The position numbers and the translations under genes were made by a program. 44,714 bases of DNA from a virus. Where the stretch lies: the IMG/VR virus record IMGVR_UViG_3300010885_050227, positions 1 through 44,714 of that record; one strand, 5' to 3'. Positions 1 to 44,714 of the stretch are shown in pieces. The notes below the pieces were generated by a model, which did no database searches, had not been told where the DNA came from, and was given only the letters and a program-made list of their open reading frames with translations. Every line of letters begins with the position of its first letter. Position 1 is the stretch's first letter.

Positions 1-33
1 TCCGGAGTTCCTCCGATGAGAAACGAGGTGCAC

Positions 34-249
34 ATGACAGACACGAAACAGAACCAGTCGCTTGATCGCGTGACCGACCTGGCGGCCGAGCTCGCAACAG
101 CCGAGCTCGTCTCGACCGGGATCCGCATCCGGCTGAACGCCGAGATCCAGAAGCAGTCCGAGCAGGGCGTGACGCAGTTGGAGATCGCGAAGGCGGCTGG
201 CATCTCTCGGCAGCGCGTCGCGCAGATCCTCGAGAAGGGGCTCGCGTGA
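34..249 (+). CDS. Small helix-turn-helix DNA-binding protein
   Basis: A 71-residue protein. Its last 25 residues (LEIAKAAGISRQRVAQIL and flanks) have the A-x3-G-I-S turn followed by an R-x-R-V recognition helix, the usual look of a helix-turn-helix in small phage regulators and sigma-region-4-like folds. The N-terminal part is a charged helix (LAAELATAELVSTGIRIRL) that could mediate dimerisation. The start at 34 is preferred because GAGG at 25-28 lies 5 nt upstream. An in-frame ATG at 16 with GGAG at 4-7 is also possible and would add six residues. The next gene starts at GTG 246 inside this gene's stop, so the two are probably translationally coupled. A DNA-binding role is inferred from the motif; the target is unknown. 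Confidence 0.8.
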   Translation: MTDTKQNQSLDRVTDLAAELATAELVSTGIRIRLNAEIQKQSEQGVTQLEIAKAAGISRQRVAQILEKGLA

Positions 250-455
250 GCGCCCTGACGCCCGGGTTCAAGCACGTCTTCCGCCTCGCGGACGGGGAGG
301 TGCTCGAGGCTTTCCCGCCGCGCGGGGCGCTCCGGACGATGGACCGTCGTGGCGATCGTCCACCCGAGGTCGTCTGGGAGATCACGACGCCGGCCGGGCT
401 CGTTCGGCGCCTGTGGCCGGAGGAGATAGCGGAGTACGAGATGGTGGAGTTGTGA
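246..455 (+). CDS. Hypothetical protein, 69 aa
   Basis: Starts with GTG overlapping the upstream TGA (GTGA) and ends in TGA overlapping the next GTG. It therefore sits in a tightly coupled chain of small genes. The sequence is a short charged protein with an aromatic-rich middle (VVWEI) and an acidic tail; I recognise no family motif. No signal peptide, membrane segment or zinc ligands are visible. GC-rich third positions support real coding. Function unknown. Confidence 0.65.
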   Translation: MSALTPGFKHVFRLADGEVLEAFPPRGALRTMDRRGDRPPEVVWEITTPAGLVRRLWPEEIAEYEMVEL

Positions 456-592
456 ACCTCTACTTCATCTGCGTTCTCGGGGGGATGATGATCGGCTTCG
501 GGGCGGGCATCCTCTGGGAGCAGTGGCAGTGGGAGTACGAGCCCCTGGACGACGAAGAGAACCCTTCATTCAACGACAGGAGAGTGAAATGA
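452..592 (+). CDS. Small single-pass membrane protein, 46 aa
   Basis: GTG at 452 overlaps the stop of the preceding gene, and TGA 590-592 overlaps the ATG of the next one. The protein opens with a hydrophobic glycine-rich helix (LYFICVLGGMMIGFGAGIL). A Trp-rich juxtamembrane stretch (WEQWQWEY) and a charged, acidic C-terminus follow. This suggests a small inner-membrane protein with its C-terminus in the cytoplasm, but topology is inferred. It is too short for most gene finders; the clean overlaps on both sides are the main support. Function unknown. Confidence 0.55.
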   Translation: MNLYFICVLGGMMIGFGAGILWEQWQWEYEPLDDEENPSFNDRRVK

Positions 593-888
593 CCGCACGC
601 ATGTTCATCGCATCCGTTCTCGCCGCCGGCGCGCTCGGCTACGTGATCGTCGACCAATCCCTCGCTGCGTCCACGGCAGTCTCCCCGTCCTACATCGCAG
701 ACCAGACGCGGCAAGTCGTGACGAAGCGCCTCAAGTTCGCCGGATTCAACGCTCGCGTCGTGAATGTCCGCTGCACGGGGAACGGCCCTAATGGATGGTT
801 CTGCATCGTCCGGCTCACCGACGGCGAGGTGTTCGCGTACAACGTGACCTTGCGCGGGTCGCTCCTGAACTGGAAGATCCAGCAGTGA
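589..888 (+). CDS. Secreted or membrane-anchored small protein, 99 aa
   Basis: ATG 589 is preceded by AGGAG at 579-583 and overlaps the upstream TGA. The first 25 residues are a classical export signal: basic start (MTARM), hydrophobic core (FIASVLAAGALGYVIV), then a polar region with A-x-A-like sites. The mature part has two cysteines (NVRCTG and GWFCIV), which could form a disulfide outside the cytoplasm, within a small beta-rich domain (VRLTDGEVFAYNVTL). Export is well supported by the signal. No family is recognised; a role at the cell envelope is inference. Confidence 0.7.
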   Translation: MTARMFIASVLAAGALGYVIVDQSLAASTAVSPSYIADQTRQVVTKRLKFAGFNARVVNVRCTGNGPNGWFCIVRLTDGEVFAYNVTLRGSLLNWKIQQ

Positions 889-909
889 CCGACATCGACA
901 CGCTCCTAG

Positions 910-1143
910 ATGAGACGCAGCGTGTGTGGGACCCACGAGATCGTGAAGTTCCTCCCGAACAACCCGCCGCAACGAGGACAGTGGCCCGACGGGATCGTCG
1001 TCGTGAACGACCAGCGATGCCGCGTCGTGAAATGCAAGGTCGCATGGGACGGGCCCCACTGGACGATCAAAAGCCTCTGGGTGCGGCCATGGCTCGCGCC
1101 GGGGGACAATCCCGCATCTGCTACGCTCCACCCGTCCCGGTGA
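910..1143 (+). CDS. Hypothetical protein, probably frameshifted at its 5' end
   Basis: From about 925 to 1143 the frame starting at ATG 910 shows strong GC third-position bias and a compact beta-rich protein (GIVVVNDQRCRVVKCKVAWD). ATG 910 itself has no ribosome binding site. In another frame, GTG 885 overlaps the stop of the preceding gene in the GTGA manner used by neighbours, and its first 13 codons (VTDIDTLLDETQR) also have GC-rich third positions before the bias fades. The simplest reading is one gene starting at 885 that changes frame by +1 near 920-930 (GTGTGTGGG). This could be a real mutation, a sequencing error or programmed shifting. Function unknown. Confidence 0.5.
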   Translation: MRRSVCGTHEIVKFLPNNPPQRGQWPDGIVVVNDQRCRVVKCKVAWDGPHWTIKSLWVRPWLAPGDNPASATLHPSR

Positions 1144-1214
1144 TGGCGCCGCGGTCGGTTCGCCGGCCAAGGAATGAACCCAACGTCAAACCTCCCTGCT
1201 CGCAGGCGGCGCCA
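1144..1214 (+). ncRNA. Candidate structured RNA upstream of terL
   Basis: Immediately after the stop of the preceding gene, 1144-1152 (TGGCGCCGC) is the exact complement of 1206-1214 (GCGGCGCCA), giving a 9-bp closing stem. Inside it, 1153-1168 folds as a 6-bp hairpin with one G-U pair and a UUCG loop, directly abutting the closing stem. A short hairpin at 1196-1205 (CTG-CTCG-CAG) abuts the other side. The remaining linker (1169-1195) is purine-rich and unpaired. This looks like a three-way junction, such as a cis-regulatory leader or small phage RNA. It is not a tRNA: no T-arm or anticodon stem fits. Function is not known. Confidence 0.4.
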
Positions 1215-1250
1215 CCCGAGACACCTTTCGTTCGTTGGAGTGGTGCGTAG

Positions 1251-1272
1251 GGGCCGGGGGAAACCCCGGCTC
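1251..1272 (+). other. Strong hairpin with GAAA tetraloop in the terL leader
   Basis: 1253-1259 (GCCGGGG) pairs perfectly with 1264-1270 (CCCCGGC) around a GAAA loop, a GNRA tetraloop. G-U and G-C pairs at 1252/1271 and 1251/1272 extend it. No T-run follows, so it is not a standard intrinsic terminator. A second small hairpin (CGTGT 1278-1282 with ACACG 1289-1293) follows just before the terL ATG. Together with the structure at 1144-1214 this makes an unusually folded leader that could stabilise or regulate the terminase message. Confidence 0.5.
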
Positions 1273-1281
1273 AGGCGCGTG

Positions 1282-1287
1282 TAAACT
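1282..1287 (+). promoter_or_regulatory. Candidate -10 box for a leaderless terL transcript
   Basis: TAAACT fits the actinobacterial -10 pattern TANNNT and ends 8 nt before the terL ATG at 1296. A transcript could therefore begin at or next to the start codon. In support, terL has no recognisable ribosome binding site. No convincing -35 is present; the upstream hairpin occupies that position. The two readings, leaderless start or folded leader, are alternatives. Confidence 0.3.
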
Positions 1288-1295
1288 CACACGAG

Positions 1296-2723
1296 ATGGC
1301 GCCCGGCAAGACGATCAAGTACACCGGGGCGAACCTCTACCCGAAGCAGCGCGCGGCGATCTATGACCCCGCCCGTTTGGTGACAATCGAGGCCGGAACT
1401 AAATGCGGGAAGACGATCGGCTGTCTTTCTTGGCTCCTCGAGCAGGCTCTTCTCGGGGGTAGCGAGGGGAGAAACTACTGGTGGGTCGCTCCGGTGTTCG
1501 GCCAGGCCGGGATCGGCTACCGGCGCATGAAGATGAAGATCCCGCGAGGTCTCTACAAGGCGAACGAGTCGAAGCTCACGATCACGCTCGCGAACGGTGC
1601 GATCATCTGGTTCAAGTCTGCCGAGCGACCAGACGACCTCTACGGCGAGGATGTGTACGCCGTCGTGATGGACGAGGCCTCGCGCATGAGGGAGGACGCC
1701 TGGGTCGCGGTGCGCTCGACGCTCACGTTCACCCGCGGTCCGGTTCGGATGATCGGGAACGTGAAGGGGAAGAAGAACTTCTTCTACCTACTCGCCCGAG
1801 AGGCCGAGCGCGGCGAGTCCCCCGACATGGCGCACCACCGGATCACCGCGTGGGATGCCGTCGAGGCGGGGGTGCTTGACCGTGCCGAGATCGAGTCCGC
1901 CTACCGCGACCTGAAGCGCCTCGGCCGCGAGGGCACGTTCAACCAGCTGTATCTCGCGGAGGCGTCGGACGATGGCGACAACCCGTTCGGGATCGAAGCG
2001 ATCGACATGTGCGTCGTCGACAAGCTCTCGACGGAGTATCCGAAGGCGGCCGGCGTCGACGTGGCTGGGCGCGGTGCTCAGAATCAGGCGGAGTCGTCGG
2101 AGGACTCGATCCAGGAGCGCGACTTCACCGCGATCGTGATGCTCGACAAGGAGGGGTACACGACGCATCTGTCGCGCTTCCAGATGGGCCCGGCTGACAC
2201 GGCGACGGAGATCGCCCGGGTCGTGAAGGGCACGATGGCGCTCGTCGACTCAACGGGGGCCGGGGACGCGGTGGTCGAGGCGTTGCAGCGGCGCGGAACG
2301 ATGCGCGTCGAGGGGTTCACGTTCACGGAGCGCTCCCGGCAGGACTTGCTCGAGGGGCTCGCGGTCGCGATCGGCGATGGGACGGTGCACTTCCCGGACG
2401 GGTGGATGCGTGACGAGCTCGACTCGTTCGAGTTCCGCTACACCGCTCGCGGCGTGCGATGGGTGGTGCCGAGCGGCTATCACGACGACGGTGTGATGGC
2501 GCTCGCGCTCGCGGTGAGGAAGCTCCCGAAGCGGAAAGGTGCCGGTCGGGCGCCGCTCGGGGTTCCGAAGCCAGCGGGGTCGGCGTGGCAAACTGACGAG
2601 GCGGCGGGCGGCAATCCTCTGCTCGGCGGTGCGCAGACGCCGGACACGACCTCGCCGCCGAAGACGACTGTGCCGATGCCAATCGTGATCGGTGGCGGAG
2701 GTGGTTCTCGGTGGGACATGTGA
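1296..2723 (+). CDS. terL: Terminase large subunit
   Basis: A 475-residue DNA-packaging motor and headful or cos nuclease acting at the portal. The ATPase half has a Walker A variant AGTKCGKT (about residues 33-40), a substrate-sensing region with adenine-proximal YPKQ near residue 17, and Walker B with catalytic glutamate in YAVVMDEAS (about 123-131). The RNase H-like nuclease half shows acidic residues in VDVAGRG (about 248-254), DFTAIV, VDSTGAGD (about 316-323) and HDDGVMALALA near 395. All are typical of TerL. The last 70 residues are a low-complexity Gly/Pro/Thr tail. The start is ATG 1296, without a ribosome binding site. No clear small terminase was identified. Confidence 0.95.
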   Translation: MAPGKTIKYTGANLYPKQRAAIYDPARLVTIEAGTKCGKTIGCLSWLLEQALLGGSEGRNYWWVAPVFGQAGIGYRRMKMKIPRGLYKANESKLTITLANGAIIWFKSAERPDDLYGEDVYAVVMDEASRMREDAWVAVRSTLTFTRGPVRMIGNVKGKKNFFYLLAREAERGESPDMAHHRITAWDAVEAGVLDRAEIESAYRDLKRLGREGTFNQLYLAEASDDGDNPFGIEAIDMCVVDKLSTEYPKAAGVDVAGRGAQNQAESSEDSIQERDFTAIVMLDKEGYTTHLSRFQMGPADTATEIARVVKGTMALVDSTGAGDAVVEALQRRGTMRVEGFTFTERSRQDLLEGLAVAIGDGTVHFPDGWMRDELDSFEFRYTARGVRWVVPSGYHDDGVMALALAVRKLPKRKGAGRAPLGVPKPAGSAWQTDEAAGGNPLLGGAQTPDTTSPPKTTVPMPIVIGGGGGSRWDM

Positions 2724-2730
2724 TAGCTTT

Positions 2731-2754
2731 TCGCTCGTTGGGTTCATCGAGCGA
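2731..2754 (+). other. Hairpin between terL and the sugar-transfer island
   Basis: TCGCTCG (2731-2737) is complementary to CGAGCGA (2748-2754) around a 10-nt loop, just after the terL stop. The ribosome binding site GGGAGG (2755-2760) of the next gene follows directly. There is no T-run, so termination is unlikely. A processing site or modulation of the next start is possible. Confidence 0.35.
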
Positions 2755-2766
2755 GGGAGGTTGCGC

Positions 2767-3336
2767 ATGCCTTTGAGGATCGTCTGCTGTTACCGCGATG
2801 AGAGCCACATCGACCCGCGCGCCAAGGAGGCTCTGGTCACTGCGATTAGCGGCCTAGATGTGGATGTGATCCTTCATCCCGTCGGGGACTCTCCGTTCGC
2901 CTACGGGGAATGGCTCGACTACCACTGGTCGATGTGCTCCAGGGGCAGTCAGTCGCTCGCGATCGTCGAGCCGGACATCGTGGTGCGCCCTGACGTGATC
3001 GACGCGTTCCTAAACCGGCCTGATCCCTACGTGTGTTTCCCCTACGCTCTGCTGACCGAGGTCGCGCCCGCGCTCGGCTGCACCCGGTTCAGCAACGAGT
3101 TCATCCGCGAACATCCGACCCTGATCGACGAGGCGGTCGCGATGAACGTGTCATGGCGGCAACTGGACGTGGTGATCCAGCGGAAGCTGCTCGTCGGGAA
3201 GTACGGCATTCAGCCATTGGTGTTGCTCCCGCCGGTCGAGCATCTGAACCCCGCGAAGGCGCTGCTCCCCGACGCCGACCCGACCCCGGTGATGGGCATC
3301 CCGGACATGTTCGGGAACCTCGAGGTGCTCGCGTGA
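2767..3336 (+). CDS. Glycosyltransferase-like protein, 189 aa
   Basis: First gene of the island. Its start at ATG 2767 has a strong GGGAGG 6 nt upstream. A central SLAIVEPDIVVRPDVIDAF stretch followed by PYVCFPYAL resembles the nucleotide-sugar pocket region of compact GT-A-like proteins common in actinophages. There an acidic pair replaces DxD, and a later GCTRFS segment and a C-terminal HLNP are typical. From sequence I see one domain and no membrane segment. Probable role: sugar transfer to a virion or host component. Donor and acceptor are unknown, and catalytic activity is inferred only from this resemblance and from neighbours. It overlaps the next gene by 4 nt. Confidence 0.65.
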   Translation: MPLRIVCCYRDESHIDPRAKEALVTAISGLDVDVILHPVGDSPFAYGEWLDYHWSMCSRGSQSLAIVEPDIVVRPDVIDAFLNRPDPYVCFPYALLTEVAPALGCTRFSNEFIREHPTLIDEAVAMNVSWRQLDVVIQRKLLVGKYGIQPLVLLPPVEHLNPAKALLPDADPTPVMGIPDMFGNLEVLA

Positions 3337-3548
3337 ACACTTGGGGAGACGGTCTTTGCTTGCACCGCATCATGGTGAAGAAGGATGTCTCGGGTGTGCG
3401 CGCGCTGATCGAACAGCGCCTCCACGTCGCGACTACCGTCGAGGACATCGACCCTCACTATGGGACGGCCATCGACTTCCTCGCTCCCCCCGACGTCGAC
3501 CTCGACTTCCTGCGCCCGGACGTACTTCCGCCGAAGGGTGCCGCGTGA
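3333..3548 (+). CDS. Hypothetical protein in sugar-transfer island, 71 aa
   Basis: Starts at GTG 3333 in a GTGA overlap with the previous stop and ends in a GTGA overlap with the next glycosyltransferase. It is a short soluble, acidic protein with a cluster of aspartates in PPDVDLDFLRPDVLPP near the C-terminus. No family is recognised. Tight coupling with glycosyltransferases on both sides suggests a partner or accessory protein, but nothing in the sequence shows it. Confidence 0.6.
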   Translation: MNTWGDGLCLHRIMVKKDVSGVRALIEQRLHVATTVEDIDPHYGTAIDFLAPPDVDLDFLRPDVLPPKGAA

Positions 3549-4204
3549 GCCGCATCGCGATCACGATCCCGACGATCGGGCGCGAGTCCCTCCGAGAGGC
3601 GGTGCAGTCGCTCGTCCCGCAACTCGCCGACGGTGACCGCGTGATGGTCGTGTGCGACGACATGACCCGCTACGACTTCTGCTCCGACACCGTCGCGGAC
3701 GCCCGAGAGGCCGCCGCCGACGGGGTGATGTGGCGCACCTACCCGACGGACAAGCCGCGCGGGGCGTTCGGGCACGCGGGGCGGAATATGGCGCTCGACA
3801 TGTTGCTCGAGTTGGAGGACGCGCCCTCATGGTCGTGGTCGATCGACGACGACGACATCGCGACCCCGTGGGCGCTCGAGAAGATCCGCGCGGCGACCCT
3901 GACCGGGGACTCGCCCTGGTACGTGTTCCGCATGGTCGGCGGCGCCGGGTCGCACTACCCGGGGCTGAAGCTCCCGAATCAGGGGCCCGTGATTCGCGCC
4001 GGGAACGTCGGAACGCCGATGCTCGTGTTCCCTGTCTGCGACGCACGCTGGGGCACCACGTCGGTCGACACGAACCTCGGCTCTCAGCCGGACGGCTACT
4101 TCGGCGACTACCAGATGGCAATCTCGCTCACGGACGAGCTCGGCCAGCCGGGATGGGTCGACTCGACGGTGTGCGAGGTGCGACCGAAGGCGGAGGAGGC
4201 ATGA
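3545..4204 (+). CDS. GT2-type glycosyltransferase
   Basis: A 219-residue GT-A fold protein. It opens with ITIPTIGRESLREAVQSL, the typical first beta strand and helix of family 2 transferases, where the nucleotide sugar docks. VVCDD follows, and then the metal-binding acidic cluster SIDDDDIATPWALEKI (about residues 99-114). The latter half (GNVGTPMLVFP, then YFGDYQ) matches the acceptor side, where an aspartate in DYQ could be the catalytic base. Starts at GTG 3545 coupled to the previous gene. It probably transfers a sugar from a nucleotide donor in the cytoplasm; specificity is unknown. Confidence 0.8.
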   Translation: MSRIAITIPTIGRESLREAVQSLVPQLADGDRVMVVCDDMTRYDFCSDTVADAREAAADGVMWRTYPTDKPRGAFGHAGRNMALDMLLELEDAPSWSWSIDDDDIATPWALEKIRAATLTGDSPWYVFRMVGGAGSHYPGLKLPNQGPVIRAGNVGTPMLVFPVCDARWGTTSVDTNLGSQPDGYFGDYQMAISLTDELGQPGWVDSTVCEVRPKAEEA

Positions 4205-5028
4205 CCCGCGCGATCGTCTTCTCCCGCAACCGCCCGGCGCAACTCGACCTGCTGCTCCGATCGCTCAAGCGGCACGCCGCCGACTGGATCGACGAGATCG
4301 TCGTGCTGTACCACTCGACCACCGCGGACTTCGAAATGGGCTACGCGCTCTGTCGCCTGGGTCACGAGAGCGAGAGCATCTCGTTCGTTGAGGAGTACGA
4401 CTTCGCTGGACAGATGCTCGACATCGTCACCGGGGAGAATCTCGACCTCGTGGTGCCGTTCTGCGACGACGACGTGATGTTCGCACCCGTGCCATCCACC
4501 GACGTCGAGCCGTACGACATCCTCCGCTTCGACGCCGACCTCCTGTGCGTCTCGCTGCGCCTCGGGCGAAACACCACCGAGTGCTACTCCCTGCGGCGCC
4601 CGCAGCAGTTCCCGGGATCCCTGGCGTGGCCGTACGCCGCCGCGACGGGTGACTTTGCCTACCCGGGGTCGCTTGACGGGCACGTCTTCCGAGTCGACGA
4701 CTTCGCGAGCCTCATCGACGGCGGCAACTGGAGCAACCCGAACGAACTCGAGGAACATCTCGCGCATGCCTGCCGCTTGCAGGCGGACAAGTGGCGGATG
4801 GCGTGCTACGACCACTCGATCCTCGTCGGCATCCCGATCAACTCGGTCACGCCGACGCACGGGTCGAACCGCCACGGCGAGCATCACCCGGTCACGACGA
4901 GCGAGCTCAATGAGCGCTTCCTGCAAGGCGCTAGGCTTTCGCTCGACACCGTCGACCCGAAACTGGTCGACGCAGCCCATGTTGAGTTCCCGCTTCGGTG
5001 GGAGGAAGCGAAGGAGGACGGCACTTGA
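4201..5028 (+). CDS. Glycosyltransferase-like protein, 275 aa
   Basis: ATG 4201 overlaps the previous stop. The N-terminus (AIVFSRNRPAQLDLLLRSL) is the start of a GT-A fold. An aspartate-rich metal site appears as VVPFCDDDVMF (about residues 91-101). The C-terminal half carries DHSILVGIPINSV and a conserved-looking HGSNRHGEHH segment, features seen in phage proteins of this type. Length is normal for a single-domain GT-A enzyme. Sugar donor and target are not predictable. The gene lies in an unbroken overlap chain, so stoichiometric co-expression with the neighbouring transferases is likely. Confidence 0.75.
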   Translation: MTRAIVFSRNRPAQLDLLLRSLKRHAADWIDEIVVLYHSTTADFEMGYALCRLGHESESISFVEEYDFAGQMLDIVTGENLDLVVPFCDDDVMFAPVPSTDVEPYDILRFDADLLCVSLRLGRNTTECYSLRRPQQFPGSLAWPYAAATGDFAYPGSLDGHVFRVDDFASLIDGGNWSNPNELEEHLAHACRLQADKWRMACYDHSILVGIPINSVTPTHGSNRHGEHHPVTTSELNERFLQGARLSLDTVDPKLVDAAHVEFPLRWEEAKEDGT

Positions 5029-5804
5029 GCGACACACGGAGAACGGTTTGGGAATGGGCAACCTCGTACGTCGGTGATCCCGGCAGCTGGTCGAAGCGCG
5101 GGTCGCTGATCCACGACTTCCTGATCGAGGCCGGGATGACCGCGCAGAGCAAGGTGCTGAACATCGGCTGCGGGAACCTCTCCGAGGGAGCCCCGATCAT
5201 CCGCACGCTCGAGCCTGACCACTTCGTCGGGGTCGAGCCGAACGGCTGGCTCGTCGAGGCCGCCCTCGACCACGAGCGTGACCTCGCCCACAAGAGCCCG
5301 CGCTTCCTCTGGCGCAGCGACTTCGATGCGTCCGATCTCGGCGAACGCTTCGACTTCATCGTCGGGCACAGCGTCCTCAGCCACATCGCGCACTGGCAGT
5401 TGAACCAGTTCCTCGCGAACACCCGAGCCGTCGTCGACGAGGGCGCCGCGATGCTCGCGTCGATCATCCTCGATCAGTTCAATACCTGGGATGAGCAATG
5501 GGTATACCCGGGGGTGTCGCGTTTCCGCCTGCAGACGGTGATCGCGGCCGGTCGAGAGATCGGCTGGCACGTCGAGCGCGTCGTCGAGTACCAGCACCGC
5601 ATGATCGAGGTGTGCCCGAACGACACCCACGACTGGCTTCGCTTCACCGCGATCCCGTCGTCCGCGGAGTTGAATGATCGGCGTCTCACGGAGGAGTCGT
5701 TGCAACAGGCGGAGCGCGAGATGCGCGCCCGGTACGAGAACGAGCGGCTGCAGCTTCTCGGCGCTGACGATCAGGCGCTCATGGAGAGGACGGGACTCGC
5801 GTGA
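5025..5804 (+). CDS. Class I SAM-dependent methyltransferase
   Basis: A 259-residue protein. TTG 5025 is chosen as the start because AAGGAGG (5011-5017) lies at good spacing and the TTGA overlaps the previous stop. Motif I is VLNIGCGNLSEGA (about residues 46-58). The acidic end of strand beta-2 is FVGVEPN, and motif II/III appears as FDFIVGHSVLSHI with a conserved histidine pair, as in sugar or natural-product methyltransferases. The last 60 residues are a charged helix, possibly a coiled coil. In this setting it probably methylates a sugar or the decorated acceptor, which is inference; the fold assignment is firm. Confidence 0.85.
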   Translation: MSDTRRTVWEWATSYVGDPGSWSKRGSLIHDFLIEAGMTAQSKVLNIGCGNLSEGAPIIRTLEPDHFVGVEPNGWLVEAALDHERDLAHKSPRFLWRSDFDASDLGERFDFIVGHSVLSHIAHWQLNQFLANTRAVVDEGAAMLASIILDQFNTWDEQWVYPGVSRFRLQTVIAAGREIGWHVERVVEYQHRMIEVCPNDTHDWLRFTAIPSSAELNDRRLTEESLQQAEREMRARYENERLQLLGADDQALMERTGLA

Positions 5805-6694
5805 ACCGCCTCGTCGTCTGGGGAGCCCGCGACAGCCTCGACTCGATCCGTCACGTGTGGCGGCACTATCACCAGACCGCCGCGAAGCTCGGAATCCCGA
5901 CCGTCTGGGTCGATGATCGCTCCCCGATCCCGCTCGTACCCGGCGACACCGTGCTCGCAGCCGACGTGACCGGCAAGAACCTCCGCTACTGGCCTGGGGT
6001 GAACTACGTCCTGCACAACTTCTCGGGCACCGACCAGCTGTGCGTCGACCTCGAGGCCACCCCGGAGCGCCTCCTACGCCTGCAAGTCTGGACGCATGAC
6101 GCGGTCGGGGAGGAGTGGGCGCCGTGCCGCCAGTTCGACCTCGACGCGAGGACGCTCTTCCAGCCGTGGGGCTCCGACCTCCTCGCCGAGGAGTTCCTCG
6201 AGCCGGTGTTCAACCCGCAGGCCCGCGATGTCACGTTCGTCGGGGCGATCTGGTCCGACCAGTACCAGGGCGAGGAGCTCGGGAACGAGTGGACGATCCG
6301 CGAGGTGAAGGATGTCACGTCGCGCCGCGGCCTCACGTTCCGCCATCTCACGCACATCGGGGACGAGGAGAACGCCACCGCGGTTCGCTCGGCGCGGCTC
6401 GCGCCGGCGTTCGCCGGGGCGTGGCAGTGCCGCAAGGGCTACCTTCCTTGCCGATCGTTCAAGGCAGCAGCGTACGGCGTTCTCTCGTTCGGGAACATTC
6501 CGGCAATGGAGGGTCTGCTCGGTGCCGCGTCGGTCGCGAAGGGCTCGGTCGAGGAGACGATGGATGAGGCGCTCGGACTGAACCGCACCCGGTATCTGAA
6601 CCTCGTGCGCGAGCAGCAGCGCGTCGTCGCGAACTACACCTACCGTGAGTCGCTCTCCGCGATCGAGCGGGCGTTCAAGGAGATTCAGGCGTGA
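5801..6694 (+). CDS. Probable GT-B glycosyltransferase (CgeB-like)
   Basis: A 297-residue protein starting at GTG 5801 in a GTGA overlap. The middle has a strand-turn typical of GT-B C-terminal domains (DVTFVGAIW). Later comes a donor-site-like segment, CRSFKAAAYGVLSFGNIPAMEG (about residues 221-242), where the R-x-F-E/K-A-x-A-x-G pattern resembles the nucleotide-sugar loop of CgeB-like spore-coat and phage glycosyltransferases. It ends in helices like the family's closing helix (YTYRESLSAIERAF). The assignment rests on these patterns and on context. It could also be an inactive relative. Confidence 0.6.
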   Translation: MNRLVVWGARDSLDSIRHVWRHYHQTAAKLGIPTVWVDDRSPIPLVPGDTVLAADVTGKNLRYWPGVNYVLHNFSGTDQLCVDLEATPERLLRLQVWTHDAVGEEWAPCRQFDLDARTLFQPWGSDLLAEEFLEPVFNPQARDVTFVGAIWSDQYQGEELGNEWTIREVKDVTSRRGLTFRHLTHIGDEENATAVRSARLAPAFAGAWQCRKGYLPCRSFKAAAYGVLSFGNIPAMEGLLGAASVAKGSVEETMDEALGLNRTRYLNLVREQQRVVANYTYRESLSAIERAFKEIQA

Positions 6695-7383
6695 AGACTG
6701 CGCTCGTCGCCGTCGTGACCGGCCAGGCCTACCACGACTACGCCGACAAGCTGTTCATCAGCGCTCAGGGACGGTTCAAGCCGACCGAGCGCGTCGTGAC
6801 GATGAAGGTGCCCGGACGTGAAGGTCCGTGGCCCGCCGCGACCATGTACCGCCATCACGTGATGCGCGACCTGATCAAAGGGATGCCCGACATCGACTAC
6901 TGGTTCCTTGTCGACGCCGACATGGTGATCACTGGCCCCGTCGGGCCGGAGATCCTCCCGACTGGGAAAGGCGACTATGCGCTGACCGCGACGCTGCATC
7001 CGGGGTACGTTGGGAAGCCGGAGCACGAGTTGCCGTACGAGCGACGCCTCGAGGCCGCGTCGAAGGTGCGAGAAGGCGAGGGGGCGATCTACTACTGCGG
7101 CGGGTTCTTCGGCGGCACCGCCTACGCGATGCGCCGCCTGTGCACGCTCACCGCCGACATCATCGACTTCGACGTGGATCGCGGGCTCACCCCGGCGTGG
7201 CATGACGAGAGCGCGCTCAACGCCGTGCTTGCCGCCGATCCGCCGAGCGTCACTCTCGACCCGCGGTACTGCTGCCCCGCGAACGCCGGGTGGTACAAGG
7301 CGACCGTGTGGCCGGAGGACTACTCGCTCGACGCTCGCATCACCGCGATCGACAAGGACGAGGCGACGAGGGCGGCGCGATGA
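6691..7383 (+). CDS. GT6-family (ABO blood-group-like) glycosyltransferase
   Basis: A 230-residue protein with the ordered motifs of family 6 retaining galactosyl/N-acetylgalactosaminyl transferases. WFLVDADMVI (about residues 71-80) contains the metal-binding DxD. A G-x-EIL turn follows, then ELPYERR, the IYYCGGFFGGT strand (about 130-140) and AWHDESALN (about 168-176), which in ABO enzymes binds the acceptor and contains the catalytic glutamate. Most bacterial members replace DxD by NxN, whereas this one keeps DxD. It lacks the membrane anchor of animal enzymes, as expected in phage. Probably adds alpha-Gal or GalNAc to an unknown acceptor. GTG start coupled to the upstream gene. Confidence 0.85.
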   Translation: MKTALVAVVTGQAYHDYADKLFISAQGRFKPTERVVTMKVPGREGPWPAATMYRHHVMRDLIKGMPDIDYWFLVDADMVITGPVGPEILPTGKGDYALTATLHPGYVGKPEHELPYERRLEAASKVREGEGAIYYCGGFFGGTAYAMRRLCTLTADIIDFDVDRGLTPAWHDESALNAVLAADPPSVTLDPRYCCPANAGWYKATVWPEDYSLDARITAIDKDEATRAAR

Positions 7384-7430
7384 TTGCGAAGTTTTTTCCT
7401 ACAAAAACCTTGCACGGAAAGAACGCATGA
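7380..7430 (+). CDS. Possible 16-residue minigene filling an operon gap
   Basis: ATG 7380 overlaps the GT6 stop (ATGA) and its own stop TGA 7428-7430 overlaps the ATG of the following methyltransferase (ATGA). It therefore bridges the only AT-rich gap of the island. The peptide is MIAKFFPTKTLHGKNA. The DNA contains a run of six T and a run of five A, unlike its neighbours, which could also make it slippery or a relic of a gene end. It may act by keeping ribosomes coupled. Whether the peptide itself matters is unknown. Confidence 0.35.
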   Translation: MIAKFFPTKTLHGKNA

Positions 7431-7990
7431 CCTCCGGCTCTGACTTGATCGCCAAGGCTGAGATCCCCGGCTACGGCACCGACGAGGTCGAGTTCATCGA
7501 GGAGACGCTCCTCGCTTGCCGACCGAAGTTCATCGGGGAGTGGGGAACGAACCTGGGGGCGAGCGCGCGCATCTTCCACGAGCTCTGCGTCCACCACGAG
7601 ATCCCCGCAGTCATCAACACCGTCGACCTGCCAGAAGAGCTCGAGTCGCTCGACCGCGATCACTCGGGCATCCAGACGGGCGACCTGCTCGAGGGTGTCC
7701 CTGTGTGGCGCCATCGAGGAGACGGGGTGACGGTCGCGCTCGAGATGTGGGTGCGGGCCGGGCGCCCGCCGGCGCTCTTCTTCCTCGACGGCGACCACGG
7801 CTTCGAGAACGTCTACCGCGAGCTCGTCGCGATCGCAACGGTCGCCCCGAGAGCGTGGATGTTGCTCCATGACACTCAGGGCGCCCCGGGCGCGGCGTCG
7901 CTGACGTTCGTGGGGCGGTTTCCGGGGCGCTACGACCGTGTGCACCTTCAGTCGCAGGCGGGGATGATCAGGATGGTTCCATGCCTGTGA
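7427..7990 (+). CDS. SAM-dependent methyltransferase (Methyltransf_24/TylF type)
   Basis: A 187-residue protein with GEWGTNLGASARIFHEL as the SAM-binding glycine loop (about residues 36-52). The acidic strand end is NTVDLPEEL, and FFLDGDHGFENVYREL (about 118-133) is the hallmark D-G-D-H/S motif of small O-methyltransferases and their cephalosporin-hydroxylase relatives. There a metal is bound and sugar hydroxyls are methylated. The next conserved site, LLHDTQG, agrees. GGAAAG (7416-7421) is the likely ribosome binding site. Context among glycosyltransferases suggests O-methylation of a transferred sugar (inference). It overlaps the next gene by 10 nt. Confidence 0.8.
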   Translation: MTSGSDLIAKAEIPGYGTDEVEFIEETLLACRPKFIGEWGTNLGASARIFHELCVHHEIPAVINTVDLPEELESLDRDHSGIQTGDLLEGVPVWRHRGDGVTVALEMWVRAGRPPALFFLDGDHGFENVYRELVAIATVAPRAWMLLHDTQGAPGAASLTFVGRFPGRYDRVHLQSQAGMIRMVPCL

Positions 7991-8694
7991 TCGACCTCTT
8001 TGTGATCGGGTTCAACCGCCCCGACCTCCTTCGTGAGCAGCACCGCTTGCTCTCCAAGTACATGCGGGACGAGTGGACGCTCGCGGTCGTCGACAACTCG
8101 ACCGGCACGTGGCCGGTCGTGATGGCCGACGCCGCCCGAGGGCTCGGGGTGCGCTACATGCGCTCACCTTCACCGAAGGGCGAGCATCACGAGGCGCTCA
8201 ACTTCGCCGCCCGCTGCGCGAACGAGGAGAAGAGCCGCTTCTGGGGCGTCCTCGACCACGACGTGTTCCCGTCGGCATCCTGCGATCTCGTCGAGAAGAT
8301 CAAGATCGCCGGGTTCCTCGGGCTCGGGCAGACCTACTCGCCGCGCGTCGGCGACCCGCTCCGCTACGTGTGGCCCGGATGGTGCTTCTTCTCACGCACA
8401 TGGTTGAAGGGCCGCATCCCGAACTTCGACGGGATCCGTGGCAAGTTCAAGTTCGACGACGGCGACACCGGCTCGATGCTGCACACCCTTTTCACGCCGC
8501 GCGACTGGGAGAGTCTTCCCGCGGTCGACCATGGTTACGGGACGATCCGCCCCGACGACGGGCATGGGCTTCAGAGCTTCGGTTACGAGCGCATGGACTC
8601 CTTTGTTCATTTAACAAACTCGTCGGGTTGGAAGGCGGTTCCAAATCCGCAGGAGCGCGAGCTCCTACTCCGCGCGATGGTCGCCGCTCTGTGA
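7981..8694 (+). CDS. GT2-type glycosyltransferase, 237 aa
   Basis: Starts at ATG 7981, overlapping the methyltransferase. The N-terminal strand and helix (DLFVIGFNRPDLLREQHRLL) and the VVDNSTG element are standard for family 2. The acidic metal site is probably GVLDHDVFP (about residues 90-98), where D-H-D replaces DxD. GWCFFSRTWL and the KFDDGDTGSML segment mark the acceptor side. Length is normal for a single GT-A domain. Donor and acceptor are unknown. It belongs to a cluster of clearly diverged transferases, suggesting successive steps of one glycan rather than recent duplicates. Confidence 0.7.
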   Translation: MPVIDLFVIGFNRPDLLREQHRLLSKYMRDEWTLAVVDNSTGTWPVVMADAARGLGVRYMRSPSPKGEHHEALNFAARCANEEKSRFWGVLDHDVFPSASCDLVEKIKIAGFLGLGQTYSPRVGDPLRYVWPGWCFFSRTWLKGRIPNFDGIRGKFKFDDGDTGSMLHTLFTPRDWESLPAVDHGYGTIRPDDGHGLQSFGYERMDSFVHLTNSSGWKAVPNPQERELLLRAMVAAL

Positions 8695-9656
8695 CCCTGA
8701 CCATCTTCACGGCCACGTACAACCGCCTGGAGACCCTCGAGCGCACCCTCCGCAGCTTCCGTAATCTCCGCACCCCGCACGAGGTCTGCATCGTCGACAA
8801 CGGCACCGACGACCCCGCCTGCATCCGCTTCCTCGACCAACTCGAGAAGAAGGTGAAGAAGGTCTACCGGCTCCCGCGCTGCATCCACATGGACGAGGTG
8901 CAGGCGAACTACGACATCGCCTTGCGCGACCAGTACGAGACCGGGGACGCGGAATGGTTCGCCGTGAACGACTGCGACGTCTGCTTCGAGGGGTCGCACC
9001 CAAAGACACTCGACGCGTACATCCGCCTCGCGAAGGAGACGGGGCGCTCCGTCGGGCCGCACCTTCGCGTCGACGGGGCGATCCCGGTCGGCTACCCGCT
9101 GCGCTCCCGGGTGCTCGCCTGTGAGACGTGGATGCTGTACCGCTCCGACATGGAGTGGCTCGACGACATCCCGTTCTCAAGCGTCCAGATCGACACGACG
9201 TTCCACCTGTTCACCCCGCGCCGATCGTTCGACCGCCTCCACATGGACCCCTACCGCGTCGGGCCACCGTACGACGCGATGCACCTCGACTGGTACATCG
9301 ACGTGACGCAGCCAGCGAGGGAGGATCGTCTTCTGATCCCGAACGAGCGACCGATGGGTTCGTGGGGGAAGAAATGGATCAGCGCCTACTGGTCCGACTT
9401 TCAGGTCAACCCCGAGTTCGCTTTTGAGCGACTGATGGCCGAGCCTACAGACCCCCACCACGATCTGTGCAACGTGAGCTTCACCCGGGCGTGGGCGTAC
9501 CAGTATGGTCACGGCGTGCAGGCCAACCGCGAGGCCTCCGAGGAGCATCTGGCGGCGGCGATCCCCTACCCGAACGAGCGCTACTGGCTGCGTGCGGGAG
9601 ATTGGAGCAGGATGATCTACAACAACAACTTCTCGGCTCTCGGGTGGGCGGCGTGA
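8691..9656 (+). CDS. GT2-type glycosyltransferase, 321 aa
   Basis: GTG 8691 overlaps the previous stop. The start (TIFTATYNRLETLERTLRSF) is a textbook GT2 N-terminus. VCIVDNGTDD carries the nucleotide-contacting acidic residues, and WFAVNDCDVCFEGSHP (about residues 88-103) contains the DxD-like N-D-C-D metal site. A long C-terminal portion, rich in aromatic residues (WYIDVTQ, WGKKWISAYWSDF), exceeds a minimal GT-A domain by about 80 residues and may bind the acceptor. The assignment to a GT-A transferase is secure; specificity is not predictable. Confidence 0.8.
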   Translation: MTLTIFTATYNRLETLERTLRSFRNLRTPHEVCIVDNGTDDPACIRFLDQLEKKVKKVYRLPRCIHMDEVQANYDIALRDQYETGDAEWFAVNDCDVCFEGSHPKTLDAYIRLAKETGRSVGPHLRVDGAIPVGYPLRSRVLACETWMLYRSDMEWLDDIPFSSVQIDTTFHLFTPRRSFDRLHMDPYRVGPPYDAMHLDWYIDVTQPAREDRLLIPNERPMGSWGKKWISAYWSDFQVNPEFAFERLMAEPTDPHHDLCNVSFTRAWAYQYGHGVQANREASEEHLAAAIPYPNERYWLRAGDWSRMIYNNNFSALGWAA

Positions 9657-9847
9657 GTACCCTGATGGAACAACTCGACAAGGAGCGCGAAGGGCGCATC
9701 CATGCGCTGCGCCTGCTCGCGGTGCTCGTCGAGCGCGCCGGCGGAGAGGTGCGCATCACCCGCGAAGAGCTCGGCCATGACCGCGAGATTTCACAGAGCG
9801 AGATCGGGATCACCGGGGTGCTCGTGCTCAAGGCGGAGAAGAAGTGA
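9653..9847 (+). CDS. Hypothetical protein, 64 aa
   Basis: Starts at GTG 9653 (GTGA overlap) and ends overlapping the GTG of the next transferase. It is a charged helical N-terminus (MEQLDKEREGRIHALRLLAV) followed by a small beta-like part (GEVRITREEL, then GVLVLKAEKK). This resembles short phage proteins of unknown role that occur in many actinophage genomes. It is not a transferase. A regulatory or chaperone role would be guesswork. Confidence 0.6.
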   Translation: MSTLMEQLDKEREGRIHALRLLAVLVERAGGEVRITREELGHDREISQSEIGITGVLVLKAEKK

Positions 9848-10554
9848 CCCCCGCTGGCGTCACGGTCTGCATCACGACCCACAAGGAGCCGTACGAGATC
9901 CTGAGTCGCGCCGTCGCTTCGGTGCATGCGCAGACAGTCCAGCCGCTCGAGATCCTCGTCATCGACGACGGCGGGCACATGACGAAGGAGGACGAGCAGA
10001 GCCTCGACACCGAAGGCGTGAAGGTGATCCGCATCACAAACCGAGGCCTCGCCGCCGCCCGAAACACCGCACTCATGCTCGCCAAAGGCCGCGCGTTCCT
10101 CCCTCTCGACGCGGATGACTGGCTCGACCCGACCTACATCGAAAAGACGCTCCCGCTGCTCACCGGGGAGGTCGGCGCCGTCCTCACAGGACTGCAAGAG
10201 CACGGACCGGTCCGTAACGGCACCTACCTGCCCGGGTACGACATGCACTTCAACCTCGTCACCGTAGAGCACCTCTGGACGACGAACCGCTTCTACTACT
10301 GCTCCCTCTACGACACCGAGCTCCTGCGAGAGGTCGGTGGGTGGAACCCACTCATGGCGGGGCCGTGGAATCAGGGCGGCGGTTACGAGGACTGGGATCT
10401 CTGGATCGACTTCCTGAAGCGCGGCGTGAAGCTCGACGCCGTGCTCGAGCCGCTTCTCAACTACTCAACCGAGTCGACGACCTCGATGGTGCACCGCGCG
10501 GCGCAGAATCGAGATGCGCTCCTGTCTGAGATGAAGCGTCATCACCGCGGTTGA
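9844..10554 (+). CDS. GT2-type glycosyltransferase (canonical GT-A)
   Basis: The clearest family 2 member of the island, 236 residues. VCITTHKEPYEILSRAVASV starts the Rossmann-like domain, and LEILVIDDGG holds the nucleotide-binding aspartates. ITNRGLAAARNTAL is the conserved donor loop, and LPLDADDWLDPTYIEK (about residues 86-101) contains the D-x-D-D metal site. GGYEDWDLWIDFLKRG near residue 180 is the catalytic-base ED-x-D motif. GTG 9844 is coupled to the previous gene. It ends the island, and a non-coding gap with a hairpin and a promoter-like sequence follows. Confidence 0.9.
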   Translation: MTPAGVTVCITTHKEPYEILSRAVASVHAQTVQPLEILVIDDGGHMTKEDEQSLDTEGVKVIRITNRGLAAARNTALMLAKGRAFLPLDADDWLDPTYIEKTLPLLTGEVGAVLTGLQEHGPVRNGTYLPGYDMHFNLVTVEHLWTTNRFYYCSLYDTELLREVGGWNPLMAGPWNQGGGYEDWDLWIDFLKRGVKLDAVLEPLLNYSTESTTSMVHRAAQNRDALLSEMKRHHRG

Positions 10555-10580
10555 GTGGTATGCTCCGGCTGTACGAACCT

Positions 10581-10598
10581 GGGAGTGTGACGCTTCCC
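10581..10598 (+). terminator. Hairpin in the gap after the sugar-transfer island
   Basis: GGGAGTG (10581-10587) pairs with CGCTTCCC (10591-10598) through seven pairs with one bulged T and a TGA loop. It lies 27 nt past the last glycosyltransferase stop. The downstream sequence (TTCGTGTG) has few Ts, so any termination would be weak or factor-assisted. The rest of the 10555-10689 gap holds no gene that I can support. Confidence 0.35.
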
Positions 10599-10648
10599 TT
10601 CGTGTGTTCTGACGCAATGAGCGGCCCCGCGGAACCGGGTCCGTTCGT

Positions 10649-10682
10649 TTGACAGTACGCCCGATACCCGATCTGCGATACT
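10649..10682 (+). promoter_or_regulatory. Candidate promoter of the head operon
   Basis: A perfect TTGACA (10649-10654) lies upstream of two GATA boxes, GATACC at 10663 and GATACT at 10677-10682. The latter ends 7 nt before the portal ATG, which would give a leaderless transcript. Spacing from TTGACA to GATACT is 22 nt, too long for a standard sigma-70 promoter, so the elements may belong to different promoters. The portal gene has no clear ribosome binding site, which supports a start here. Confidence 0.35.
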
Positions 10683-10689
10683 CGCCTCG

Positions 10690-12201
10690 ATGACTGGCCT
10701 TTTCAGCGAGGGCGACCTTCGCAACCCGAGCGCGAACGTGCGCCGCATGGTCGGAGACTTCGGCCCGTCCGTCGTGAACCTCGGAAAGGCCGCGTCGCCA
10801 CAGAGGCGCAACCCCCTCAGCGGGAGCGCGCTCGGCACCGAGCTCGGCCGCTCCGGCCTGCGCCACTGGGGCGGGTTCGTCTTCGAGGAGTGGCTAAACC
10901 AGCTTCAGCAGGGCCAACTTGCCGCCCAGGTGTACCGCGACATGATGGACTCCGACCCGATCGTCGGGTCGGTCATCTACGCGATCGAGATGCTGATGCG
11001 TCGCGTCACGTGGTGGGTCGAGCCGGGCGAGGTGAAGACCGCCAACGGGTCGCGTCTCGAGGCCGAGCAGGGCGCGCAGTGGTTCGAGTCCGTACGAACC
11101 GACATGCGCTACTCGTGGGCCGACACGGTCAGCGAGATTATCTCGTTCCTCGGCTACGGGTGGGGCTACAACGAGATCGTCTACAAGCAGCGCAACGGCG
11201 AGAACCCGTTCGACAAGAACGCGAACAGCGCCTACGACGACGGGACGATCGGGATCGCGAAGCTGCCGCTGCGGTCGCAGGACTCCGTCTGGAAGTGGGT
11301 GTTCGACGAGGTCGGTGAGATCGAGGGGATGATCCAGAACCCGCCGCCCGACTACACGCTCCGCTTCATTCCGGCCGAGAAGGCGCTCCACTTCCGCACC
11401 ACGATCTTCAAGAACAACCCGCTCGGTCGGTCGATCCTTCGGTCCGCATACTCGGCCTGGTACTTCGCGAAGAACATGCGCGCCATCGAAGGGATCGGTG
11501 TTGAGCGCGACCTCGCCGGACTGCCAGTGCTTCAGCCGCCGGAGGAAACGAACATCTGGGACACCTCCGATCCAGACATGGCTGGCATCGCCGCGCAGGC
11601 GAAAGCGGTCGTCTCCTCGATCCGTCGCGACGAGCAGGAGGGTGTCGTCCTCCCGTTCGGTTGGACTCTGAGCCTTCTGACAACTGGCGGATCCCGCCAG
11701 TTCGACACGGGGAAAATCATCACGCGGTACGAGACGCGTATCGCGACGAGCGTGCTCGCCGACCTCGTGATGATGGGACAGGACAAGGTCGGCTCCTACG
11801 CGCTCGCCGTCACGAAGAAGGATCTGTTCTCGGCCTCGCTCGGCGCGTACCTCGACATCATCTCGAACCAGATCAACACCGAGCTCATCCCGAAGCTGTG
11901 GCGGCTGAATGGCTTCAAGGGGCCACGGCCAAAGCTGTGCCACGGACAGGTCGAGACGATCGACCTCGACACGCTCGGGAGCTACATCATGCGCCTCGGC
12001 CAGTCCGGCGCCCCGATCGACTGGGAGACGGTGCTCCCGTGGGCGAATGACCAGGCCGGGATGCCGCAGCCACGCGATGGCCACGACTTCACGCCTCGCA
12101 ACGTCGCACAGACGGTGAGCGATAAGGGTCCCGCCGACCGCCTCGTCGCGAAGGCGCACGACCTCCATCGCTGGCGCGACCATGAATGGGAGGGATCGTG
12201 A
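10690..12201 (+). CDS. Portal protein
   Basis: A 503-residue protein forming the dodecameric ring at the capsid vertex through which DNA passes and to which TerL and the head-tail connector bind. Evidence: position after terL and before the protease/scaffold/capsid block; typical length; an N-terminal MMDSDPIVGSVIYAIEMLMRRV segment; a wing region with KALHFRTTIFKNNPLGRSILRSAY (the F-x-N-P-x-G-x-S pattern of DUF935/gp29-like portals); and a long helical C-terminus. The start ATG 10690 lies 7 nt after a -10-like GATACT, with no ribosome binding site. The assignment is strong from pattern and synteny. Confidence 0.9.
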   Translation: MTGLFSEGDLRNPSANVRRMVGDFGPSVVNLGKAASPQRRNPLSGSALGTELGRSGLRHWGGFVFEEWLNQLQQGQLAAQVYRDMMDSDPIVGSVIYAIEMLMRRVTWWVEPGEVKTANGSRLEAEQGAQWFESVRTDMRYSWADTVSEIISFLGYGWGYNEIVYKQRNGENPFDKNANSAYDDGTIGIAKLPLRSQDSVWKWVFDEVGEIEGMIQNPPPDYTLRFIPAEKALHFRTTIFKNNPLGRSILRSAYSAWYFAKNMRAIEGIGVERDLAGLPVLQPPEETNIWDTSDPDMAGIAAQAKAVVSSIRRDEQEGVVLPFGWTLSLLTTGGSRQFDTGKIITRYETRIATSVLADLVMMGQDKVGSYALAVTKKDLFSASLGAYLDIISNQINTELIPKLWRLNGFKGPRPKLCHGQVETIDLDTLGSYIMRLGQSGAPIDWETVLPWANDQAGMPQPRDGHDFTPRNVAQTVSDKGPADRLVAKAHDLHRWRDHEWEGS

Positions 12202-13769
12202 AGTGGCCGTACTCGACGCTCGAGGCTGGAACGACGATCCCAGACTTCCAGCATCCCGGGCCGGTGGCCGTACTCACCCCTGACGACGTTCTCGCGCTCG
12301 GTCAGAGCATCGCAGAGATCGAGCCGGCGTTCCCCGCGAACCTCGAGAGCTCGCCACTCGAGCGTCTCGACGAGATGAGTTACGGGTTGATGAAGGATCA
12401 GGCGGACATCGCGCCGCTCCCGCATGACAGCCGCGCCGAGCTCGTGCGCTTCTGGGCGGAGCATCCCGACATGCGCCAGGAGTGCACCGCGAACTACGGG
12501 CACGACCCGGTCGAGCGCGAGGCTGACTACTGGCGCTTCGGGATCGCCGAGCCGGAGCACGCCGATGTGCTCGATGCGATCAAAGCGAACGGCGGACTGT
12601 TCACCCTCGACCTCGTGAAGCGGTGGGAGGCGCAGGAGATCGCCGAGGCGTCGGTCGAGAAGGCCGCCATCATCGCGGCGGGGATCGCGGTGCGCGCCGC
12701 CGACACCGGCCGCGTCCTGATGATCCAGCGTGCCGCCAATCCCACCGATCCCGCCTCTGGCACGTGGGAGTTCCCGGGCGGGCTCCTCGAGGCCGACGAG
12801 CATCCCCTCGACGCCGCGCGGCGCGAGTTCCGGGAGGAGATGGGCATCCGCCTCCCGAAGGGCAGGCACGCCGGCCAGTGGCGCTCCGCCGTCTATCAGG
12901 GATTCGTGCACGAGGTGAAGCGCGAGAAGACCGTGAAGTTGAACACCCCGAGCGACTCGCGGCGCGTGAAGAACCCGGACGACCCGGATGGCGACAACGC
13001 CGAGGTCGCCGCATGGTGGCACCCCGAGCAGCTGCGCCGCATGAGCGCGCTTCGGCCTGAGCTCCGTCAGAGCAAGGCGTGGACGCAGGTTGAGAAGGCG
13101 GGCGCCCCGGGCCTCGCGGGGCGCATCCCGCCCGCCGGCGACGAGGGCACTGATGAGAACTACCCGGATGAGATGACGCTCGACAAGATGGAGGCCGCCG
13201 CCGCGGCGGGAACCTCTGGCGGATCGGGACCCTCGGCGTCGAGCGTTCACGTGAACAAGCCGCTGAAGAACGTGTCGCAGGGCTACATGCAGGGGCCGAA
13301 GCCGCGGAAGCGCGGCGGGAAGCCGGTGCTCGTCGGCGAGTTCCTGCCAGTCACGAAGGCCGGGAAGATGAAGCAGTTGGTGTACGGCGTAGTGCTCGAG
13401 CCGAACAGCTTCGACAGTCAGGACGACTTCATGCTGCCCCACCACGTCGAGGAGACCGCGCACGGCTACCTGAAGAAGGCGATCCGTGGGCAGTCGTCAG
13501 TCGCAAAGCTCCAGCATCGCGGGGTCGGCTTCCGGAAGGATCGTCCGTCGATCGTCCCGGTCGAGTCGTTCATCGCGCCGTGTGATTTCACGCCAGAAGG
13601 CGGCACCGAGATGATCAAGAAGGGCTCGTGGGTGATGTGCATGCACGTCGAGGACTCCGCGCTCTGGCAGGACTTCCTCGACGGCAAGTACCAGGCGTTC
13701 AGCGTCGGTGGCACGGGTGTGCGACAGTCCTTGCACTCCCCGATCGACATCTCCGCATACGCGGACTGA
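12198..13769 (+). CDS. Nudix domain fused to XkdF-like prohead protease
   Basis: A 523-residue multidomain protein. After an N-terminal helical part (about residues 1-150), a Nudix fold contains a perfect Nudix box: GGLLEADE, then ARREFREEMGI (about 194-217). This family hydrolyses nucleoside diphosphates linked to another moiety. A low-complexity linker leads to VHVNKPLKNVSQGYMQ (about 350-365), almost a copy of the major capsid protein arm. The C-terminal domain (about 380-523; MKQLVYGVVLEPNSFDSQ, then GSWVMCMHVED, then AFSVGGTG) matches the XkdF putative phage serine protease family. GTG 12198 (GTGA overlap, GGGAGG upstream) is preferred over ATG 12186. Head maturation is likely; the Nudix role is unknown. 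Confidence 0.85.
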   Translation: MKWPYSTLEAGTTIPDFQHPGPVAVLTPDDVLALGQSIAEIEPAFPANLESSPLERLDEMSYGLMKDQADIAPLPHDSRAELVRFWAEHPDMRQECTANYGHDPVEREADYWRFGIAEPEHADVLDAIKANGGLFTLDLVKRWEAQEIAEASVEKAAIIAAGIAVRAADTGRVLMIQRAANPTDPASGTWEFPGGLLEADEHPLDAARREFREEMGIRLPKGRHAGQWRSAVYQGFVHEVKREKTVKLNTPSDSRRVKNPDDPDGDNAEVAAWWHPEQLRRMSALRPELRQSKAWTQVEKAGAPGLAGRIPPAGDEGTDENYPDEMTLDKMEAAAAAGTSGGSGPSASSVHVNKPLKNVSQGYMQGPKPRKRGGKPVLVGEFLPVTKAGKMKQLVYGVVLEPNSFDSQDDFMLPHHVEETAHGYLKKAIRGQSSVAKLQHRGVGFRKDRPSIVPVESFIAPCDFTPEGGTEMIKKGSWVMCMHVEDSALWQDFLDGKYQAFSVGGTGVRQSLHSPIDISAYAD

Positions 13770-13778
13770 CGCTCTGCC

Positions 13779-13798
13779 GCCGATAAGGCGCGCCCGAC
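13779..13798 (+). promoter_or_regulatory. GCCGATAAG box upstream of scaffold gene
   Basis: The 29-nt gap before the scaffold start contains GCCGATAAGGCGCGCCCGAC. A near copy, GCCGATAAGCGCGTCCAAC, lies at 19923-19941 before the tail tube gene. The pattern resembles a -10 region of an alternative sigma promoter; GCCGATAA is also the sigma-28 -10 consensus, but no matching -35 is present. It could be a late-gene promoter for the phage sigma factor (inference). Confidence 0.3.
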
Positions 13799-15244
13799 AT
13801 GCAACTCCTGAAGAAAGTCGACGCCGATGAGGTGTCTCCCGTGAAGCGGGGGGCAAACCGCAAGGGCGTCATCCTCAAGGACGAAGGAGGAACGATGAGC
13901 CGCGCCAGCATCGCGAGCATCATGGATACACCGTGGGAACGCGAGGGAGCGCTCGTGGACGATCTTCGCAAGGAGGGCGTCGATGAGGACGTGATTCGCG
14001 CGACCGTCGCATCCGTTCGGCTCGCGAAGGGCGTGGAATCGTCTCTTCCGAGTGGGATCGTCGAGAAGCTCGGCCGCGAGATGTACGCGCGGCAGAACGC
14101 GCCTCTCAACACATCGTCCGCCCCGAGCGAGGGTGACCTTATTGGTCGCAGCTTCGGGGATCCGGACGAGGGGACGTCCCCGAAGATCACCGAACTGAAG
14201 GGGAAGGGACGCGACGGAAGCCTCTCCGGGAAGGGCGCAGGCAAGAAGGTTGCCGCCGACCCCGATATGGATGAGGACGACGACGAGGTCTGCAAGGCGT
14301 TCGAGGAGTGCGTCGCGAAGCGCTCGTACAGCGCCGACGACCGGAAGGCGATGGCATCGAACGGGCAGGCGATGCCCGGCGGTCGCTACCCGATCCCCGA
14401 CAGGGACGCCCTCTCCGACGCGATCCACGCGGTCGGCCGGGGGAAGGGCAGCCACGCCGCGATCAAGGCGCACATCATGTCTCGCGCGAAGGCGCTCGGC
14501 GCCACGTCGATGCTTCCCGACACCTGGATGGTGTCGAAGGATGACCTCACACCCGAGGAAACGATGTCGCTGCTGAAGCGCATCGCCAAGGCGTTCGGCA
14601 AAAAGCCGATGGACTATTCCCCGGATGACGGGGACGACAAGGAGCCGGACGACGATCCGGACGACACCGACGACGAAAGCGTCGAGAAGGGGGGCACAGT
14701 GGAAACCCACGCCGTGCCGATTCAGAAGGAGGACGGGTCGTGGGACCTCACGGGTGTCCCCGAGTCCGCCCGTCCGTACTACGAGCTCACGATCTCGAAG
14801 GCCGCGGAGCGCGAGGAGCGCATCGCCAAGGCCGAGGAGCAGGTCGCGACACTGACCGATGAGCTCCGCACGAAGGAGATCATCGCGAAGGCCGAGACCG
14901 AGTTCCAGAACGTCGGAGCACAGGACGATGTCGTCTCGATCCTCAGGGAGGCCGGCTCCAAGCTGTCCCCCGAGGGATACGAGAAGCTCGTCGGTGTTCT
15001 CTCTGGCGCGAGCGAGAAGATCAAGAAGGGCGACCTGTTCGCGGAGATGGGATCCACCTACGGTGCCAATGGCGCCGACGGGATCGACTCCTTCGCCAAG
15101 ATCGAGAAGGCCGCATCCATGCTCGTTGAGAAGTCCGACACGGGCATGACCAAGGAGCAGGCCATCGAGGCCGTCCTGAAGACCAGCGAGGGCCAGGCGC
15201 TCTACAGCGCATACATGGCCGAAACCGGATTGGGGGTGTCGTAA
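13799..15244 (+). CDS. Scaffold-like head assembly protein
   Basis: A 481-residue acidic, helical protein between the protease and the capsid genes, the usual scaffold position. The N-terminus (MQLLKKVDADEVSPVKRGAN) is a conserved-looking leader of this class. Residues about 180-245 (PGGRYPIPDRDALSDAIHA, then AIKAHIMSRAKALGA) form a small domain seen in many phage head proteins. An Asp/Glu-rich tract (about 275-300) precedes a coiled coil (AAEREERIAKAEEQVATLTD) and a C-terminal helical capsid-binding tail. ATG 13799 has only a weak AAGG upstream, whereas internal ATG 13895 has a strong AGGAGG 4 nt away, so two products are possible. Confidence 0.75.
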   Translation: MQLLKKVDADEVSPVKRGANRKGVILKDEGGTMSRASIASIMDTPWEREGALVDDLRKEGVDEDVIRATVASVRLAKGVESSLPSGIVEKLGREMYARQNAPLNTSSAPSEGDLIGRSFGDPDEGTSPKITELKGKGRDGSLSGKGAGKKVAADPDMDEDDDEVCKAFEECVAKRSYSADDRKAMASNGQAMPGGRYPIPDRDALSDAIHAVGRGKGSHAAIKAHIMSRAKALGATSMLPDTWMVSKDDLTPEETMSLLKRIAKAFGKKPMDYSPDDGDDKEPDDDPDDTDDESVEKGGTVETHAVPIQKEDGSWDLTGVPESARPYYELTISKAAEREERIAKAEEQVATLTDELRTKEIIAKAETEFQNVGAQDDVVSILREAGSKLSPEGYEKLVGVLSGASEKIKKGDLFAEMGSTYGANGADGIDSFAKIEKAASMLVEKSDTGMTKEQAIEAVLKTSEGQALYSAYMAETGLGVS

Positions 15245-15670
15245 ATGGCAGGTCCCGCGTATGAGATGAACTGGGGCACAGACATCACGCTCCCCACCGA
15301 CTTCGACATGACGGGAGATCAGTTCCTCTTCGTCACGCTCGGGTCGGACGGATACATCAACGTCGCATCGACGGGTCAGCTTGCGATCGGCGTCTGTCAG
15401 GACAGCCCGGTCGGAACGCCGACTGCACCGATCGGTGTGCCGGTGCGCACGATGGCGCCGACGAAGATCCAGGGGGGCGGCACGTTCGTCGCTGGCGATC
15501 TGCTCGCGTCGAACTCAGTCGGGAAGGCCGTGAAGTACACGGGCGCCTCGGTCTACACCGGAACGCCGTACACGGTCTCCGGCAGCCAGGTTCTCGGGAT
15601 CGCGCTGAACTCAGGCGCCTCCGGGAGCGACTCCGCGATGCTCTTCAGGCCGAGCGGCCTGTCGGCGTAA
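15245..15670 (+). CDS. Capsid decoration (cement) protein, DUF2190-like
   Basis: A 141-residue beta-rich protein whose ATG follows the scaffold stop directly. It has the pattern of phage capsid cement proteins that bind the outside of expanded capsids: QFLFVTLGSDGYINVAS, then a QLAIGVCQDSP turn, a P-IGVPVRTM strand, GGGTFVAGDLLASNSVGKAV, and a closing QVLGIALNSGASGSDSAM. The position between scaffold and major capsid protein agrees. It is a likely surface-exposed target for the glycosyltransferases, but no evidence in the sequence shows which protein is modified. Confidence 0.8.
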   Translation: MAGPAYEMNWGTDITLPTDFDMTGDQFLFVTLGSDGYINVASTGQLAIGVCQDSPVGTPTAPIGVPVRTMAPTKIQGGGTFVAGDLLASNSVGKAVKYTGASVYTGTPYTVSGSQVLGIALNSGASGSDSAMLFRPSGLSA

Positions 15671-15687
15671 GGAAGGAGGGGATCTAG

Positions 15688-16680
15688 GTGCCGCAGCCGC
15701 AGTCATCTCAGGTTCATGTCAATGCGCCGCTGACCAACATCAGCCAGGCGTATATGCAGACAACGACCGACTACATCGCCGACAAGGTGTTCCCGGTCGT
15801 GCCCGTTCAGAAGCAGTCCGATCGCTACTTCGTCTACACGAAGGGCGACTGGTTCCGCGACGAGGCACAGCTTCGGGCCCCGGGCACGGAGTCGGCGGGT
15901 GGTGGGTACAACATCGACAACACCCCGTCGTACTACGCTCCGGTCTACGCCTTCCACAAGGACGTCGACCCGCAGATCCGGGCGAACTCGGACATCCCGC
16001 TGAACGCAGACCGCGACGCCACGCTCTTTGTGACGCAGCGGATGCTGCTCAAGCGCGAGATCCTGTTCACGACGGTCGCGATGACCACGTCGGTCTGGAC
16101 TGGTTCCACCACGGGCGGAGACATCACCCCGTCCCCGCAGTGGAACCTCGCCAACTCGACGCCGCTCGAGGACATCGAGGTGCAGATCTGGTCGATCAAG
16201 CAGAACACGGCGAAGTTCCCGAACAAGTTCGTGCTCGGGGCACGCGTCTGGGAGGTTCTCAAGAACCACGACGAGATCGTGCAGCGCATCAAGTACACCC
16301 AGCGCGGTGTCGTCACGACCGACCTGCTCGCCTCGCTCATCGCCCCTCCGGGCGTCGAGAACTTCGAGGTGCTCGTCGCCGCGGCGATCCAGAACACAGC
16401 CGCAGAGGGAGCCGCGGACGCGTTCTCGTTCATCTCCCCGACGAAGGGTGCACTTCTGCTCTACGCGGAGCCGGAGCCGGGCATCATGGTGCCCTCCGCC
16501 GGCTACATCTTCACCTGGGTCGGTCTGCTCGGCGCCGGGGCATTCGGCTCGCGGATCTCGCAGATCCCGACTCCGCTGCTCGGCATCGGCTCCGTCCGGG
16601 TCGAGGGTGAGCTCGCGTTCAGCACAAAGATCGTCGGTGCCGACCTGGGCGTCTGGTTCCAGAACGCCGTGAGCGCGTAA
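15688..16680 (+). CDS. Major capsid protein
   Basis: 330 residues, starting at GTG 15688 with AAGGAGGGG (15673-15681) upstream. The N-terminal arm (VHVNAPLTNISQAYM at about 8-22, then YIADKVFPVVPVQKQSDRY) is characteristic of a large group of HK97-fold capsid proteins. A long E-loop region follows, and then the P/A domains (NKFVLGARVWEVLKNHDEI, then IFTWVGLLGAGAFG). It forms the icosahedral shell. The arm motif recurs inside the upstream Nudix-protease, which suggests shared binding or an assembly tag. Directly followed by a short acidic protein gene. Confidence 0.92.
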   Translation: MPQPQSSQVHVNAPLTNISQAYMQTTTDYIADKVFPVVPVQKQSDRYFVYTKGDWFRDEAQLRAPGTESAGGGYNIDNTPSYYAPVYAFHKDVDPQIRANSDIPLNADRDATLFVTQRMLLKREILFTTVAMTTSVWTGSTTGGDITPSPQWNLANSTPLEDIEVQIWSIKQNTAKFPNKFVLGARVWEVLKNHDEIVQRIKYTQRGVVTTDLLASLIAPPGVENFEVLVAAAIQNTAAEGAADAFSFISPTKGALLLYAEPEPGIMVPSAGYIFTWVGLLGAGAFGSRISQIPTPLLGIGSVRVEGELAFSTKIVGADLGVWFQNAVSA

Positions 16681-16682
16681 CG

Positions 16683-17162
16683 ATGACGGTCGAGTTCGGA
16701 TTCAAGGCGATCAAGCCGATCAAGGCCGAGCATCCGCTCGGCTCGGGCATCGTCGTCTCGTACGAGCCCGGTGACGAGGTTCCCGCTTCCGAGTGGGGAC
16801 GCGCCGCCGGCAACCTCGTCGAATCCGGAAAGATCATGCGGTATGCCCGGAACGTGGACACGGTGGGAGAAGATCCCGCCGTGTCCACCCCGGCTCCCGT
16901 GGTCGACCCGGACACCGATGAGGACGAGGACGGCGAGCCGGTCGCTGACGAGAACTCCCCGTTTCCGCGCAACGAAGGGGGCGGCTGGTACAGGCTCTCC
17001 GACGGAGAGCGGATCCGCGGCAAGGTGAAGGCATTCCACTCGCAGGCGGTGCTCGATCAGGATGCCCCCGCTGGGAGCACCGACGAAGAGCAGGACGGCG
17101 AGGAGCAGTCGCAGGAGCCCTCCGAGAGCACCGACGCTGACGCGTCGGAGGCGCAGGAGTAG
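16683..17162 (+). CDS. Hypothetical head-associated protein, 159 aa
   Basis: Starts two bases after the capsid stop. The N-terminal half is a small beta domain (TVEFGFKAIKPIKAEHPLG, then EPGDEVPASEWGRAAGNLVESG). The second half is acidic and disordered (VVDPDTDEDEDGEPVADE), and GWYRLSDGERIRGKVKA interrupts it before a Glu/Ser/Asp-rich tail. Similar acidic proteins downstream of capsid genes are common in actinophages, but their role is not established. Capsid or connector association is inferred from position. Confidence 0.65.
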   Translation: MTVEFGFKAIKPIKAEHPLGSGIVVSYEPGDEVPASEWGRAAGNLVESGKIMRYARNVDTVGEDPAVSTPAPVVDPDTDEDEDGEPVADENSPFPRNEGGGWYRLSDGERIRGKVKAFHSQAVLDQDAPAGSTDEEQDGEEQSQEPSESTDADASEAQE

Positions 17163-17165
17163 ACG

Positions 17166-17465
17166 ATGGCGATTACGGCGGCCACGGTCACGATCGACGA
17201 CGCGAGAGCGTACGTGGTCGTGGCCGCCCTCAACGCGAACGCGAAGGCCTACGCGTACCAGTCCCCGACCTCGTTCCGGAGCGTCCTGGTCACGAACCTG
17301 TCGAACAAGACGGTGTGGCTCGGCGACTCCGCCGTCTCGAGCGCCGCGACCGGCTACAGCCTCCCGGCTGGCGGTTCCGCCACCTTCACGCTCGCACCGT
17401 ACGTCGCGCTGTACGGGAAGTCGTCGCAGTTCAGCGCGACGCTCACCTACGCCGCGACCTCGTAG
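17166..17465 (+). CDS. Small beta-rich structural protein, 99 aa
   Basis: Ala/Ser/Thr-rich beta protein with alternating strands (RSVLVTNLSNKTVWLGD, then YSLPAGGSATFTLAP, then FSATLTYAATS). This looks like a beta-sandwich, such as a minor head decoration or head-fibre unit. It is located among the head-completion genes and encoded with strong GC-rich third positions. No family assignment is secure. Confidence 0.6.
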   Translation: MAITAATVTIDDARAYVVVAALNANAKAYAYQSPTSFRSVLVTNLSNKTVWLGDSAVSSAATGYSLPAGGSATFTLAPYVALYGKSSQFSATLTYAATS

Positions 17466-17477
17466 ACTGGGGAAGAT

Positions 17478-17975
17478 ATGTCGTGGACATGGGATCCCGA
17501 CCTTCTTGCTACTTCGCAGCTGATGCAGGTCCGCGCGGAGATTCAGGATGTCGACGTGCGAAACCAGCTTCTCTCCGATCAGGAGATCGAATACTTCGGC
17601 ACGGTCGAGATGAACTTCTGGGGCGCAGCCGCGCGCTGCGCTGAGGTCGTCTCGCGCGGCTTCCTCCGCAAGGCCGACGTGAAGCTCGGGCGCGCGATGC
17701 AGATCACCTACACGAAGTCGGCGCAGCAGTGGGCCGACATGAGCGTCCGCCTGCGCCGGAAGGCGATGGGCACGATTGTTCCGTGGGTTGGTGGCATGAG
17801 CGTCACCGACAAGGTCATCTACTCGCAGCAGTCCGACATCGTCGCGCCGATCTTCACCAAGACGATGCTCGAGAACCCGTGGACGGGTGGCTACGACAGT
17901 GACAGCCTACCGCCGGTTGGGAACGGGATGACGCCCGGGCTTGGAGGCCTCGACGAGGAGCAGATCGGCGGATGA
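17478..17975 (+). CDS. Head-tail connector (adaptor) protein
   Basis: 165 residues with an N-terminal helical region LMQVRAEIQDVDVRNQLLSDQEIEYF typical of gp6/gp15-like adaptors that bind the portal's lower face. A helical EVVSRGFLRKADVKLGRAMQI core follows, then a flexible C-terminus rich in Gly and Pro. GGGGAAG (17469-17475) precedes ATG 17478. It is first in the series adaptor, stopper, completion protein, tail terminator, the standard siphovirus order, which supports the assignment. Confidence 0.75.
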   Translation: MSWTWDPDLLATSQLMQVRAEIQDVDVRNQLLSDQEIEYFGTVEMNFWGAAARCAEVVSRGFLRKADVKLGRAMQITYTKSAQQWADMSVRLRRKAMGTIVPWVGGMSVTDKVIYSQQSDIVAPIFTKTMLENPWTGGYDSDSLPPVGNGMTPGLGGLDEEQIGG

Positions 17976-18352
17976 CGATCTCCCTTCCACCGGAGATCGC
18001 CGCGCTGATGACGGGCACCGTGACTTGGGAGCGGTGGATTCGCTTTAACGGCAAGGCCGAGCCCGAGTTCGCAGCAGCCGAGGAGCTCACGTGCTGGATC
18101 GAGCCGCTCGCCACACAGTCCGCCGGCGGCGCGGTTCCGAAGCGTCGCACCGAGGACTGGACGGTCGACCTTCAGTACACCCTCTTCTTCAATGGCGACG
18201 ACCCGCTCGCGCAGCAGATCACGACGTTCGACCGGATCACGCTCTCAACGCCGTTCTCAAGCGACAAGCCCCTGCAGCCGGACTACGTGCAGGCCTACTA
18301 CGGGCCGCCGTTCGACAACGCGAACGCATGGCTGATCGAGGTTGGTCTCTAA
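17972..18352 (+). CDS. Head-tail stopper-like protein
   Basis: A 126-residue beta-rich protein starting in an ATGA overlap with the adaptor. TVTWERWIRFNGKAEPEFA and the C-terminal DYVQAYYGPPFDNANAWLIEV suggest the small beta-barrel of stopper proteins that plug the connector until the tail docks. Position and size fit. The family match is weak on its own, so this is mostly a synteny call. Confidence 0.6.
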   Translation: MTISLPPEIAALMTGTVTWERWIRFNGKAEPEFAAAEELTCWIEPLATQSAGGAVPKRRTEDWTVDLQYTLFFNGDDPLAQQITTFDRITLSTPFSSDKPLQPDYVQAYYGPPFDNANAWLIEVGL

Positions 18353-18876
18353 TGGCCGGTGAGTTCACCAAGGCCGGTGAGCGTCTGATCGCGCAGTTGC
18401 GCGAGGCGCTCGTCGACGAGGCGAAGAGCATCATGCGCGAGTCGATCCAGGAGTGCCCGATTTCGGATGAGAACACCTATGTGCCGCAGTTCCGAATGAT
18501 CGGCGGGCGCCTGAAGTACCTCGGGGACGATCACGACATGGTCGGCGACAACGGGACGCTCCGGCGTTCCGCCCGCGTGTTCGCCCCCGTCCAGGAGGGT
18601 GAGCGGATCGTGGTCGAGATGGGCTACGGGTTCGGTGACGAGGTGAATCCGGTGGGTCGCCTGGCGTCGCAGTACGCTGTTGCGGTGCACGAGCGAGCAG
18701 AGCTCCACCATGATCCTCCGACAAAGGATCACTACCTTGAGGATCCGGTGCTCGCCCACGCGGGCACGTTCGGGCGGAGTCTCGCGATCAAGGTAAGGGC
18801 GATGGGTGACGCGTTCCCGTTTGAGGTTGCGCACGGACTCACGGCTGCCGAAGGCCTCGATCTGGGAGCCGAGTAG
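18352..18876 (+). CDS. HK97 gp10-like tail completion protein
   Basis: 174 residues. ATG 18352 overlaps the previous TAA by one base. A helical N-terminus (AGERLIAQLREALVDEAKSIM) leads to the conserved end-region YAVAVHERAELHHDPPTKDHYLEDPV (about 113-138). This matches the Y-A-x-x-x-E ... P-x-K-x-x-x-x-P pattern of gp10-like neck proteins joining head and tail. It belongs to the late structural chain, with one-base stop/start overlaps at both ends. Confidence 0.75.
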   Translation: MAGEFTKAGERLIAQLREALVDEAKSIMRESIQECPISDENTYVPQFRMIGGRLKYLGDDHDMVGDNGTLRRSARVFAPVQEGERIVVEMGYGFGDEVNPVGRLASQYAVAVHERAELHHDPPTKDHYLEDPVLAHAGTFGRSLAIKVRAMGDAFPFEVAHGLTAAEGLDLGAE

Positions 18877-19337
18877 TGGCGCTGTCGCTCGGCGAGGAGA
18901 TCGCCACCTACCTTCAGAGGCAGTCGCTTTCGACCGACCTGAACTACGACGGCTCCGGCGACATCAACCTGTTCGTCACACAGCTGCCCGATCAGCCCGA
19001 CCTTGCGGTCGCGATCATCGAGCGCGGAGGGCTCGCGCCGATGACGACGCTCACAGGCGGTGGCGCGGCGGAGTCGCGGCTCGATCGTCCGCGCATCCAG
19101 ATTCGGGTGCGCTCCGGCATGGGTGCGGGCCAGTATGACGCCGGACAGTCGCTCGCGCAGTCGGTCTACTGGGCGCTCCAGGGGATCAACGAGACGATCC
19201 TGAACCCGCCGAACGGGCAGTTGTTCCACCTGATCGAGGCGGTGCAGCCACCGCAGTACCTCGGCCGGGAGATCGAGCGGGAGCGCAACCAGTGGAGCCA
19301 GTCGTTTCAGATCTGGTGGGACAACGCAGCAACCTGA
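18876..19337 (+). CDS. Tail terminator-like protein
   Basis: 153 residues, starting at GTG 18876 on the last base of the previous stop. The pattern of an N-terminal helix (SLGEEIATYLQRQ), strands (LAVAIIERGG, then RPRIQIRVRSGM) and a C-terminal strand QSFQIWWDN is that of tail terminators/minor capsid proteins that cap the tail tube. Its last 31 bases overlap the 3' end of the antisense HNH gene. The overlap means the endonuclease gene landed exactly at the end of this gene without destroying it. Confidence 0.7.
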   Translation: MALSLGEEIATYLQRQSLSTDLNYDGSGDINLFVTQLPDQPDLAVAIIERGGLAPMTTLTGGGAAESRLDRPRIQIRVRSGMGAGQYDAGQSLAQSVYWALQGINETILNPPNGQLFHLIEAVQPPQYLGREIERERNQWSQSFQIWWDNAAT

Positions 19338-19852
19338 AGAGTGATGACCCCAGCGTGAAACTTGCGATGGCAGTTGGCACACAGGACTACGCATTTGTCG
19401 ATCTCGGCCGAAATCGACTCGAGAGACTTGTGAACAAGCTGATAGGGAGTGATCTGAAACGACTTCTCCGCCGGGTTTAGGTGGTGGAAGTCCAGACATG
19501 CAAGTTCCGTCTCGGGACAACAGAGGCACCCTGCTGACTTCCGTTCGGCGACTAGACCCTTGATCGCGGGAATCTTCTTGGCCGCCGCCCGTCGTTTCGC
19601 CGCCCTGGTTGCCTCGACAAAGGACGGATCGGTCGCCATCCTCTCCCTCCTTCGGACGCGCCTAGCCTCAAGAACCCTCTCGGGATTCTCCCTTTTCCAC
19701 GCCAGAGAACGCTCTTGTAGCTTCCGCTTGAACTCGGGGTCGTCCTTGTGTGTTTCGTAGTACTCGCGAGCCCTCTTCCTCGCCTCATCGGCGTGTGATC
19801 GTGCGTACTCGCGAGCATATTCGCGGCGACTCTCCGGGTCCTTTCTCGGCAT
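19307..19852 (-). CDS. HNH endonuclease, antisense (homing type)
   Basis: The only minus-strand gene with good support, 181 residues. The N-terminal two thirds are very basic (KRAREYYETHKDDPEF, then RRRERMA), likely DNA-binding. The C-terminal third has a CLCCPETELACLDFHHLNP zinc/HNH motif with the His-His pair, then VVLCANCHRKFH (about 151-162), closing a four-cysteine zinc site. Start: CAT at 19850-19852 on the plus strand. A TAGTCT box lies 6 nt upstream on its strand, giving its own leaderless-type promoter. Its 3' end overlaps the tail terminator gene by 31 bp. Placement between conserved tail genes is typical of a homing element. Confidence 0.85.
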   Translation of the reverse strand: MPRKDPESRREYAREYARSHADEARKRAREYYETHKDDPEFKRKLQERSLAWKRENPERVLEARRVRRRERMATDPSFVEATRAAKRRAAAKKIPAIKGLVAERKSAGCLCCPETELACLDFHHLNPAEKSFQITPYQLVHKSLESISAEIDKCVVLCANCHRKFHAGVITLQVAALSHQI

Positions 19853-19965
19853 ATAGAAAGACTACCACGGAACCTGCTGGTGGATAGTCACTTTTTCCCA
19901 TCGGCCTGCATCCTGTTCGGCAGCCGATAAGCGCGTCCAACTACGATTTCTGGGAGGTGAGTCGC
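19853..19965. other. Non-coding gap with divergent signals
   Basis: A 113-nt gap between the antisense HNH start and the tail tube start. It contains TAGTCT (minus strand, 19859-19864), a GATAG box at 19883, and GCCGATAAGCGCGTCC at 19923-19938, a near copy of the sequence before the scaffold gene. A ribosome binding site TGGGAGG (19951-19957) also lies here. It probably carries divergent promoters for HNH and tail genes. Confidence 0.35.
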
Positions 19966-20376
19966 TTGGCAACTGGTTTCGCCGGGAAAGGCGGATCTCT
20001 ATACGTTCCGGGTACGCCAAACGTGCCCGTGGCGAGCATCACCAACTGGTCGCTCAGCATCAGCGCCGACAACTACGAGTCGACGGTTCTCGGAGACAAC
20101 TGGAAGCAGTACATTCCGGGGCTTCGCGGCTGGTCAGGCAAGGCGACCGGCTTCTACAACATCGTGAACGACCCGACGGGGCAGCAGGCGCTCTACAACG
20201 CGCTGCTCAACGGGAACTCGATCGCAATCCAGATGCAGACGGGCGCCGTTGCGGGCTCGGGCATGTGGGAAGGCCTGACGAACATCACGGCCGTCGATGT
20301 ATCTGACCCGGTCAACAACATCGTCACGATCGACTTCACGTTCGTTGGCACCGGCTCCCTCCAGCACTCGCCGTAA
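19966..20376 (+). CDS. Major tail (tube) protein
   Basis: 136 residues from TTG 19966, chosen because GGGAGG (19952-19957) is well spaced. GTG 19957 is in frame but too close to it. The fold pattern is that of TP901-like tube subunits: an N-terminal GGSLYVPGTPNVPVASI strand, SLSISADNYESTVLGD, WKQYIPGLRGWSGKATGFYN, and a closing VDVSDPVNNIVTIDFTFVGTG. Many copies stack into the tail tube. The position before the chaperone pair and tape measure is diagnostic of siphovirus tail operons. Confidence 0.88.
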   Translation: MATGFAGKGGSLYVPGTPNVPVASITNWSLSISADNYESTVLGDNWKQYIPGLRGWSGKATGFYNIVNDPTGQQALYNALLNGNSIAIQMQTGAVAGSGMWEGLTNITAVDVSDPVNNIVTIDFTFVGTGSLQHSP

Positions 20377-20381
20377 CCCCG

Positions 20382-20960
20382 GTGCGCCGCTTCCGTGGAA
20401 GCGCATCGGAGCTCTTCTTCGTGTCGGACCCGGCGCCGTTCACAGCCGCTCTTGGCGACTGCGGCGACGGGTTCGACTGGCGCGTGTCCGATCAGGCCTT
20501 CTCGGCCTGGTGTTCTGACCCGGCGCCCACCTTTGAGGCCCATGGCGCCGGCGGGTGGGAGCCGGTTGAGCCGTCCGAGGTGCACCCGCAGTCCGGCCGT
20601 GTCAGCTTCGACCGATGCCTGGCAGGCATGGGTGTGTACGTGAGAGGGTTCTTCTACCCGACGTCTCGGGCGGGTGTTTCAGGCGCCTACGGGTTGTCGG
20701 TGAGCGCGGCGACGGAGCGGTCGAACTCCCTCGGGGATGGAAGCACGTCGGTGATGACGATGACGAAGGTGGGGGAGGCGACGGCGTCGCTCGAGGATGT
20801 CGAACTCGACGCGCATGTCACGCTCGGGAACGAGCGGATGCTGGTGCGGATGCCGCAGGGGCCGGGGGATATTTTCGGGGTTGGGGAAATCGTGTCTATC
20901 ATCGACCGGAACGTTCGTATCCGATTCGATGAAGGGAGTCTTGCCTATGTCCCCCGTTGA
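20382..20960 (+). CDS. Tail-region protein of unknown function, 192 aa
   Basis: Starts at GTG 20382 just after the tube gene; its last 14 bases overlap the chaperone. The N-terminal half has scattered aromatic residues and aspartates (CGDGFDWRVSDQAFSAWC). The C-terminal half (SNSLGDGSTSVMTMTKVGE, then ASLEDVELDAHVTL, then GVGEIVSIIDRN) looks like a beta domain resembling phage tube or fibre-like pieces. It might be an additional tail or head decoration protein. I do not recognise the family. Confidence 0.55.
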   Translation: MRRFRGSASELFFVSDPAPFTAALGDCGDGFDWRVSDQAFSAWCSDPAPTFEAHGAGGWEPVEPSEVHPQSGRVSFDRCLAGMGVYVRGFFYPTSRAGVSGAYGLSVSAATERSNSLGDGSTSVMTMTKVGEATASLEDVELDAHVTLGNERMLVRMPQGPGDIFGVGEIVSIIDRNVRIRFDEGSLAYVPR

Positions 20961-21450
20961 CACCCCCACCCCCCAGGAAGAGATGATTCCGGCGAATCCG
21001 CCGAAGCCTCCGGTTGCAGCGTCGAAGGCGTTCGCCGACAAGGGCGCGTGGCTCGCCGCCGCCGGCCGCTTCAAGGAGGAAGAGCACGAGGTCGAGGGGA
21101 TCGGCGTCGTGCTGTTCTCCGAGATCAGCGCCGCCGCTCGAGCGGAGATCCTCGGCCAGATGGCATCCGCGATGCAGCCCGATCCGGAGACGAAGGAGAA
21201 GGGGAAACTCGACACGGTCGCCTACCAGAAGGCGCTCCTGCTCGCCGGCGTCGTCGATCCGAACTCGCCCGCCGGGTCGCGGAACCCGCTGTTCAAGGCC
21301 GGCGACATGGACGCGGTGATGCGCATCGGTGGCGCGGCCGTGACGGAGGCGGTCGCGGTCGTCGAGCGCCTGTCGAAGATGGGTCGCTGGCAGGTGGAGG
21401 CCGAGGGAAACTCCGAACCCACCCCGAGCGGCGCGTCTACTTCCGGATAG
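20947..21450 (+). CDS. Tail assembly chaperone, short form (G-like)
   Basis: 167 residues starting at ATG 20947 (GAAGGGAG 9 nt upstream), immediately before the tape measure operon. The protein is helical and acidic with Pro-rich ends (PTPQEEMIPANPPKPP). The body EEHEVEGIGVVLFSEISAAARAEIL is typical of the smaller chaperone that coats the tape measure before tube assembly. Its end overlaps a second reading frame that continues to 21590, and a slippery heptamer sits at 21405-21411. It is thus the shorter product of a frameshift pair. Confidence 0.85.
   Translation: MSPVDTPTPQEEMIPANPPKPPVAASKAFADKGAWLAAAGRFKEEEHEVEGIGVVLFSEISAAARAEILGQMASAMQPDPETKEKGKLDTVAYQKALLLAGVVDPNSPAGSRNPLFKAGDMDAVMRIGGAAVTEAVAVVERLSKMGRWQVEAEGNSEPTPSGASTSG
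21405..21411 (+). other. Programmed -1 frameshift site GGGAAAC
   Basis: In the chaperone frame the bases are read G GGA AAC, exactly the X_XXY_YYZ slippery pattern (lambda gpG uses GGGAAAG). A one-base slip here moves reading into the frame that encodes a chaperone C-terminal extension ending at 21590. The zero frame stops at 21450. Confidence 0.85.
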
Positions 21451-21590
21451 CGGAATCGGTCGGGTGCACAGTCAGTGAGCTTCTTCAGCGCATGGGATCA
21501 TCCGAGATGGCGGAATGGATCGCGGAGTTCCGCATGCGCAACGAAGAAGAGAAGCGTGCGATCGAGAAGGCGCGCAATCAGTCTGAGTAG
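21411..21590 (+). CDS. Chaperone C-terminal extension (T part of GT fusion)
   Basis: Entered by -1 slippage at GGGAAAC. After the shift the frame reads LRTHPERRVYFRIAESVGCT and continues to TAG 21588-21590, giving a fusion of about 214 residues with the upstream 155 residues. The extension (VSELLQRMGSSEMAEWIAEF, ending in an EEEKRAIEKA helix) is the usual tail-recruiting T domain. It has no independent start codon near the junction. The full product, used in a small fraction of chains, recruits tube subunits onto the tape measure (family knowledge). Confidence 0.85.
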   Translation, partial: LRTHPERRVYFRIAESVGCTVSELLQRMGSSEMAEWIAEFRMRNEEEKRAIEKARNQSE

Positions 21591-21656
21591 GGCGGGAGGG
21601 CGGCAGCCATAGACGTTGCCGTCCTTACCGCCCAGCTTGAGGCGAACATCGCGGGG

Positions 21657-24600
21657 ATGCTCCGCGACATGGCCGCGGCGGATGCCGCGATGGCCTCGGC
21701 TCGAGCCGAGGCCGACCGCCTGCGGGATACGGTCGCAGGGATAGGTGATGGGAGCGGGAAGGCCGCGTCCGAGATCGTCGCCGGATCGGAGACAATCAAG
21801 AGGGCGCTGAAGGGCGTCGAGCAGGAGTACGACGCCGTACGTGACCACGCACTTGCCGCTGGAGCGGCAGAAAAGACGGTCGGGGATCAGCAGATCGCAA
21901 GGATCGGGAGGATGGACGCTGCATTCAGGCAACTCCGCGACACCAAGGCCGCGGCGTCCAATGCTGGGGCGGATGCTGGTATTAGCGATGTCGAGGTAGC
22001 GAAGCTGAACCTGATGGTGTCGAGAGGCGCTGACCTCCGCGACAGGTACATCCAGGCAGCCGCAGCGGCACAGAAGATCGGGCCGAGCTCGACCGACCTG
22101 GCGAGGTTGGAGTTGATGAACGCGCAGGTCGATGCACTTACCGAGGCCCTCGAGAAGACGAAGAAGCCAAGCGAAGTGCAGGTCGCGAAGCTGGCGTTGA
22201 TGCAGGCGCAAGCCTCATCTCTCCGAGCAAAACTCGATGAGGCGGCTAGTGCGGCAGAGCGGGTCAGTCCCGATTCTTCGGCGATTGAACGGGTCAGACT
22301 CCTAAATGCCCAAGCTGGAGCGCTCCGCGACAAATGGGCGGAGGCCGCCGTTGCGGCCAGAGGTGCAGCCGCGGCAGCGGATGGCTGGTGGATGGCCGAG
22401 AACGCTGGGATGAAGAATCGCGCCGAGGTGCTTCGGATCGTCGCGCAGCGCACTGCGGATGCAACGTTCCAGCAGGAGGCCTACAACCGGGCGGCGAACG
22501 ACTTGAACACCCACAGTGTCGGCTCCGGTATTGACTCCCGGATCGCGGCAGGCATGGCATCCGCACGAAACCAGTCGGAACTCTTGAGGGTTCAGATGCA
22601 GCGCACCGCCGAGGCGACCGCCAAGGCGCGAGCCGAGCAGGAGGCACTCAACCGGGCAGCCGAGGCGATGAACACCCACAACCTCGCGTCGAACATTGAC
22701 TCGCAGATTGCCGCCGACCGGGCGCGTGCGAAGAATGCGTCCGAGCTCCTGCGGATCGCGATGATGACGAAGGCAGCCGAGGAGGACGCTCGCGAAGCCT
22801 CGGGACCGAGTGACATCGCCCTGACGAAGATGGAAGTCCTGAAGAACCTCGCGCAGAAGTACCGGGACGCGGTGATCGAGGCTCACATCGCCACAGGAGG
22901 GGGCGGAGGTGGAGTTGGGGCATCCAAGGGGCTCTTTGGCGGCGTCCTCCCCGGTGGCGCGCGCGCCTCGGCCGCCTCAGTCACGACCGCGCTCGGCATC
23001 GGCCTTGCCGCCGCGCCTGTGATCGGATTGGCTGGCGCCGGCGGAATGGTGGGACTGACGGCCGCGATCGGGTCGCTCGTCGGCACGGTCGGCACCTTCA
23101 AGCTCGCGTTCGATGGCATCTCGAAGGCGGCGTTCACGAACCAGAAGGCGTTCGATGCGCTCAACCCGGTGCAGCAGAAGTTCGTGCAGACACTTCGGTC
23201 GCTCGACGCCGGGCTCGGAAAGACGCTCCACTCGATCGCGCAGAACACCGTGCTGCCTGGACTCACCTCGGCGATCTCCTCGGCGGTGACGCCGGCGTCG
23301 GTGAACACCCTGACGACCGCGGTGAAGGCTTTCTCGTCCGCGATCTCTGATGCCGCTCAGGCGTGGGGGAAGCTGCTCGGGTCGAACCAGTTCGCCTCGG
23401 CGCTCGGCGACGTGCTCCAGGCGGACGCCCGCTACGCCCGGGACTTCTTTGTCGGGATGTCAAACGTCGCCGACGGGATGGTGCACCTGATGCAGGCGGC
23501 GATCCCTCTGACCGACTGGATGGATCGCGGTGGGATCGCGCTCGGGAAGTGGATCGACAACTCGATCAAGGCGGCGCAGGCGAACGGTTCGCTCGCGTCG
23601 TTCTTCGACCGTGTGAAGACGTCGATCCGTACGCTCGGGGATCTGATCGGGAGCGTGAGTCATTTGTTCGGTGAGATGTTCGACGCGATCGGCTTCGACA
23701 ACTCGATCGGGCTTGTTGAGTTGATCTCGGACGCGATTCGCAGTCTGGGAGACTACGTTCACGACAACCAGGCCGCTTTCCACGATTTCTTCTCGGGGGC
23801 ACTACAGTCAGCCCGCGATCTTAGTGTGTTGGTCGGGGGATTTCTCAAGTCGCTCTCTCCGCTCATCAGCGCCGTGAAGGACGTTGCGGACGGGATCGGT
23901 GGGTGGCGAGTGGTGATAGACGGGATCGCCATCTTCTTTGCGGGGAAGATGCTTTTGAGCGTCGGCTGGGTCGCCAAACTAAGCGCGTCGATTCTTGGCC
24001 TCGGGCCAGCAACAAAGACTGCCGCCATGGAGATGACGGCCGCTCTTGCCCCCGTGGTTGCCGAACTCGAGGCGATCAGCATTGCTCTCGGTGGTGGCGC
24101 AGCGGCGGTGGCTGGAGGAGCCGCTGGGGCGGCGGCACGAGGAGGGATTCTTGGGATGCTCGGGCGTCTCGCGAAGATCGGAGCAATAACGATTGTTGTG
24201 GATTTCGTTGCAACGAATCTGCCGCAGGGGACAGGAAGCAATCCGCTCGCTGGAGTCCCCATCCTCGGAGACGTCTATGGCTTTGGGCAATACGTCGGTC
24301 AGAGCATCGCCGGGGGGGACTCAATCAGCCCGGCCGAGGCGGCAAAGAACCGACAGTGGTGGAGCATGCAGAACTCCCTCACTCGCGCGAACAACGCTTC
24401 CTCCTATGGAAAGTACCCAGGGGCAGATGTTGGCTCAACCTTCCAGACGCTCGCCCAGACAGCCATTGGCATCGGGCAGCGTGCACCGGCGATCGCGTCC
24501 GCGATGGGAATGAGCGGCGGAAAGGACAAGCTGCTTGCGCTCGCGAAGGCCGCCGTCGGCACCCCGTACGTGTGGGGCGGGTCCGGCGCGGGCGGGATGG

Positions 24601-27098
24601 ACTGCTCGGGCCTCGTGATGTGGGCGCTCGCGAACGGCATGAACATCAACATCGGCCGCACCACCTCCGACATGTTCGGCAAGGGCGCCTCCGAGACGCA
24701 GGCGCAGGCGCAGCCGGGCGACCTCGTGTTCACCGGGTTCGGGTCGAAGGGGCAGCCGGAGCACATGGGCATCTATGCCGGGAACGGTATGGTGTACGCG
24801 TCGCACGGCGGAAAGTCGAACACCGCAGCGAACCCGGGGCCGGGCGTGAAGCTCACGACGCTCGACCAGTTCGCATGGGGCGGGCGCGCGCCGGGCTCGG
24901 GCACGAACTACGCGTTCCAGGCGCTCCCGGGAGAGGTTCCCGGCAGCACGTATCAGTACGGCAACCCGTACGGCACACCGGGCGCCTTCGACCAGACCGG
25001 GATGCCGAAGGCGCCGAAGGTTTCCGCGAGCGAGAGGGTGTTCGGCGCCGCGCAGCAGACAGCGCTCGCGAACGCCCAGAGCGCCTACTCCGCCACGCGG
25101 GGGAGCGGGAGCCTCGAGCAGCAGGTCTCCGCCGACACCGCGTACATCAAAACCCTCAGAGGCCTGTACTCCGAGTTGGTTTCGGAGCAGACGAAGTACA
25201 AGGGTCACGCGAAGGAACTGGCCGCAATCGCGAAGCAGGAAGCGTCGATCCAGAAGGAAATCACCTCGACGGTCAAGCAGCGCACCGCGGACATCAAGGC
25301 GCTCAAGATGGAGCAGGCCGACACGAGGATCTACAAAGACCTCGGCCTCGACTCGTCCGGCGCGGAGCCCGGGGTCAAGATGGGGTCGCTCAAGAACCAG
25401 TTCAACTCACTCATCGCGGAAATCACGAAGACGCCGCAACTGATGACCGCCTCGGTCGGGAAGACGATCACGAACATCAGCAACGCGATCAGCGATGGGC
25501 TCGGGGCAAGCGGGCAGGGGAGACAGGCGATCGCGAACTCTCTCACCGCCGTCAGGCAGACCGTCAACGAGCATCTTTCCGCACTGAACAAGTCGGCGGC
25601 AGCATCGAAGGCAAACGCCAAAGCTCACGCGTCCCTGTCGGCATCCCTCGATCGCGCGAAGGACGATGTTGCGGCGGTGACGGGCGCCTCGACCCCTGAG
25701 ATTCGCACGCAGATCGCGCTGATCAACAAGGAGCTCTCCGGGTTCATCGGCCCGAACACGAAGGCGAAGATCCAGAGCCAGATCAGCGACCTGAAGAGCA
25801 TGATCTCGGCCCAGATCGGAACGCTCGTGAACGCGGCGAAGGATGCTGTCTCGAACGCGTGGAAGGCGCTCAACTCGTCCGTGAGCGACCTGATTTCGGC
25901 GGCGAACATCGCGTTCGATCAGCAGACGAACGCTCAGGTCACCTCGATGAACAACGCTCTGAGCGTGGAGATGTCAGCGCGGTCGAAATCTCTGTCGAAG
26001 CAGGTCGCGGCGATGGCCAAGAAACTCCAGGACGACCTGAAGAACATGCAGATCATGGTGTCGGGACCGAACGGCGGGTTCATGTTCGGCGGGTCGATCA
26101 CGCAGACCCCGACCCAGATGCTTCTCCAGCAGATGCAGGACTCGCGCGAGTCCGACCAGCTGCAGATGGCCCTCACCCAGGCGACGCAGGGACTCATCAC
26201 CGCGAACGCGACGGGCGATCCGGCCGCCATCGCCGCCGCCCGACAGTCGCTCAACGATGCTCAGTACGCAATCACCGTCGCCAACCTCCAGAAGCGGGCC
26301 GACGCCGAGGCCAAGGCGGCGTCCGATCAGTTGTCAGAGGCCCAGCAGGCCTACCAGGACGCCCAGCAGGAGCTCATCGACAACTTCCAGGAGCAGCAGG
26401 ACATCGCGAATCAGGCCTACCAGGACATGCGGCAGGCGGAAATCCAGAACTACCAGGATCAGCGCGCCATCCAGAAGCAGGCCATGGACGCCCAACTCGC
26501 CGAGTTCCAGGCATTGATGCAGCAGTACCCGGAGAACGCCGCCGGGTACCTCCAGCAGATGCTCGGGGTGTTCGCCGACAACGGGATCAACGGCGAGCTC
26601 TACAACGCGACGTTCGCGATCGGCGGGTCGATCGTGCACGGTCTCTACGACGCGCTCAACCACGATGGCGGCATCTACGACCAGATCGACGCCGTGATGA
26701 GCGCCCTCTACGCCCTTGCCGCGCTCCAGCAGAGCGCCGGGCTTTCGAACACCAACGGGGTCACGCCCCCGACGCTCGGCGGCGGACTTGGGGGCGCGTA
26801 CGGGGAGGGCGGACCTCCGCAACTCCATGGCGACGGGGGGCTGTTCACGGGCCCGACGTGGATGGGCGCGCATGATGTGGCTGGGGAGCGGGGACGCGAG
26901 GCTCTCCTTCCGCTTTCGAACGCTCGCGTGATGGGCGAGATCGCAGCTGCGATCACCGCGCAGATGGGTGGCGGCGACAGCGGCGACATCATCATCCAGG
27001 TTGACGGTCAGACGATCTTCCGGGCGTCCCGCAAGGAGGCCCAGCGCTTCGGCCGGCGGAACAAGACGATCTACTCGGGCCAGGGGGTCACCGCCTAA
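21657..27098 (+). CDS. Tape measure protein with NlpC/P60 domain
   Basis: 1813 residues, setting tail length. The N-terminal 400 residues are Ala-rich coiled coil with three imperfect repeats of an MAENAGMKNRAEVLRIVAQR-like segment. A hydrophobic Gly/Ala patch follows (about 443-480; IGLAAAPVIGLAGAGG). Residues about 955-1078 form an NlpC/P60 peptidase: GTPYVWGG, catalytic MDCSGLV (Cys about 982), then QPGDLV and PEHMGIY (His about 1034). It could cut peptidoglycan during DNA entry. A Gln-rich coiled coil is near the C-terminus. ATG 21657 lacks a ribosome binding site; ATA 21609, nine bases after GGAGG, gives a more typical IDVAVLTAQLEANI start. Confidence 0.92.
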   Translation: MLRDMAAADAAMASARAEADRLRDTVAGIGDGSGKAASEIVAGSETIKRALKGVEQEYDAVRDHALAAGAAEKTVGDQQIARIGRMDAAFRQLRDTKAAASNAGADAGISDVEVAKLNLMVSRGADLRDRYIQAAAAAQKIGPSSTDLARLELMNAQVDALTEALEKTKKPSEVQVAKLALMQAQASSLRAKLDEAASAAERVSPDSSAIERVRLLNAQAGALRDKWAEAAVAARGAAAAADGWWMAENAGMKNRAEVLRIVAQRTADATFQQEAYNRAANDLNTHSVGSGIDSRIAAGMASARNQSELLRVQMQRTAEATAKARAEQEALNRAAEAMNTHNLASNIDSQIAADRARAKNASELLRIAMMTKAAEEDAREASGPSDIALTKMEVLKNLAQKYRDAVIEAHIATGGGGGGVGASKGLFGGVLPGGARASAASVTTALGIGLAAAPVIGLAGAGGMVGLTAAIGSLVGTVGTFKLAFDGISKAAFTNQKAFDALNPVQQKFVQTLRSLDAGLGKTLHSIAQNTVLPGLTSAISSAVTPASVNTLTTAVKAFSSAISDAAQAWGKLLGSNQFASALGDVLQADARYARDFFVGMSNVADGMVHLMQAAIPLTDWMDRGGIALGKWIDNSIKAAQANGSLASFFDRVKTSIRTLGDLIGSVSHLFGEMFDAIGFDNSIGLVELISDAIRSLGDYVHDNQAAFHDFFSGALQSARDLSVLVGGFLKSLSPLISAVKDVADGIGGWRVVIDGIAIFFAGKMLLSVGWVAKLSASILGLGPATKTAAMEMTAALAPVVAELEAISIALGGGAAAVAGGAAGAAARGGILGMLGRLAKIGAITIVVDFVATNLPQGTGSNPLAGVPILGDVYGFGQYVGQSIAGGDSISPAEAAKNRQWWSMQNSLTRANNASSYGKYPGADVGSTFQTLAQTAIGIGQRAPAIASAMGMSGGKDKLLALAKAAVGTPYVWGGSGAGGMDCSGLVMWALANGMNINIGRTTSDMFGKGASETQAQAQPGDLVFTGFGSKGQPEHMGIYAGNGMVYASHGGKSNTAANPGPGVKLTTLDQFAWGGRAPGSGTNYAFQALPGEVPGSTYQYGNPYGTPGAFDQTGMPKAPKVSASERVFGAAQQTALANAQSAYSATRGSGSLEQQVSADTAYIKTLRGLYSELVSEQTKYKGHAKELAAIAKQEASIQKEITSTVKQRTADIKALKMEQADTRIYKDLGLDSSGAEPGVKMGSLKNQFNSLIAEITKTPQLMTASVGKTITNISNAISDGLGASGQGRQAIANSLTAVRQTVNEHLSALNKSAAASKANAKAHASLSASLDRAKDDVAAVTGASTPEIRTQIALINKELSGFIGPNTKAKIQSQISDLKSMISAQIGTLVNAAKDAVSNAWKALNSSVSDLISAANIAFDQQTNAQVTSMNNALSVEMSARSKSLSKQVAAMAKKLQDDLKNMQIMVSGPNGGFMFGGSITQTPTQMLLQQMQDSRESDQLQMALTQATQGLITANATGDPAAIAAARQSLNDAQYAITVANLQKRADAEAKAASDQLSEAQQAYQDAQQELIDNFQEQQDIANQAYQDMRQAEIQNYQDQRAIQKQAMDAQLAEFQALMQQYPENAAGYLQQMLGVFADNGINGELYNATFAIGGSIVHGLYDALNHDGGIYDQIDAVMSALYALAALQQSAGLSNTNGVTPPTLGGGLGGAYGEGGPPQLHGDGGLFTGPTWMGAHDVAGERGREALLPLSNARVMGEIAAAITAQMGGGDSGDIIIQVDGQTIFRASRKEAQRFGRRNKTIYSGQGVTA

Positions 27099-29839
27099 TG
27101 CCGAACATGACGTTCTCCGGTGGTGTGATCACCGACGCGGTTCGCACGATCGGCATTCAGGGTGATGGTGCCGCTGTTCCGGGCGGTGTGGGGGTGTGGC
27201 CTGCGGCGACGAACCTTTGCACGAACGGCGGCTTCGAGAGCGGATTCACCGGCTGGTCGGATTTCAACTACTCGGGCGGTCTGCCGACGTTCTCTAACCC
27301 GTCCGGGTCTTCTAAGTTCGGGACGAAATCGGGCCGTATGGTGCAGACGGTCGCTGGGGCCGACGCTGGGAAGGGGATAGCTTTCACGGTTTCGTCAGGT
27401 CAGACATACACCGTCTCAGCGTGGGTAAACGTCTCGTCGTTTACGGCTGCGGCGCTCGGGAACCGTGGTCTGTTCCTGCTTGATGGCGGGAATGTCGTGA
27501 ACGCCGCGATCACGGGTGCGACGTCCGGATACGTCAGGTTGACCGCGACGAGGACGATGTCGGGCACCTCGCTTGAGGTGCGGTTGTATGGGCCGCAGGG
27601 CACGGTCGATTGGGATGGTGTTCAGATCGAGACGGGGCCGATCGCGACGCCGTACATCGAGACGAACGGGGCGACCGCGACCAGGGCGGTCGCAAACGTG
27701 AATCCCCCGGCCTCGCTAATCCAAACATCAAAAGGGTTCATGGCGGCTCGCCTGAACCTCGGATTCAACACCAGCCAGGTCACGGCGATGACAGCAGGGA
27801 ACCCCGTCGTGTTCCGGATGATGACGACGACTTCCCAGTACATCGGCGCGACGTTCCTCATGGGTGGCGCCAACACGCTCCGCTTCCACAACGGCTCCGC
27901 GAATACCGACTTCACGATCCCAGCGACGCTCGCAGGGTCGAACGTAACCGTCGTGATATCGTGGGACGGGGCGGCAGGCAACATCTGGTTCTACGGCCCC
28001 GCCGGGAACTTCTCGTCCTCATTCACGTTCACCACCCCGACCGGGACACCGGCGTCATTCGGGATCGGATGTCAGACAAACACCGGGGCGCAGCAGCTTT
28101 GTGGGGCAGTCCTGTGGTTCGCGTGCGGCATGGGGCCGCTTTCGAACTCCGACGCGGCCTCCCTCAATGGGTTCGGAAACACCCCACCGCAACTGAACGA
28201 GTTGATGGCGATCCTGTCCACGGGCTCGTCCCCGACGATGACCTGGAGCGCGATCACCACCGCCTACGTCGCGACAGGTCTCGGGTTCGTTTGCCAGATG
28301 TCCGCGACGAATCCGCCGAACCTCCTTGCGTCCGATGGCGCCAGTTGGGTCGACATCACCCCTTACGTGCAGAAGTACGAAATCAACCGCGGCAAAACCC
28401 GAATCATCGACCGCTTCGAGACGGGAACGATGAGTCTCGTCCTGAAGAACACCGATCGGCGCTTCGACCCCGTCAACGCATCAGGGCCGTACTACCCGAA
28501 CCTGCGCCCAATGATCCCCATTCGCGCCGGCTTCGTCATCGGCGGGGTCACACAGTGGGGGTTCACCGGGTACGTGGAGCGCTGGCCGCAGGTTTGGGCG
28601 GGCCCGACGTGGGCCGAGGTTGACCTTATTGCCGTGGATGGGTTCGAGTTCGTCTCGAACCACGGCCTCACGAGCTCCTACGCGTACGGATACATCTATG
28701 CCACAGCCCCGGCGGTCATACTGGTCTTCACCTCCAATGTGATCGGGTACGTCGGGAACTCAACGAAAGTCACCCTCACTGTCGCGGGGACGAATACGCC
28801 GCTTTCGATCTCGGTCGTGGGCACCGCGATCACCGTCAACCTCCAGACGAACGGAGGCGGAGTCTGCACGTCCACCCTCGGTGACGTCAAGAACCTGATC
28901 CAGAACAACGTGGCGGCGAACGCCCTCGTCTCCGTCTCGTACATCGGGGGGGGGCAGGATTGGTTCCAGATCACCGCCATCGCCCCAGGGACGAGCAGCA
29001 GTGTCACCCTGTCGGGCGGAACCTTCACGCAGCAGCTGTCCGGAGCTCGCGTGGATGCCGTCCTAACCGCGTCGGGATACCCAACCGGATCGAGTTACAG
29101 GGCCATCTCGGCCGGCACCGTGCAGGTGCAAGCAGAGACGTTCGCCGCGAGCGAAACCACGAAAGCGATCGACGAGCTCTACAACGATGAGGCCACCGAA
29201 GACGGGGCGCTCTACTTCGACCGCAACGGCCGGATCGTGTTCCTTGACCGAACGGCTCTCACCGTCGGCGCGGCGCTCGTCCCGTACGCGACGCTGACCG
29301 ATGCACTCGGGGAGACGCCGGGAACGTTCCAGTACCAGGAGGGCACGGAGGGGCACTTTGACATCGACCTTGTCTACAACAACATCTCCTCGCAGCGCCT
29401 CAACTCGTCGACCACACAGACAGCGACCGACACCTCGAGCAACGCCAACTACTTCACCCGTTCGCTCTCAATATCCCCACTGTCGATCAGCGACACCGAC
29501 TCCCTCGCGCTCGCCCAGGCGATGCTCCTTCGATTCAAGCAGCCGCAGTTCTACTTCGACGCAATCACATGCTTCCCGGGAACGAATCCCGACTTCTGGG
29601 ACATGCTCGGGCAACTCGAGTTGATGAACACGCTCAAGATCGTTCGGCATCCGCCCGGGGCGGGGGCGCCGATCAACTCCATCGGCCCCGCCGTGAAGAT
29701 CACGATCAGCGGCGACAAGGATGCAAAGAACACCGTGTGGCAGATTCAGGTGGTCCCAGGGTTCCCCGTCAACTTCATCATTCTCGACGACCCGGTGTAT
29801 GGAAAGCTCGACACCGCAACGAACGGACTCGGCTACTAG
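27098..29839 (+). CDS. Distal tail protein with N-terminal lectin-like domains
   Basis: 913 residues. After a short leader, NLCTNGGFESGFTGWSD (about 40-56) begins a CBM4/9-like carbohydrate-binding module ending in VDWDGVQIE (about 172). A concanavalin/LamG-like part follows (about 205-350). From about 415 there is the tail/baseplate core: WVDITPYVQKYEINRGKTR, then FETGTMSLVLKNTDRRFDP and YPNLRPMIPIR, conserved in actinophage minor tail proteins. A beta insertion (about 540-640) carries an Ig-like pattern. The core in other phages starts near the N-terminus, so the lectin part looks like an added receptor-binding extension. ATG 27098 overlaps the tape measure TAA by one base. Confidence 0.85.
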   Translation: MPNMTFSGGVITDAVRTIGIQGDGAAVPGGVGVWPAATNLCTNGGFESGFTGWSDFNYSGGLPTFSNPSGSSKFGTKSGRMVQTVAGADAGKGIAFTVSSGQTYTVSAWVNVSSFTAAALGNRGLFLLDGGNVVNAAITGATSGYVRLTATRTMSGTSLEVRLYGPQGTVDWDGVQIETGPIATPYIETNGATATRAVANVNPPASLIQTSKGFMAARLNLGFNTSQVTAMTAGNPVVFRMMTTTSQYIGATFLMGGANTLRFHNGSANTDFTIPATLAGSNVTVVISWDGAAGNIWFYGPAGNFSSSFTFTTPTGTPASFGIGCQTNTGAQQLCGAVLWFACGMGPLSNSDAASLNGFGNTPPQLNELMAILSTGSSPTMTWSAITTAYVATGLGFVCQMSATNPPNLLASDGASWVDITPYVQKYEINRGKTRIIDRFETGTMSLVLKNTDRRFDPVNASGPYYPNLRPMIPIRAGFVIGGVTQWGFTGYVERWPQVWAGPTWAEVDLIAVDGFEFVSNHGLTSSYAYGYIYATAPAVILVFTSNVIGYVGNSTKVTLTVAGTNTPLSISVVGTAITVNLQTNGGGVCTSTLGDVKNLIQNNVAANALVSVSYIGGGQDWFQITAIAPGTSSSVTLSGGTFTQQLSGARVDAVLTASGYPTGSSYRAISAGTVQVQAETFAASETTKAIDELYNDEATEDGALYFDRNGRIVFLDRTALTVGAALVPYATLTDALGETPGTFQYQEGTEGHFDIDLVYNNISSQRLNSSTTQTATDTSSNANYFTRSLSISPLSISDTDSLALAQAMLLRFKQPQFYFDAITCFPGTNPDFWDMLGQLELMNTLKIVRHPPGAGAPINSIGPAVKITISGDKDAKNTVWQIQVVPGFPVNFIILDDPVYGKLDTATNGLGY

Positions 29840-29848
29840 AGACTCGCA

Positions 29849-29867
29849 CCGAAGGCGATACCTTCGG
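29849..29867 (+). terminator. Hairpin after the tail operon
   Basis: CCGAAGG (29849-29855) and CCTTCGG (29861-29867) form a perfect 7-bp stem around CGATA, nine bases after the last tail gene. No T-run follows, so it may slow or end transcription weakly, or act as an RNA processing site before the lysis genes. Confidence 0.4.
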
Positions 29868-29893
29868 ACAACTACTTCCCCAAGGGGGTCGGA

Positions 29894-30091
29894 ATGAAGT
29901 CTCTACTCCGGATGTCGAACGCCACAAAGGCGCAGCTGATCATCGCGATCAACTCGTTCCTCGCCCTCATCGTCGCTTTCGACGTCGTTCTCACACAGGC
30001 GCAAATAGGAGCGGTCAGCGTGTTCGCGAACGCCGTCCTGTCTCTCTTCGTCGCGAAGACGTACGGCCAGAGCTCGATGCGGAATCCGTAA
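29894..30091 (+). CDS. Small membrane protein, holin candidate
   Basis: 65 residues with AAGGGGG (29882-29888) upstream. One long or two short hydrophobic segments (AQLIIAINSFLALIVAFDVVL and IGAVSVFANAVLSLFVA) flanked by charged ends. It is the first of three successive membrane proteins directly before the endolysin, where holins reside. Two-segment topology resembles class II holins, but the sequence alone does not prove pore formation. Confidence 0.6.
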   Translation: MKSLLRMSNATKAQLIIAINSFLALIVAFDVVLTQAQIGAVSVFANAVLSLFVAKTYGQSSMRNP

Positions 30092-30094
30092 GGG

Positions 30095-30172
30095 GTGCGC
30101 CACTTCTCGATCGAGAGTTTTCTGCGCGCGCTCGTGCGGCGCCGAAACACGACCCAACCCGGTCGGGAGTAG
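30095..30172 (+). CDS. Possible 25-residue peptide
   Basis: GTG 30095 follows the preceding stop by three bases and reads through to TAG 30170-30172. The short basic amphipathic peptide (HFSIESFLRALVRRRN) fills the gap before the next membrane protein. The same DNA contains the palindrome TCTCGATCGAGA (30105-30116). Support is only the fit of boundaries; it may be an untranslated spacer. Confidence 0.25.
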   Translation: MRHFSIESFLRALVRRRNTTQPGRE

Positions 30173-30175
30173 CGC

Positions 30176-30451
30176 GTGCCCGAGGGAAACACCGAGAACG
30201 AGAACTCGATTGCCCAGATGACCCATTCCGATACGACCACGTCGGAATGGTCGGCAGACAAGAGAACGATGCGAAAACTCCGGTCGATCGCGGGCATCGG
30301 GATCGTTGCCGGATGGCTTCTTTCGGCGATCAACAGCTTCCTCCGCAACAACTACGAGTCCCTACAACTCACAACCCCCGTGATGGTCGTGTTCGCAGGC
30401 TTCCTCTTCGGGGACACAATCCTCAGAAGGAGGTACTCTGATGACCGTTGA
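30176..30451 (+). CDS. Membrane protein, holin/antiholin candidate
   Basis: 91 residues from GTG 30176, with CGGGAG (30164-30169) at suitable spacing. A hydrophilic N-terminus (about 35 residues) is followed by two hydrophobic segments (IAGIGIVAGWLLSAI and TTPVMVVFAGFLFG) and a basic end. It is placed between two other small membrane proteins and before the endolysin. A lysis role is inferred from position and topology only. Confidence 0.6.
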   Translation: MPEGNTENENSIAQMTHSDTTTSEWSADKRTMRKLRSIAGIGIVAGWLLSAINSFLRNNYESLQLTTPVMVVFAGFLFGDTILRRRYSDDR

Positions 30452-30773
30452 AGCCGTGCGACTCTCGATCGTGCTCGGAGGGTTCTTCGTGATCGGCTTC
30501 AACTTTTCCGTCATCGCACACGCCCCCAGGATCGTCAGCGCCGTCGGACCATGGCGACTCTTCATGGCGGGGAAGATCTTCTTCACTTTCGCGGTGATGA
30601 TTGTCGTTCATCGAAATCTCCATGCAGCGGTCGGGTGGCCCGAGCTTCTGGTTGCCTTTGGGATGCTCACCACCCTTCTGTCGATGCTGATGCTCGAGCA
30701 CTCCTACCGCATCCACAAGCAGCACGTGCCAGCGTTTCCAGTGGCGCCGGCGCGCGCTCCCCAAAGGCGATAG
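30441..30773 (+). CDS. Membrane protein with three predicted segments
   Basis: 110 residues; AAGGAGG (30427-30433) precedes ATG 30441, which lies inside the previous gene's end. Hydrophobic stretches SIVLGGFFVIGFNFSVIA, IFFTFAVMIVVH and ELLVAFGMLTTLLSMLML suggest three passes, then a basic cytoplasmic tail. This topology fits a class I holin partner of the adjacent endolysin. Which of the three neighbours is the actual holin cannot be decided from sequence. Confidence 0.6.
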   Translation: MTVEAVRLSIVLGGFFVIGFNFSVIAHAPRIVSAVGPWRLFMAGKIFFTFAVMIVVHRNLHAAVGWPELLVAFGMLTTLLSMLMLEHSYRIHKQHVPAFPVAPARAPQRR

Positions 30774-30804
30774 GCGACCATCTTCCGTGATAGGGTTCTG
30801 ACCG

Positions 30805-31482
30805 ATGCCTCCGAAGAAGGACATCCGCAAGGCGATGGTGAAGCTGATGGAGCTCACCATCGCCGACGAGCAAACGCACGGCAACTGGACGTACGCCGCC
30901 GTTCGTCCGCTTGAGACTCCGGAGCGCCCGTGGGTTCCCGGTGTGCACCGTCGAGGCGACTGCTCGAAGGGCGGCCAGTGGATCGCGTACTGGGCTGGAG
31001 CCCCCGATCCGTTCGGGATGGACTTCGGGCCGTACGGTAACTCGCAGACCGCATGGTCGAACCTTCAGCACCTAGACCACGCGAGCGAACTTCTCCCGGG
31101 CGACATGATCACGTTCGGGCGCGACGGGCAGAAGCACCTCTCGGTCGTTCAGGAGGCCGGCGCCGATCCGCTCCTCTGGTCGTGGGGGCATCAGGGGGCG
31201 CCGAACAACTACCGACTGTCTCAGGACTCGCGGGAGCGCCAGTTCCTTCGCATGCCGATCGCCGCCTACGTGCCGACGCCGGAAGACAAACTCCGCGCGA
31301 AGACCGGGTGGTTCGCGTGGATGCAGTGGGCGCTCGGCGAGGGCGACTGGAAGGGGCATCCGAAGAGCGCGAAGGGCGTGCGTCCGAATGTGCCTCGTCC
31401 GATCCCGGTTTCATGGTGGAAGCGTCGAGCGATGTTCCTTCTGCGCCGCAAGCGCGGGAACCGCCCCACCACAAAGAAGTAA
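30805..31482 (+). CDS. Endolysin, NlpC/P60-CHAP-like peptidase
   Basis: 225 residues. The catalytic-like cysteine lies in HRRGDCSKGGQWIAYWAG (about residues 48-65; cysteine about 53). A histidine-bearing strand MITFGRDGQKHLSVVQEA (His about 112) follows, and then LLWSWGHQGAP, a pattern seen in actinophage peptidoglycan peptidases. It has no signal peptide, so it needs a holin. The C-terminus is very basic (WWKRRAMFLLRRKRG) and may bind the wall or membrane. A TAGGGT box ends 8 nt before ATG 30805 and no ribosome binding site is visible, suggesting a leaderless message. Adjacent to three holin candidates. Confidence 0.75.
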   Translation: MPPKKDIRKAMVKLMELTIADEQTHGNWTYAAVRPLETPERPWVPGVHRRGDCSKGGQWIAYWAGAPDPFGMDFGPYGNSQTAWSNLQHLDHASELLPGDMITFGRDGQKHLSVVQEAGADPLLWSWGHQGAPNNYRLSQDSRERQFLRMPIAAYVPTPEDKLRAKTGWFAWMQWALGEGDWKGHPKSAKGVRPNVPRPIPVSWWKRRAMFLLRRKRGNRPTTKK

Positions 31483-31490
31483 CTTTTCAT

Positions 31491-31520
31491 TTGACATAGT
31501 GGGTTTGTGTGGTGTAGGTT
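31491..31520 (+). promoter_or_regulatory. Strong early promoter with inverted repeat
   Basis: TTGACA (31491-31496), an 18-nt spacer and TAGGTT (31515-31520) make the best host-type promoter in the window. The -10 ends 6 nt before the RHH start, so transcription would begin at the ATG. GTGGG (31499-31503) and CCCAC (31522-31526) form an inverted repeat flanking the -10, a possible operator for the RHH protein. Confidence 0.75.
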
Positions 31521-31526
31521 TCCCAC

Positions 31527-31700
31527 ATGACCGACGAAGCAAATGATCCAGACGTGTTCGTGACTCTGCGTATGCCGGCGTCTCTCCACAACGCAATGAA
31601 GCAGGCCGCTCGCGACCACGAGCGAACGCTCGCTGGCGAGGTGCGTCAGGCGATTCGCAACCACGTCGACACTTTCGTGCCCAAGACAGATCCGTCCTAG
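31527..31700 (+). CDS. Ribbon-helix-helix regulator (Arc/MetJ type)
   Basis: 57 residues. The beta strand VFVTLRMPASLHNAMKQAA shows the alternating pattern (F-V-T-L-R-M-P) and first helix of RHH proteins, which dimerise and place the strand in the major groove. The second helix is RTLAGEVRQAIRNHV. Starts at ATG 31527, six bases after TAGGTT, with no ribosome binding site, so probably leaderless. It is the first gene of the early operon and may repress its own promoter through the flanking inverted repeat (inference). Confidence 0.8.
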   Translation: MTDEANDPDVFVTLRMPASLHNAMKQAARDHERTLAGEVRQAIRNHVDTFVPKTDPS

Positions 31701-31716
31701 AGAAGGAGGTTTCACC

Positions 31717-33177
31717 ATGTCCACAACCCCGCTCGCGCAGGGGCAGGCAGGCAACGAGATCGAGATCGCCGGGCCGATGGCCCCGAAGGCGAACCTCGCC
31801 CGCCGCGAACCCGTACCGAAGGAGCTCGCCGCGCTCGGAGTCGTGATCGCAGTCGATCCCGAGTCCGACATGCAGATGCTCATCATCCCGAAGGCTCTCC
31901 GGGAGAAGGCGAACGTTCTCGCCCCCGTGCAGGCGTTCCAGCAGGCGGACGCGAACTGGCGCCCGTCCCTCCGCGTCGTCGAGCTCGACCCCGACCCGAT
32001 GAACGGCCCGCACTTCTACAAGCAGCAGGGCGGCAAGGTCGCCCCGCGCAAGCAGGCGCTCGAGCTTCTCGCTGACGCCGCCGGCGTCGTTCAGATTTCG
32101 ACGAACCTGCTCGGCCGGGAGCGCGTCGAGATCGGCGGCGTGATTTCCGAGACGTTCACGCACATCGCGATCCTGAAGATCCGCAAGTCCGACGGGACGC
32201 TCCGCACCCTCGAGGCGTCACGCACCTACGAGCCGTTCGCGGAGTACGAGGAGATCAAGACTTCGGTCGGCTCCGGCAACTACGCGAAGACGCCTGGGAC
32301 TCCGGACTTCGACGCGGAGGTTCGGAAGCGGTGGCTGAACGAGGTGAAGTTCGCGAAGGCGAAAAACGAGTCGAAGGCGATCAACCGCGCGTTTCGCTCG
32401 GCGATCCAGATCCCGCAGACGTTCACTCCGCAGCGCGCCGCGCTCCCGTTCGTTGTCGTCGGGTGGAACCTCGCCCCGCAGGACTCCGGTGCCGTGCAGT
32501 CCGCGATTGCGCAGCTGTACGGGGCGGCGGCAAGCGAACCGATCGAGGCTCCACTCGCGCTTGACCAGGGGTGGGACGCGCCGCCCGAGGAATCGGAACA
32601 GGAGATCGTTCCCGAAGATGGCCCCGTGGTCTCTTTCCCCCCGTTCGAGACCGCGGAGCCGAGTCAGCAGGCACCCACCGAGAGCGCTGTAGAGGTCGCT
32701 CCGGTGGGTGCTCCTGACGCCCAGGATTCACCCGCCGACCCTGTTGAGGTCGCCGAGCGCGAGTCGGCAGTTGCGGGTGATACGCCGGGGGTGGTGGAAG
32801 AGCCTCCCGCCCCCCCGGCGGAACCTTTGCAGGATGCGACGGTGGTGCCAGCTACCGACGAGCAGGAGGCCGAGGCGACAACACCTCCCGCCTCGGCCTC
32901 CGACCAACCCGTCGAACAGACTCCCGCCAGCGCCCTCAGCCCGGCGGAGTTCGAGTCGCTTCCGCGTGCTCTCGCGGTGAAATGGCCGTCCGGCTCGTAT
33001 CAGGATCGCACGATCGGCTGGACGCTTGAGCAGGGCGAGTCGGCTGACGAGTGGCTTGCGTATGGGTTGCGCCAGCCGTGGCCGCACGACCCGGACTTCA
33101 AGAGGGCACTGATGCTCGCGTGCAAGGCGCACCGTCCCGAGATGTACGCCGAGTTCCGGAAGGAGGCACGGGCATGA
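31717..33177 (+). CDS. Possible single-strand annealing/recombination protein
   Basis: 486 residues with AGAAGGAGG (31701-31709) before ATG 31717. The first 270 residues are an ordered domain containing EVKFAKAKNESKAINRAFRS followed by AIQIPQTFTP and FVVVGWNL. This resembles the K-x-x-A-x-x-R-A-I-R segment before an aromatic strand in phage annealing or DNA-repair proteins (RecT/Erf/Rad52-like superfamilies). The middle (about 280-395) is Pro/Glu/Ala-rich and disordered. A conserved-looking C-terminal module of about 70 residues (VKWPSGSYQDRTIGWTL) follows. It sits directly upstream of SbcD/SbcC. Function is proposed mainly from context. Confidence 0.55.
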   Translation: MSTTPLAQGQAGNEIEIAGPMAPKANLARREPVPKELAALGVVIAVDPESDMQMLIIPKALREKANVLAPVQAFQQADANWRPSLRVVELDPDPMNGPHFYKQQGGKVAPRKQALELLADAAGVVQISTNLLGRERVEIGGVISETFTHIAILKIRKSDGTLRTLEASRTYEPFAEYEEIKTSVGSGNYAKTPGTPDFDAEVRKRWLNEVKFAKAKNESKAINRAFRSAIQIPQTFTPQRAALPFVVVGWNLAPQDSGAVQSAIAQLYGAAASEPIEAPLALDQGWDAPPEESEQEIVPEDGPVVSFPPFETAEPSQQAPTESAVEVAPVGAPDAQDSPADPVEVAERESAVAGDTPGVVEEPPAPPAEPLQDATVVPATDEQEAEATTPPASASDQPVEQTPASALSPAEFESLPRALAVKWPSGSYQDRTIGWTLEQGESADEWLAYGLRQPWPHDPDFKRALMLACKAHRPEMYAEFRKEARA

Positions 33178-33434
33178 AGACCTACGAGGATTTCGTTCGC
33201 CACGCCCCCCGGGGGTTCCCGACGAGCGCGGAGCACGATGCGTGGTTCCGTGAGAATGGGTATGAGATCGAAGACCTCCACCGTGTCACCGCCGAGGTCG
33301 CGTCGACTCGCGTCGCCGACATCCCAGACGGTAAGGAGCTCACCGCCGACGAGATCGTGAAGATGCTCCGCATCTGCATTCTGTTCGGCTTCGAGCTCGG
33401 GGTGCGATGCGAGACCGAGGAGGGGGCGGCATGA
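33174..33434 (+). CDS. Hypothetical protein, 86 aa
   Basis: ATG 33174 overlaps the previous stop and TGA 33432-33434 overlaps the next ATG. It is a soluble acidic protein with a Y-E-D-F-V-R-H-A-P start and a C-terminal helix (TADEIVKMLRICILFGFEL). No motif is known to me. Co-translation with recombination genes suggests a role in the same process, unproven. Confidence 0.6.
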   Translation: MKTYEDFVRHAPRGFPTSAEHDAWFRENGYEIEDLHRVTAEVASTRVADIPDGKELTADEIVKMLRICILFGFELGVRCETEEGAA

Positions 33435-33583
33435 GGATCCTCTACACCATCTTCGTCGGTATCCCGATGAGCATCGCCTGCATGACCGCCGGCCTGCTCC
33501 TGTGCTGCACGATCATCGGAATCCCGATCGGCCTGACGCTGTTCGCGTCCGGGTCGAAGGTGCTCACGATGGGTCCGCGGTAA
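33431..33583 (+). CDS. Tiny membrane protein with YccF-like core, 50 aa
   Basis: Two hydrophobic segments; the second half (MTAGLLLCCTIIGIPIGLT) closely follows the inner-membrane YccF domain pattern A-G-L-L-L-C-L-T-I-I-G-I-P-F-G-L. Usual YccF proteins are over 100 residues with two copies of the pattern. Here a single copy remains, perhaps a minimal or reduced version. ATG 33431 overlaps the preceding stop, and the TAA overlaps the SbcD ATG by one base. Function in phage is unknown. Confidence 0.65.
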   Translation: MRILYTIFVGIPMSIACMTAGLLLCCTIIGIPIGLTLFASGSKVLTMGPR

Positions 33584-34773
33584 TGCGCGTGCTCTTCACG
33601 GGCGACTGGCAGCTTGGCGCCGGTCAGAACCTCGGCACCGCCGAGTACGGTCACGGCTCCCGCTTCCAGGATCAGATCGACGTGCTGGAGCGAATCGGCG
33701 ACCTCGCGATCGAGCAGGACGTGAAGCTCGTCGGGATGCTCGGCGACGCGTTCGAGCGGGAGCGCCCCGCCCCACACGAGATCCTCGCCGTCCAGGGATT
33801 CGTGCACCGCATGAACCAGGCGGGCATCCGATGCCTGTTCCTCATGGGCAATCACGACTCGCGCGGTGCCGCGCTCCCGTCGGCTCTCGAGATTTTCGCC
33901 GACACCGGATGTGCCGTCGCGCTCGCCCCGACGCTCCTGGAGTTCCCGCCGAACGCGCCCGAGGTTGTCGTCGCGTGCCTTCCGTGGGTTCCGCCCGGGG
34001 CGATCGTCGCCGAGATGGGGGACGTGCCGCGCGACGAGGTGAATGACCGGGCGGCGCTCGCGCTCGCCGGCGGGGCACGGATGCTCGCCGAGCGGTGCAA
34101 GGTCGAGTACCCGGATGCGATCCGCATCCTCGTCGGTCACTGGTCGATCAGCGGCGCGTCGCTCCCGACCGGGCTCGACACGGCGATGTTGCGCGAGCCG
34201 GTGATCCCGCTTGAGTCGCTGACTGAGTCGGGTTTCCACTTGGCGGCGTTCAGCCACATTCACCGCGCGCAGGTGCTTGCCTCGGGCCCGACCCCGGTGT
34301 TCTACACGGGCGCGCCGATGGTGAACACGTGGGGCGAGGTCGAGGGCGACCACGGCGTCTGGATCTACGACACCGAGGGTCCGTCTCTGAAGATGCACTC
34401 GATCGCCGACAACAAGCGGTTCCTCACCTACGACCCGCAGTGGACGTTCGGCGAGGTCGCGACGTGGCTCGAGCCGGACGTGGACGTGGTTGGCGCGGTC
34501 GTGCGAGTGGCGTACACGCTGACCGAGGAAGAGGCGCGGAAGGCCGACCAGTCGGTGATCCGCAAGCGCCTGCTTGAACTCGGAGCGGCGAAGGTGATCT
34601 TCAAGCCGACGATCGTGAAGGATCAGCGCGCCCGGGCGGAAGGGATCGCAGACGACTCACTCGACGAGGTTGGGGCGCTCGAGCTCTGGCTGTCGTCGCA
34701 GATGATCGAGGCGCCCCTTGCCGCTGCGATGCGCTCTGAGCACGCTCGGTATTTGGCCGAGGCGAAGGCATGA
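33583..34773 (+). CDS. sbcD: SbcD/gp47-like nuclease subunit
   Basis: 396 residues with the calcineurin-like phosphoesterase motifs in order: GDWQLG (about 7-12; the usual His is Gln here), GMLGDAFE (about 50-57), LMGNHDSRG (about 87-95), GHWSISGA and AFSHIHRAQ (about 222-230). With the next gene product it forms a DNA end-processing complex like T4 gp46/gp47 or SbcCD, trimming or cleaving ends for recombination-dependent replication. The H-to-Q change at the first metal ligand is unusual and could reduce or alter metal binding. ATG 33583 shares one base with the previous stop. Confidence 0.88.
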   Translation: MRVLFTGDWQLGAGQNLGTAEYGHGSRFQDQIDVLERIGDLAIEQDVKLVGMLGDAFERERPAPHEILAVQGFVHRMNQAGIRCLFLMGNHDSRGAALPSALEIFADTGCAVALAPTLLEFPPNAPEVVVACLPWVPPGAIVAEMGDVPRDEVNDRAALALAGGARMLAERCKVEYPDAIRILVGHWSISGASLPTGLDTAMLREPVIPLESLTESGFHLAAFSHIHRAQVLASGPTPVFYTGAPMVNTWGEVEGDHGVWIYDTEGPSLKMHSIADNKRFLTYDPQWTFGEVATWLEPDVDVVGAVVRVAYTLTEEEARKADQSVIRKRLLELGAAKVIFKPTIVKDQRARAEGIADDSLDEVGALELWLSSQMIEAPLAAAMRSEHARYLAEAKA

Positions 34774-36995
34774 ACCCGCTTTCAGTCAAGGCCACGAACT
34801 ACGGTCCCTACGCCAACGTCTCCTGGGAGATCCCGACGGGACTCACGGCGATCGTCGCGCACAACACGCTCGTCGAGGGCGCCGACTCGAACGGAGCCGG
34901 GAAGACGAAGCTGCTCGAGCTCGTCCCGCTCTGCTTGTTCGGCCCGACGCTCTCCTGGGACGACTATCTCACCACGGGGATTGAGGACACCCGATGCGTC
35001 GTCGAGCTCACGTTTGAGCACGGACCCAGCCTCTACCGCATCCGTCGCACCTACGACGCGAAGGGTCGGGGGAAGACGACGCTCGACTTCGAGAGCGCTC
35101 TCTTCTCCACCCGCGAGGGATACACAGACGACATGTGGAACCCACTCACTCGCGGCGACCAGAAGGAGACGCAGGCGCTCATCAACGCGACGATCGGGCT
35201 CTCCGAGGCGACGTTCGCTCACTCGGTGTTCGCCGCACAGGGCGCACGCCACTTCGCCGACCCGACGCTTCCCCCACGGGAGCGGAAGGCAATCCTCACC
35301 GAGGCTCTCGGCCTCGAGGTCTGGGACGAACTTCTGAAGGCGTGCAACGCCGACATCTCGGAGGTGAAGAAGGCGATCGAGGCGATCGACCAGAAGGTCG
35401 GCGTGCTTGAGGCCGATGTCGCCGACAAGGGCACGATCGAGTCCGACCTCATTGTTCTGCGGCGCCAAGCAAGCGAGGAGACTGAGGAGATCGCACGGTG
35501 CGAACTCGCGGTTGGAGAGGTGAACGAGCGCCTCCAGTCGCTCGCGACGGCAGCCTCAACGAGAAGCGCGGCGGCGGCCCGGTACGCATCGGCGACAACT
35601 CGACTGGGCGAGATCACGATGGTGCTCGAGAAGTCCAAGGCGGCCAGCGAGGCGCTCGACGGAGCGCACGAGCGCCTCGCCATCCTTGAGCCGATCGCGT
35701 TCCAGGTTGAGGAACTCACGAGGCAGCTGGCGGATGCGAGACTCGCGCATGCCCTGAGCGACCAGCGCGTTCGGGAGCGAAACGAGATCGTCGGTCGAAT
35801 CGCAGTCGAAGAGATTCGCCACGAAAGCATCTCAGTGAAGCAGGCCGGGTTCACGGCGCGCATCGCCGAGAACGTCGAGCAGGTGACCGCGAAGCGCACC
35901 GACCCGGGTGTCTGTGACCACTGCAACCAGCCGCTCGCCGGCGAGGCGCTCGAGGCGGCCATCGCGAGTCTCCAGAGGGACTACGCCGCGCTCGTCGCCG
36001 GGTCCGCCGAACTCGACGCCGAGGCAGTGGCGACTTCCGCCACAATCGCGTCTCTGAAAGAGAGCCTCGAGGCGATCGTGGTGCCCGACGAGAGCGATGT
36101 GGATCTCGCAGGTCTCGCGGATCGCCATGCGAAGGCGCTCGGCGCGCAACGCGAATGCGCGGGGCTCAACGAGCGCATCGTGTTCCTGATCGCAGAGCGG
36201 GATGCCGCGACTCTTCCGGATTTCACACATCGGTACGGGGAGGCAAAGCAGGAAATCGCGGCAGCCGAGGCTGAACTCGGGTCGACGAACGAACCCGACA
36301 ACGAGTTGCTGCACCTCACGAAGCGCGAAGCGGAGCGTGCTGCCACAGACCTCACGATCGCTCGCACCAACGATCGAGCCACGACGGCACGCGTTGCTGT
36401 GACCGAGGAGCGCCTCAGAAACCTCGCCTCGCTCGCGGAGAGGGCGCAGGAGGCGCTCGCAGAGAAGGGACGACTCGTAGAGCGCCTGAACGTCCTGAGC
36501 GCTCTCAGCCGCTCCTACGGCCGCGACGGCATCCCGGCGCTGATCCTCGAGGCGTCGGCGATCCCCCACATCGAGAACGAGGCCCAACGCGTACTCAGCC
36601 AGATGGGCATGCCGTTCCGCGTTGAACTCGTCACGCAGAAGGAGAACAAGACGGGCGGCGTCCGGGACACTCTCGACGTGGTGGTGCACGAGCCGAACGG
36701 GCCGCGGCGCTATGAGACGTACTCCGGCGGTGAGCGCACACGATTGGAGCTCGCGCTTCGCGTTGCGCTCGCCCGACTGATCGCTCACCGCTCGTCGTCG
36801 GCGTGCGAGATGCTCGCACTCGACGAGCCCTCGTGGCTCGACGCGACAGGAATGAAGCAGTTGGCGGAGGTTCTGCGCGGGTTGCCGGAGTTCCGGTCGA
36901 TCGTGCTCGTGTCTCACGACGAGCGCCTCGTCGAGGCGTTCGACCAGACGGTGATCGTCGAGCGCGACGAGAACGGGTCGCGGGTGGTGGCATGA
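34770..36995 (+). CDS. sbcC: SbcC/gp46-like ATPase subunit
   Basis: 741 residues of the SMC/Rad50 class. Walker A: ADSNGAGKTKL (about 38-48) preceded by a phage-type insertion (NTLVEGAD). Two long coiled coils flank a zinc-hook CDHCNQPL (cysteines about 382 and 385). The C-terminal lobe has YSGGERTRLELALRVALARL (about 651-670), Walker B MLALDEPSWLD (about 681-691) and the switch VSHDERL. It partners with the upstream nuclease and starts in an ATGA overlap with it, ensuring equal amounts. It opens and tethers DNA ends with ATP. The assignment is strong. Confidence 0.92.
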   Translation: MNPLSVKATNYGPYANVSWEIPTGLTAIVAHNTLVEGADSNGAGKTKLLELVPLCLFGPTLSWDDYLTTGIEDTRCVVELTFEHGPSLYRIRRTYDAKGRGKTTLDFESALFSTREGYTDDMWNPLTRGDQKETQALINATIGLSEATFAHSVFAAQGARHFADPTLPPRERKAILTEALGLEVWDELLKACNADISEVKKAIEAIDQKVGVLEADVADKGTIESDLIVLRRQASEETEEIARCELAVGEVNERLQSLATAASTRSAAAARYASATTRLGEITMVLEKSKAASEALDGAHERLAILEPIAFQVEELTRQLADARLAHALSDQRVRERNEIVGRIAVEEIRHESISVKQAGFTARIAENVEQVTAKRTDPGVCDHCNQPLAGEALEAAIASLQRDYAALVAGSAELDAEAVATSATIASLKESLEAIVVPDESDVDLAGLADRHAKALGAQRECAGLNERIVFLIAERDAATLPDFTHRYGEAKQEIAAAEAELGSTNEPDNELLHLTKREAERAATDLTIARTNDRATTARVAVTEERLRNLASLAERAQEALAEKGRLVERLNVLSALSRSYGRDGIPALILEASAIPHIENEAQRVLSQMGMPFRVELVTQKENKTGGVRDTLDVVVHEPNGPRRYETYSGGERTRLELALRVALARLIAHRSSSACEMLALDEPSWLDATGMKQLAEVLRGLPEFRSIVLVSHDERLVEAFDQTVIVERDENGSRVVA

Positions 36996-37579
36996 ACATC
37001 AACGATCCCGTGATCCCGACTCGCTCGGGCCGCATCGTCGACCCACTGAACCTGAAGGTCGAGGACATTGACATCGACGACATCGCGCACTCCTTGTCGC
37101 TTCTCTGCCGGTTCAATGGGCACACGACGAGCCTCTACAGCGTCGCGGATCACTCGATCCGGGTCGCGCAGGAGCTTCGCGTCGGCGGGGCGCCGAGGAA
37201 GATCGTCCTCTGGGGGCTCCTGCACGACGCGTCGGAGGCCTACCTCGGCGACATGGCGCGGCCGTTGAAGCGCACCCCGGAGATGCAGTTCTACCGGGAC
37301 GCCGAAGAGCGAGCCATGCGTGTCATCGCGGAGCGCTATGACCTCGGATGGCCGATGCCGAACGTCGTGAAGGAAGTCGACCAGATGATGTGCGTGACCG
37401 AGTGGCGCGACCTGATCGCGAATAAGCGCACGAACAAGAACCGGCTGAAGAAGTTCCCGATCCAGCTGATCGAGGGCATCGAGCCGTTCAAGGGGAAGAT
37501 CAAGCCGCAGTCGCAGTGGAACGCGTATCTCGGGTTCCTCGCAGGCTTCGAGGCTCTGACTCCGGATGGCGTCAAATGA
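36992..37579 (+). CDS. HD-domain phosphohydrolase (YfbR-like)
   Basis: 195 residues with the conserved phage HD pattern: LNLKVEDIDIDDIAHSLSLL, then HTTSLYSVADHSIRVAQ (first metal histidine about 59), WGLLHDASEAYLGD (the HD pair about 78-79), and the downstream EVDQMMCVTEW (aspartate about 132). Related proteins remove phosphate from deoxynucleoside monophosphates or act on other nucleotides, which would tune precursor pools during phage DNA synthesis. ATG 36992 overlaps the SbcC stop. The specific substrate is unknown. Confidence 0.85.
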   Translation: MNINDPVIPTRSGRIVDPLNLKVEDIDIDDIAHSLSLLCRFNGHTTSLYSVADHSIRVAQELRVGGAPRKIVLWGLLHDASEAYLGDMARPLKRTPEMQFYRDAEERAMRVIAERYDLGWPMPNVVKEVDQMMCVTEWRDLIANKRTNKNRLKKFPIQLIEGIEPFKGKIKPQSQWNAYLGFLAGFEALTPDGVK

Positions 37580-37687
37580 AACGATCCGATATTCTCCCGC
37601 AGCAACTACAACCGAGATGCCCCAGGCTTTGTGTCGGGGCCGCCCAGGCTGGCACGTGTCCAGCACAGCGAAAGACGGAGGTTTCAG

Positions 37688-38269
37688 TTGAAGGCAGGAC
37701 TACTCAGCATCGTTGGTGCAGTCGTTCTTCTCATTCCCGGGTCGGCGCTCTCATCGCCGCCATCTTCGGACAGGGCTCTCGCCCACGCGAGTCACGTTGT
37801 GCAGTTCTTCGAGCGACACCCGTCGCTCGTCGTGAAACCGAAGGGGCATCAGGCTCTCTTCACCGCGATCTCTGTGATCGACCATGTGGCGCAGTCGAAG
37901 CTTGCACGGAAGCATCTGAAATCCCGAGCTCTCGCCGCGAATCGCTCATGGGAGGCGGCGGTCAGGTACGTTCGTCCGTACGTCGGATCGGCGGTCGCGG
38001 ACTGGATGTGGAACTGCTCACGAGGCGAGGGCGGGCAGTACGGTGGACCCGTCTGGAACCAAGGGGGGTCGGGAGCCTACGGGTGGCTCCAGTTTACGCA
38101 GGGGACGTTCTACGGGGTCATCGACAAGGGGATATCCAGTGCGAAAGCCGCAGGGATGATCGTCCCGCCTCAAGCTCGCTCGTGGTCATCACCGCTCGGG
38201 CAGGCAATCGCCGGCGCGCAGATGTACCGCGACGGTCGGCTGAACGAGTGGACTGCGCCAACCTGCTGA
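37688..38269 (+). CDS. Secreted lytic transglycosylase/Rpf-like protein
   Basis: 193 residues starting at TTG 37688 with CGGAGG (37676-37681) upstream. The N-terminus (LKAGLLSIVGAVVLLIPGSA) is a signal peptide. The catalytic domain shows WNCSRGEGGQYGG, with Glu at about residue 114 as the expected general acid, then SGAYGWLQFTQGTFYGV, the G-x-x-Q-F strand of lysozyme-like transglycosylases and resuscitation-promoting factors. It probably cleaves peptidoglycan outside the membrane. Its place in the early operon, not the lysis cassette, is unusual. The 108-nt gap before it holds no supported gene. Confidence 0.75.
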   Translation: MKAGLLSIVGAVVLLIPGSALSSPPSSDRALAHASHVVQFFERHPSLVVKPKGHQALFTAISVIDHVAQSKLARKHLKSRALAANRSWEAAVRYVRPYVGSAVADWMWNCSRGEGGQYGGPVWNQGGSGAYGWLQFTQGTFYGVIDKGISSAKAAGMIVPPQARSWSSPLGQAIAGAQMYRDGRLNEWTAPTC

Positions 38270-38285
38270 TCCCCGTCGGTGCCCG

Positions 38286-38393
38286 ATGAGGCGCCGATGG
38301 GTTATCGCGACCGGACTGGCCGGCGCCCTGCTCCTCGGGGCGCTGGCCGTCCAGCTCGCGAACATCATGGAGCTCATGGAGATGGAGCGGTGA
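38286..38393 (+). CDS. Small single-pass membrane protein, 35 aa
   Basis: ATG 38286 to TGA 38391-38393, which overlaps the GTG of the sigma factor gene. A basic start (MRRRW) precedes a hydrophobic helix (IATGLAGALLLGALAVQL) and a short acidic end (MELMEMER). It could be a small membrane or spanin-like partner of the transglycosylase upstream. No family known. Confidence 0.5.
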   Translation: MRRRWVIATGLAGALLLGALAVQLANIMELMEMER

Positions 38394-38899
38394 TCATCAA
38401 CATCGAGGATGCTGTGATCCGTCACCGCAGCCTCTCCGCGCGGATCGCGAATGACTACTTCCTCCCTGGCGGCGACCGCGACGACGTCGAGCAGGAGGCG
38501 TTCATCGGGCTGTGGGAGGCGGCTCGCTGCTACAACGGCGAGATTCCGTTCACGGCGTTCGCGTCGATCGTGATCCATCGCAGGCTGAACGACGCGCTGA
38601 GGCGCGCGCGGCGTGGCAAGCATGGGCCGCTGAACACCGCGCTTCGGTCGATCCCCCTCGAGGAGGACAGCGAGCGCATCGACATCGGCGAGGCGATCCC
38701 GGCGTGGAACACCGACGCCGACGAGATCCTTGAGCGCCGCGACGAGATTCGTGCGATGGTGGGTCGCCTCGGCTCCTTGACGCCGCTGGAGAGGCGGGTG
38801 CTTGCCGGATTCCTGGACGGCCGGGAGTATTCGGAGATGGGGCCAACGAAGTCGGTCGACAACGCTTTGCAGCGCGCACGGAAGAAGCTCGCGGCATGA
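38390..38899 (+). CDS. SigH-like sigma factor
   Basis: 169 residues. Sigma region 2: DRDDVEQEAFIGLWEAARCY (core-binding and -10 melting, about 28-47) then FTAFASIVIHRRLNDALRRARR. GKHGPLNTALRSIPLEED follows, which parallels the K-H-x-P-L-N-S segment of SigH-type factors. Region 4: LTPLERRVLAGFLDGREYSEM then KSVDNALQRARKKL (about 125-166), with the S-I/V-D-N-A-L-Q-R helix of SigH. It binds RNA polymerase core and directs it to new promoters, likely phage late or middle genes. GTG 38390 overlaps the upstream stop. I am confident in the family; its target promoters are not shown. Confidence 0.85.
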   Translation: MIINIEDAVIRHRSLSARIANDYFLPGGDRDDVEQEAFIGLWEAARCYNGEIPFTAFASIVIHRRLNDALRRARRGKHGPLNTALRSIPLEEDSERIDIGEAIPAWNTDADEILERRDEIRAMVGRLGSLTPLERRVLAGFLDGREYSEMGPTKSVDNALQRARKKLAA

Positions 38900-39939
38900 C
38901 GCTCGATCCGATCATTCATGACACTCATTTCACCCTTCACAACGGGGACGCGGTCACGGTGCTCAACGGCCTACCTAAGCGCTCGGTCGACTGCTGCGTC
39001 ACGTCTCCGCCGTATTGGGGTTTGCGTGACTACGGCGTTGACGGGCAGCTTGGCTTGGAGGCGACCCCGGACGAGTACGTGGCGGGGATGGTTGCGGTGT
39101 TCCGCGGGGTGCGCCGGGTGCTCAGGGATGACGGCACGCTGTGGCTGAACCTCGGGGACAGCTACCACGGGGGCGGATACGCCAACCACGGCATCAACGG
39201 CGAAGCGTGGCTGCAAGAGCACGGAGGCGACAGACGGCGTTCGCGCCAACAGGATCGCATCAACGCCAATCCGGGATTGAAGCCGAAGGATCTCGTCGGA
39301 ATTCCGTGGCGGGTTGCGTTCGCGTTACAGGCCGACGGCTGGTATCTGCGTAGCGACATCATCTGGTCGAAGCCGAACCCGATGCCTGAGAGCGTCACGG
39401 ACAGGCCGACGAAGGCGCACGAGTACGTGTTCCTGCTCAGTAAGGGGCCGCGGTACTACTTCGACCAGGAGGCGGTGCGGGAACCCCTGACTGAATCTGC
39501 GATCCAGCGCGACCAGTCTCCGCGAGGACGACGGCAGAACGGCGGCGGGAGCGTTGAGAGCATGAACGGGATTGTCTATACGCAGGATTTCGGTGATATG
39601 AAAAATAACCCAGCCGGGAGGAACATTCGGTCGGTGTGGGAAATAGCCACGCAGCCGACCCCGGAAGCCCACTTCGCGACCTACCCCGAGGAACTCGTGC
39701 GGCGCTGCATCCTCGCCGGATGCCCCAAAGGAGGCGTCGTGCTCGACCCGTTCATGGGGTCAGGAACCACCGCGGTCGTCGCCCGCAAGAACGGACGGCG
39801 CAGCGTCGGGGTCGAACTGAACCCCGATTACTGCGAGATCGCCCGGAAACGCTACTCCACTTGGCACAGGAAATCGCTTCGCACACCACCACCCGAGCCG
39901 GGTCAACTCTCGTGTCTCCCCGAGGGAATCCTTCCATGA
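38896..39939 (+). CDS. Beta-class DNA methyltransferase (N4-cytosine/N6-adenine)
   Basis: 347 residues with motif IV VTSPPYWGLRDYG (about 34-46) preceding motif I VLDPFMGSGTTAVVA (about 281-295), the order of beta-class amino-methyltransferases. The S-P-P-Y form is common to N4-cytosine and some N6-adenine enzymes. The region between (DIIWSKPNPMPESVTDRPTKAHEY) matches the family's conserved middle. The target recognition part is inside the loop at about 85-125. No matching restriction gene is nearby, so it probably shields phage DNA from host restriction. ATG 38896 overlaps the sigma factor stop. Confidence 0.92.
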   Translation: MTLDPIIHDTHFTLHNGDAVTVLNGLPKRSVDCCVTSPPYWGLRDYGVDGQLGLEATPDEYVAGMVAVFRGVRRVLRDDGTLWLNLGDSYHGGGYANHGINGEAWLQEHGGDRRRSRQQDRINANPGLKPKDLVGIPWRVAFALQADGWYLRSDIIWSKPNPMPESVTDRPTKAHEYVFLLSKGPRYYFDQEAVREPLTESAIQRDQSPRGRRQNGGGSVESMNGIVYTQDFGDMKNNPAGRNIRSVWEIATQPTPEAHFATYPEELVRRCILAGCPKGGVVLDPFMGSGTTAVVARKNGRRSVGVELNPDYCEIARKRYSTWHRKSLRTPPPEPGQLSCLPEGILP

Positions 39940-40250
39940 CGCCCGCCGAACGCCACGCTCTCAAGATCCGCATCGACCAGGCCCGTCGGGAGCGGATCGA
40001 GCGCGAGGATCAGATCCGGGCGATCGACCGCGCCGGACTCGAGATGGAGCGCGAGAAGCGCCGAGCACTCGAACCGCGGGCATGCTCGTGGTGCGGCGTC
40101 GAGTTCCAACCCGGTCAGGCCACGCAAATCTTCTGCACCCGGTCGCACGCGACCCTCTCGTGGATCCACAAGACCGCGCAGGGCCGCGCCTACCAGGAGC
40201 GCCAGAAGCAGCAACGCACCGAGAGACGAAGGGAGGCTCAGGCGGCATGA
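39936..40250 (+). CDS. Zinc-ribbon protein, 104 aa
   Basis: ATG 39936 overlaps the methyltransferase stop. A long charged helix (KIRIDQARRERIEREDQIRA) is followed by a C-x2-C ... C-x3-H zinc site in ACSWCGVEF and IFCTRSHATL, then a basic helix (QERQKQQRTERRREA). Zinc fingers with such flanks occur in many phage DNA-binding or endonuclease-associated proteins. No enzymatic motif is visible, so a nucleic-acid-binding role is only suggested. Confidence 0.65.
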   Translation: MTPAERHALKIRIDQARRERIEREDQIRAIDRAGLEMEREKRRALEPRACSWCGVEFQPGQATQIFCTRSHATLSWIHKTAQGRAYQERQKQQRTERRREAQAA

Positions 40251-40561
40251 GAACGTGTCCGAAGTGCGACCACAAGAGCGGGCCGAAGGCCGAGCACTGC
40301 GACGCGTGCGGCTACCAGATCGTGATGTTCCTCAGCAACCCGAAGCCGAAGCCGAAGCGGGCCCCGAAGCCGAGGAAGCCCGCCGGCAGAATGCCGACCG
40401 ACCCCCGTCGTGACCGCACCTTCGACGGTGTCGATGCGACCCTGATCGCGGTCGACGAGATGGCGGGCCTGACGGATGAGGAGTGGAGCCGGATCACTGA
40501 CGGACTCGACGAGATGACTTGCGGAATCGCGGACGATCTGATTGAGTCGGGCGTCCTGTGA
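40247..40561 (+). CDS. Zinc-ribbon protein, 104 aa (second)
   Basis: Begins MRTCPKCDHKSGPKAEHCDACG, giving a C-x2-C ... C-x2-C rubredoxin-like ribbon. A lysine/proline-rich linker follows (KPKPKRAPKPRKPAGR), then an acidic helical domain (AGLTDEEWSRITDGLDEM). It starts in an ATGA overlap with the previous gene and ends overlapping the RusA GTG. The role is unknown; it may bind nucleic acid or a replication partner. Confidence 0.65.
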   Translation: MRTCPKCDHKSGPKAEHCDACGYQIVMFLSNPKPKPKRAPKPRKPAGRMPTDPRRDRTFDGVDATLIAVDEMAGLTDEEWSRITDGLDEMTCGIADDLIESGVL

Positions 40562-41001
40562 GCGAGGTCACCTTCACCGTCCCCGGCATCGCCGCCCCAC
40601 AGGGGTCGAAGACGAAGACGCGGTTCGGGATGCGCGAGGACAATCCGCGCACGAAGCCGTGGCGGGCGACGGTCGCCGCCTACGCCGATGAGGCGATGGA
40701 GGGGCGAGAGAAGCTCGCAGGTCCTCTCGAGCTCTGCGTCACCTTCTACTTCCCGAGGCCGAACAGCCACTACGGGACGGGCAAGAACGCCGATCGGCTG
40801 AAGTCGAGCGCGCCGCACTGGCACACGTCGAAGCCGGACACCGACAAGCTCGTCAGGGCGATCGGCGACAGCCTGACCGGGCGCGTCTGCCGCGACGACT
40901 CGCAGATCTCATCCTTGAAGATCAAGAAGCTCTACGGCGCCCCGTGCGCCATGATCGCCATCACCGAACTCACCCCCACTACGAACGGAGGTTCAGAATG
41001 A
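40558..41001 (+). CDS. rusA: RusA-like Holliday junction resolvase
   Basis: 147 residues from GTG 40558. VPGIAAPQGSKTKTRFG starts the fold, and FYFPRPNSHYGTG precedes the catalytic block KPDTDKLVRAIGDSLTGRV, then CRDDSQI (about 92-118). The aspartates in K-P-D-x-D-K and R-D-D bind Mg2+ and cleave four-way junctions symmetrically. It resolves recombination intermediates before packaging and fits the SbcCD/annealing set upstream. The length matches the family. Confidence 0.9.
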   Translation: MSEVTFTVPGIAAPQGSKTKTRFGMREDNPRTKPWRATVAAYADEAMEGREKLAGPLELCVTFYFPRPNSHYGTGKNADRLKSSAPHWHTSKPDTDKLVRAIGDSLTGRVCRDDSQISSLKIKKLYGAPCAMIAITELTPTTNGGSE

Positions 41002-41486
41002 GCACAGTTGACATGAGCGGAATCGCGGGAAGCGTCTCCGACATTCAGATCGACGGGCCGACCATCGACATCCCGCCGGTCGAGAACGCGACCGGCGCCG
41101 TCGCGCCGAGCACCCCGGCGGACGCTCCCCCCGCGCCGACCGAGGCCGAGATCGCGGCAGCCACGCCGAGCGGGAAGACCGTCGAGCTTTTCGACAGCGG
41201 TCGCTACCTCGAGGCCGTCGTCGTCGACGGACAGAAGACCGACGAGATCGTCGTCGCGTTCAGCGGCTCGATCCGGTACGACGCGATGACCCCGGAGGGG
41301 CGCGAGATGTTCGAGCGGCTCACGCTCGGCCGGTCGGTGTCGCTGCGCATCGAGGGCATCGTCGCCGGGAAGGCGGGCTCGTACAAACTCGCCGGCGTCG
41401 GCACAGATGACGAGCGGGAGGTGGTGACCGGGAAGGCCACGGTCAAGGTCACCGACCTGTACAGACTCACGCCCGAAGAGCTCTAG
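40998..41486 (+). CDS. Hypothetical protein, 162 aa
   Basis: ATG 40998 with ACGGAGG (40985-40991) upstream overlaps the RusA stop. The first 65 residues are Pro/Ala/Thr-rich and disordered (TPADAPPAPTEAE). The rest is a compact beta domain (TVELFDSGRYLEAVVVDGQKT, then VSLRIEGIVAGKAGS, then KATVKVTDLYRL). No family is recognised. It lies between resolvase and primase and might be a DNA-binding accessory. Confidence 0.6.
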   Translation: MSTVDMSGIAGSVSDIQIDGPTIDIPPVENATGAVAPSTPADAPPAPTEAEIAAATPSGKTVELFDSGRYLEAVVVDGQKTDEIVVAFSGSIRYDAMTPEGREMFERLTLGRSVSLRIEGIVAGKAGSYKLAGVGTDDEREVVTGKATVKVTDLYRLTPEEL

Positions 41487-41511
41487 CAGCCCTCGTTCGA
41501 GTCTCGCGCTC

Positions 41512-41634
41512 GTGCTCACCCCGCCCCCTCGGGAACCTTCGCTGACCCTGCATCTCGGGGACTGTCGCGACGTGCTCGCGCAGATCCCCGAGTGCTCGGT
41601 TGACGACGAGCACGAGCAGATGGCGTGGCTGTGA
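41512..41634 (+). pseudogene. Remnant: N-terminus of a DNA methyltransferase
   Basis: GTG 41512 opens a 40-codon frame ending at TGA 41632-41634. Residues 11-32 (LTLHLGDCRDVLAQIPECSV and flanks) are the standard start of phage amino-methyltransferases just before the D-P-P-Y motif. Instead of continuing, the frame runs into DEHEQMAWL and stops. The catalytic part is missing, so this is a deletion relic joined to a foreign tail. The stop overlaps the GTG of the primase-helicase, so it may still be translated for coupling. Confidence 0.65.
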
Positions 41635-43541
41635 GCATGAACGGGCGGATCACGACGGACGAGCTCGTCCAGAGGATCGAGCAGCAAACCGGACGGAACG
41701 GCAGGAAGGCCGGGAGAGAGATCGTTCTCCTGTGCCCCCACCATGAGTCCGGCGACTCGACTCCGAGCCTGAATGTGCGCGAGGGGGATGGCGGCTACCC
41801 GCTGATCCGCTGTCGGTCGCGCGGATGCACCCCTGACGAGGTGCTCGGCGCCGTCGGGCTCGCGTGGCGCGACGTGTTCGGGGACGACAGCGAGCACTGG
41901 ACGCCGAACGGGCCGTGGGTCGCCTGCTACGACTACACCGACGCGAGCGGGGCGCTCATCCACCAGGTTCTCCGCACGGCCGACAAGAAGTTCAGCCAGC
42001 GCCGCCCCGACTCGTCAAAGCAGAGCGGGTGGTCGTGGAACCTCGAGGGCGTCACCCGCGTCCCATACCACCTGCCCGACCTGATCGCGGCGGTCGCCGC
42101 CGGGGAACCGATCTACATCGCGGACGGGGAGAAGGACGTGCAGGCGCTCGAGGCGACTGGCGTGACCGCCACCTGCTGCTCGGGCGGCATGTCGAAGTGG
42201 CCGCACGCGTTCGGGCAGTACCTCGTCGGCGCGGACGTCCGGGTGATCGTCGATCAGGATCCACTGCAGAAGGACGGGAAGCCGCACGCAGAGGGCCAGA
42301 GAGCGGCTTTTCAAGTGCACGAGAAGCTGCAAGGGTCGGCGCGCACCGTCGCGCTGCTCGCGCCGAAGGTTGGGAAGGATGCAGCCGATCATCTAGGGGA
42401 AGGATTCGGCGTCGACGAGCTCTCCACGGTCTCCCCGATCGACCTGGCGAGACTCCTGTCCGCCGAAACCGAGTCGACAGGGGACGTCGGCGAAAGCGGA
42501 GAACCGGCCCAGGGGGTGCCGGTTCTCCGCTTTTCGCTCGGGCGCGAGTTCATCTCGCAGCCGCTCGCCGGGATCAACCCACTGTTCGGCGAGAAGGGGG
42601 ACGCGCTGATGATGCCCGGTTCGCTGATGCTGCTTGCCGGGATCGGCGGCGCGGGGAAGACGACCCTAAGCCTGCACATGATGGCGCACTTCGCCGCTGG
42701 CCTCCCGTGGTTCGGGATCAAGGTGGCGCGACCGATCCGGTGCGTCGTGATCGAGAACGAGGGTCCGCACGACCCGTACGTCGAGAAGGTGAAGGAGTTC
42801 GCCGAGCGCTTCCGCAACTGCACTTGCTCGGGAGAGCCGCATGGCACCGACGATTTCCTCGATAACTGCGCGTTTCTCGACGCCCCGTGGGGGAAGTTCA
42901 CGTTCGAGGATGTCGGCCTCGCGCAGGAGCTTCGCGAGCAGACGAAAGCGTTCAAGGGCGACCTCGTCGTCGCGAACCCACTCGGTCGCCTAGGAATGCG
43001 TGGGGCAGGCACCCCGGAGGAGACCCGGGCGTTCCTGCAGCTGCTCTCGAACGCCGGGCTCGGCGAGGACTTCGCCGCGCTCCTCCTCCACCACCTCGCG
43101 AAGGTGCAGCCGAACACGCCGCTCGTGCAGCAGGTGTCGGGCGACTGGGGGCCGCACCCGGACACGATCATGGTGATGGAGTCCGCCGGGGAGCGCCGAT
43201 CGAAGCTCGCGTTCGGGAAGGTGCGCTGGGGCGACCAGGGCCGCGCCCCGATGATCCTCGACTGGCTGACCGACCCGGCGGGCCCGGTCGGCTACACGAT
43301 GAGCGGCGTTACGAAGGGCGTGACGGACACGGAGATGTTCGAGCGGATCGACAAGTTCCTGCGCGAGCAGCAGTTCCCGTCGAAGATCACCGCCGTCACG
43401 AACGGGGTGAAGGGGAACGCGAAGCGCACCCGGGAGATCATCGAGATCGGCCTCGCGTCGGGGCGCTATCAGTCATCGGGCGGCGCCCGTCCGACGTACT
43501 GGATGGGCGACAGGTCGGTGCAGGAGGGGATGGCGCTGTGA
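41631..43541 (+). CDS. Primase-helicase (RepA/DnaB-like fusion)
   Basis: 636 residues from GTG 41631 (GTGA overlap; ATG 41637 is also possible). N-terminal zinc-binding module with CPHH (about 35-38) and CRSRGC (about 62-67), as in primases. A toprim-like region has ADGEKDVQALEATGV (about 163-177) and VIVDQDP (D-x-D). The C-terminal AAA_25/RecA motor has LLAGIGGAGKTTLSLHMM (Walker A about 340-347), VVIENEG (acidic), DLVVANP (Walker B-like) and LLHHLAKVQ (sensor histidines). It would prime and unwind at the fork. The gene lies in the early operon with recombination genes. Confidence 0.85.
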   Translation: MSMNGRITTDELVQRIEQQTGRNGRKAGREIVLLCPHHESGDSTPSLNVREGDGGYPLIRCRSRGCTPDEVLGAVGLAWRDVFGDDSEHWTPNGPWVACYDYTDASGALIHQVLRTADKKFSQRRPDSSKQSGWSWNLEGVTRVPYHLPDLIAAVAAGEPIYIADGEKDVQALEATGVTATCCSGGMSKWPHAFGQYLVGADVRVIVDQDPLQKDGKPHAEGQRAAFQVHEKLQGSARTVALLAPKVGKDAADHLGEGFGVDELSTVSPIDLARLLSAETESTGDVGESGEPAQGVPVLRFSLGREFISQPLAGINPLFGEKGDALMMPGSLMLLAGIGGAGKTTLSLHMMAHFAAGLPWFGIKVARPIRCVVIENEGPHDPYVEKVKEFAERFRNCTCSGEPHGTDDFLDNCAFLDAPWGKFTFEDVGLAQELREQTKAFKGDLVVANPLGRLGMRGAGTPEETRAFLQLLSNAGLGEDFAALLLHHLAKVQPNTPLVQQVSGDWGPHPDTIMVMESAGERRSKLAFGKVRWGDQGRAPMILDWLTDPAGPVGYTMSGVTKGVTDTEMFERIDKFLREQQFPSKITAVTNGVKGNAKRTREIIEIGLASGRYQSSGGARPTYWMGDRSVQEGMAL

Positions 43542-44092
43542 ACGTCGTGGGTGCCTGCCACGAACCTCCCATCGAGGCGTGGGACAACAAGAACGGCTAC
43601 TTTCGGGTAACGATTGCACGACAGCATTTCTACGCTCACCGTTTGGCCTATGAGCGCGCTCGTGGACCGATACCAGATGGGTTGGTTATAGACCATCTGT
43701 GCCGGAACAGGTGGTGTTGTAACCCTGATCATCTTGAGGCAGTTACCAACGAGGAGAACATCCTGCGCGGCTTCTCACCGCCAGCGCAGAACGCGCGGAA
43801 AGCGCGTTGTCCTAATAACCACGAATACACCATCGAGAAACAGGGATGGCGTCGCTGCCAGATCTGCCGTCTTGCGCGTCGAGTAGAGCGTGGAGAGACA
43901 TCTGGGCGCGGTGGATCATCCATGCGAACCCATTGTCCAAAAGGGCATCCATATGACGCCAGCAACACCTTCTTGCGCCTTCGACCAGATGGAACGCTGA
44001 TCCAGCGCGTATGCCGTGAATGTAGTCGTCTGCGATGCCAGGAGCGACGAGACAAACTTCGCGAGAAGGGGGTGATGCCCGATGCCCGCTGA
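43538..44092 (+). CDS. HNH endonuclease with zinc-binding tail
   Basis: 184 residues starting at GTG 43538, coupled to the primase gene. FRVTIARQHFYAHRLAYERA then IDHLCRNRWCCNPDHLEAVT (about 53-72) is the HNH core (His-Cys-Asn-His pattern), followed by NEEN. The tail has two zinc sites, RCPNNH/RCQICR and HCPKGHPYDAS/VCRECSR. Codons are noticeably more AT-ending than in neighbours (GGTTGGTTATAGACC), suggesting recent arrival as a homing endonuclease. Its end overlaps the next gene by 11 bases. Confidence 0.88.
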   Translation: MNVVGACHEPPIEAWDNKNGYFRVTIARQHFYAHRLAYERARGPIPDGLVIDHLCRNRWCCNPDHLEAVTNEENILRGFSPPAQNARKARCPNNHEYTIEKQGWRRCQICRLARRVERGETSGRGGSSMRTHCPKGHPYDASNTFLRLRPDGTLIQRVCRECSRLRCQERRDKLREKGVMPDAR

Positions 44093-44615
44093 CAACTTCC
44101 TTGCCTTGGATTTGTTTGCAGGCCCGTTACCGGGCGGATGGGATCTCGGAGCGGCGAAACTCGGCCTTCGTCCGCTCGGGATCGAATGGGACGACTCCGC
44201 CTGCCGCACGCGGGAGGCCGCCGGTCTCGAAACGCTCCAGGGCGACGTTTCGCTCTTCGACCCCGGTAGGTTCGCCCCTCGCGACCTCCTGATCGCATCC
44301 CCACCATGCCCGACGTTCTCAACCGCCGGGGATCAGAACGGACATCTCATCACCGACCTGATCGTGAGATGCGCAAGAGACATGCTCGCGGGCGCAGACA
44401 CCCGAATGGAGACGATCGAGGCCGCAACCCGAATCCTTCTCCCAACCGAGAAGAAGCCAGGAAGAGCCTCCCGGGACGCGAGGATGAGTGTGCTCGTCGT
44501 CGAGCCGCTCCGTTGGATCATGGAGCTCCGTCCGCGCTACGTCGCGCTTGAGCAGGTTGGGAACGCCGTCCCGCCCCCACTCGCCGAAGCGGTGCTGCGC
44601 GCGCTCATCGCATGA
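44082..44615 (+). CDS. C5-cytosine methyltransferase with internal deletion
   Basis: 177 residues; intact phage relatives are about twice as long. Motif I LDLFAGPLPGGWDLGA (about 8-23; an extra Leu-Pro in the usual F-A-G-P-G-G), motif IV ASPPCPTFSTAG (about 69-80) with the catalytic cysteine. A following ALEQV is motif VI, but the sequence then goes straight into GNAVPPPLA, which is motif X. Motif VIII and the target recognition domain are missing. The junction at 44550-44560 (GAGCAGGTTGG) looks like recombination between two similar E-Q-V/E-Q-V-G-N sites. It is probably not a working site-specific enzyme. Confidence 0.85.
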   Translation: MPADNFLALDLFAGPLPGGWDLGAAKLGLRPLGIEWDDSACRTREAAGLETLQGDVSLFDPGRFAPRDLLIASPPCPTFSTAGDQNGHLITDLIVRCARDMLAGADTRMETIEAATRILLPTEKKPGRASRDARMSVLVVEPLRWIMELRPRYVALEQVGNAVPPPLAEAVLRALIA

Positions 44616-44714
44616 ACGAGCAGATGTCGTTCCTGCAGGCCGGGCTCGAGCCGAACCAGTGGCTCTGCCCGACCTGCCGCGGCAACCGTGACACCCCGAG
44701 GCTCCTCTACCCCA
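44612..44714 (+). CDS. Partial zinc-ribbon protein (runs off window)
   Basis: ATG 44612 overlaps the stop of the preceding methyltransferase. The visible 34 residues (MNEQMSFLQAGLEPNQWLC, then PTCRGNR) include a C-x2-C knuckle, the first half of a zinc ribbon. The gene is cut by the end of the window, so its length and function cannot be judged. Confidence 0.55.
   Translation, partial: MNEQMSFLQAGLEPNQWLCPTCRGNRDTPRLLYP

Follow-up and report, generated by a model that had tools for sequence, protein, structure and literature searches.

Described structured RNAs and the candidate terL leader RNA

The packaging motor of phage phi29 includes an RNA, the pRNA, which is bound to its portal and ATPase. 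The element examined here, a candidate phage RNA, shares with the phi29 pRNA a junction and a connection to the gene of a packaging ATPase, but this connection is positional only for the element, contact with the packaging motor is a known feature of the pRNA, and no Rfam match joins the two. One published report likewise presents the phi29 pRNA as a phage RNA tied to the packaging motor (PMC6765105). Structured leaders at the 5' ends of bacterial and phage mRNAs are also like the element, in that a promoter-like site and a start codon enclose a compact junction; the element differs from the cis-regulatory leaders in Rfam in that it matches none of their families and is represented by two examples only. 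A closing stem with several arms is common to the element and to tRNAs or tRNA-like RNAs, but the element has no T arm, and in agreement with the original prediction that it is not a tRNA, ARAGORN finds no tRNA or tmRNA in the window. (The window is the whole stretch of viral DNA that was analysed, the 44,714 nucleotides of IMG/VR record IMGVR_UViG_3300010885_050227.)

Rfam 15 gave no match at the gathering score anywhere in the window, two chance-level matches only around the element at E values up to 5, and no match for the corresponding leader of the relative G014, described below. Thus the suggestion that the element might belong with reported terminase-leader motifs found no support in Rfam, for either the window or the G014 leader, or in those parts of the literature that the search covered.

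The intergenic region upstream of terL

The element occupies positions 1144-1214 and falls, as had been proposed, between a stop codon (1141-1143, the end of the ORF at 910-1143) and the terminase gene, which starts with ATG at 1296 and has no clear Shine-Dalgarno site. The features of this region are as follows.

1119-1127, + strand: TGCTACGCT, extended -10-like site (TGnTAnnnT motif), predicted transcription start near 1134
1134-1222, + strand: folded RNA, predicted extent including a basal extension (fold prediction; z -2.0 for 1134-1221)
1144-1152, + strand: P1, 5' strand (fold; the bases differ in G014 and are still paired)
1153-1168, + strand: P2 hairpin, 6 bp with a UUCG loop (fold; 6 bp with a UCAC loop in G014)
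1170-1193, + strand: P3, with AGG/CCU, an A-rich internal loop, UGA/UCA and the loop ACCCAACG (fold, linker alignment)
1196-1205, + strand: P4, 3-bp hairpin (fold; not in G014)
1206-1214, + strand: P1, 3' strand (fold, sequence)
1251-1272, + strand: G+C-rich hairpin, 9 bp with a GAAA loop, without a T run (fold)
1280-1287, + strand: TGTAAACT, second -10-like site, with the first base of TAAACT 14 nt upstream of the terL ATG
1296-2723, + strand: terL, 475 aa (PHROG phrog_2, terminase large subunit, E 4e-33)

The G+C content of the window genome is 65%. We considered a coding origin for 1144-1295 and rejected it on codon-position G+C, which is 0.64-0.70 with no bias in any frame; since this bias is absent, the stretch is probably noncoding. 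Searches for DNA similarity in the phage collection yielded no match for 900-2723, and the matches to 1119-1300, in 8 records, were short pieces at chance level, the best with an E value of about 2. No relatives were found with the gene at 910-1143 as the query.

Predicted fold of the element

The helices of the original prediction are borne out: 1144-1152 (UGGCGCCGC) is perfectly complementary to 1206-1214 (GCGGCGCCA) over nine consecutive pairs, and the UUCG hairpin at 1153-1168 and the short hairpin at 1196-1205 form 6 bp and 3 bp, respectively. The stretch between these two hairpins (1169-1195) had been described as a purine-rich linker; it is not simply single-stranded, as in the minimum-energy fold it contains the pairs of P3, AGG 1170-1172 with CCU 1191-1193 and UGA 1175-1177 with UCA 1186-1188. 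The window element is therefore predicted to form a four-way P1-P2-P3-P4 junction, and the three-way junction that had been proposed applies instead to G014, which has no P4. The basal extension is predicted to pair 1134-1136 with 1220-1222 and 1138-1140 with 1216-1218. P1 includes the palindrome GGCGCC. A pseudoknot between the loop sequence CCAACG and CGTTGG (about 1233-1238) appeared possible by eye in the window; it was rejected because visual inspection of about the first 60 nt of G014 terL showed no counterpart to CGTTGG.

The fold alone is ordinary for a genome of 65% G+C. The window element has a z-score of -2.0, with 7 of 200 shuffled sequences folding as well, and the scores with flanks included are -1.4 and -0.8. 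When the window was scanned with 44,644 windows of 71 nt (every 2 nt, both strands), 3.8% of them equalled or exceeded the stability of the element. Junctions closed by at least 8 bp accounted for 45 rows in these 71-nt windows, which manual merging reduced to 31 distinct places, 30 of them besides the element. Because the fold alone is not unusual, the case that the element is more than chance depends on one relative, G014. The downstream region 1250-1300, which includes the GAAA hairpin, scores z -3.4, with one of 200 shuffles equally good.

A similar element in one of four relatives

Relatives were sought by TerL, MCP and portal scans of IMG/VR and by searches of the 37 records behind the loci. 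Among these scans and records, terL genes of the clade of the window occur only in G014 (58% TerL identity to the window), G008/G013 (55%, near-identical to each other), and G046 and G048 (59% each); the remaining TerL relatives found are more distant.

The G014 element resembles that of the window in fold, strand and position, as it also lies between a -10-like site and terL, with 4 nt from the end of the P1 helix to the terL AUG. Its P1 is formed by GCGGGGCGGC/GCCGCCCCGC, its P2 by GCAGCC-UCAC-GGCUGC, and its P3 by AGG-ACA-ACU-CCAACAA-AGU-GA-CCU. This fold has a z-score of -5.4, and none of 200 shuffles is equally good. Candidate compensatory base changes, of the kind by which the original prediction was to be judged, are present in G014, in this comparison of two sequences only: P1, P2 and inner P3 (UGA/UCA in the window, ACU/AGU in G014) are changed on both sides with pairing kept. 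What the two elements have in common in sequence is AGGA, the outer AGG/CCU pairs of P3, CCAAC and ACCTCC; the CC directly 3' of P3 completes the last of these, so that both elements read AGGA..CCAAC..ACCTCC, and P4 is missing in G014. An ORF of G014 with a plausible start runs through the element and overlaps the start of terL, and the sequence of the G014 element could for that reason be partly coding. The element is absent from the other three of the four terL-bearing relatives, and we tentatively suppose that the RNA arose, or survives, in only part of the clade of the window.

Searches for the shared fold

A fold descriptor without sequence constraints fits the 200-nt leader of G014, none of the leaders of the three other relatives, and 7 of 40,000 shuffled leaders (2, 3, 2 and 0 per 10,000 for the four relatives), rates that are optimistic as the ranges were chosen after both elements were known. 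None of the shuffled leaders that fit the descriptor also reached equal P3 similarity. Over 5.98 Mb strand-bases of loci, which are redundant, the descriptor reported 33 rows, 12 of which are the two elements and the others 18 distinct places after manual merging.

Covariance models built from a single element fail to distinguish the other element from noise. The model built from the window alone scores the G014 element at 11.1 bits (E 0.59), which ranks it 7th of 22 in 13.2 kb; across 100 sources (0.94 Mb, including L240, the terL locus of G014) only the window itself rises above noise with this model, and the G014 element is unlisted at E values up to 5. The reverse model, built from G014 only, places the window element at E 6.8 (rank 29 of 42). 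Only when the searches are limited to the leaders are the E values lower, 0.061 in 401 bases and 0.01 in 232 bases; at E up to 0.03 the window element is missing from the output of the reverse model. Local alignment of window and G014 does not exceed shuffled sequences for either the elements (p 0.87) or the leaders (p 0.80); for the 27-nt linkers, the alignment has p 0.02.

Among 79 distinct terL upstream regions, gathered from the loci by a terL anchor and counting those of the window and G014, only these two carry the P3 motif in its setting; a further regular-expression match, in L004 near the terL motif, looks incidental. A complete scan of IMG/VR for the exact pattern yielded 28 stretches; fold prediction was applied to all of them, and the fold is present only around that of G014. 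A looser pattern yielded at least 119 stretches, and among the best 45 of its 121 rows we found no instance of the fold besides the copies of the window and G014. These searches yielded no third member from IMG/VR or Rfam.

Promoter-like sites and transcription units

The -10-like site at 1119-1127 ends 16 nt 5' of P1, within the last codons of the ORF at 910-1143. The + strand of the window has five TGnTAnnnT motifs (1119, 2721, 10556, 27954 and 30788), and the - strand has one; the 2721 site overlaps the end of terL, the 27954 site is inside a gene, and the 10556 and 30788 sites are in gaps before genes. The narrower pattern TG.?TA[CT].CT has two matches on the + strand of the window, none on its - strand, and a single one in the 7.3 kb that surround G014 terL. 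Similar sites precede terL in some relatives: the 11-mer TGCTACGCTCC of the window site is identical in G046, where the terL GTG follows 7 nt after TACGCT; TGGTACATT is seen by eye 6 nt ahead of the terL GTG in G048; and TGTATCCT is immediately 5' of the element in G014. The window element sits between two promoter-like sites, and in G014 one such site is seen. No classical sigma-70 -35/-10 pair was found, and a search of 850-1400 for intrinsic terminators, defined by a T run after a G+C-rich stem, gave none.

In actinobacteria, leaderless starts have a -10-like site at about 14-nt spacing, and the 1280-1287 site represents a possible leaderless arrangement for terL. At gene 30805 (30788-30805), as at terL (1280-1296), TAnnnT begins 14 nt upstream of the ATG, and at the portal gene (10670-10690) GATACT is found 7 nt upstream of the ATG; in several relatives, GATACT or GATAGT is seen by eye 7-10 nt ahead of the portal start. 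The sequence ahead of terL, gene 30805 and portal suggests leaderless transcripts at the starts of these units. The region 10556-10690 holds a second TGnTAyGCTCC site, separated from portal by ~130 nt of noncoding leader with a fold (z -1.2) that is not unusual. About 130-150 nt upstream of terL are the near-palindromes GTAACTAGTTAC (in G048, locus L325) and GTAACAAGTTAC (in G046, locus L326), which are maybe an operator.

Possible function and alternative explanations

We tentatively favor the interpretation that the element is a small, lineage-restricted structured RNA that heads the terL unit and acts in cis as its leader. A cis-regulatory role is possible, and the RNA element itself may be real, with its function deduced and with two examples too few for certainty. 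What the analysis shows directly is the sequence, the predicted fold, the counterpart in G014 and the motif counts; transcription, the folded state in cells and the regulation of terL are what we infer. The RNA would be made from the -10-like site at 1119-1127 as its own promoter and would stand first in the terL transcription unit. It would fold into the closing helix P1, the tetraloop hairpin P2 and P3, an asymmetric hairpin with CCAAC in its loop. As a 5' leader, it would hold translation of terL, a gene without a clear Shine-Dalgarno site, low on transcripts from the upstream promoter. The window terL might also be read from the site at 1280-1287, a possible leaderless promoter, so that the leader would keep weak expression by read-through apart from direct expression of terL.

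A substantial, if somewhat doubtful, competitor is a chance fold, in which the junction reflects inverted repeats of a G+C-rich intergenic region and the likeness to G014 is a coincidence helped by targeted looking. The 30 comparable junctions elsewhere in the window, the weak z-scores of the window element with and without flanks, the nonsignificant plain alignment of window and G014, the failure of the one-sequence models to set G014 apart and the match in only 2 of the 79 upstream regions are all as this explanation would predict, but so low a rate of descriptor fits among shuffled leaders, the z-score of -5.4 in G014 and the recurrence there of the same place, strand and flanking -10-like site are not. 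Should the element instead prove genuine, it would be a structured RNA, so far unlisted, that heads a packaging gene of uncultured phages, and one gene would then have both a structured leader and a leaderless start stacked ahead of it. The cis-leader interpretation provides a specific hypothesis for the timing of terminase expression, at present for a two-sequence candidate.

Since the 1280-1287 site could give terL without the leader, it is also possible that the product is an independent, trans-acting small RNA that runs from 1134 to the GAAA hairpin at 1251-1272, with terL expressed from its own leaderless promoter. The two -10-like sites that flank the RNA in the window and the strong hairpin agree with this idea, as does ACCUCC, which could pair with Shine-Dalgarno-like sequences; we consider it unlikely, as the T run is absent in the window and the 4 nt between the G014 element and terL hold no second -10-like site or hairpin. 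It is very improbable that the feature is a DNA-level element, either a terminase recognition or packaging site or a set of protein-binding inverted repeats, to which the RNA fold is incidental. Packaging sites are often adjacent to terminase genes, and P1 has its GGCGCC palindrome, but in G014 P2 and P3 stay paired although their bases differ, and the two elements have little sequence in common; an RNA suits kept pairing with so little shared sequence better than a DNA recognition site does. We give least credence of all to an undescribed phage RNA gene, flanked by a promoter of its own and by a terL that is leaderless. The product of this gene would work with the terminase, for example by binding TerL or portal, instead of just regulating the terminase mRNA; if this were true, there would be a further RNA tied to the packaging motor besides that of phi29.

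Other genes in the window

No small terminase was recognised in the window. About 8 kb with other genes (2692-10554) extend from terL to portal, and these genes include a methyltransferase and glycosyltransferases, one of family 6 and two of family 2. A single protein encoded at 12186-13769 combines a NUDIX domain with an XkdF-like phage protease domain. Near the left end, 34-249 encodes a 71-aa helix-turn-helix protein with a match to Sigma70 region 4 just above the cut-off.

Follow-up and report, generated by a model that had tools for sequence, protein, structure and literature searches.

Gene sets for glycosylation inside a phage head operon are already known as a kind, in the form of smaller sets in a few phages. 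In phages of the Corndog group, an O-methyltransferase and glycosyltransferases (GTs) are encoded between the portal and protease genes, and capsid peptides were scarcer than expected (PMC4351075). Glycans on the capsid and the tail tube have been reported for this group (Freeman et al. 2023, as cited in PMC11600133 and PMC12619734). Here, we analyse an uncultivated virus record of 44,714 bases (IMG/VR IMGVR_UViG_3300010885_050227; this whole stretch is referred to as the window), which has the head and tail gene order of a tailed phage. Its sugar-transfer island, situated between the genes for the large terminase (terL) and the portal, resembles the genes of Corndog and Firecracker (cluster O) in that a methyltransferase and several GTs are encoded by overlapping genes inside the head operon. 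By contrast, cluster O has four genes in the portal–protease slot, while the island has twelve in the terL–portal slot. What is new here is the size of the set, the slot upstream of the portal gene, the nucleotide-sugar genes in relatives, the occurrence with different head modules and the presence of GT families that are nearly absent from isolates. We found no published description of such an island in the open-access literature, which is limited evidence for its novelty.

Organization of the island

The terL–portal interval (2767-10554) consists of twelve ORFs on the same strand, i.e. eight GTs, two SAM methyltransferases and two small ORFs (Table 1). Ten of the ORFs code for 187-321 aa, while g02 and g11 are small. 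The initial annotation had proposed a twelve-gene sugar-transfer island in this position with about seven GTs, two SAM methyltransferases and unbroken stop-start overlaps. The island is real and recurs upstream of the portal gene in seven independent relatives, and both methyltransferases are retained. The GTs, however, number eight, six of which (g03, g06, g07, g09, g10 and g12) are identified by sequence or profile and two (g01 and g04) by predicted structure. Similarly, most junctions are overlapping as described, with 4-nt overlaps at eight or nine of the eleven, but the series is interrupted at the g07/g08 junction by a 43-nt gap that is spanned by a 16-aa mini-ORF (7380-7430), with g08 starting at the ATG at 7427. 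The g08/g09 overlap is 10 nt. The start of g11 is ambiguous: a GTG at 9653 gives a 4-nt overlap with g10 and an ATG at 9665 an 8-nt gap.

The island accounts for both PF00535 matches of the window. Its GC3 (0.79-0.92) matches that of the structural genes on either side. A recent acquisition of the island from bacteria was considered and rejected because of this match in GC3 and because homologs are present throughout the lineage.

Table 1. Genes of the island, its flanking genes and candidate acceptor proteins.
Gene	Assignment	Coordinates	Strand	Basis
terL	Large terminase, left flank	1296..2723	+	Pfam Terminase_6C 2e-5; PHROG terminase E=4e-33
g01	GT-A-fold GT, invariant EPDI motif	2767..3336	+	Predicted structure; no usable Pfam match
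g02	Small ORF	3333..3548	+	No homolog in relatives
g03	GT2-like GT, invariant DDDD	3545..4204	+	Profile vs solved GT2 enzymes, 2e-4 to 3e-4
g04	GT-A-fold GT, DDD/DDC motif	4201..5028	+	Predicted structure; no informative sequence match
g05	SAM methyltransferase	5025..5804	+	Pfam Methyltransf_12 E=4e-8, above cut-off
g06	GT-B-like GT	5801..6694	+	Glyco_trans_1_2 in 6/7 family members
g07	GT6 GT, ABO/BoGT6a family	6691..7383	+	Pfam GT6 4e-25, 88.6 bits vs cut-off 25
g08	SAM methyltransferase, Methyltransf_24 / RMNT_CmcI-like	7427..7990	+	Pfam 5e-5, just below cut-off
g09	GT2 GT, LDHD motif	7981..8694	+	Pfam GT2 2e-5, above cut-off
g10	GT2 GT, long C-terminal extension	8691..9656	+	Pfam GT2 2.5e-7, above cut-off
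g11	Small conserved ORF	9653..9847	+	Homologs inside L066 and L068 islands
g12	GT2 GT, chondroitin-synthase-like	9844..10554	+	Pfam GT2 8e-23, above cut-off
portal	Portal, right flank	10690..12201	+	Pfam Portal_Mu E=4e-28
MCP	Major capsid protein, candidate acceptor	15688..16680	+	PHROG 1005 E=6e-77
	Major tail protein, candidate acceptor	19966..20376	+	PHROG 1407 E=4e-19

Identity of the encoded enzymes

Profile searches and structure prediction uphold the enzyme assignments, and most of the genes fall inside GT folds. In comparisons with solved structures, the g07 family profile matches BoGT6a (3e-43) and the g12 family profile K4 chondroitin synthase (4e-33). In the nine-row alignment of g07, both aspartates of the DxD motif are invariant with A or C as the middle residue, and a W-[HN]-DES motif is conserved, with DES invariant in 9/9 rows. 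The g03 profile aligns with that of g12 in hhalign (3e-6). The best Glyco_trans_1_2 match in the g06 family has E=1.7e-4, with the window copy below the curated cut-off; matches of g06 in the PDB (influenza polymerase) were discarded as chance.

With hhalign, neither g01 nor g04 aligned significantly to the island's GT2 families and, therefore, their class was settled by structure prediction. Comparison of the predicted folds with solved GT-A enzymes gives a strong assignment to the GT-A fold for g04 and a moderate one for g01. The AlphaFold (AF2) model of g04 (pLDDT 82, pTM 0.86) matches GnT-I (E=5e-7) and many other GT-A structures in Foldseek, and g04 probably represents a new GT family. 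For the g01 model (pLDDT 75, pTM 0.76), the best fold in the PDB is 2p72, the capsid-glycosylating GT of PBCV-1 (E=4e-4, TMq 0.45-0.50); this predicted similarity is moderate within a common fold and is no proof of shared function. YlaC was rejected as an identity for g01, with a match (0.009) below the cut-off. The g04, g06, g09 and g10 families are nearly absent from isolated phages and are candidate new enzyme families.

Relatives and conservation of the slot

Among phage records, there is no close DNA relative of the window, and a scan of viral contigs with the single g07 sequence gave no matches. Scans of viral contigs with portal, MCP and g06 alignments identified eight contigs (L061-L068) in which genes for homologous GTs precede the portal gene. 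L061 and L062, which share about 7.1 kb of identical sequence, were counted once, giving seven independent relatives. GTs of the window are about 31-60% identical to those of the relatives. The head genes are common to L061, L062, L063, L064, L066 and L068, with portals 61-69% identical over the best segment, while the portal of L067 is more divergent. By contrast, the head module of L065 is a different one, with an unrelated terminase and portal (PHROGs 38 and 776, respectively, versus PHROGs 2 and 113), and yet L065 has, in the same slot, homologs of g04, g06, g07, g08, g09 and g12 together with a gene for a GDP-mannose 4,6-dehydratase (Gmd).

The window, L061-L064 and L067 have the complete core of g01, g03, g04, g06, g07, g09, g10 and g12. 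L066, which is truncated upstream, and L068 have no homologs of g01, g03 and g10. In L068, terL is far from the island and, thus, the constant neighbour of the island is the portal gene. In L085 (MCP 61%), the terminase–portal interval contains homologs of g01 and g03 along with additional GT2 genes, a UDP-Glc/GDP-Man dehydrogenase and methyltransferases. In L012, a homolog of g03 and a methyltransferase resembling g08 are encoded between the protease and a scaffold-like gene. In the more distant L040 and the gut phage L091 (in which terL was recognised by eye), terL adjoins the portal gene and there is no island. In Arthrobacter phage Waltz, terL and portal are separated by five small genes that do not encode GTs. 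Portal and MCP profiles run against 84,980 species genomes revealed no host or prophage relative, and among annotated isolates the closest portal, that of an Arthrobacter phage, is only about 40% identical; an actinophage origin, which the initial annotation had brought into play, is therefore not established.

Genes for nucleotide-sugar synthesis distinguish some of the relatives. The islands of L066, L068 and L065 encode Gmd (1.6e-133, 1e-129 and 4e-103, respectively). L066 and L068 have in addition a further NDP-sugar dehydratase and an epimerase that we refer to as GDP-fucose-synthase-like, a label taken only from gene order and family (Pfam gives Epimerase). Regarding an autonomous donor supply of the chlorovirus type, the islands with Gmd are those of G005, G006 and G008, and G009 encodes a dehydrogenase. 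In the window itself, there is no nucleotide-sugar enzyme of the Gmd family and, as a consequence, donors would come from the host.

Selection, divergence and recombination

The island genes are under purifying selection, with dN/dS of 0.07-0.46 in the pairs L061/L062, L063/L064 and L066/L068, in which synonymous sites are often near saturation. They diverge faster than terL and portal: between L063 and L064, the GTs are 47-76% identical at the protein level, while terL and portal are both 86% identical. From terL to the end of g07, there is no difference between L061 and L062, whereas their identity is about 79% beyond that, revealing a sharp recombination breakpoint near position 11,484 of L061.

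Discussion

We suggest that the island is a pathway, embedded in the head operon, for glycosylation of one or more of the phage's own virion proteins, and we assign this reading a probability of about 0.72. In this model, soluble GTs in the host cytoplasm would use host nucleotide sugars and, in some relatives, phage-encoded dehydratases would make or supplement these sugars. The GTs would attach a first sugar to a structural protein and lengthen it to a glycan of several residues, and the two methyltransferases would O-methylate sugars of this glycan. The most likely acceptors would be the major capsid protein, a decoration protein or the tail-tube protein. As a benefit, the glycan may shield the particle from, or bind it to, something outside the cell. 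We infer here the co-expression of the island, the acceptor protein, the identity of the sugars and the order of the steps. The idea that the island builds one multi-step, methylated glycan, already contained in the initial annotation, is supported by the enzyme set. A Ser/Thr-rich C-terminal tail, sought as an acceptor signature, is not present in the MCP. The products of 16683-17162 and 17166-17465 end Ser/Thr-rich, which is insufficient to argue for them as acceptors.

Whether the target would be the virion or the host wall had initially been left open. The virion is favoured because of the position in the head operon, the absence of membrane or lipid-linked machinery and the Corndog precedent. 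In the window, none of the island proteins has a membrane-type hydrophobic segment (maximum 19-residue hydropathy 1.41); in the relatives, clear hydrophobic segments are confined to two ORFs, one of 40 aa in L066 and one of 210 aa in L067, neither of which is a GT. Moreover, an initiating phosphoglycosyltransferase, a Wzx flippase and the GtrA flippase of Gtr serotype-conversion modules were each found in 0/10 records, an indicative count because the records may be fragments. These observations, together with the location in the head operon, make it unlikely that the GTs instead modify sugars of the host's cell wall or capsule for superinfection exclusion or serotype conversion, in the manner of Gtr prophage modules. 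Also, the window and most relatives have no integrase, with one each in G008 and G009. On the other side, GT6 genes are also present in cyanophage P-SSM2 and its kin, where they are presumably part of lipopolysaccharide-type gene clusters. Phage GTs that modify the host surface do exist (Markine-Goriaynoff et al. 2004, as cited in PMC12619734).

Modification of the virion could alternatively concern a receptor-binding or tail-tip protein and serve to tune adsorption. The rapid divergence and recombination of the islands would be expected of externally exposed specificity, and a tail protein (27098-29839) has a weak match to a carbohydrate-binding module. However, the islands are linked to head genes (terL and portal) and not to tail-tip genes, and the acceptors reported for the Corndog group are capsid and tail tube; we regard a tail-tip target as slightly less probable still than one on the host surface. 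Finally, glycosylation of modified phage bases, T4-like or as in the diverse systems of Pyle et al. 2024, is very improbable: although DNA-modifying phage GTs are known (PMC12619734, citing Pyle 2024) and the window also encodes DNA methylases, a thymidylate-synthase-family (hydroxymethylase-type) gene was found in 0/14 records, many of them possibly incomplete, the GTs match families and folds that act on glycans or proteins (GT6, chondroitin-synthase GT2, GnT-I-like) and the genes lie in the head operon.

If glycosylation of the virion is the function of the island, then some phages of ordinary size devote roughly one eighth to one sixth of a 45-60 kb genome to the decoration of their particle, and a complex methylated virion glycan has arisen convergently with giant algal viruses. 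As divergence and recombination of the sugar genes outpace those of the adjoining terminase and portal genes, virion glycans would then be a fast-evolving outer surface under selection by an agent in the environment.

How does the island compare to known systems at the level of its enzymes? The cluster O phages have an O-methyltransferase of Methyltransf_24, the same Pfam family as g08, and in a seven-protein search g08 weakly matches the enzyme of Firecracker (E=5.5e-5). Profiles of g01-g12 reveal no GT homology to Firecracker gp33-36. Cyanophages such as P-SSM2 and huge phages encode GT6 proteins homologous to g07 (about 24-31% identity); however, these phages are much larger. The 735-kb uncultured phage LR756501 has a homolog of g04 (32% identity over 98% of g04) but as a lone gene, with the other island families absent within 8 kb. 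The likeness to the chlorovirus PBCV-1 extends to virus-encoded GTs, a GT-linked methyltransferase and, in the relatives of the phage, Gmd and the GDP-fucose-synthase-like enzyme, and its capsid GT provides the best solved fold for g01 (PMC5408694). By contrast, the virus and its capsid are unrelated to those considered here, the phage genes are clustered and the window has no Gmd. Tentatively, and with less confidence than for virion glycosylation as such, we speculate that these islands may be a phage counterpart of the autonomous glycosylation of chloroviruses: the slot upstream of the portal gene would be mobile and quickly reshuffled and would hold a complete multi-step pathway that builds lineage-specific methylated capsid glycans, possibly with an ABO-like GT6 step. 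This pathway would comprise at least six GTs and methylation, and some members would also synthesize their own GDP-fucose-type donor.

Accessory genes and in-frame insertions

Two uncultivated relatives with homologous glycosyltransferases upstream of portal carry in-frame inserts with a LAGLIDADG_3 match, one in the portal gene (L068) and the other in an NDP-sugar dehydratase, a sugar gene within the island (L066). Both inserts are probable inteins. Within the island of the window, a mini-ORF lies between g07 (GT6 glycosyltransferase) and g08 (SAM methyltransferase), and may serve in translational coupling of the two genes or else be there by chance. By eye, four small proteins, from the window, L061, L063 and L064 (the last three also relatives), look alike and have in common an acidic/aromatic start, a TLDK-type middle and an R-LW-[ED]-[ED]-I end.

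Residues about 349-369 of the protease (SSVHVNKPLKNVSQGYMQ) are similar to the N-terminus of the major capsid protein (MCP), and the MCPs of the relatives also match this segment. The viral contig L015 (7.2 kb), from a separate metagenome record, has an MCP identical to that of the window and is a near-identical virus. Besides two DNA methylases, the window encodes a Sigma-70 region 2-like protein, which may be a sigma factor that the phage uses for its late genes.

Coordinates of features in the window and its relatives
Sequence	Positions	Feature	Remarks
Window	246-455	Small protein	Upstream of terL
Window	7380-7430	Mini-ORF, 16 aa	Spans g07-g08 gap; 4-nt overlap at each end
Window	12186-13769	Protease	NUDIX and Peptidase_S78_2 domains in one ORF
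Window	15688-16680	MCP	
Window	38390-38899	Sigma-70 region 2-like protein	Match 7e-12
Window	38896-39939	N6/N4 DNA methylase	
Window	44082-44615	C-5 cytosine methylase	Just 177 aa; close to contig end
L061	7966-8169	Small protein	Within island
L063	8348-8560	Small protein	Within island
L064	7634-7858	Small protein	Within island
L066	7884-9752	NDP-sugar dehydratase	Gene broken by insert
L068	17612-20047	Portal	811-aa in-frame ORF, split by LAGLIDADG_3 match
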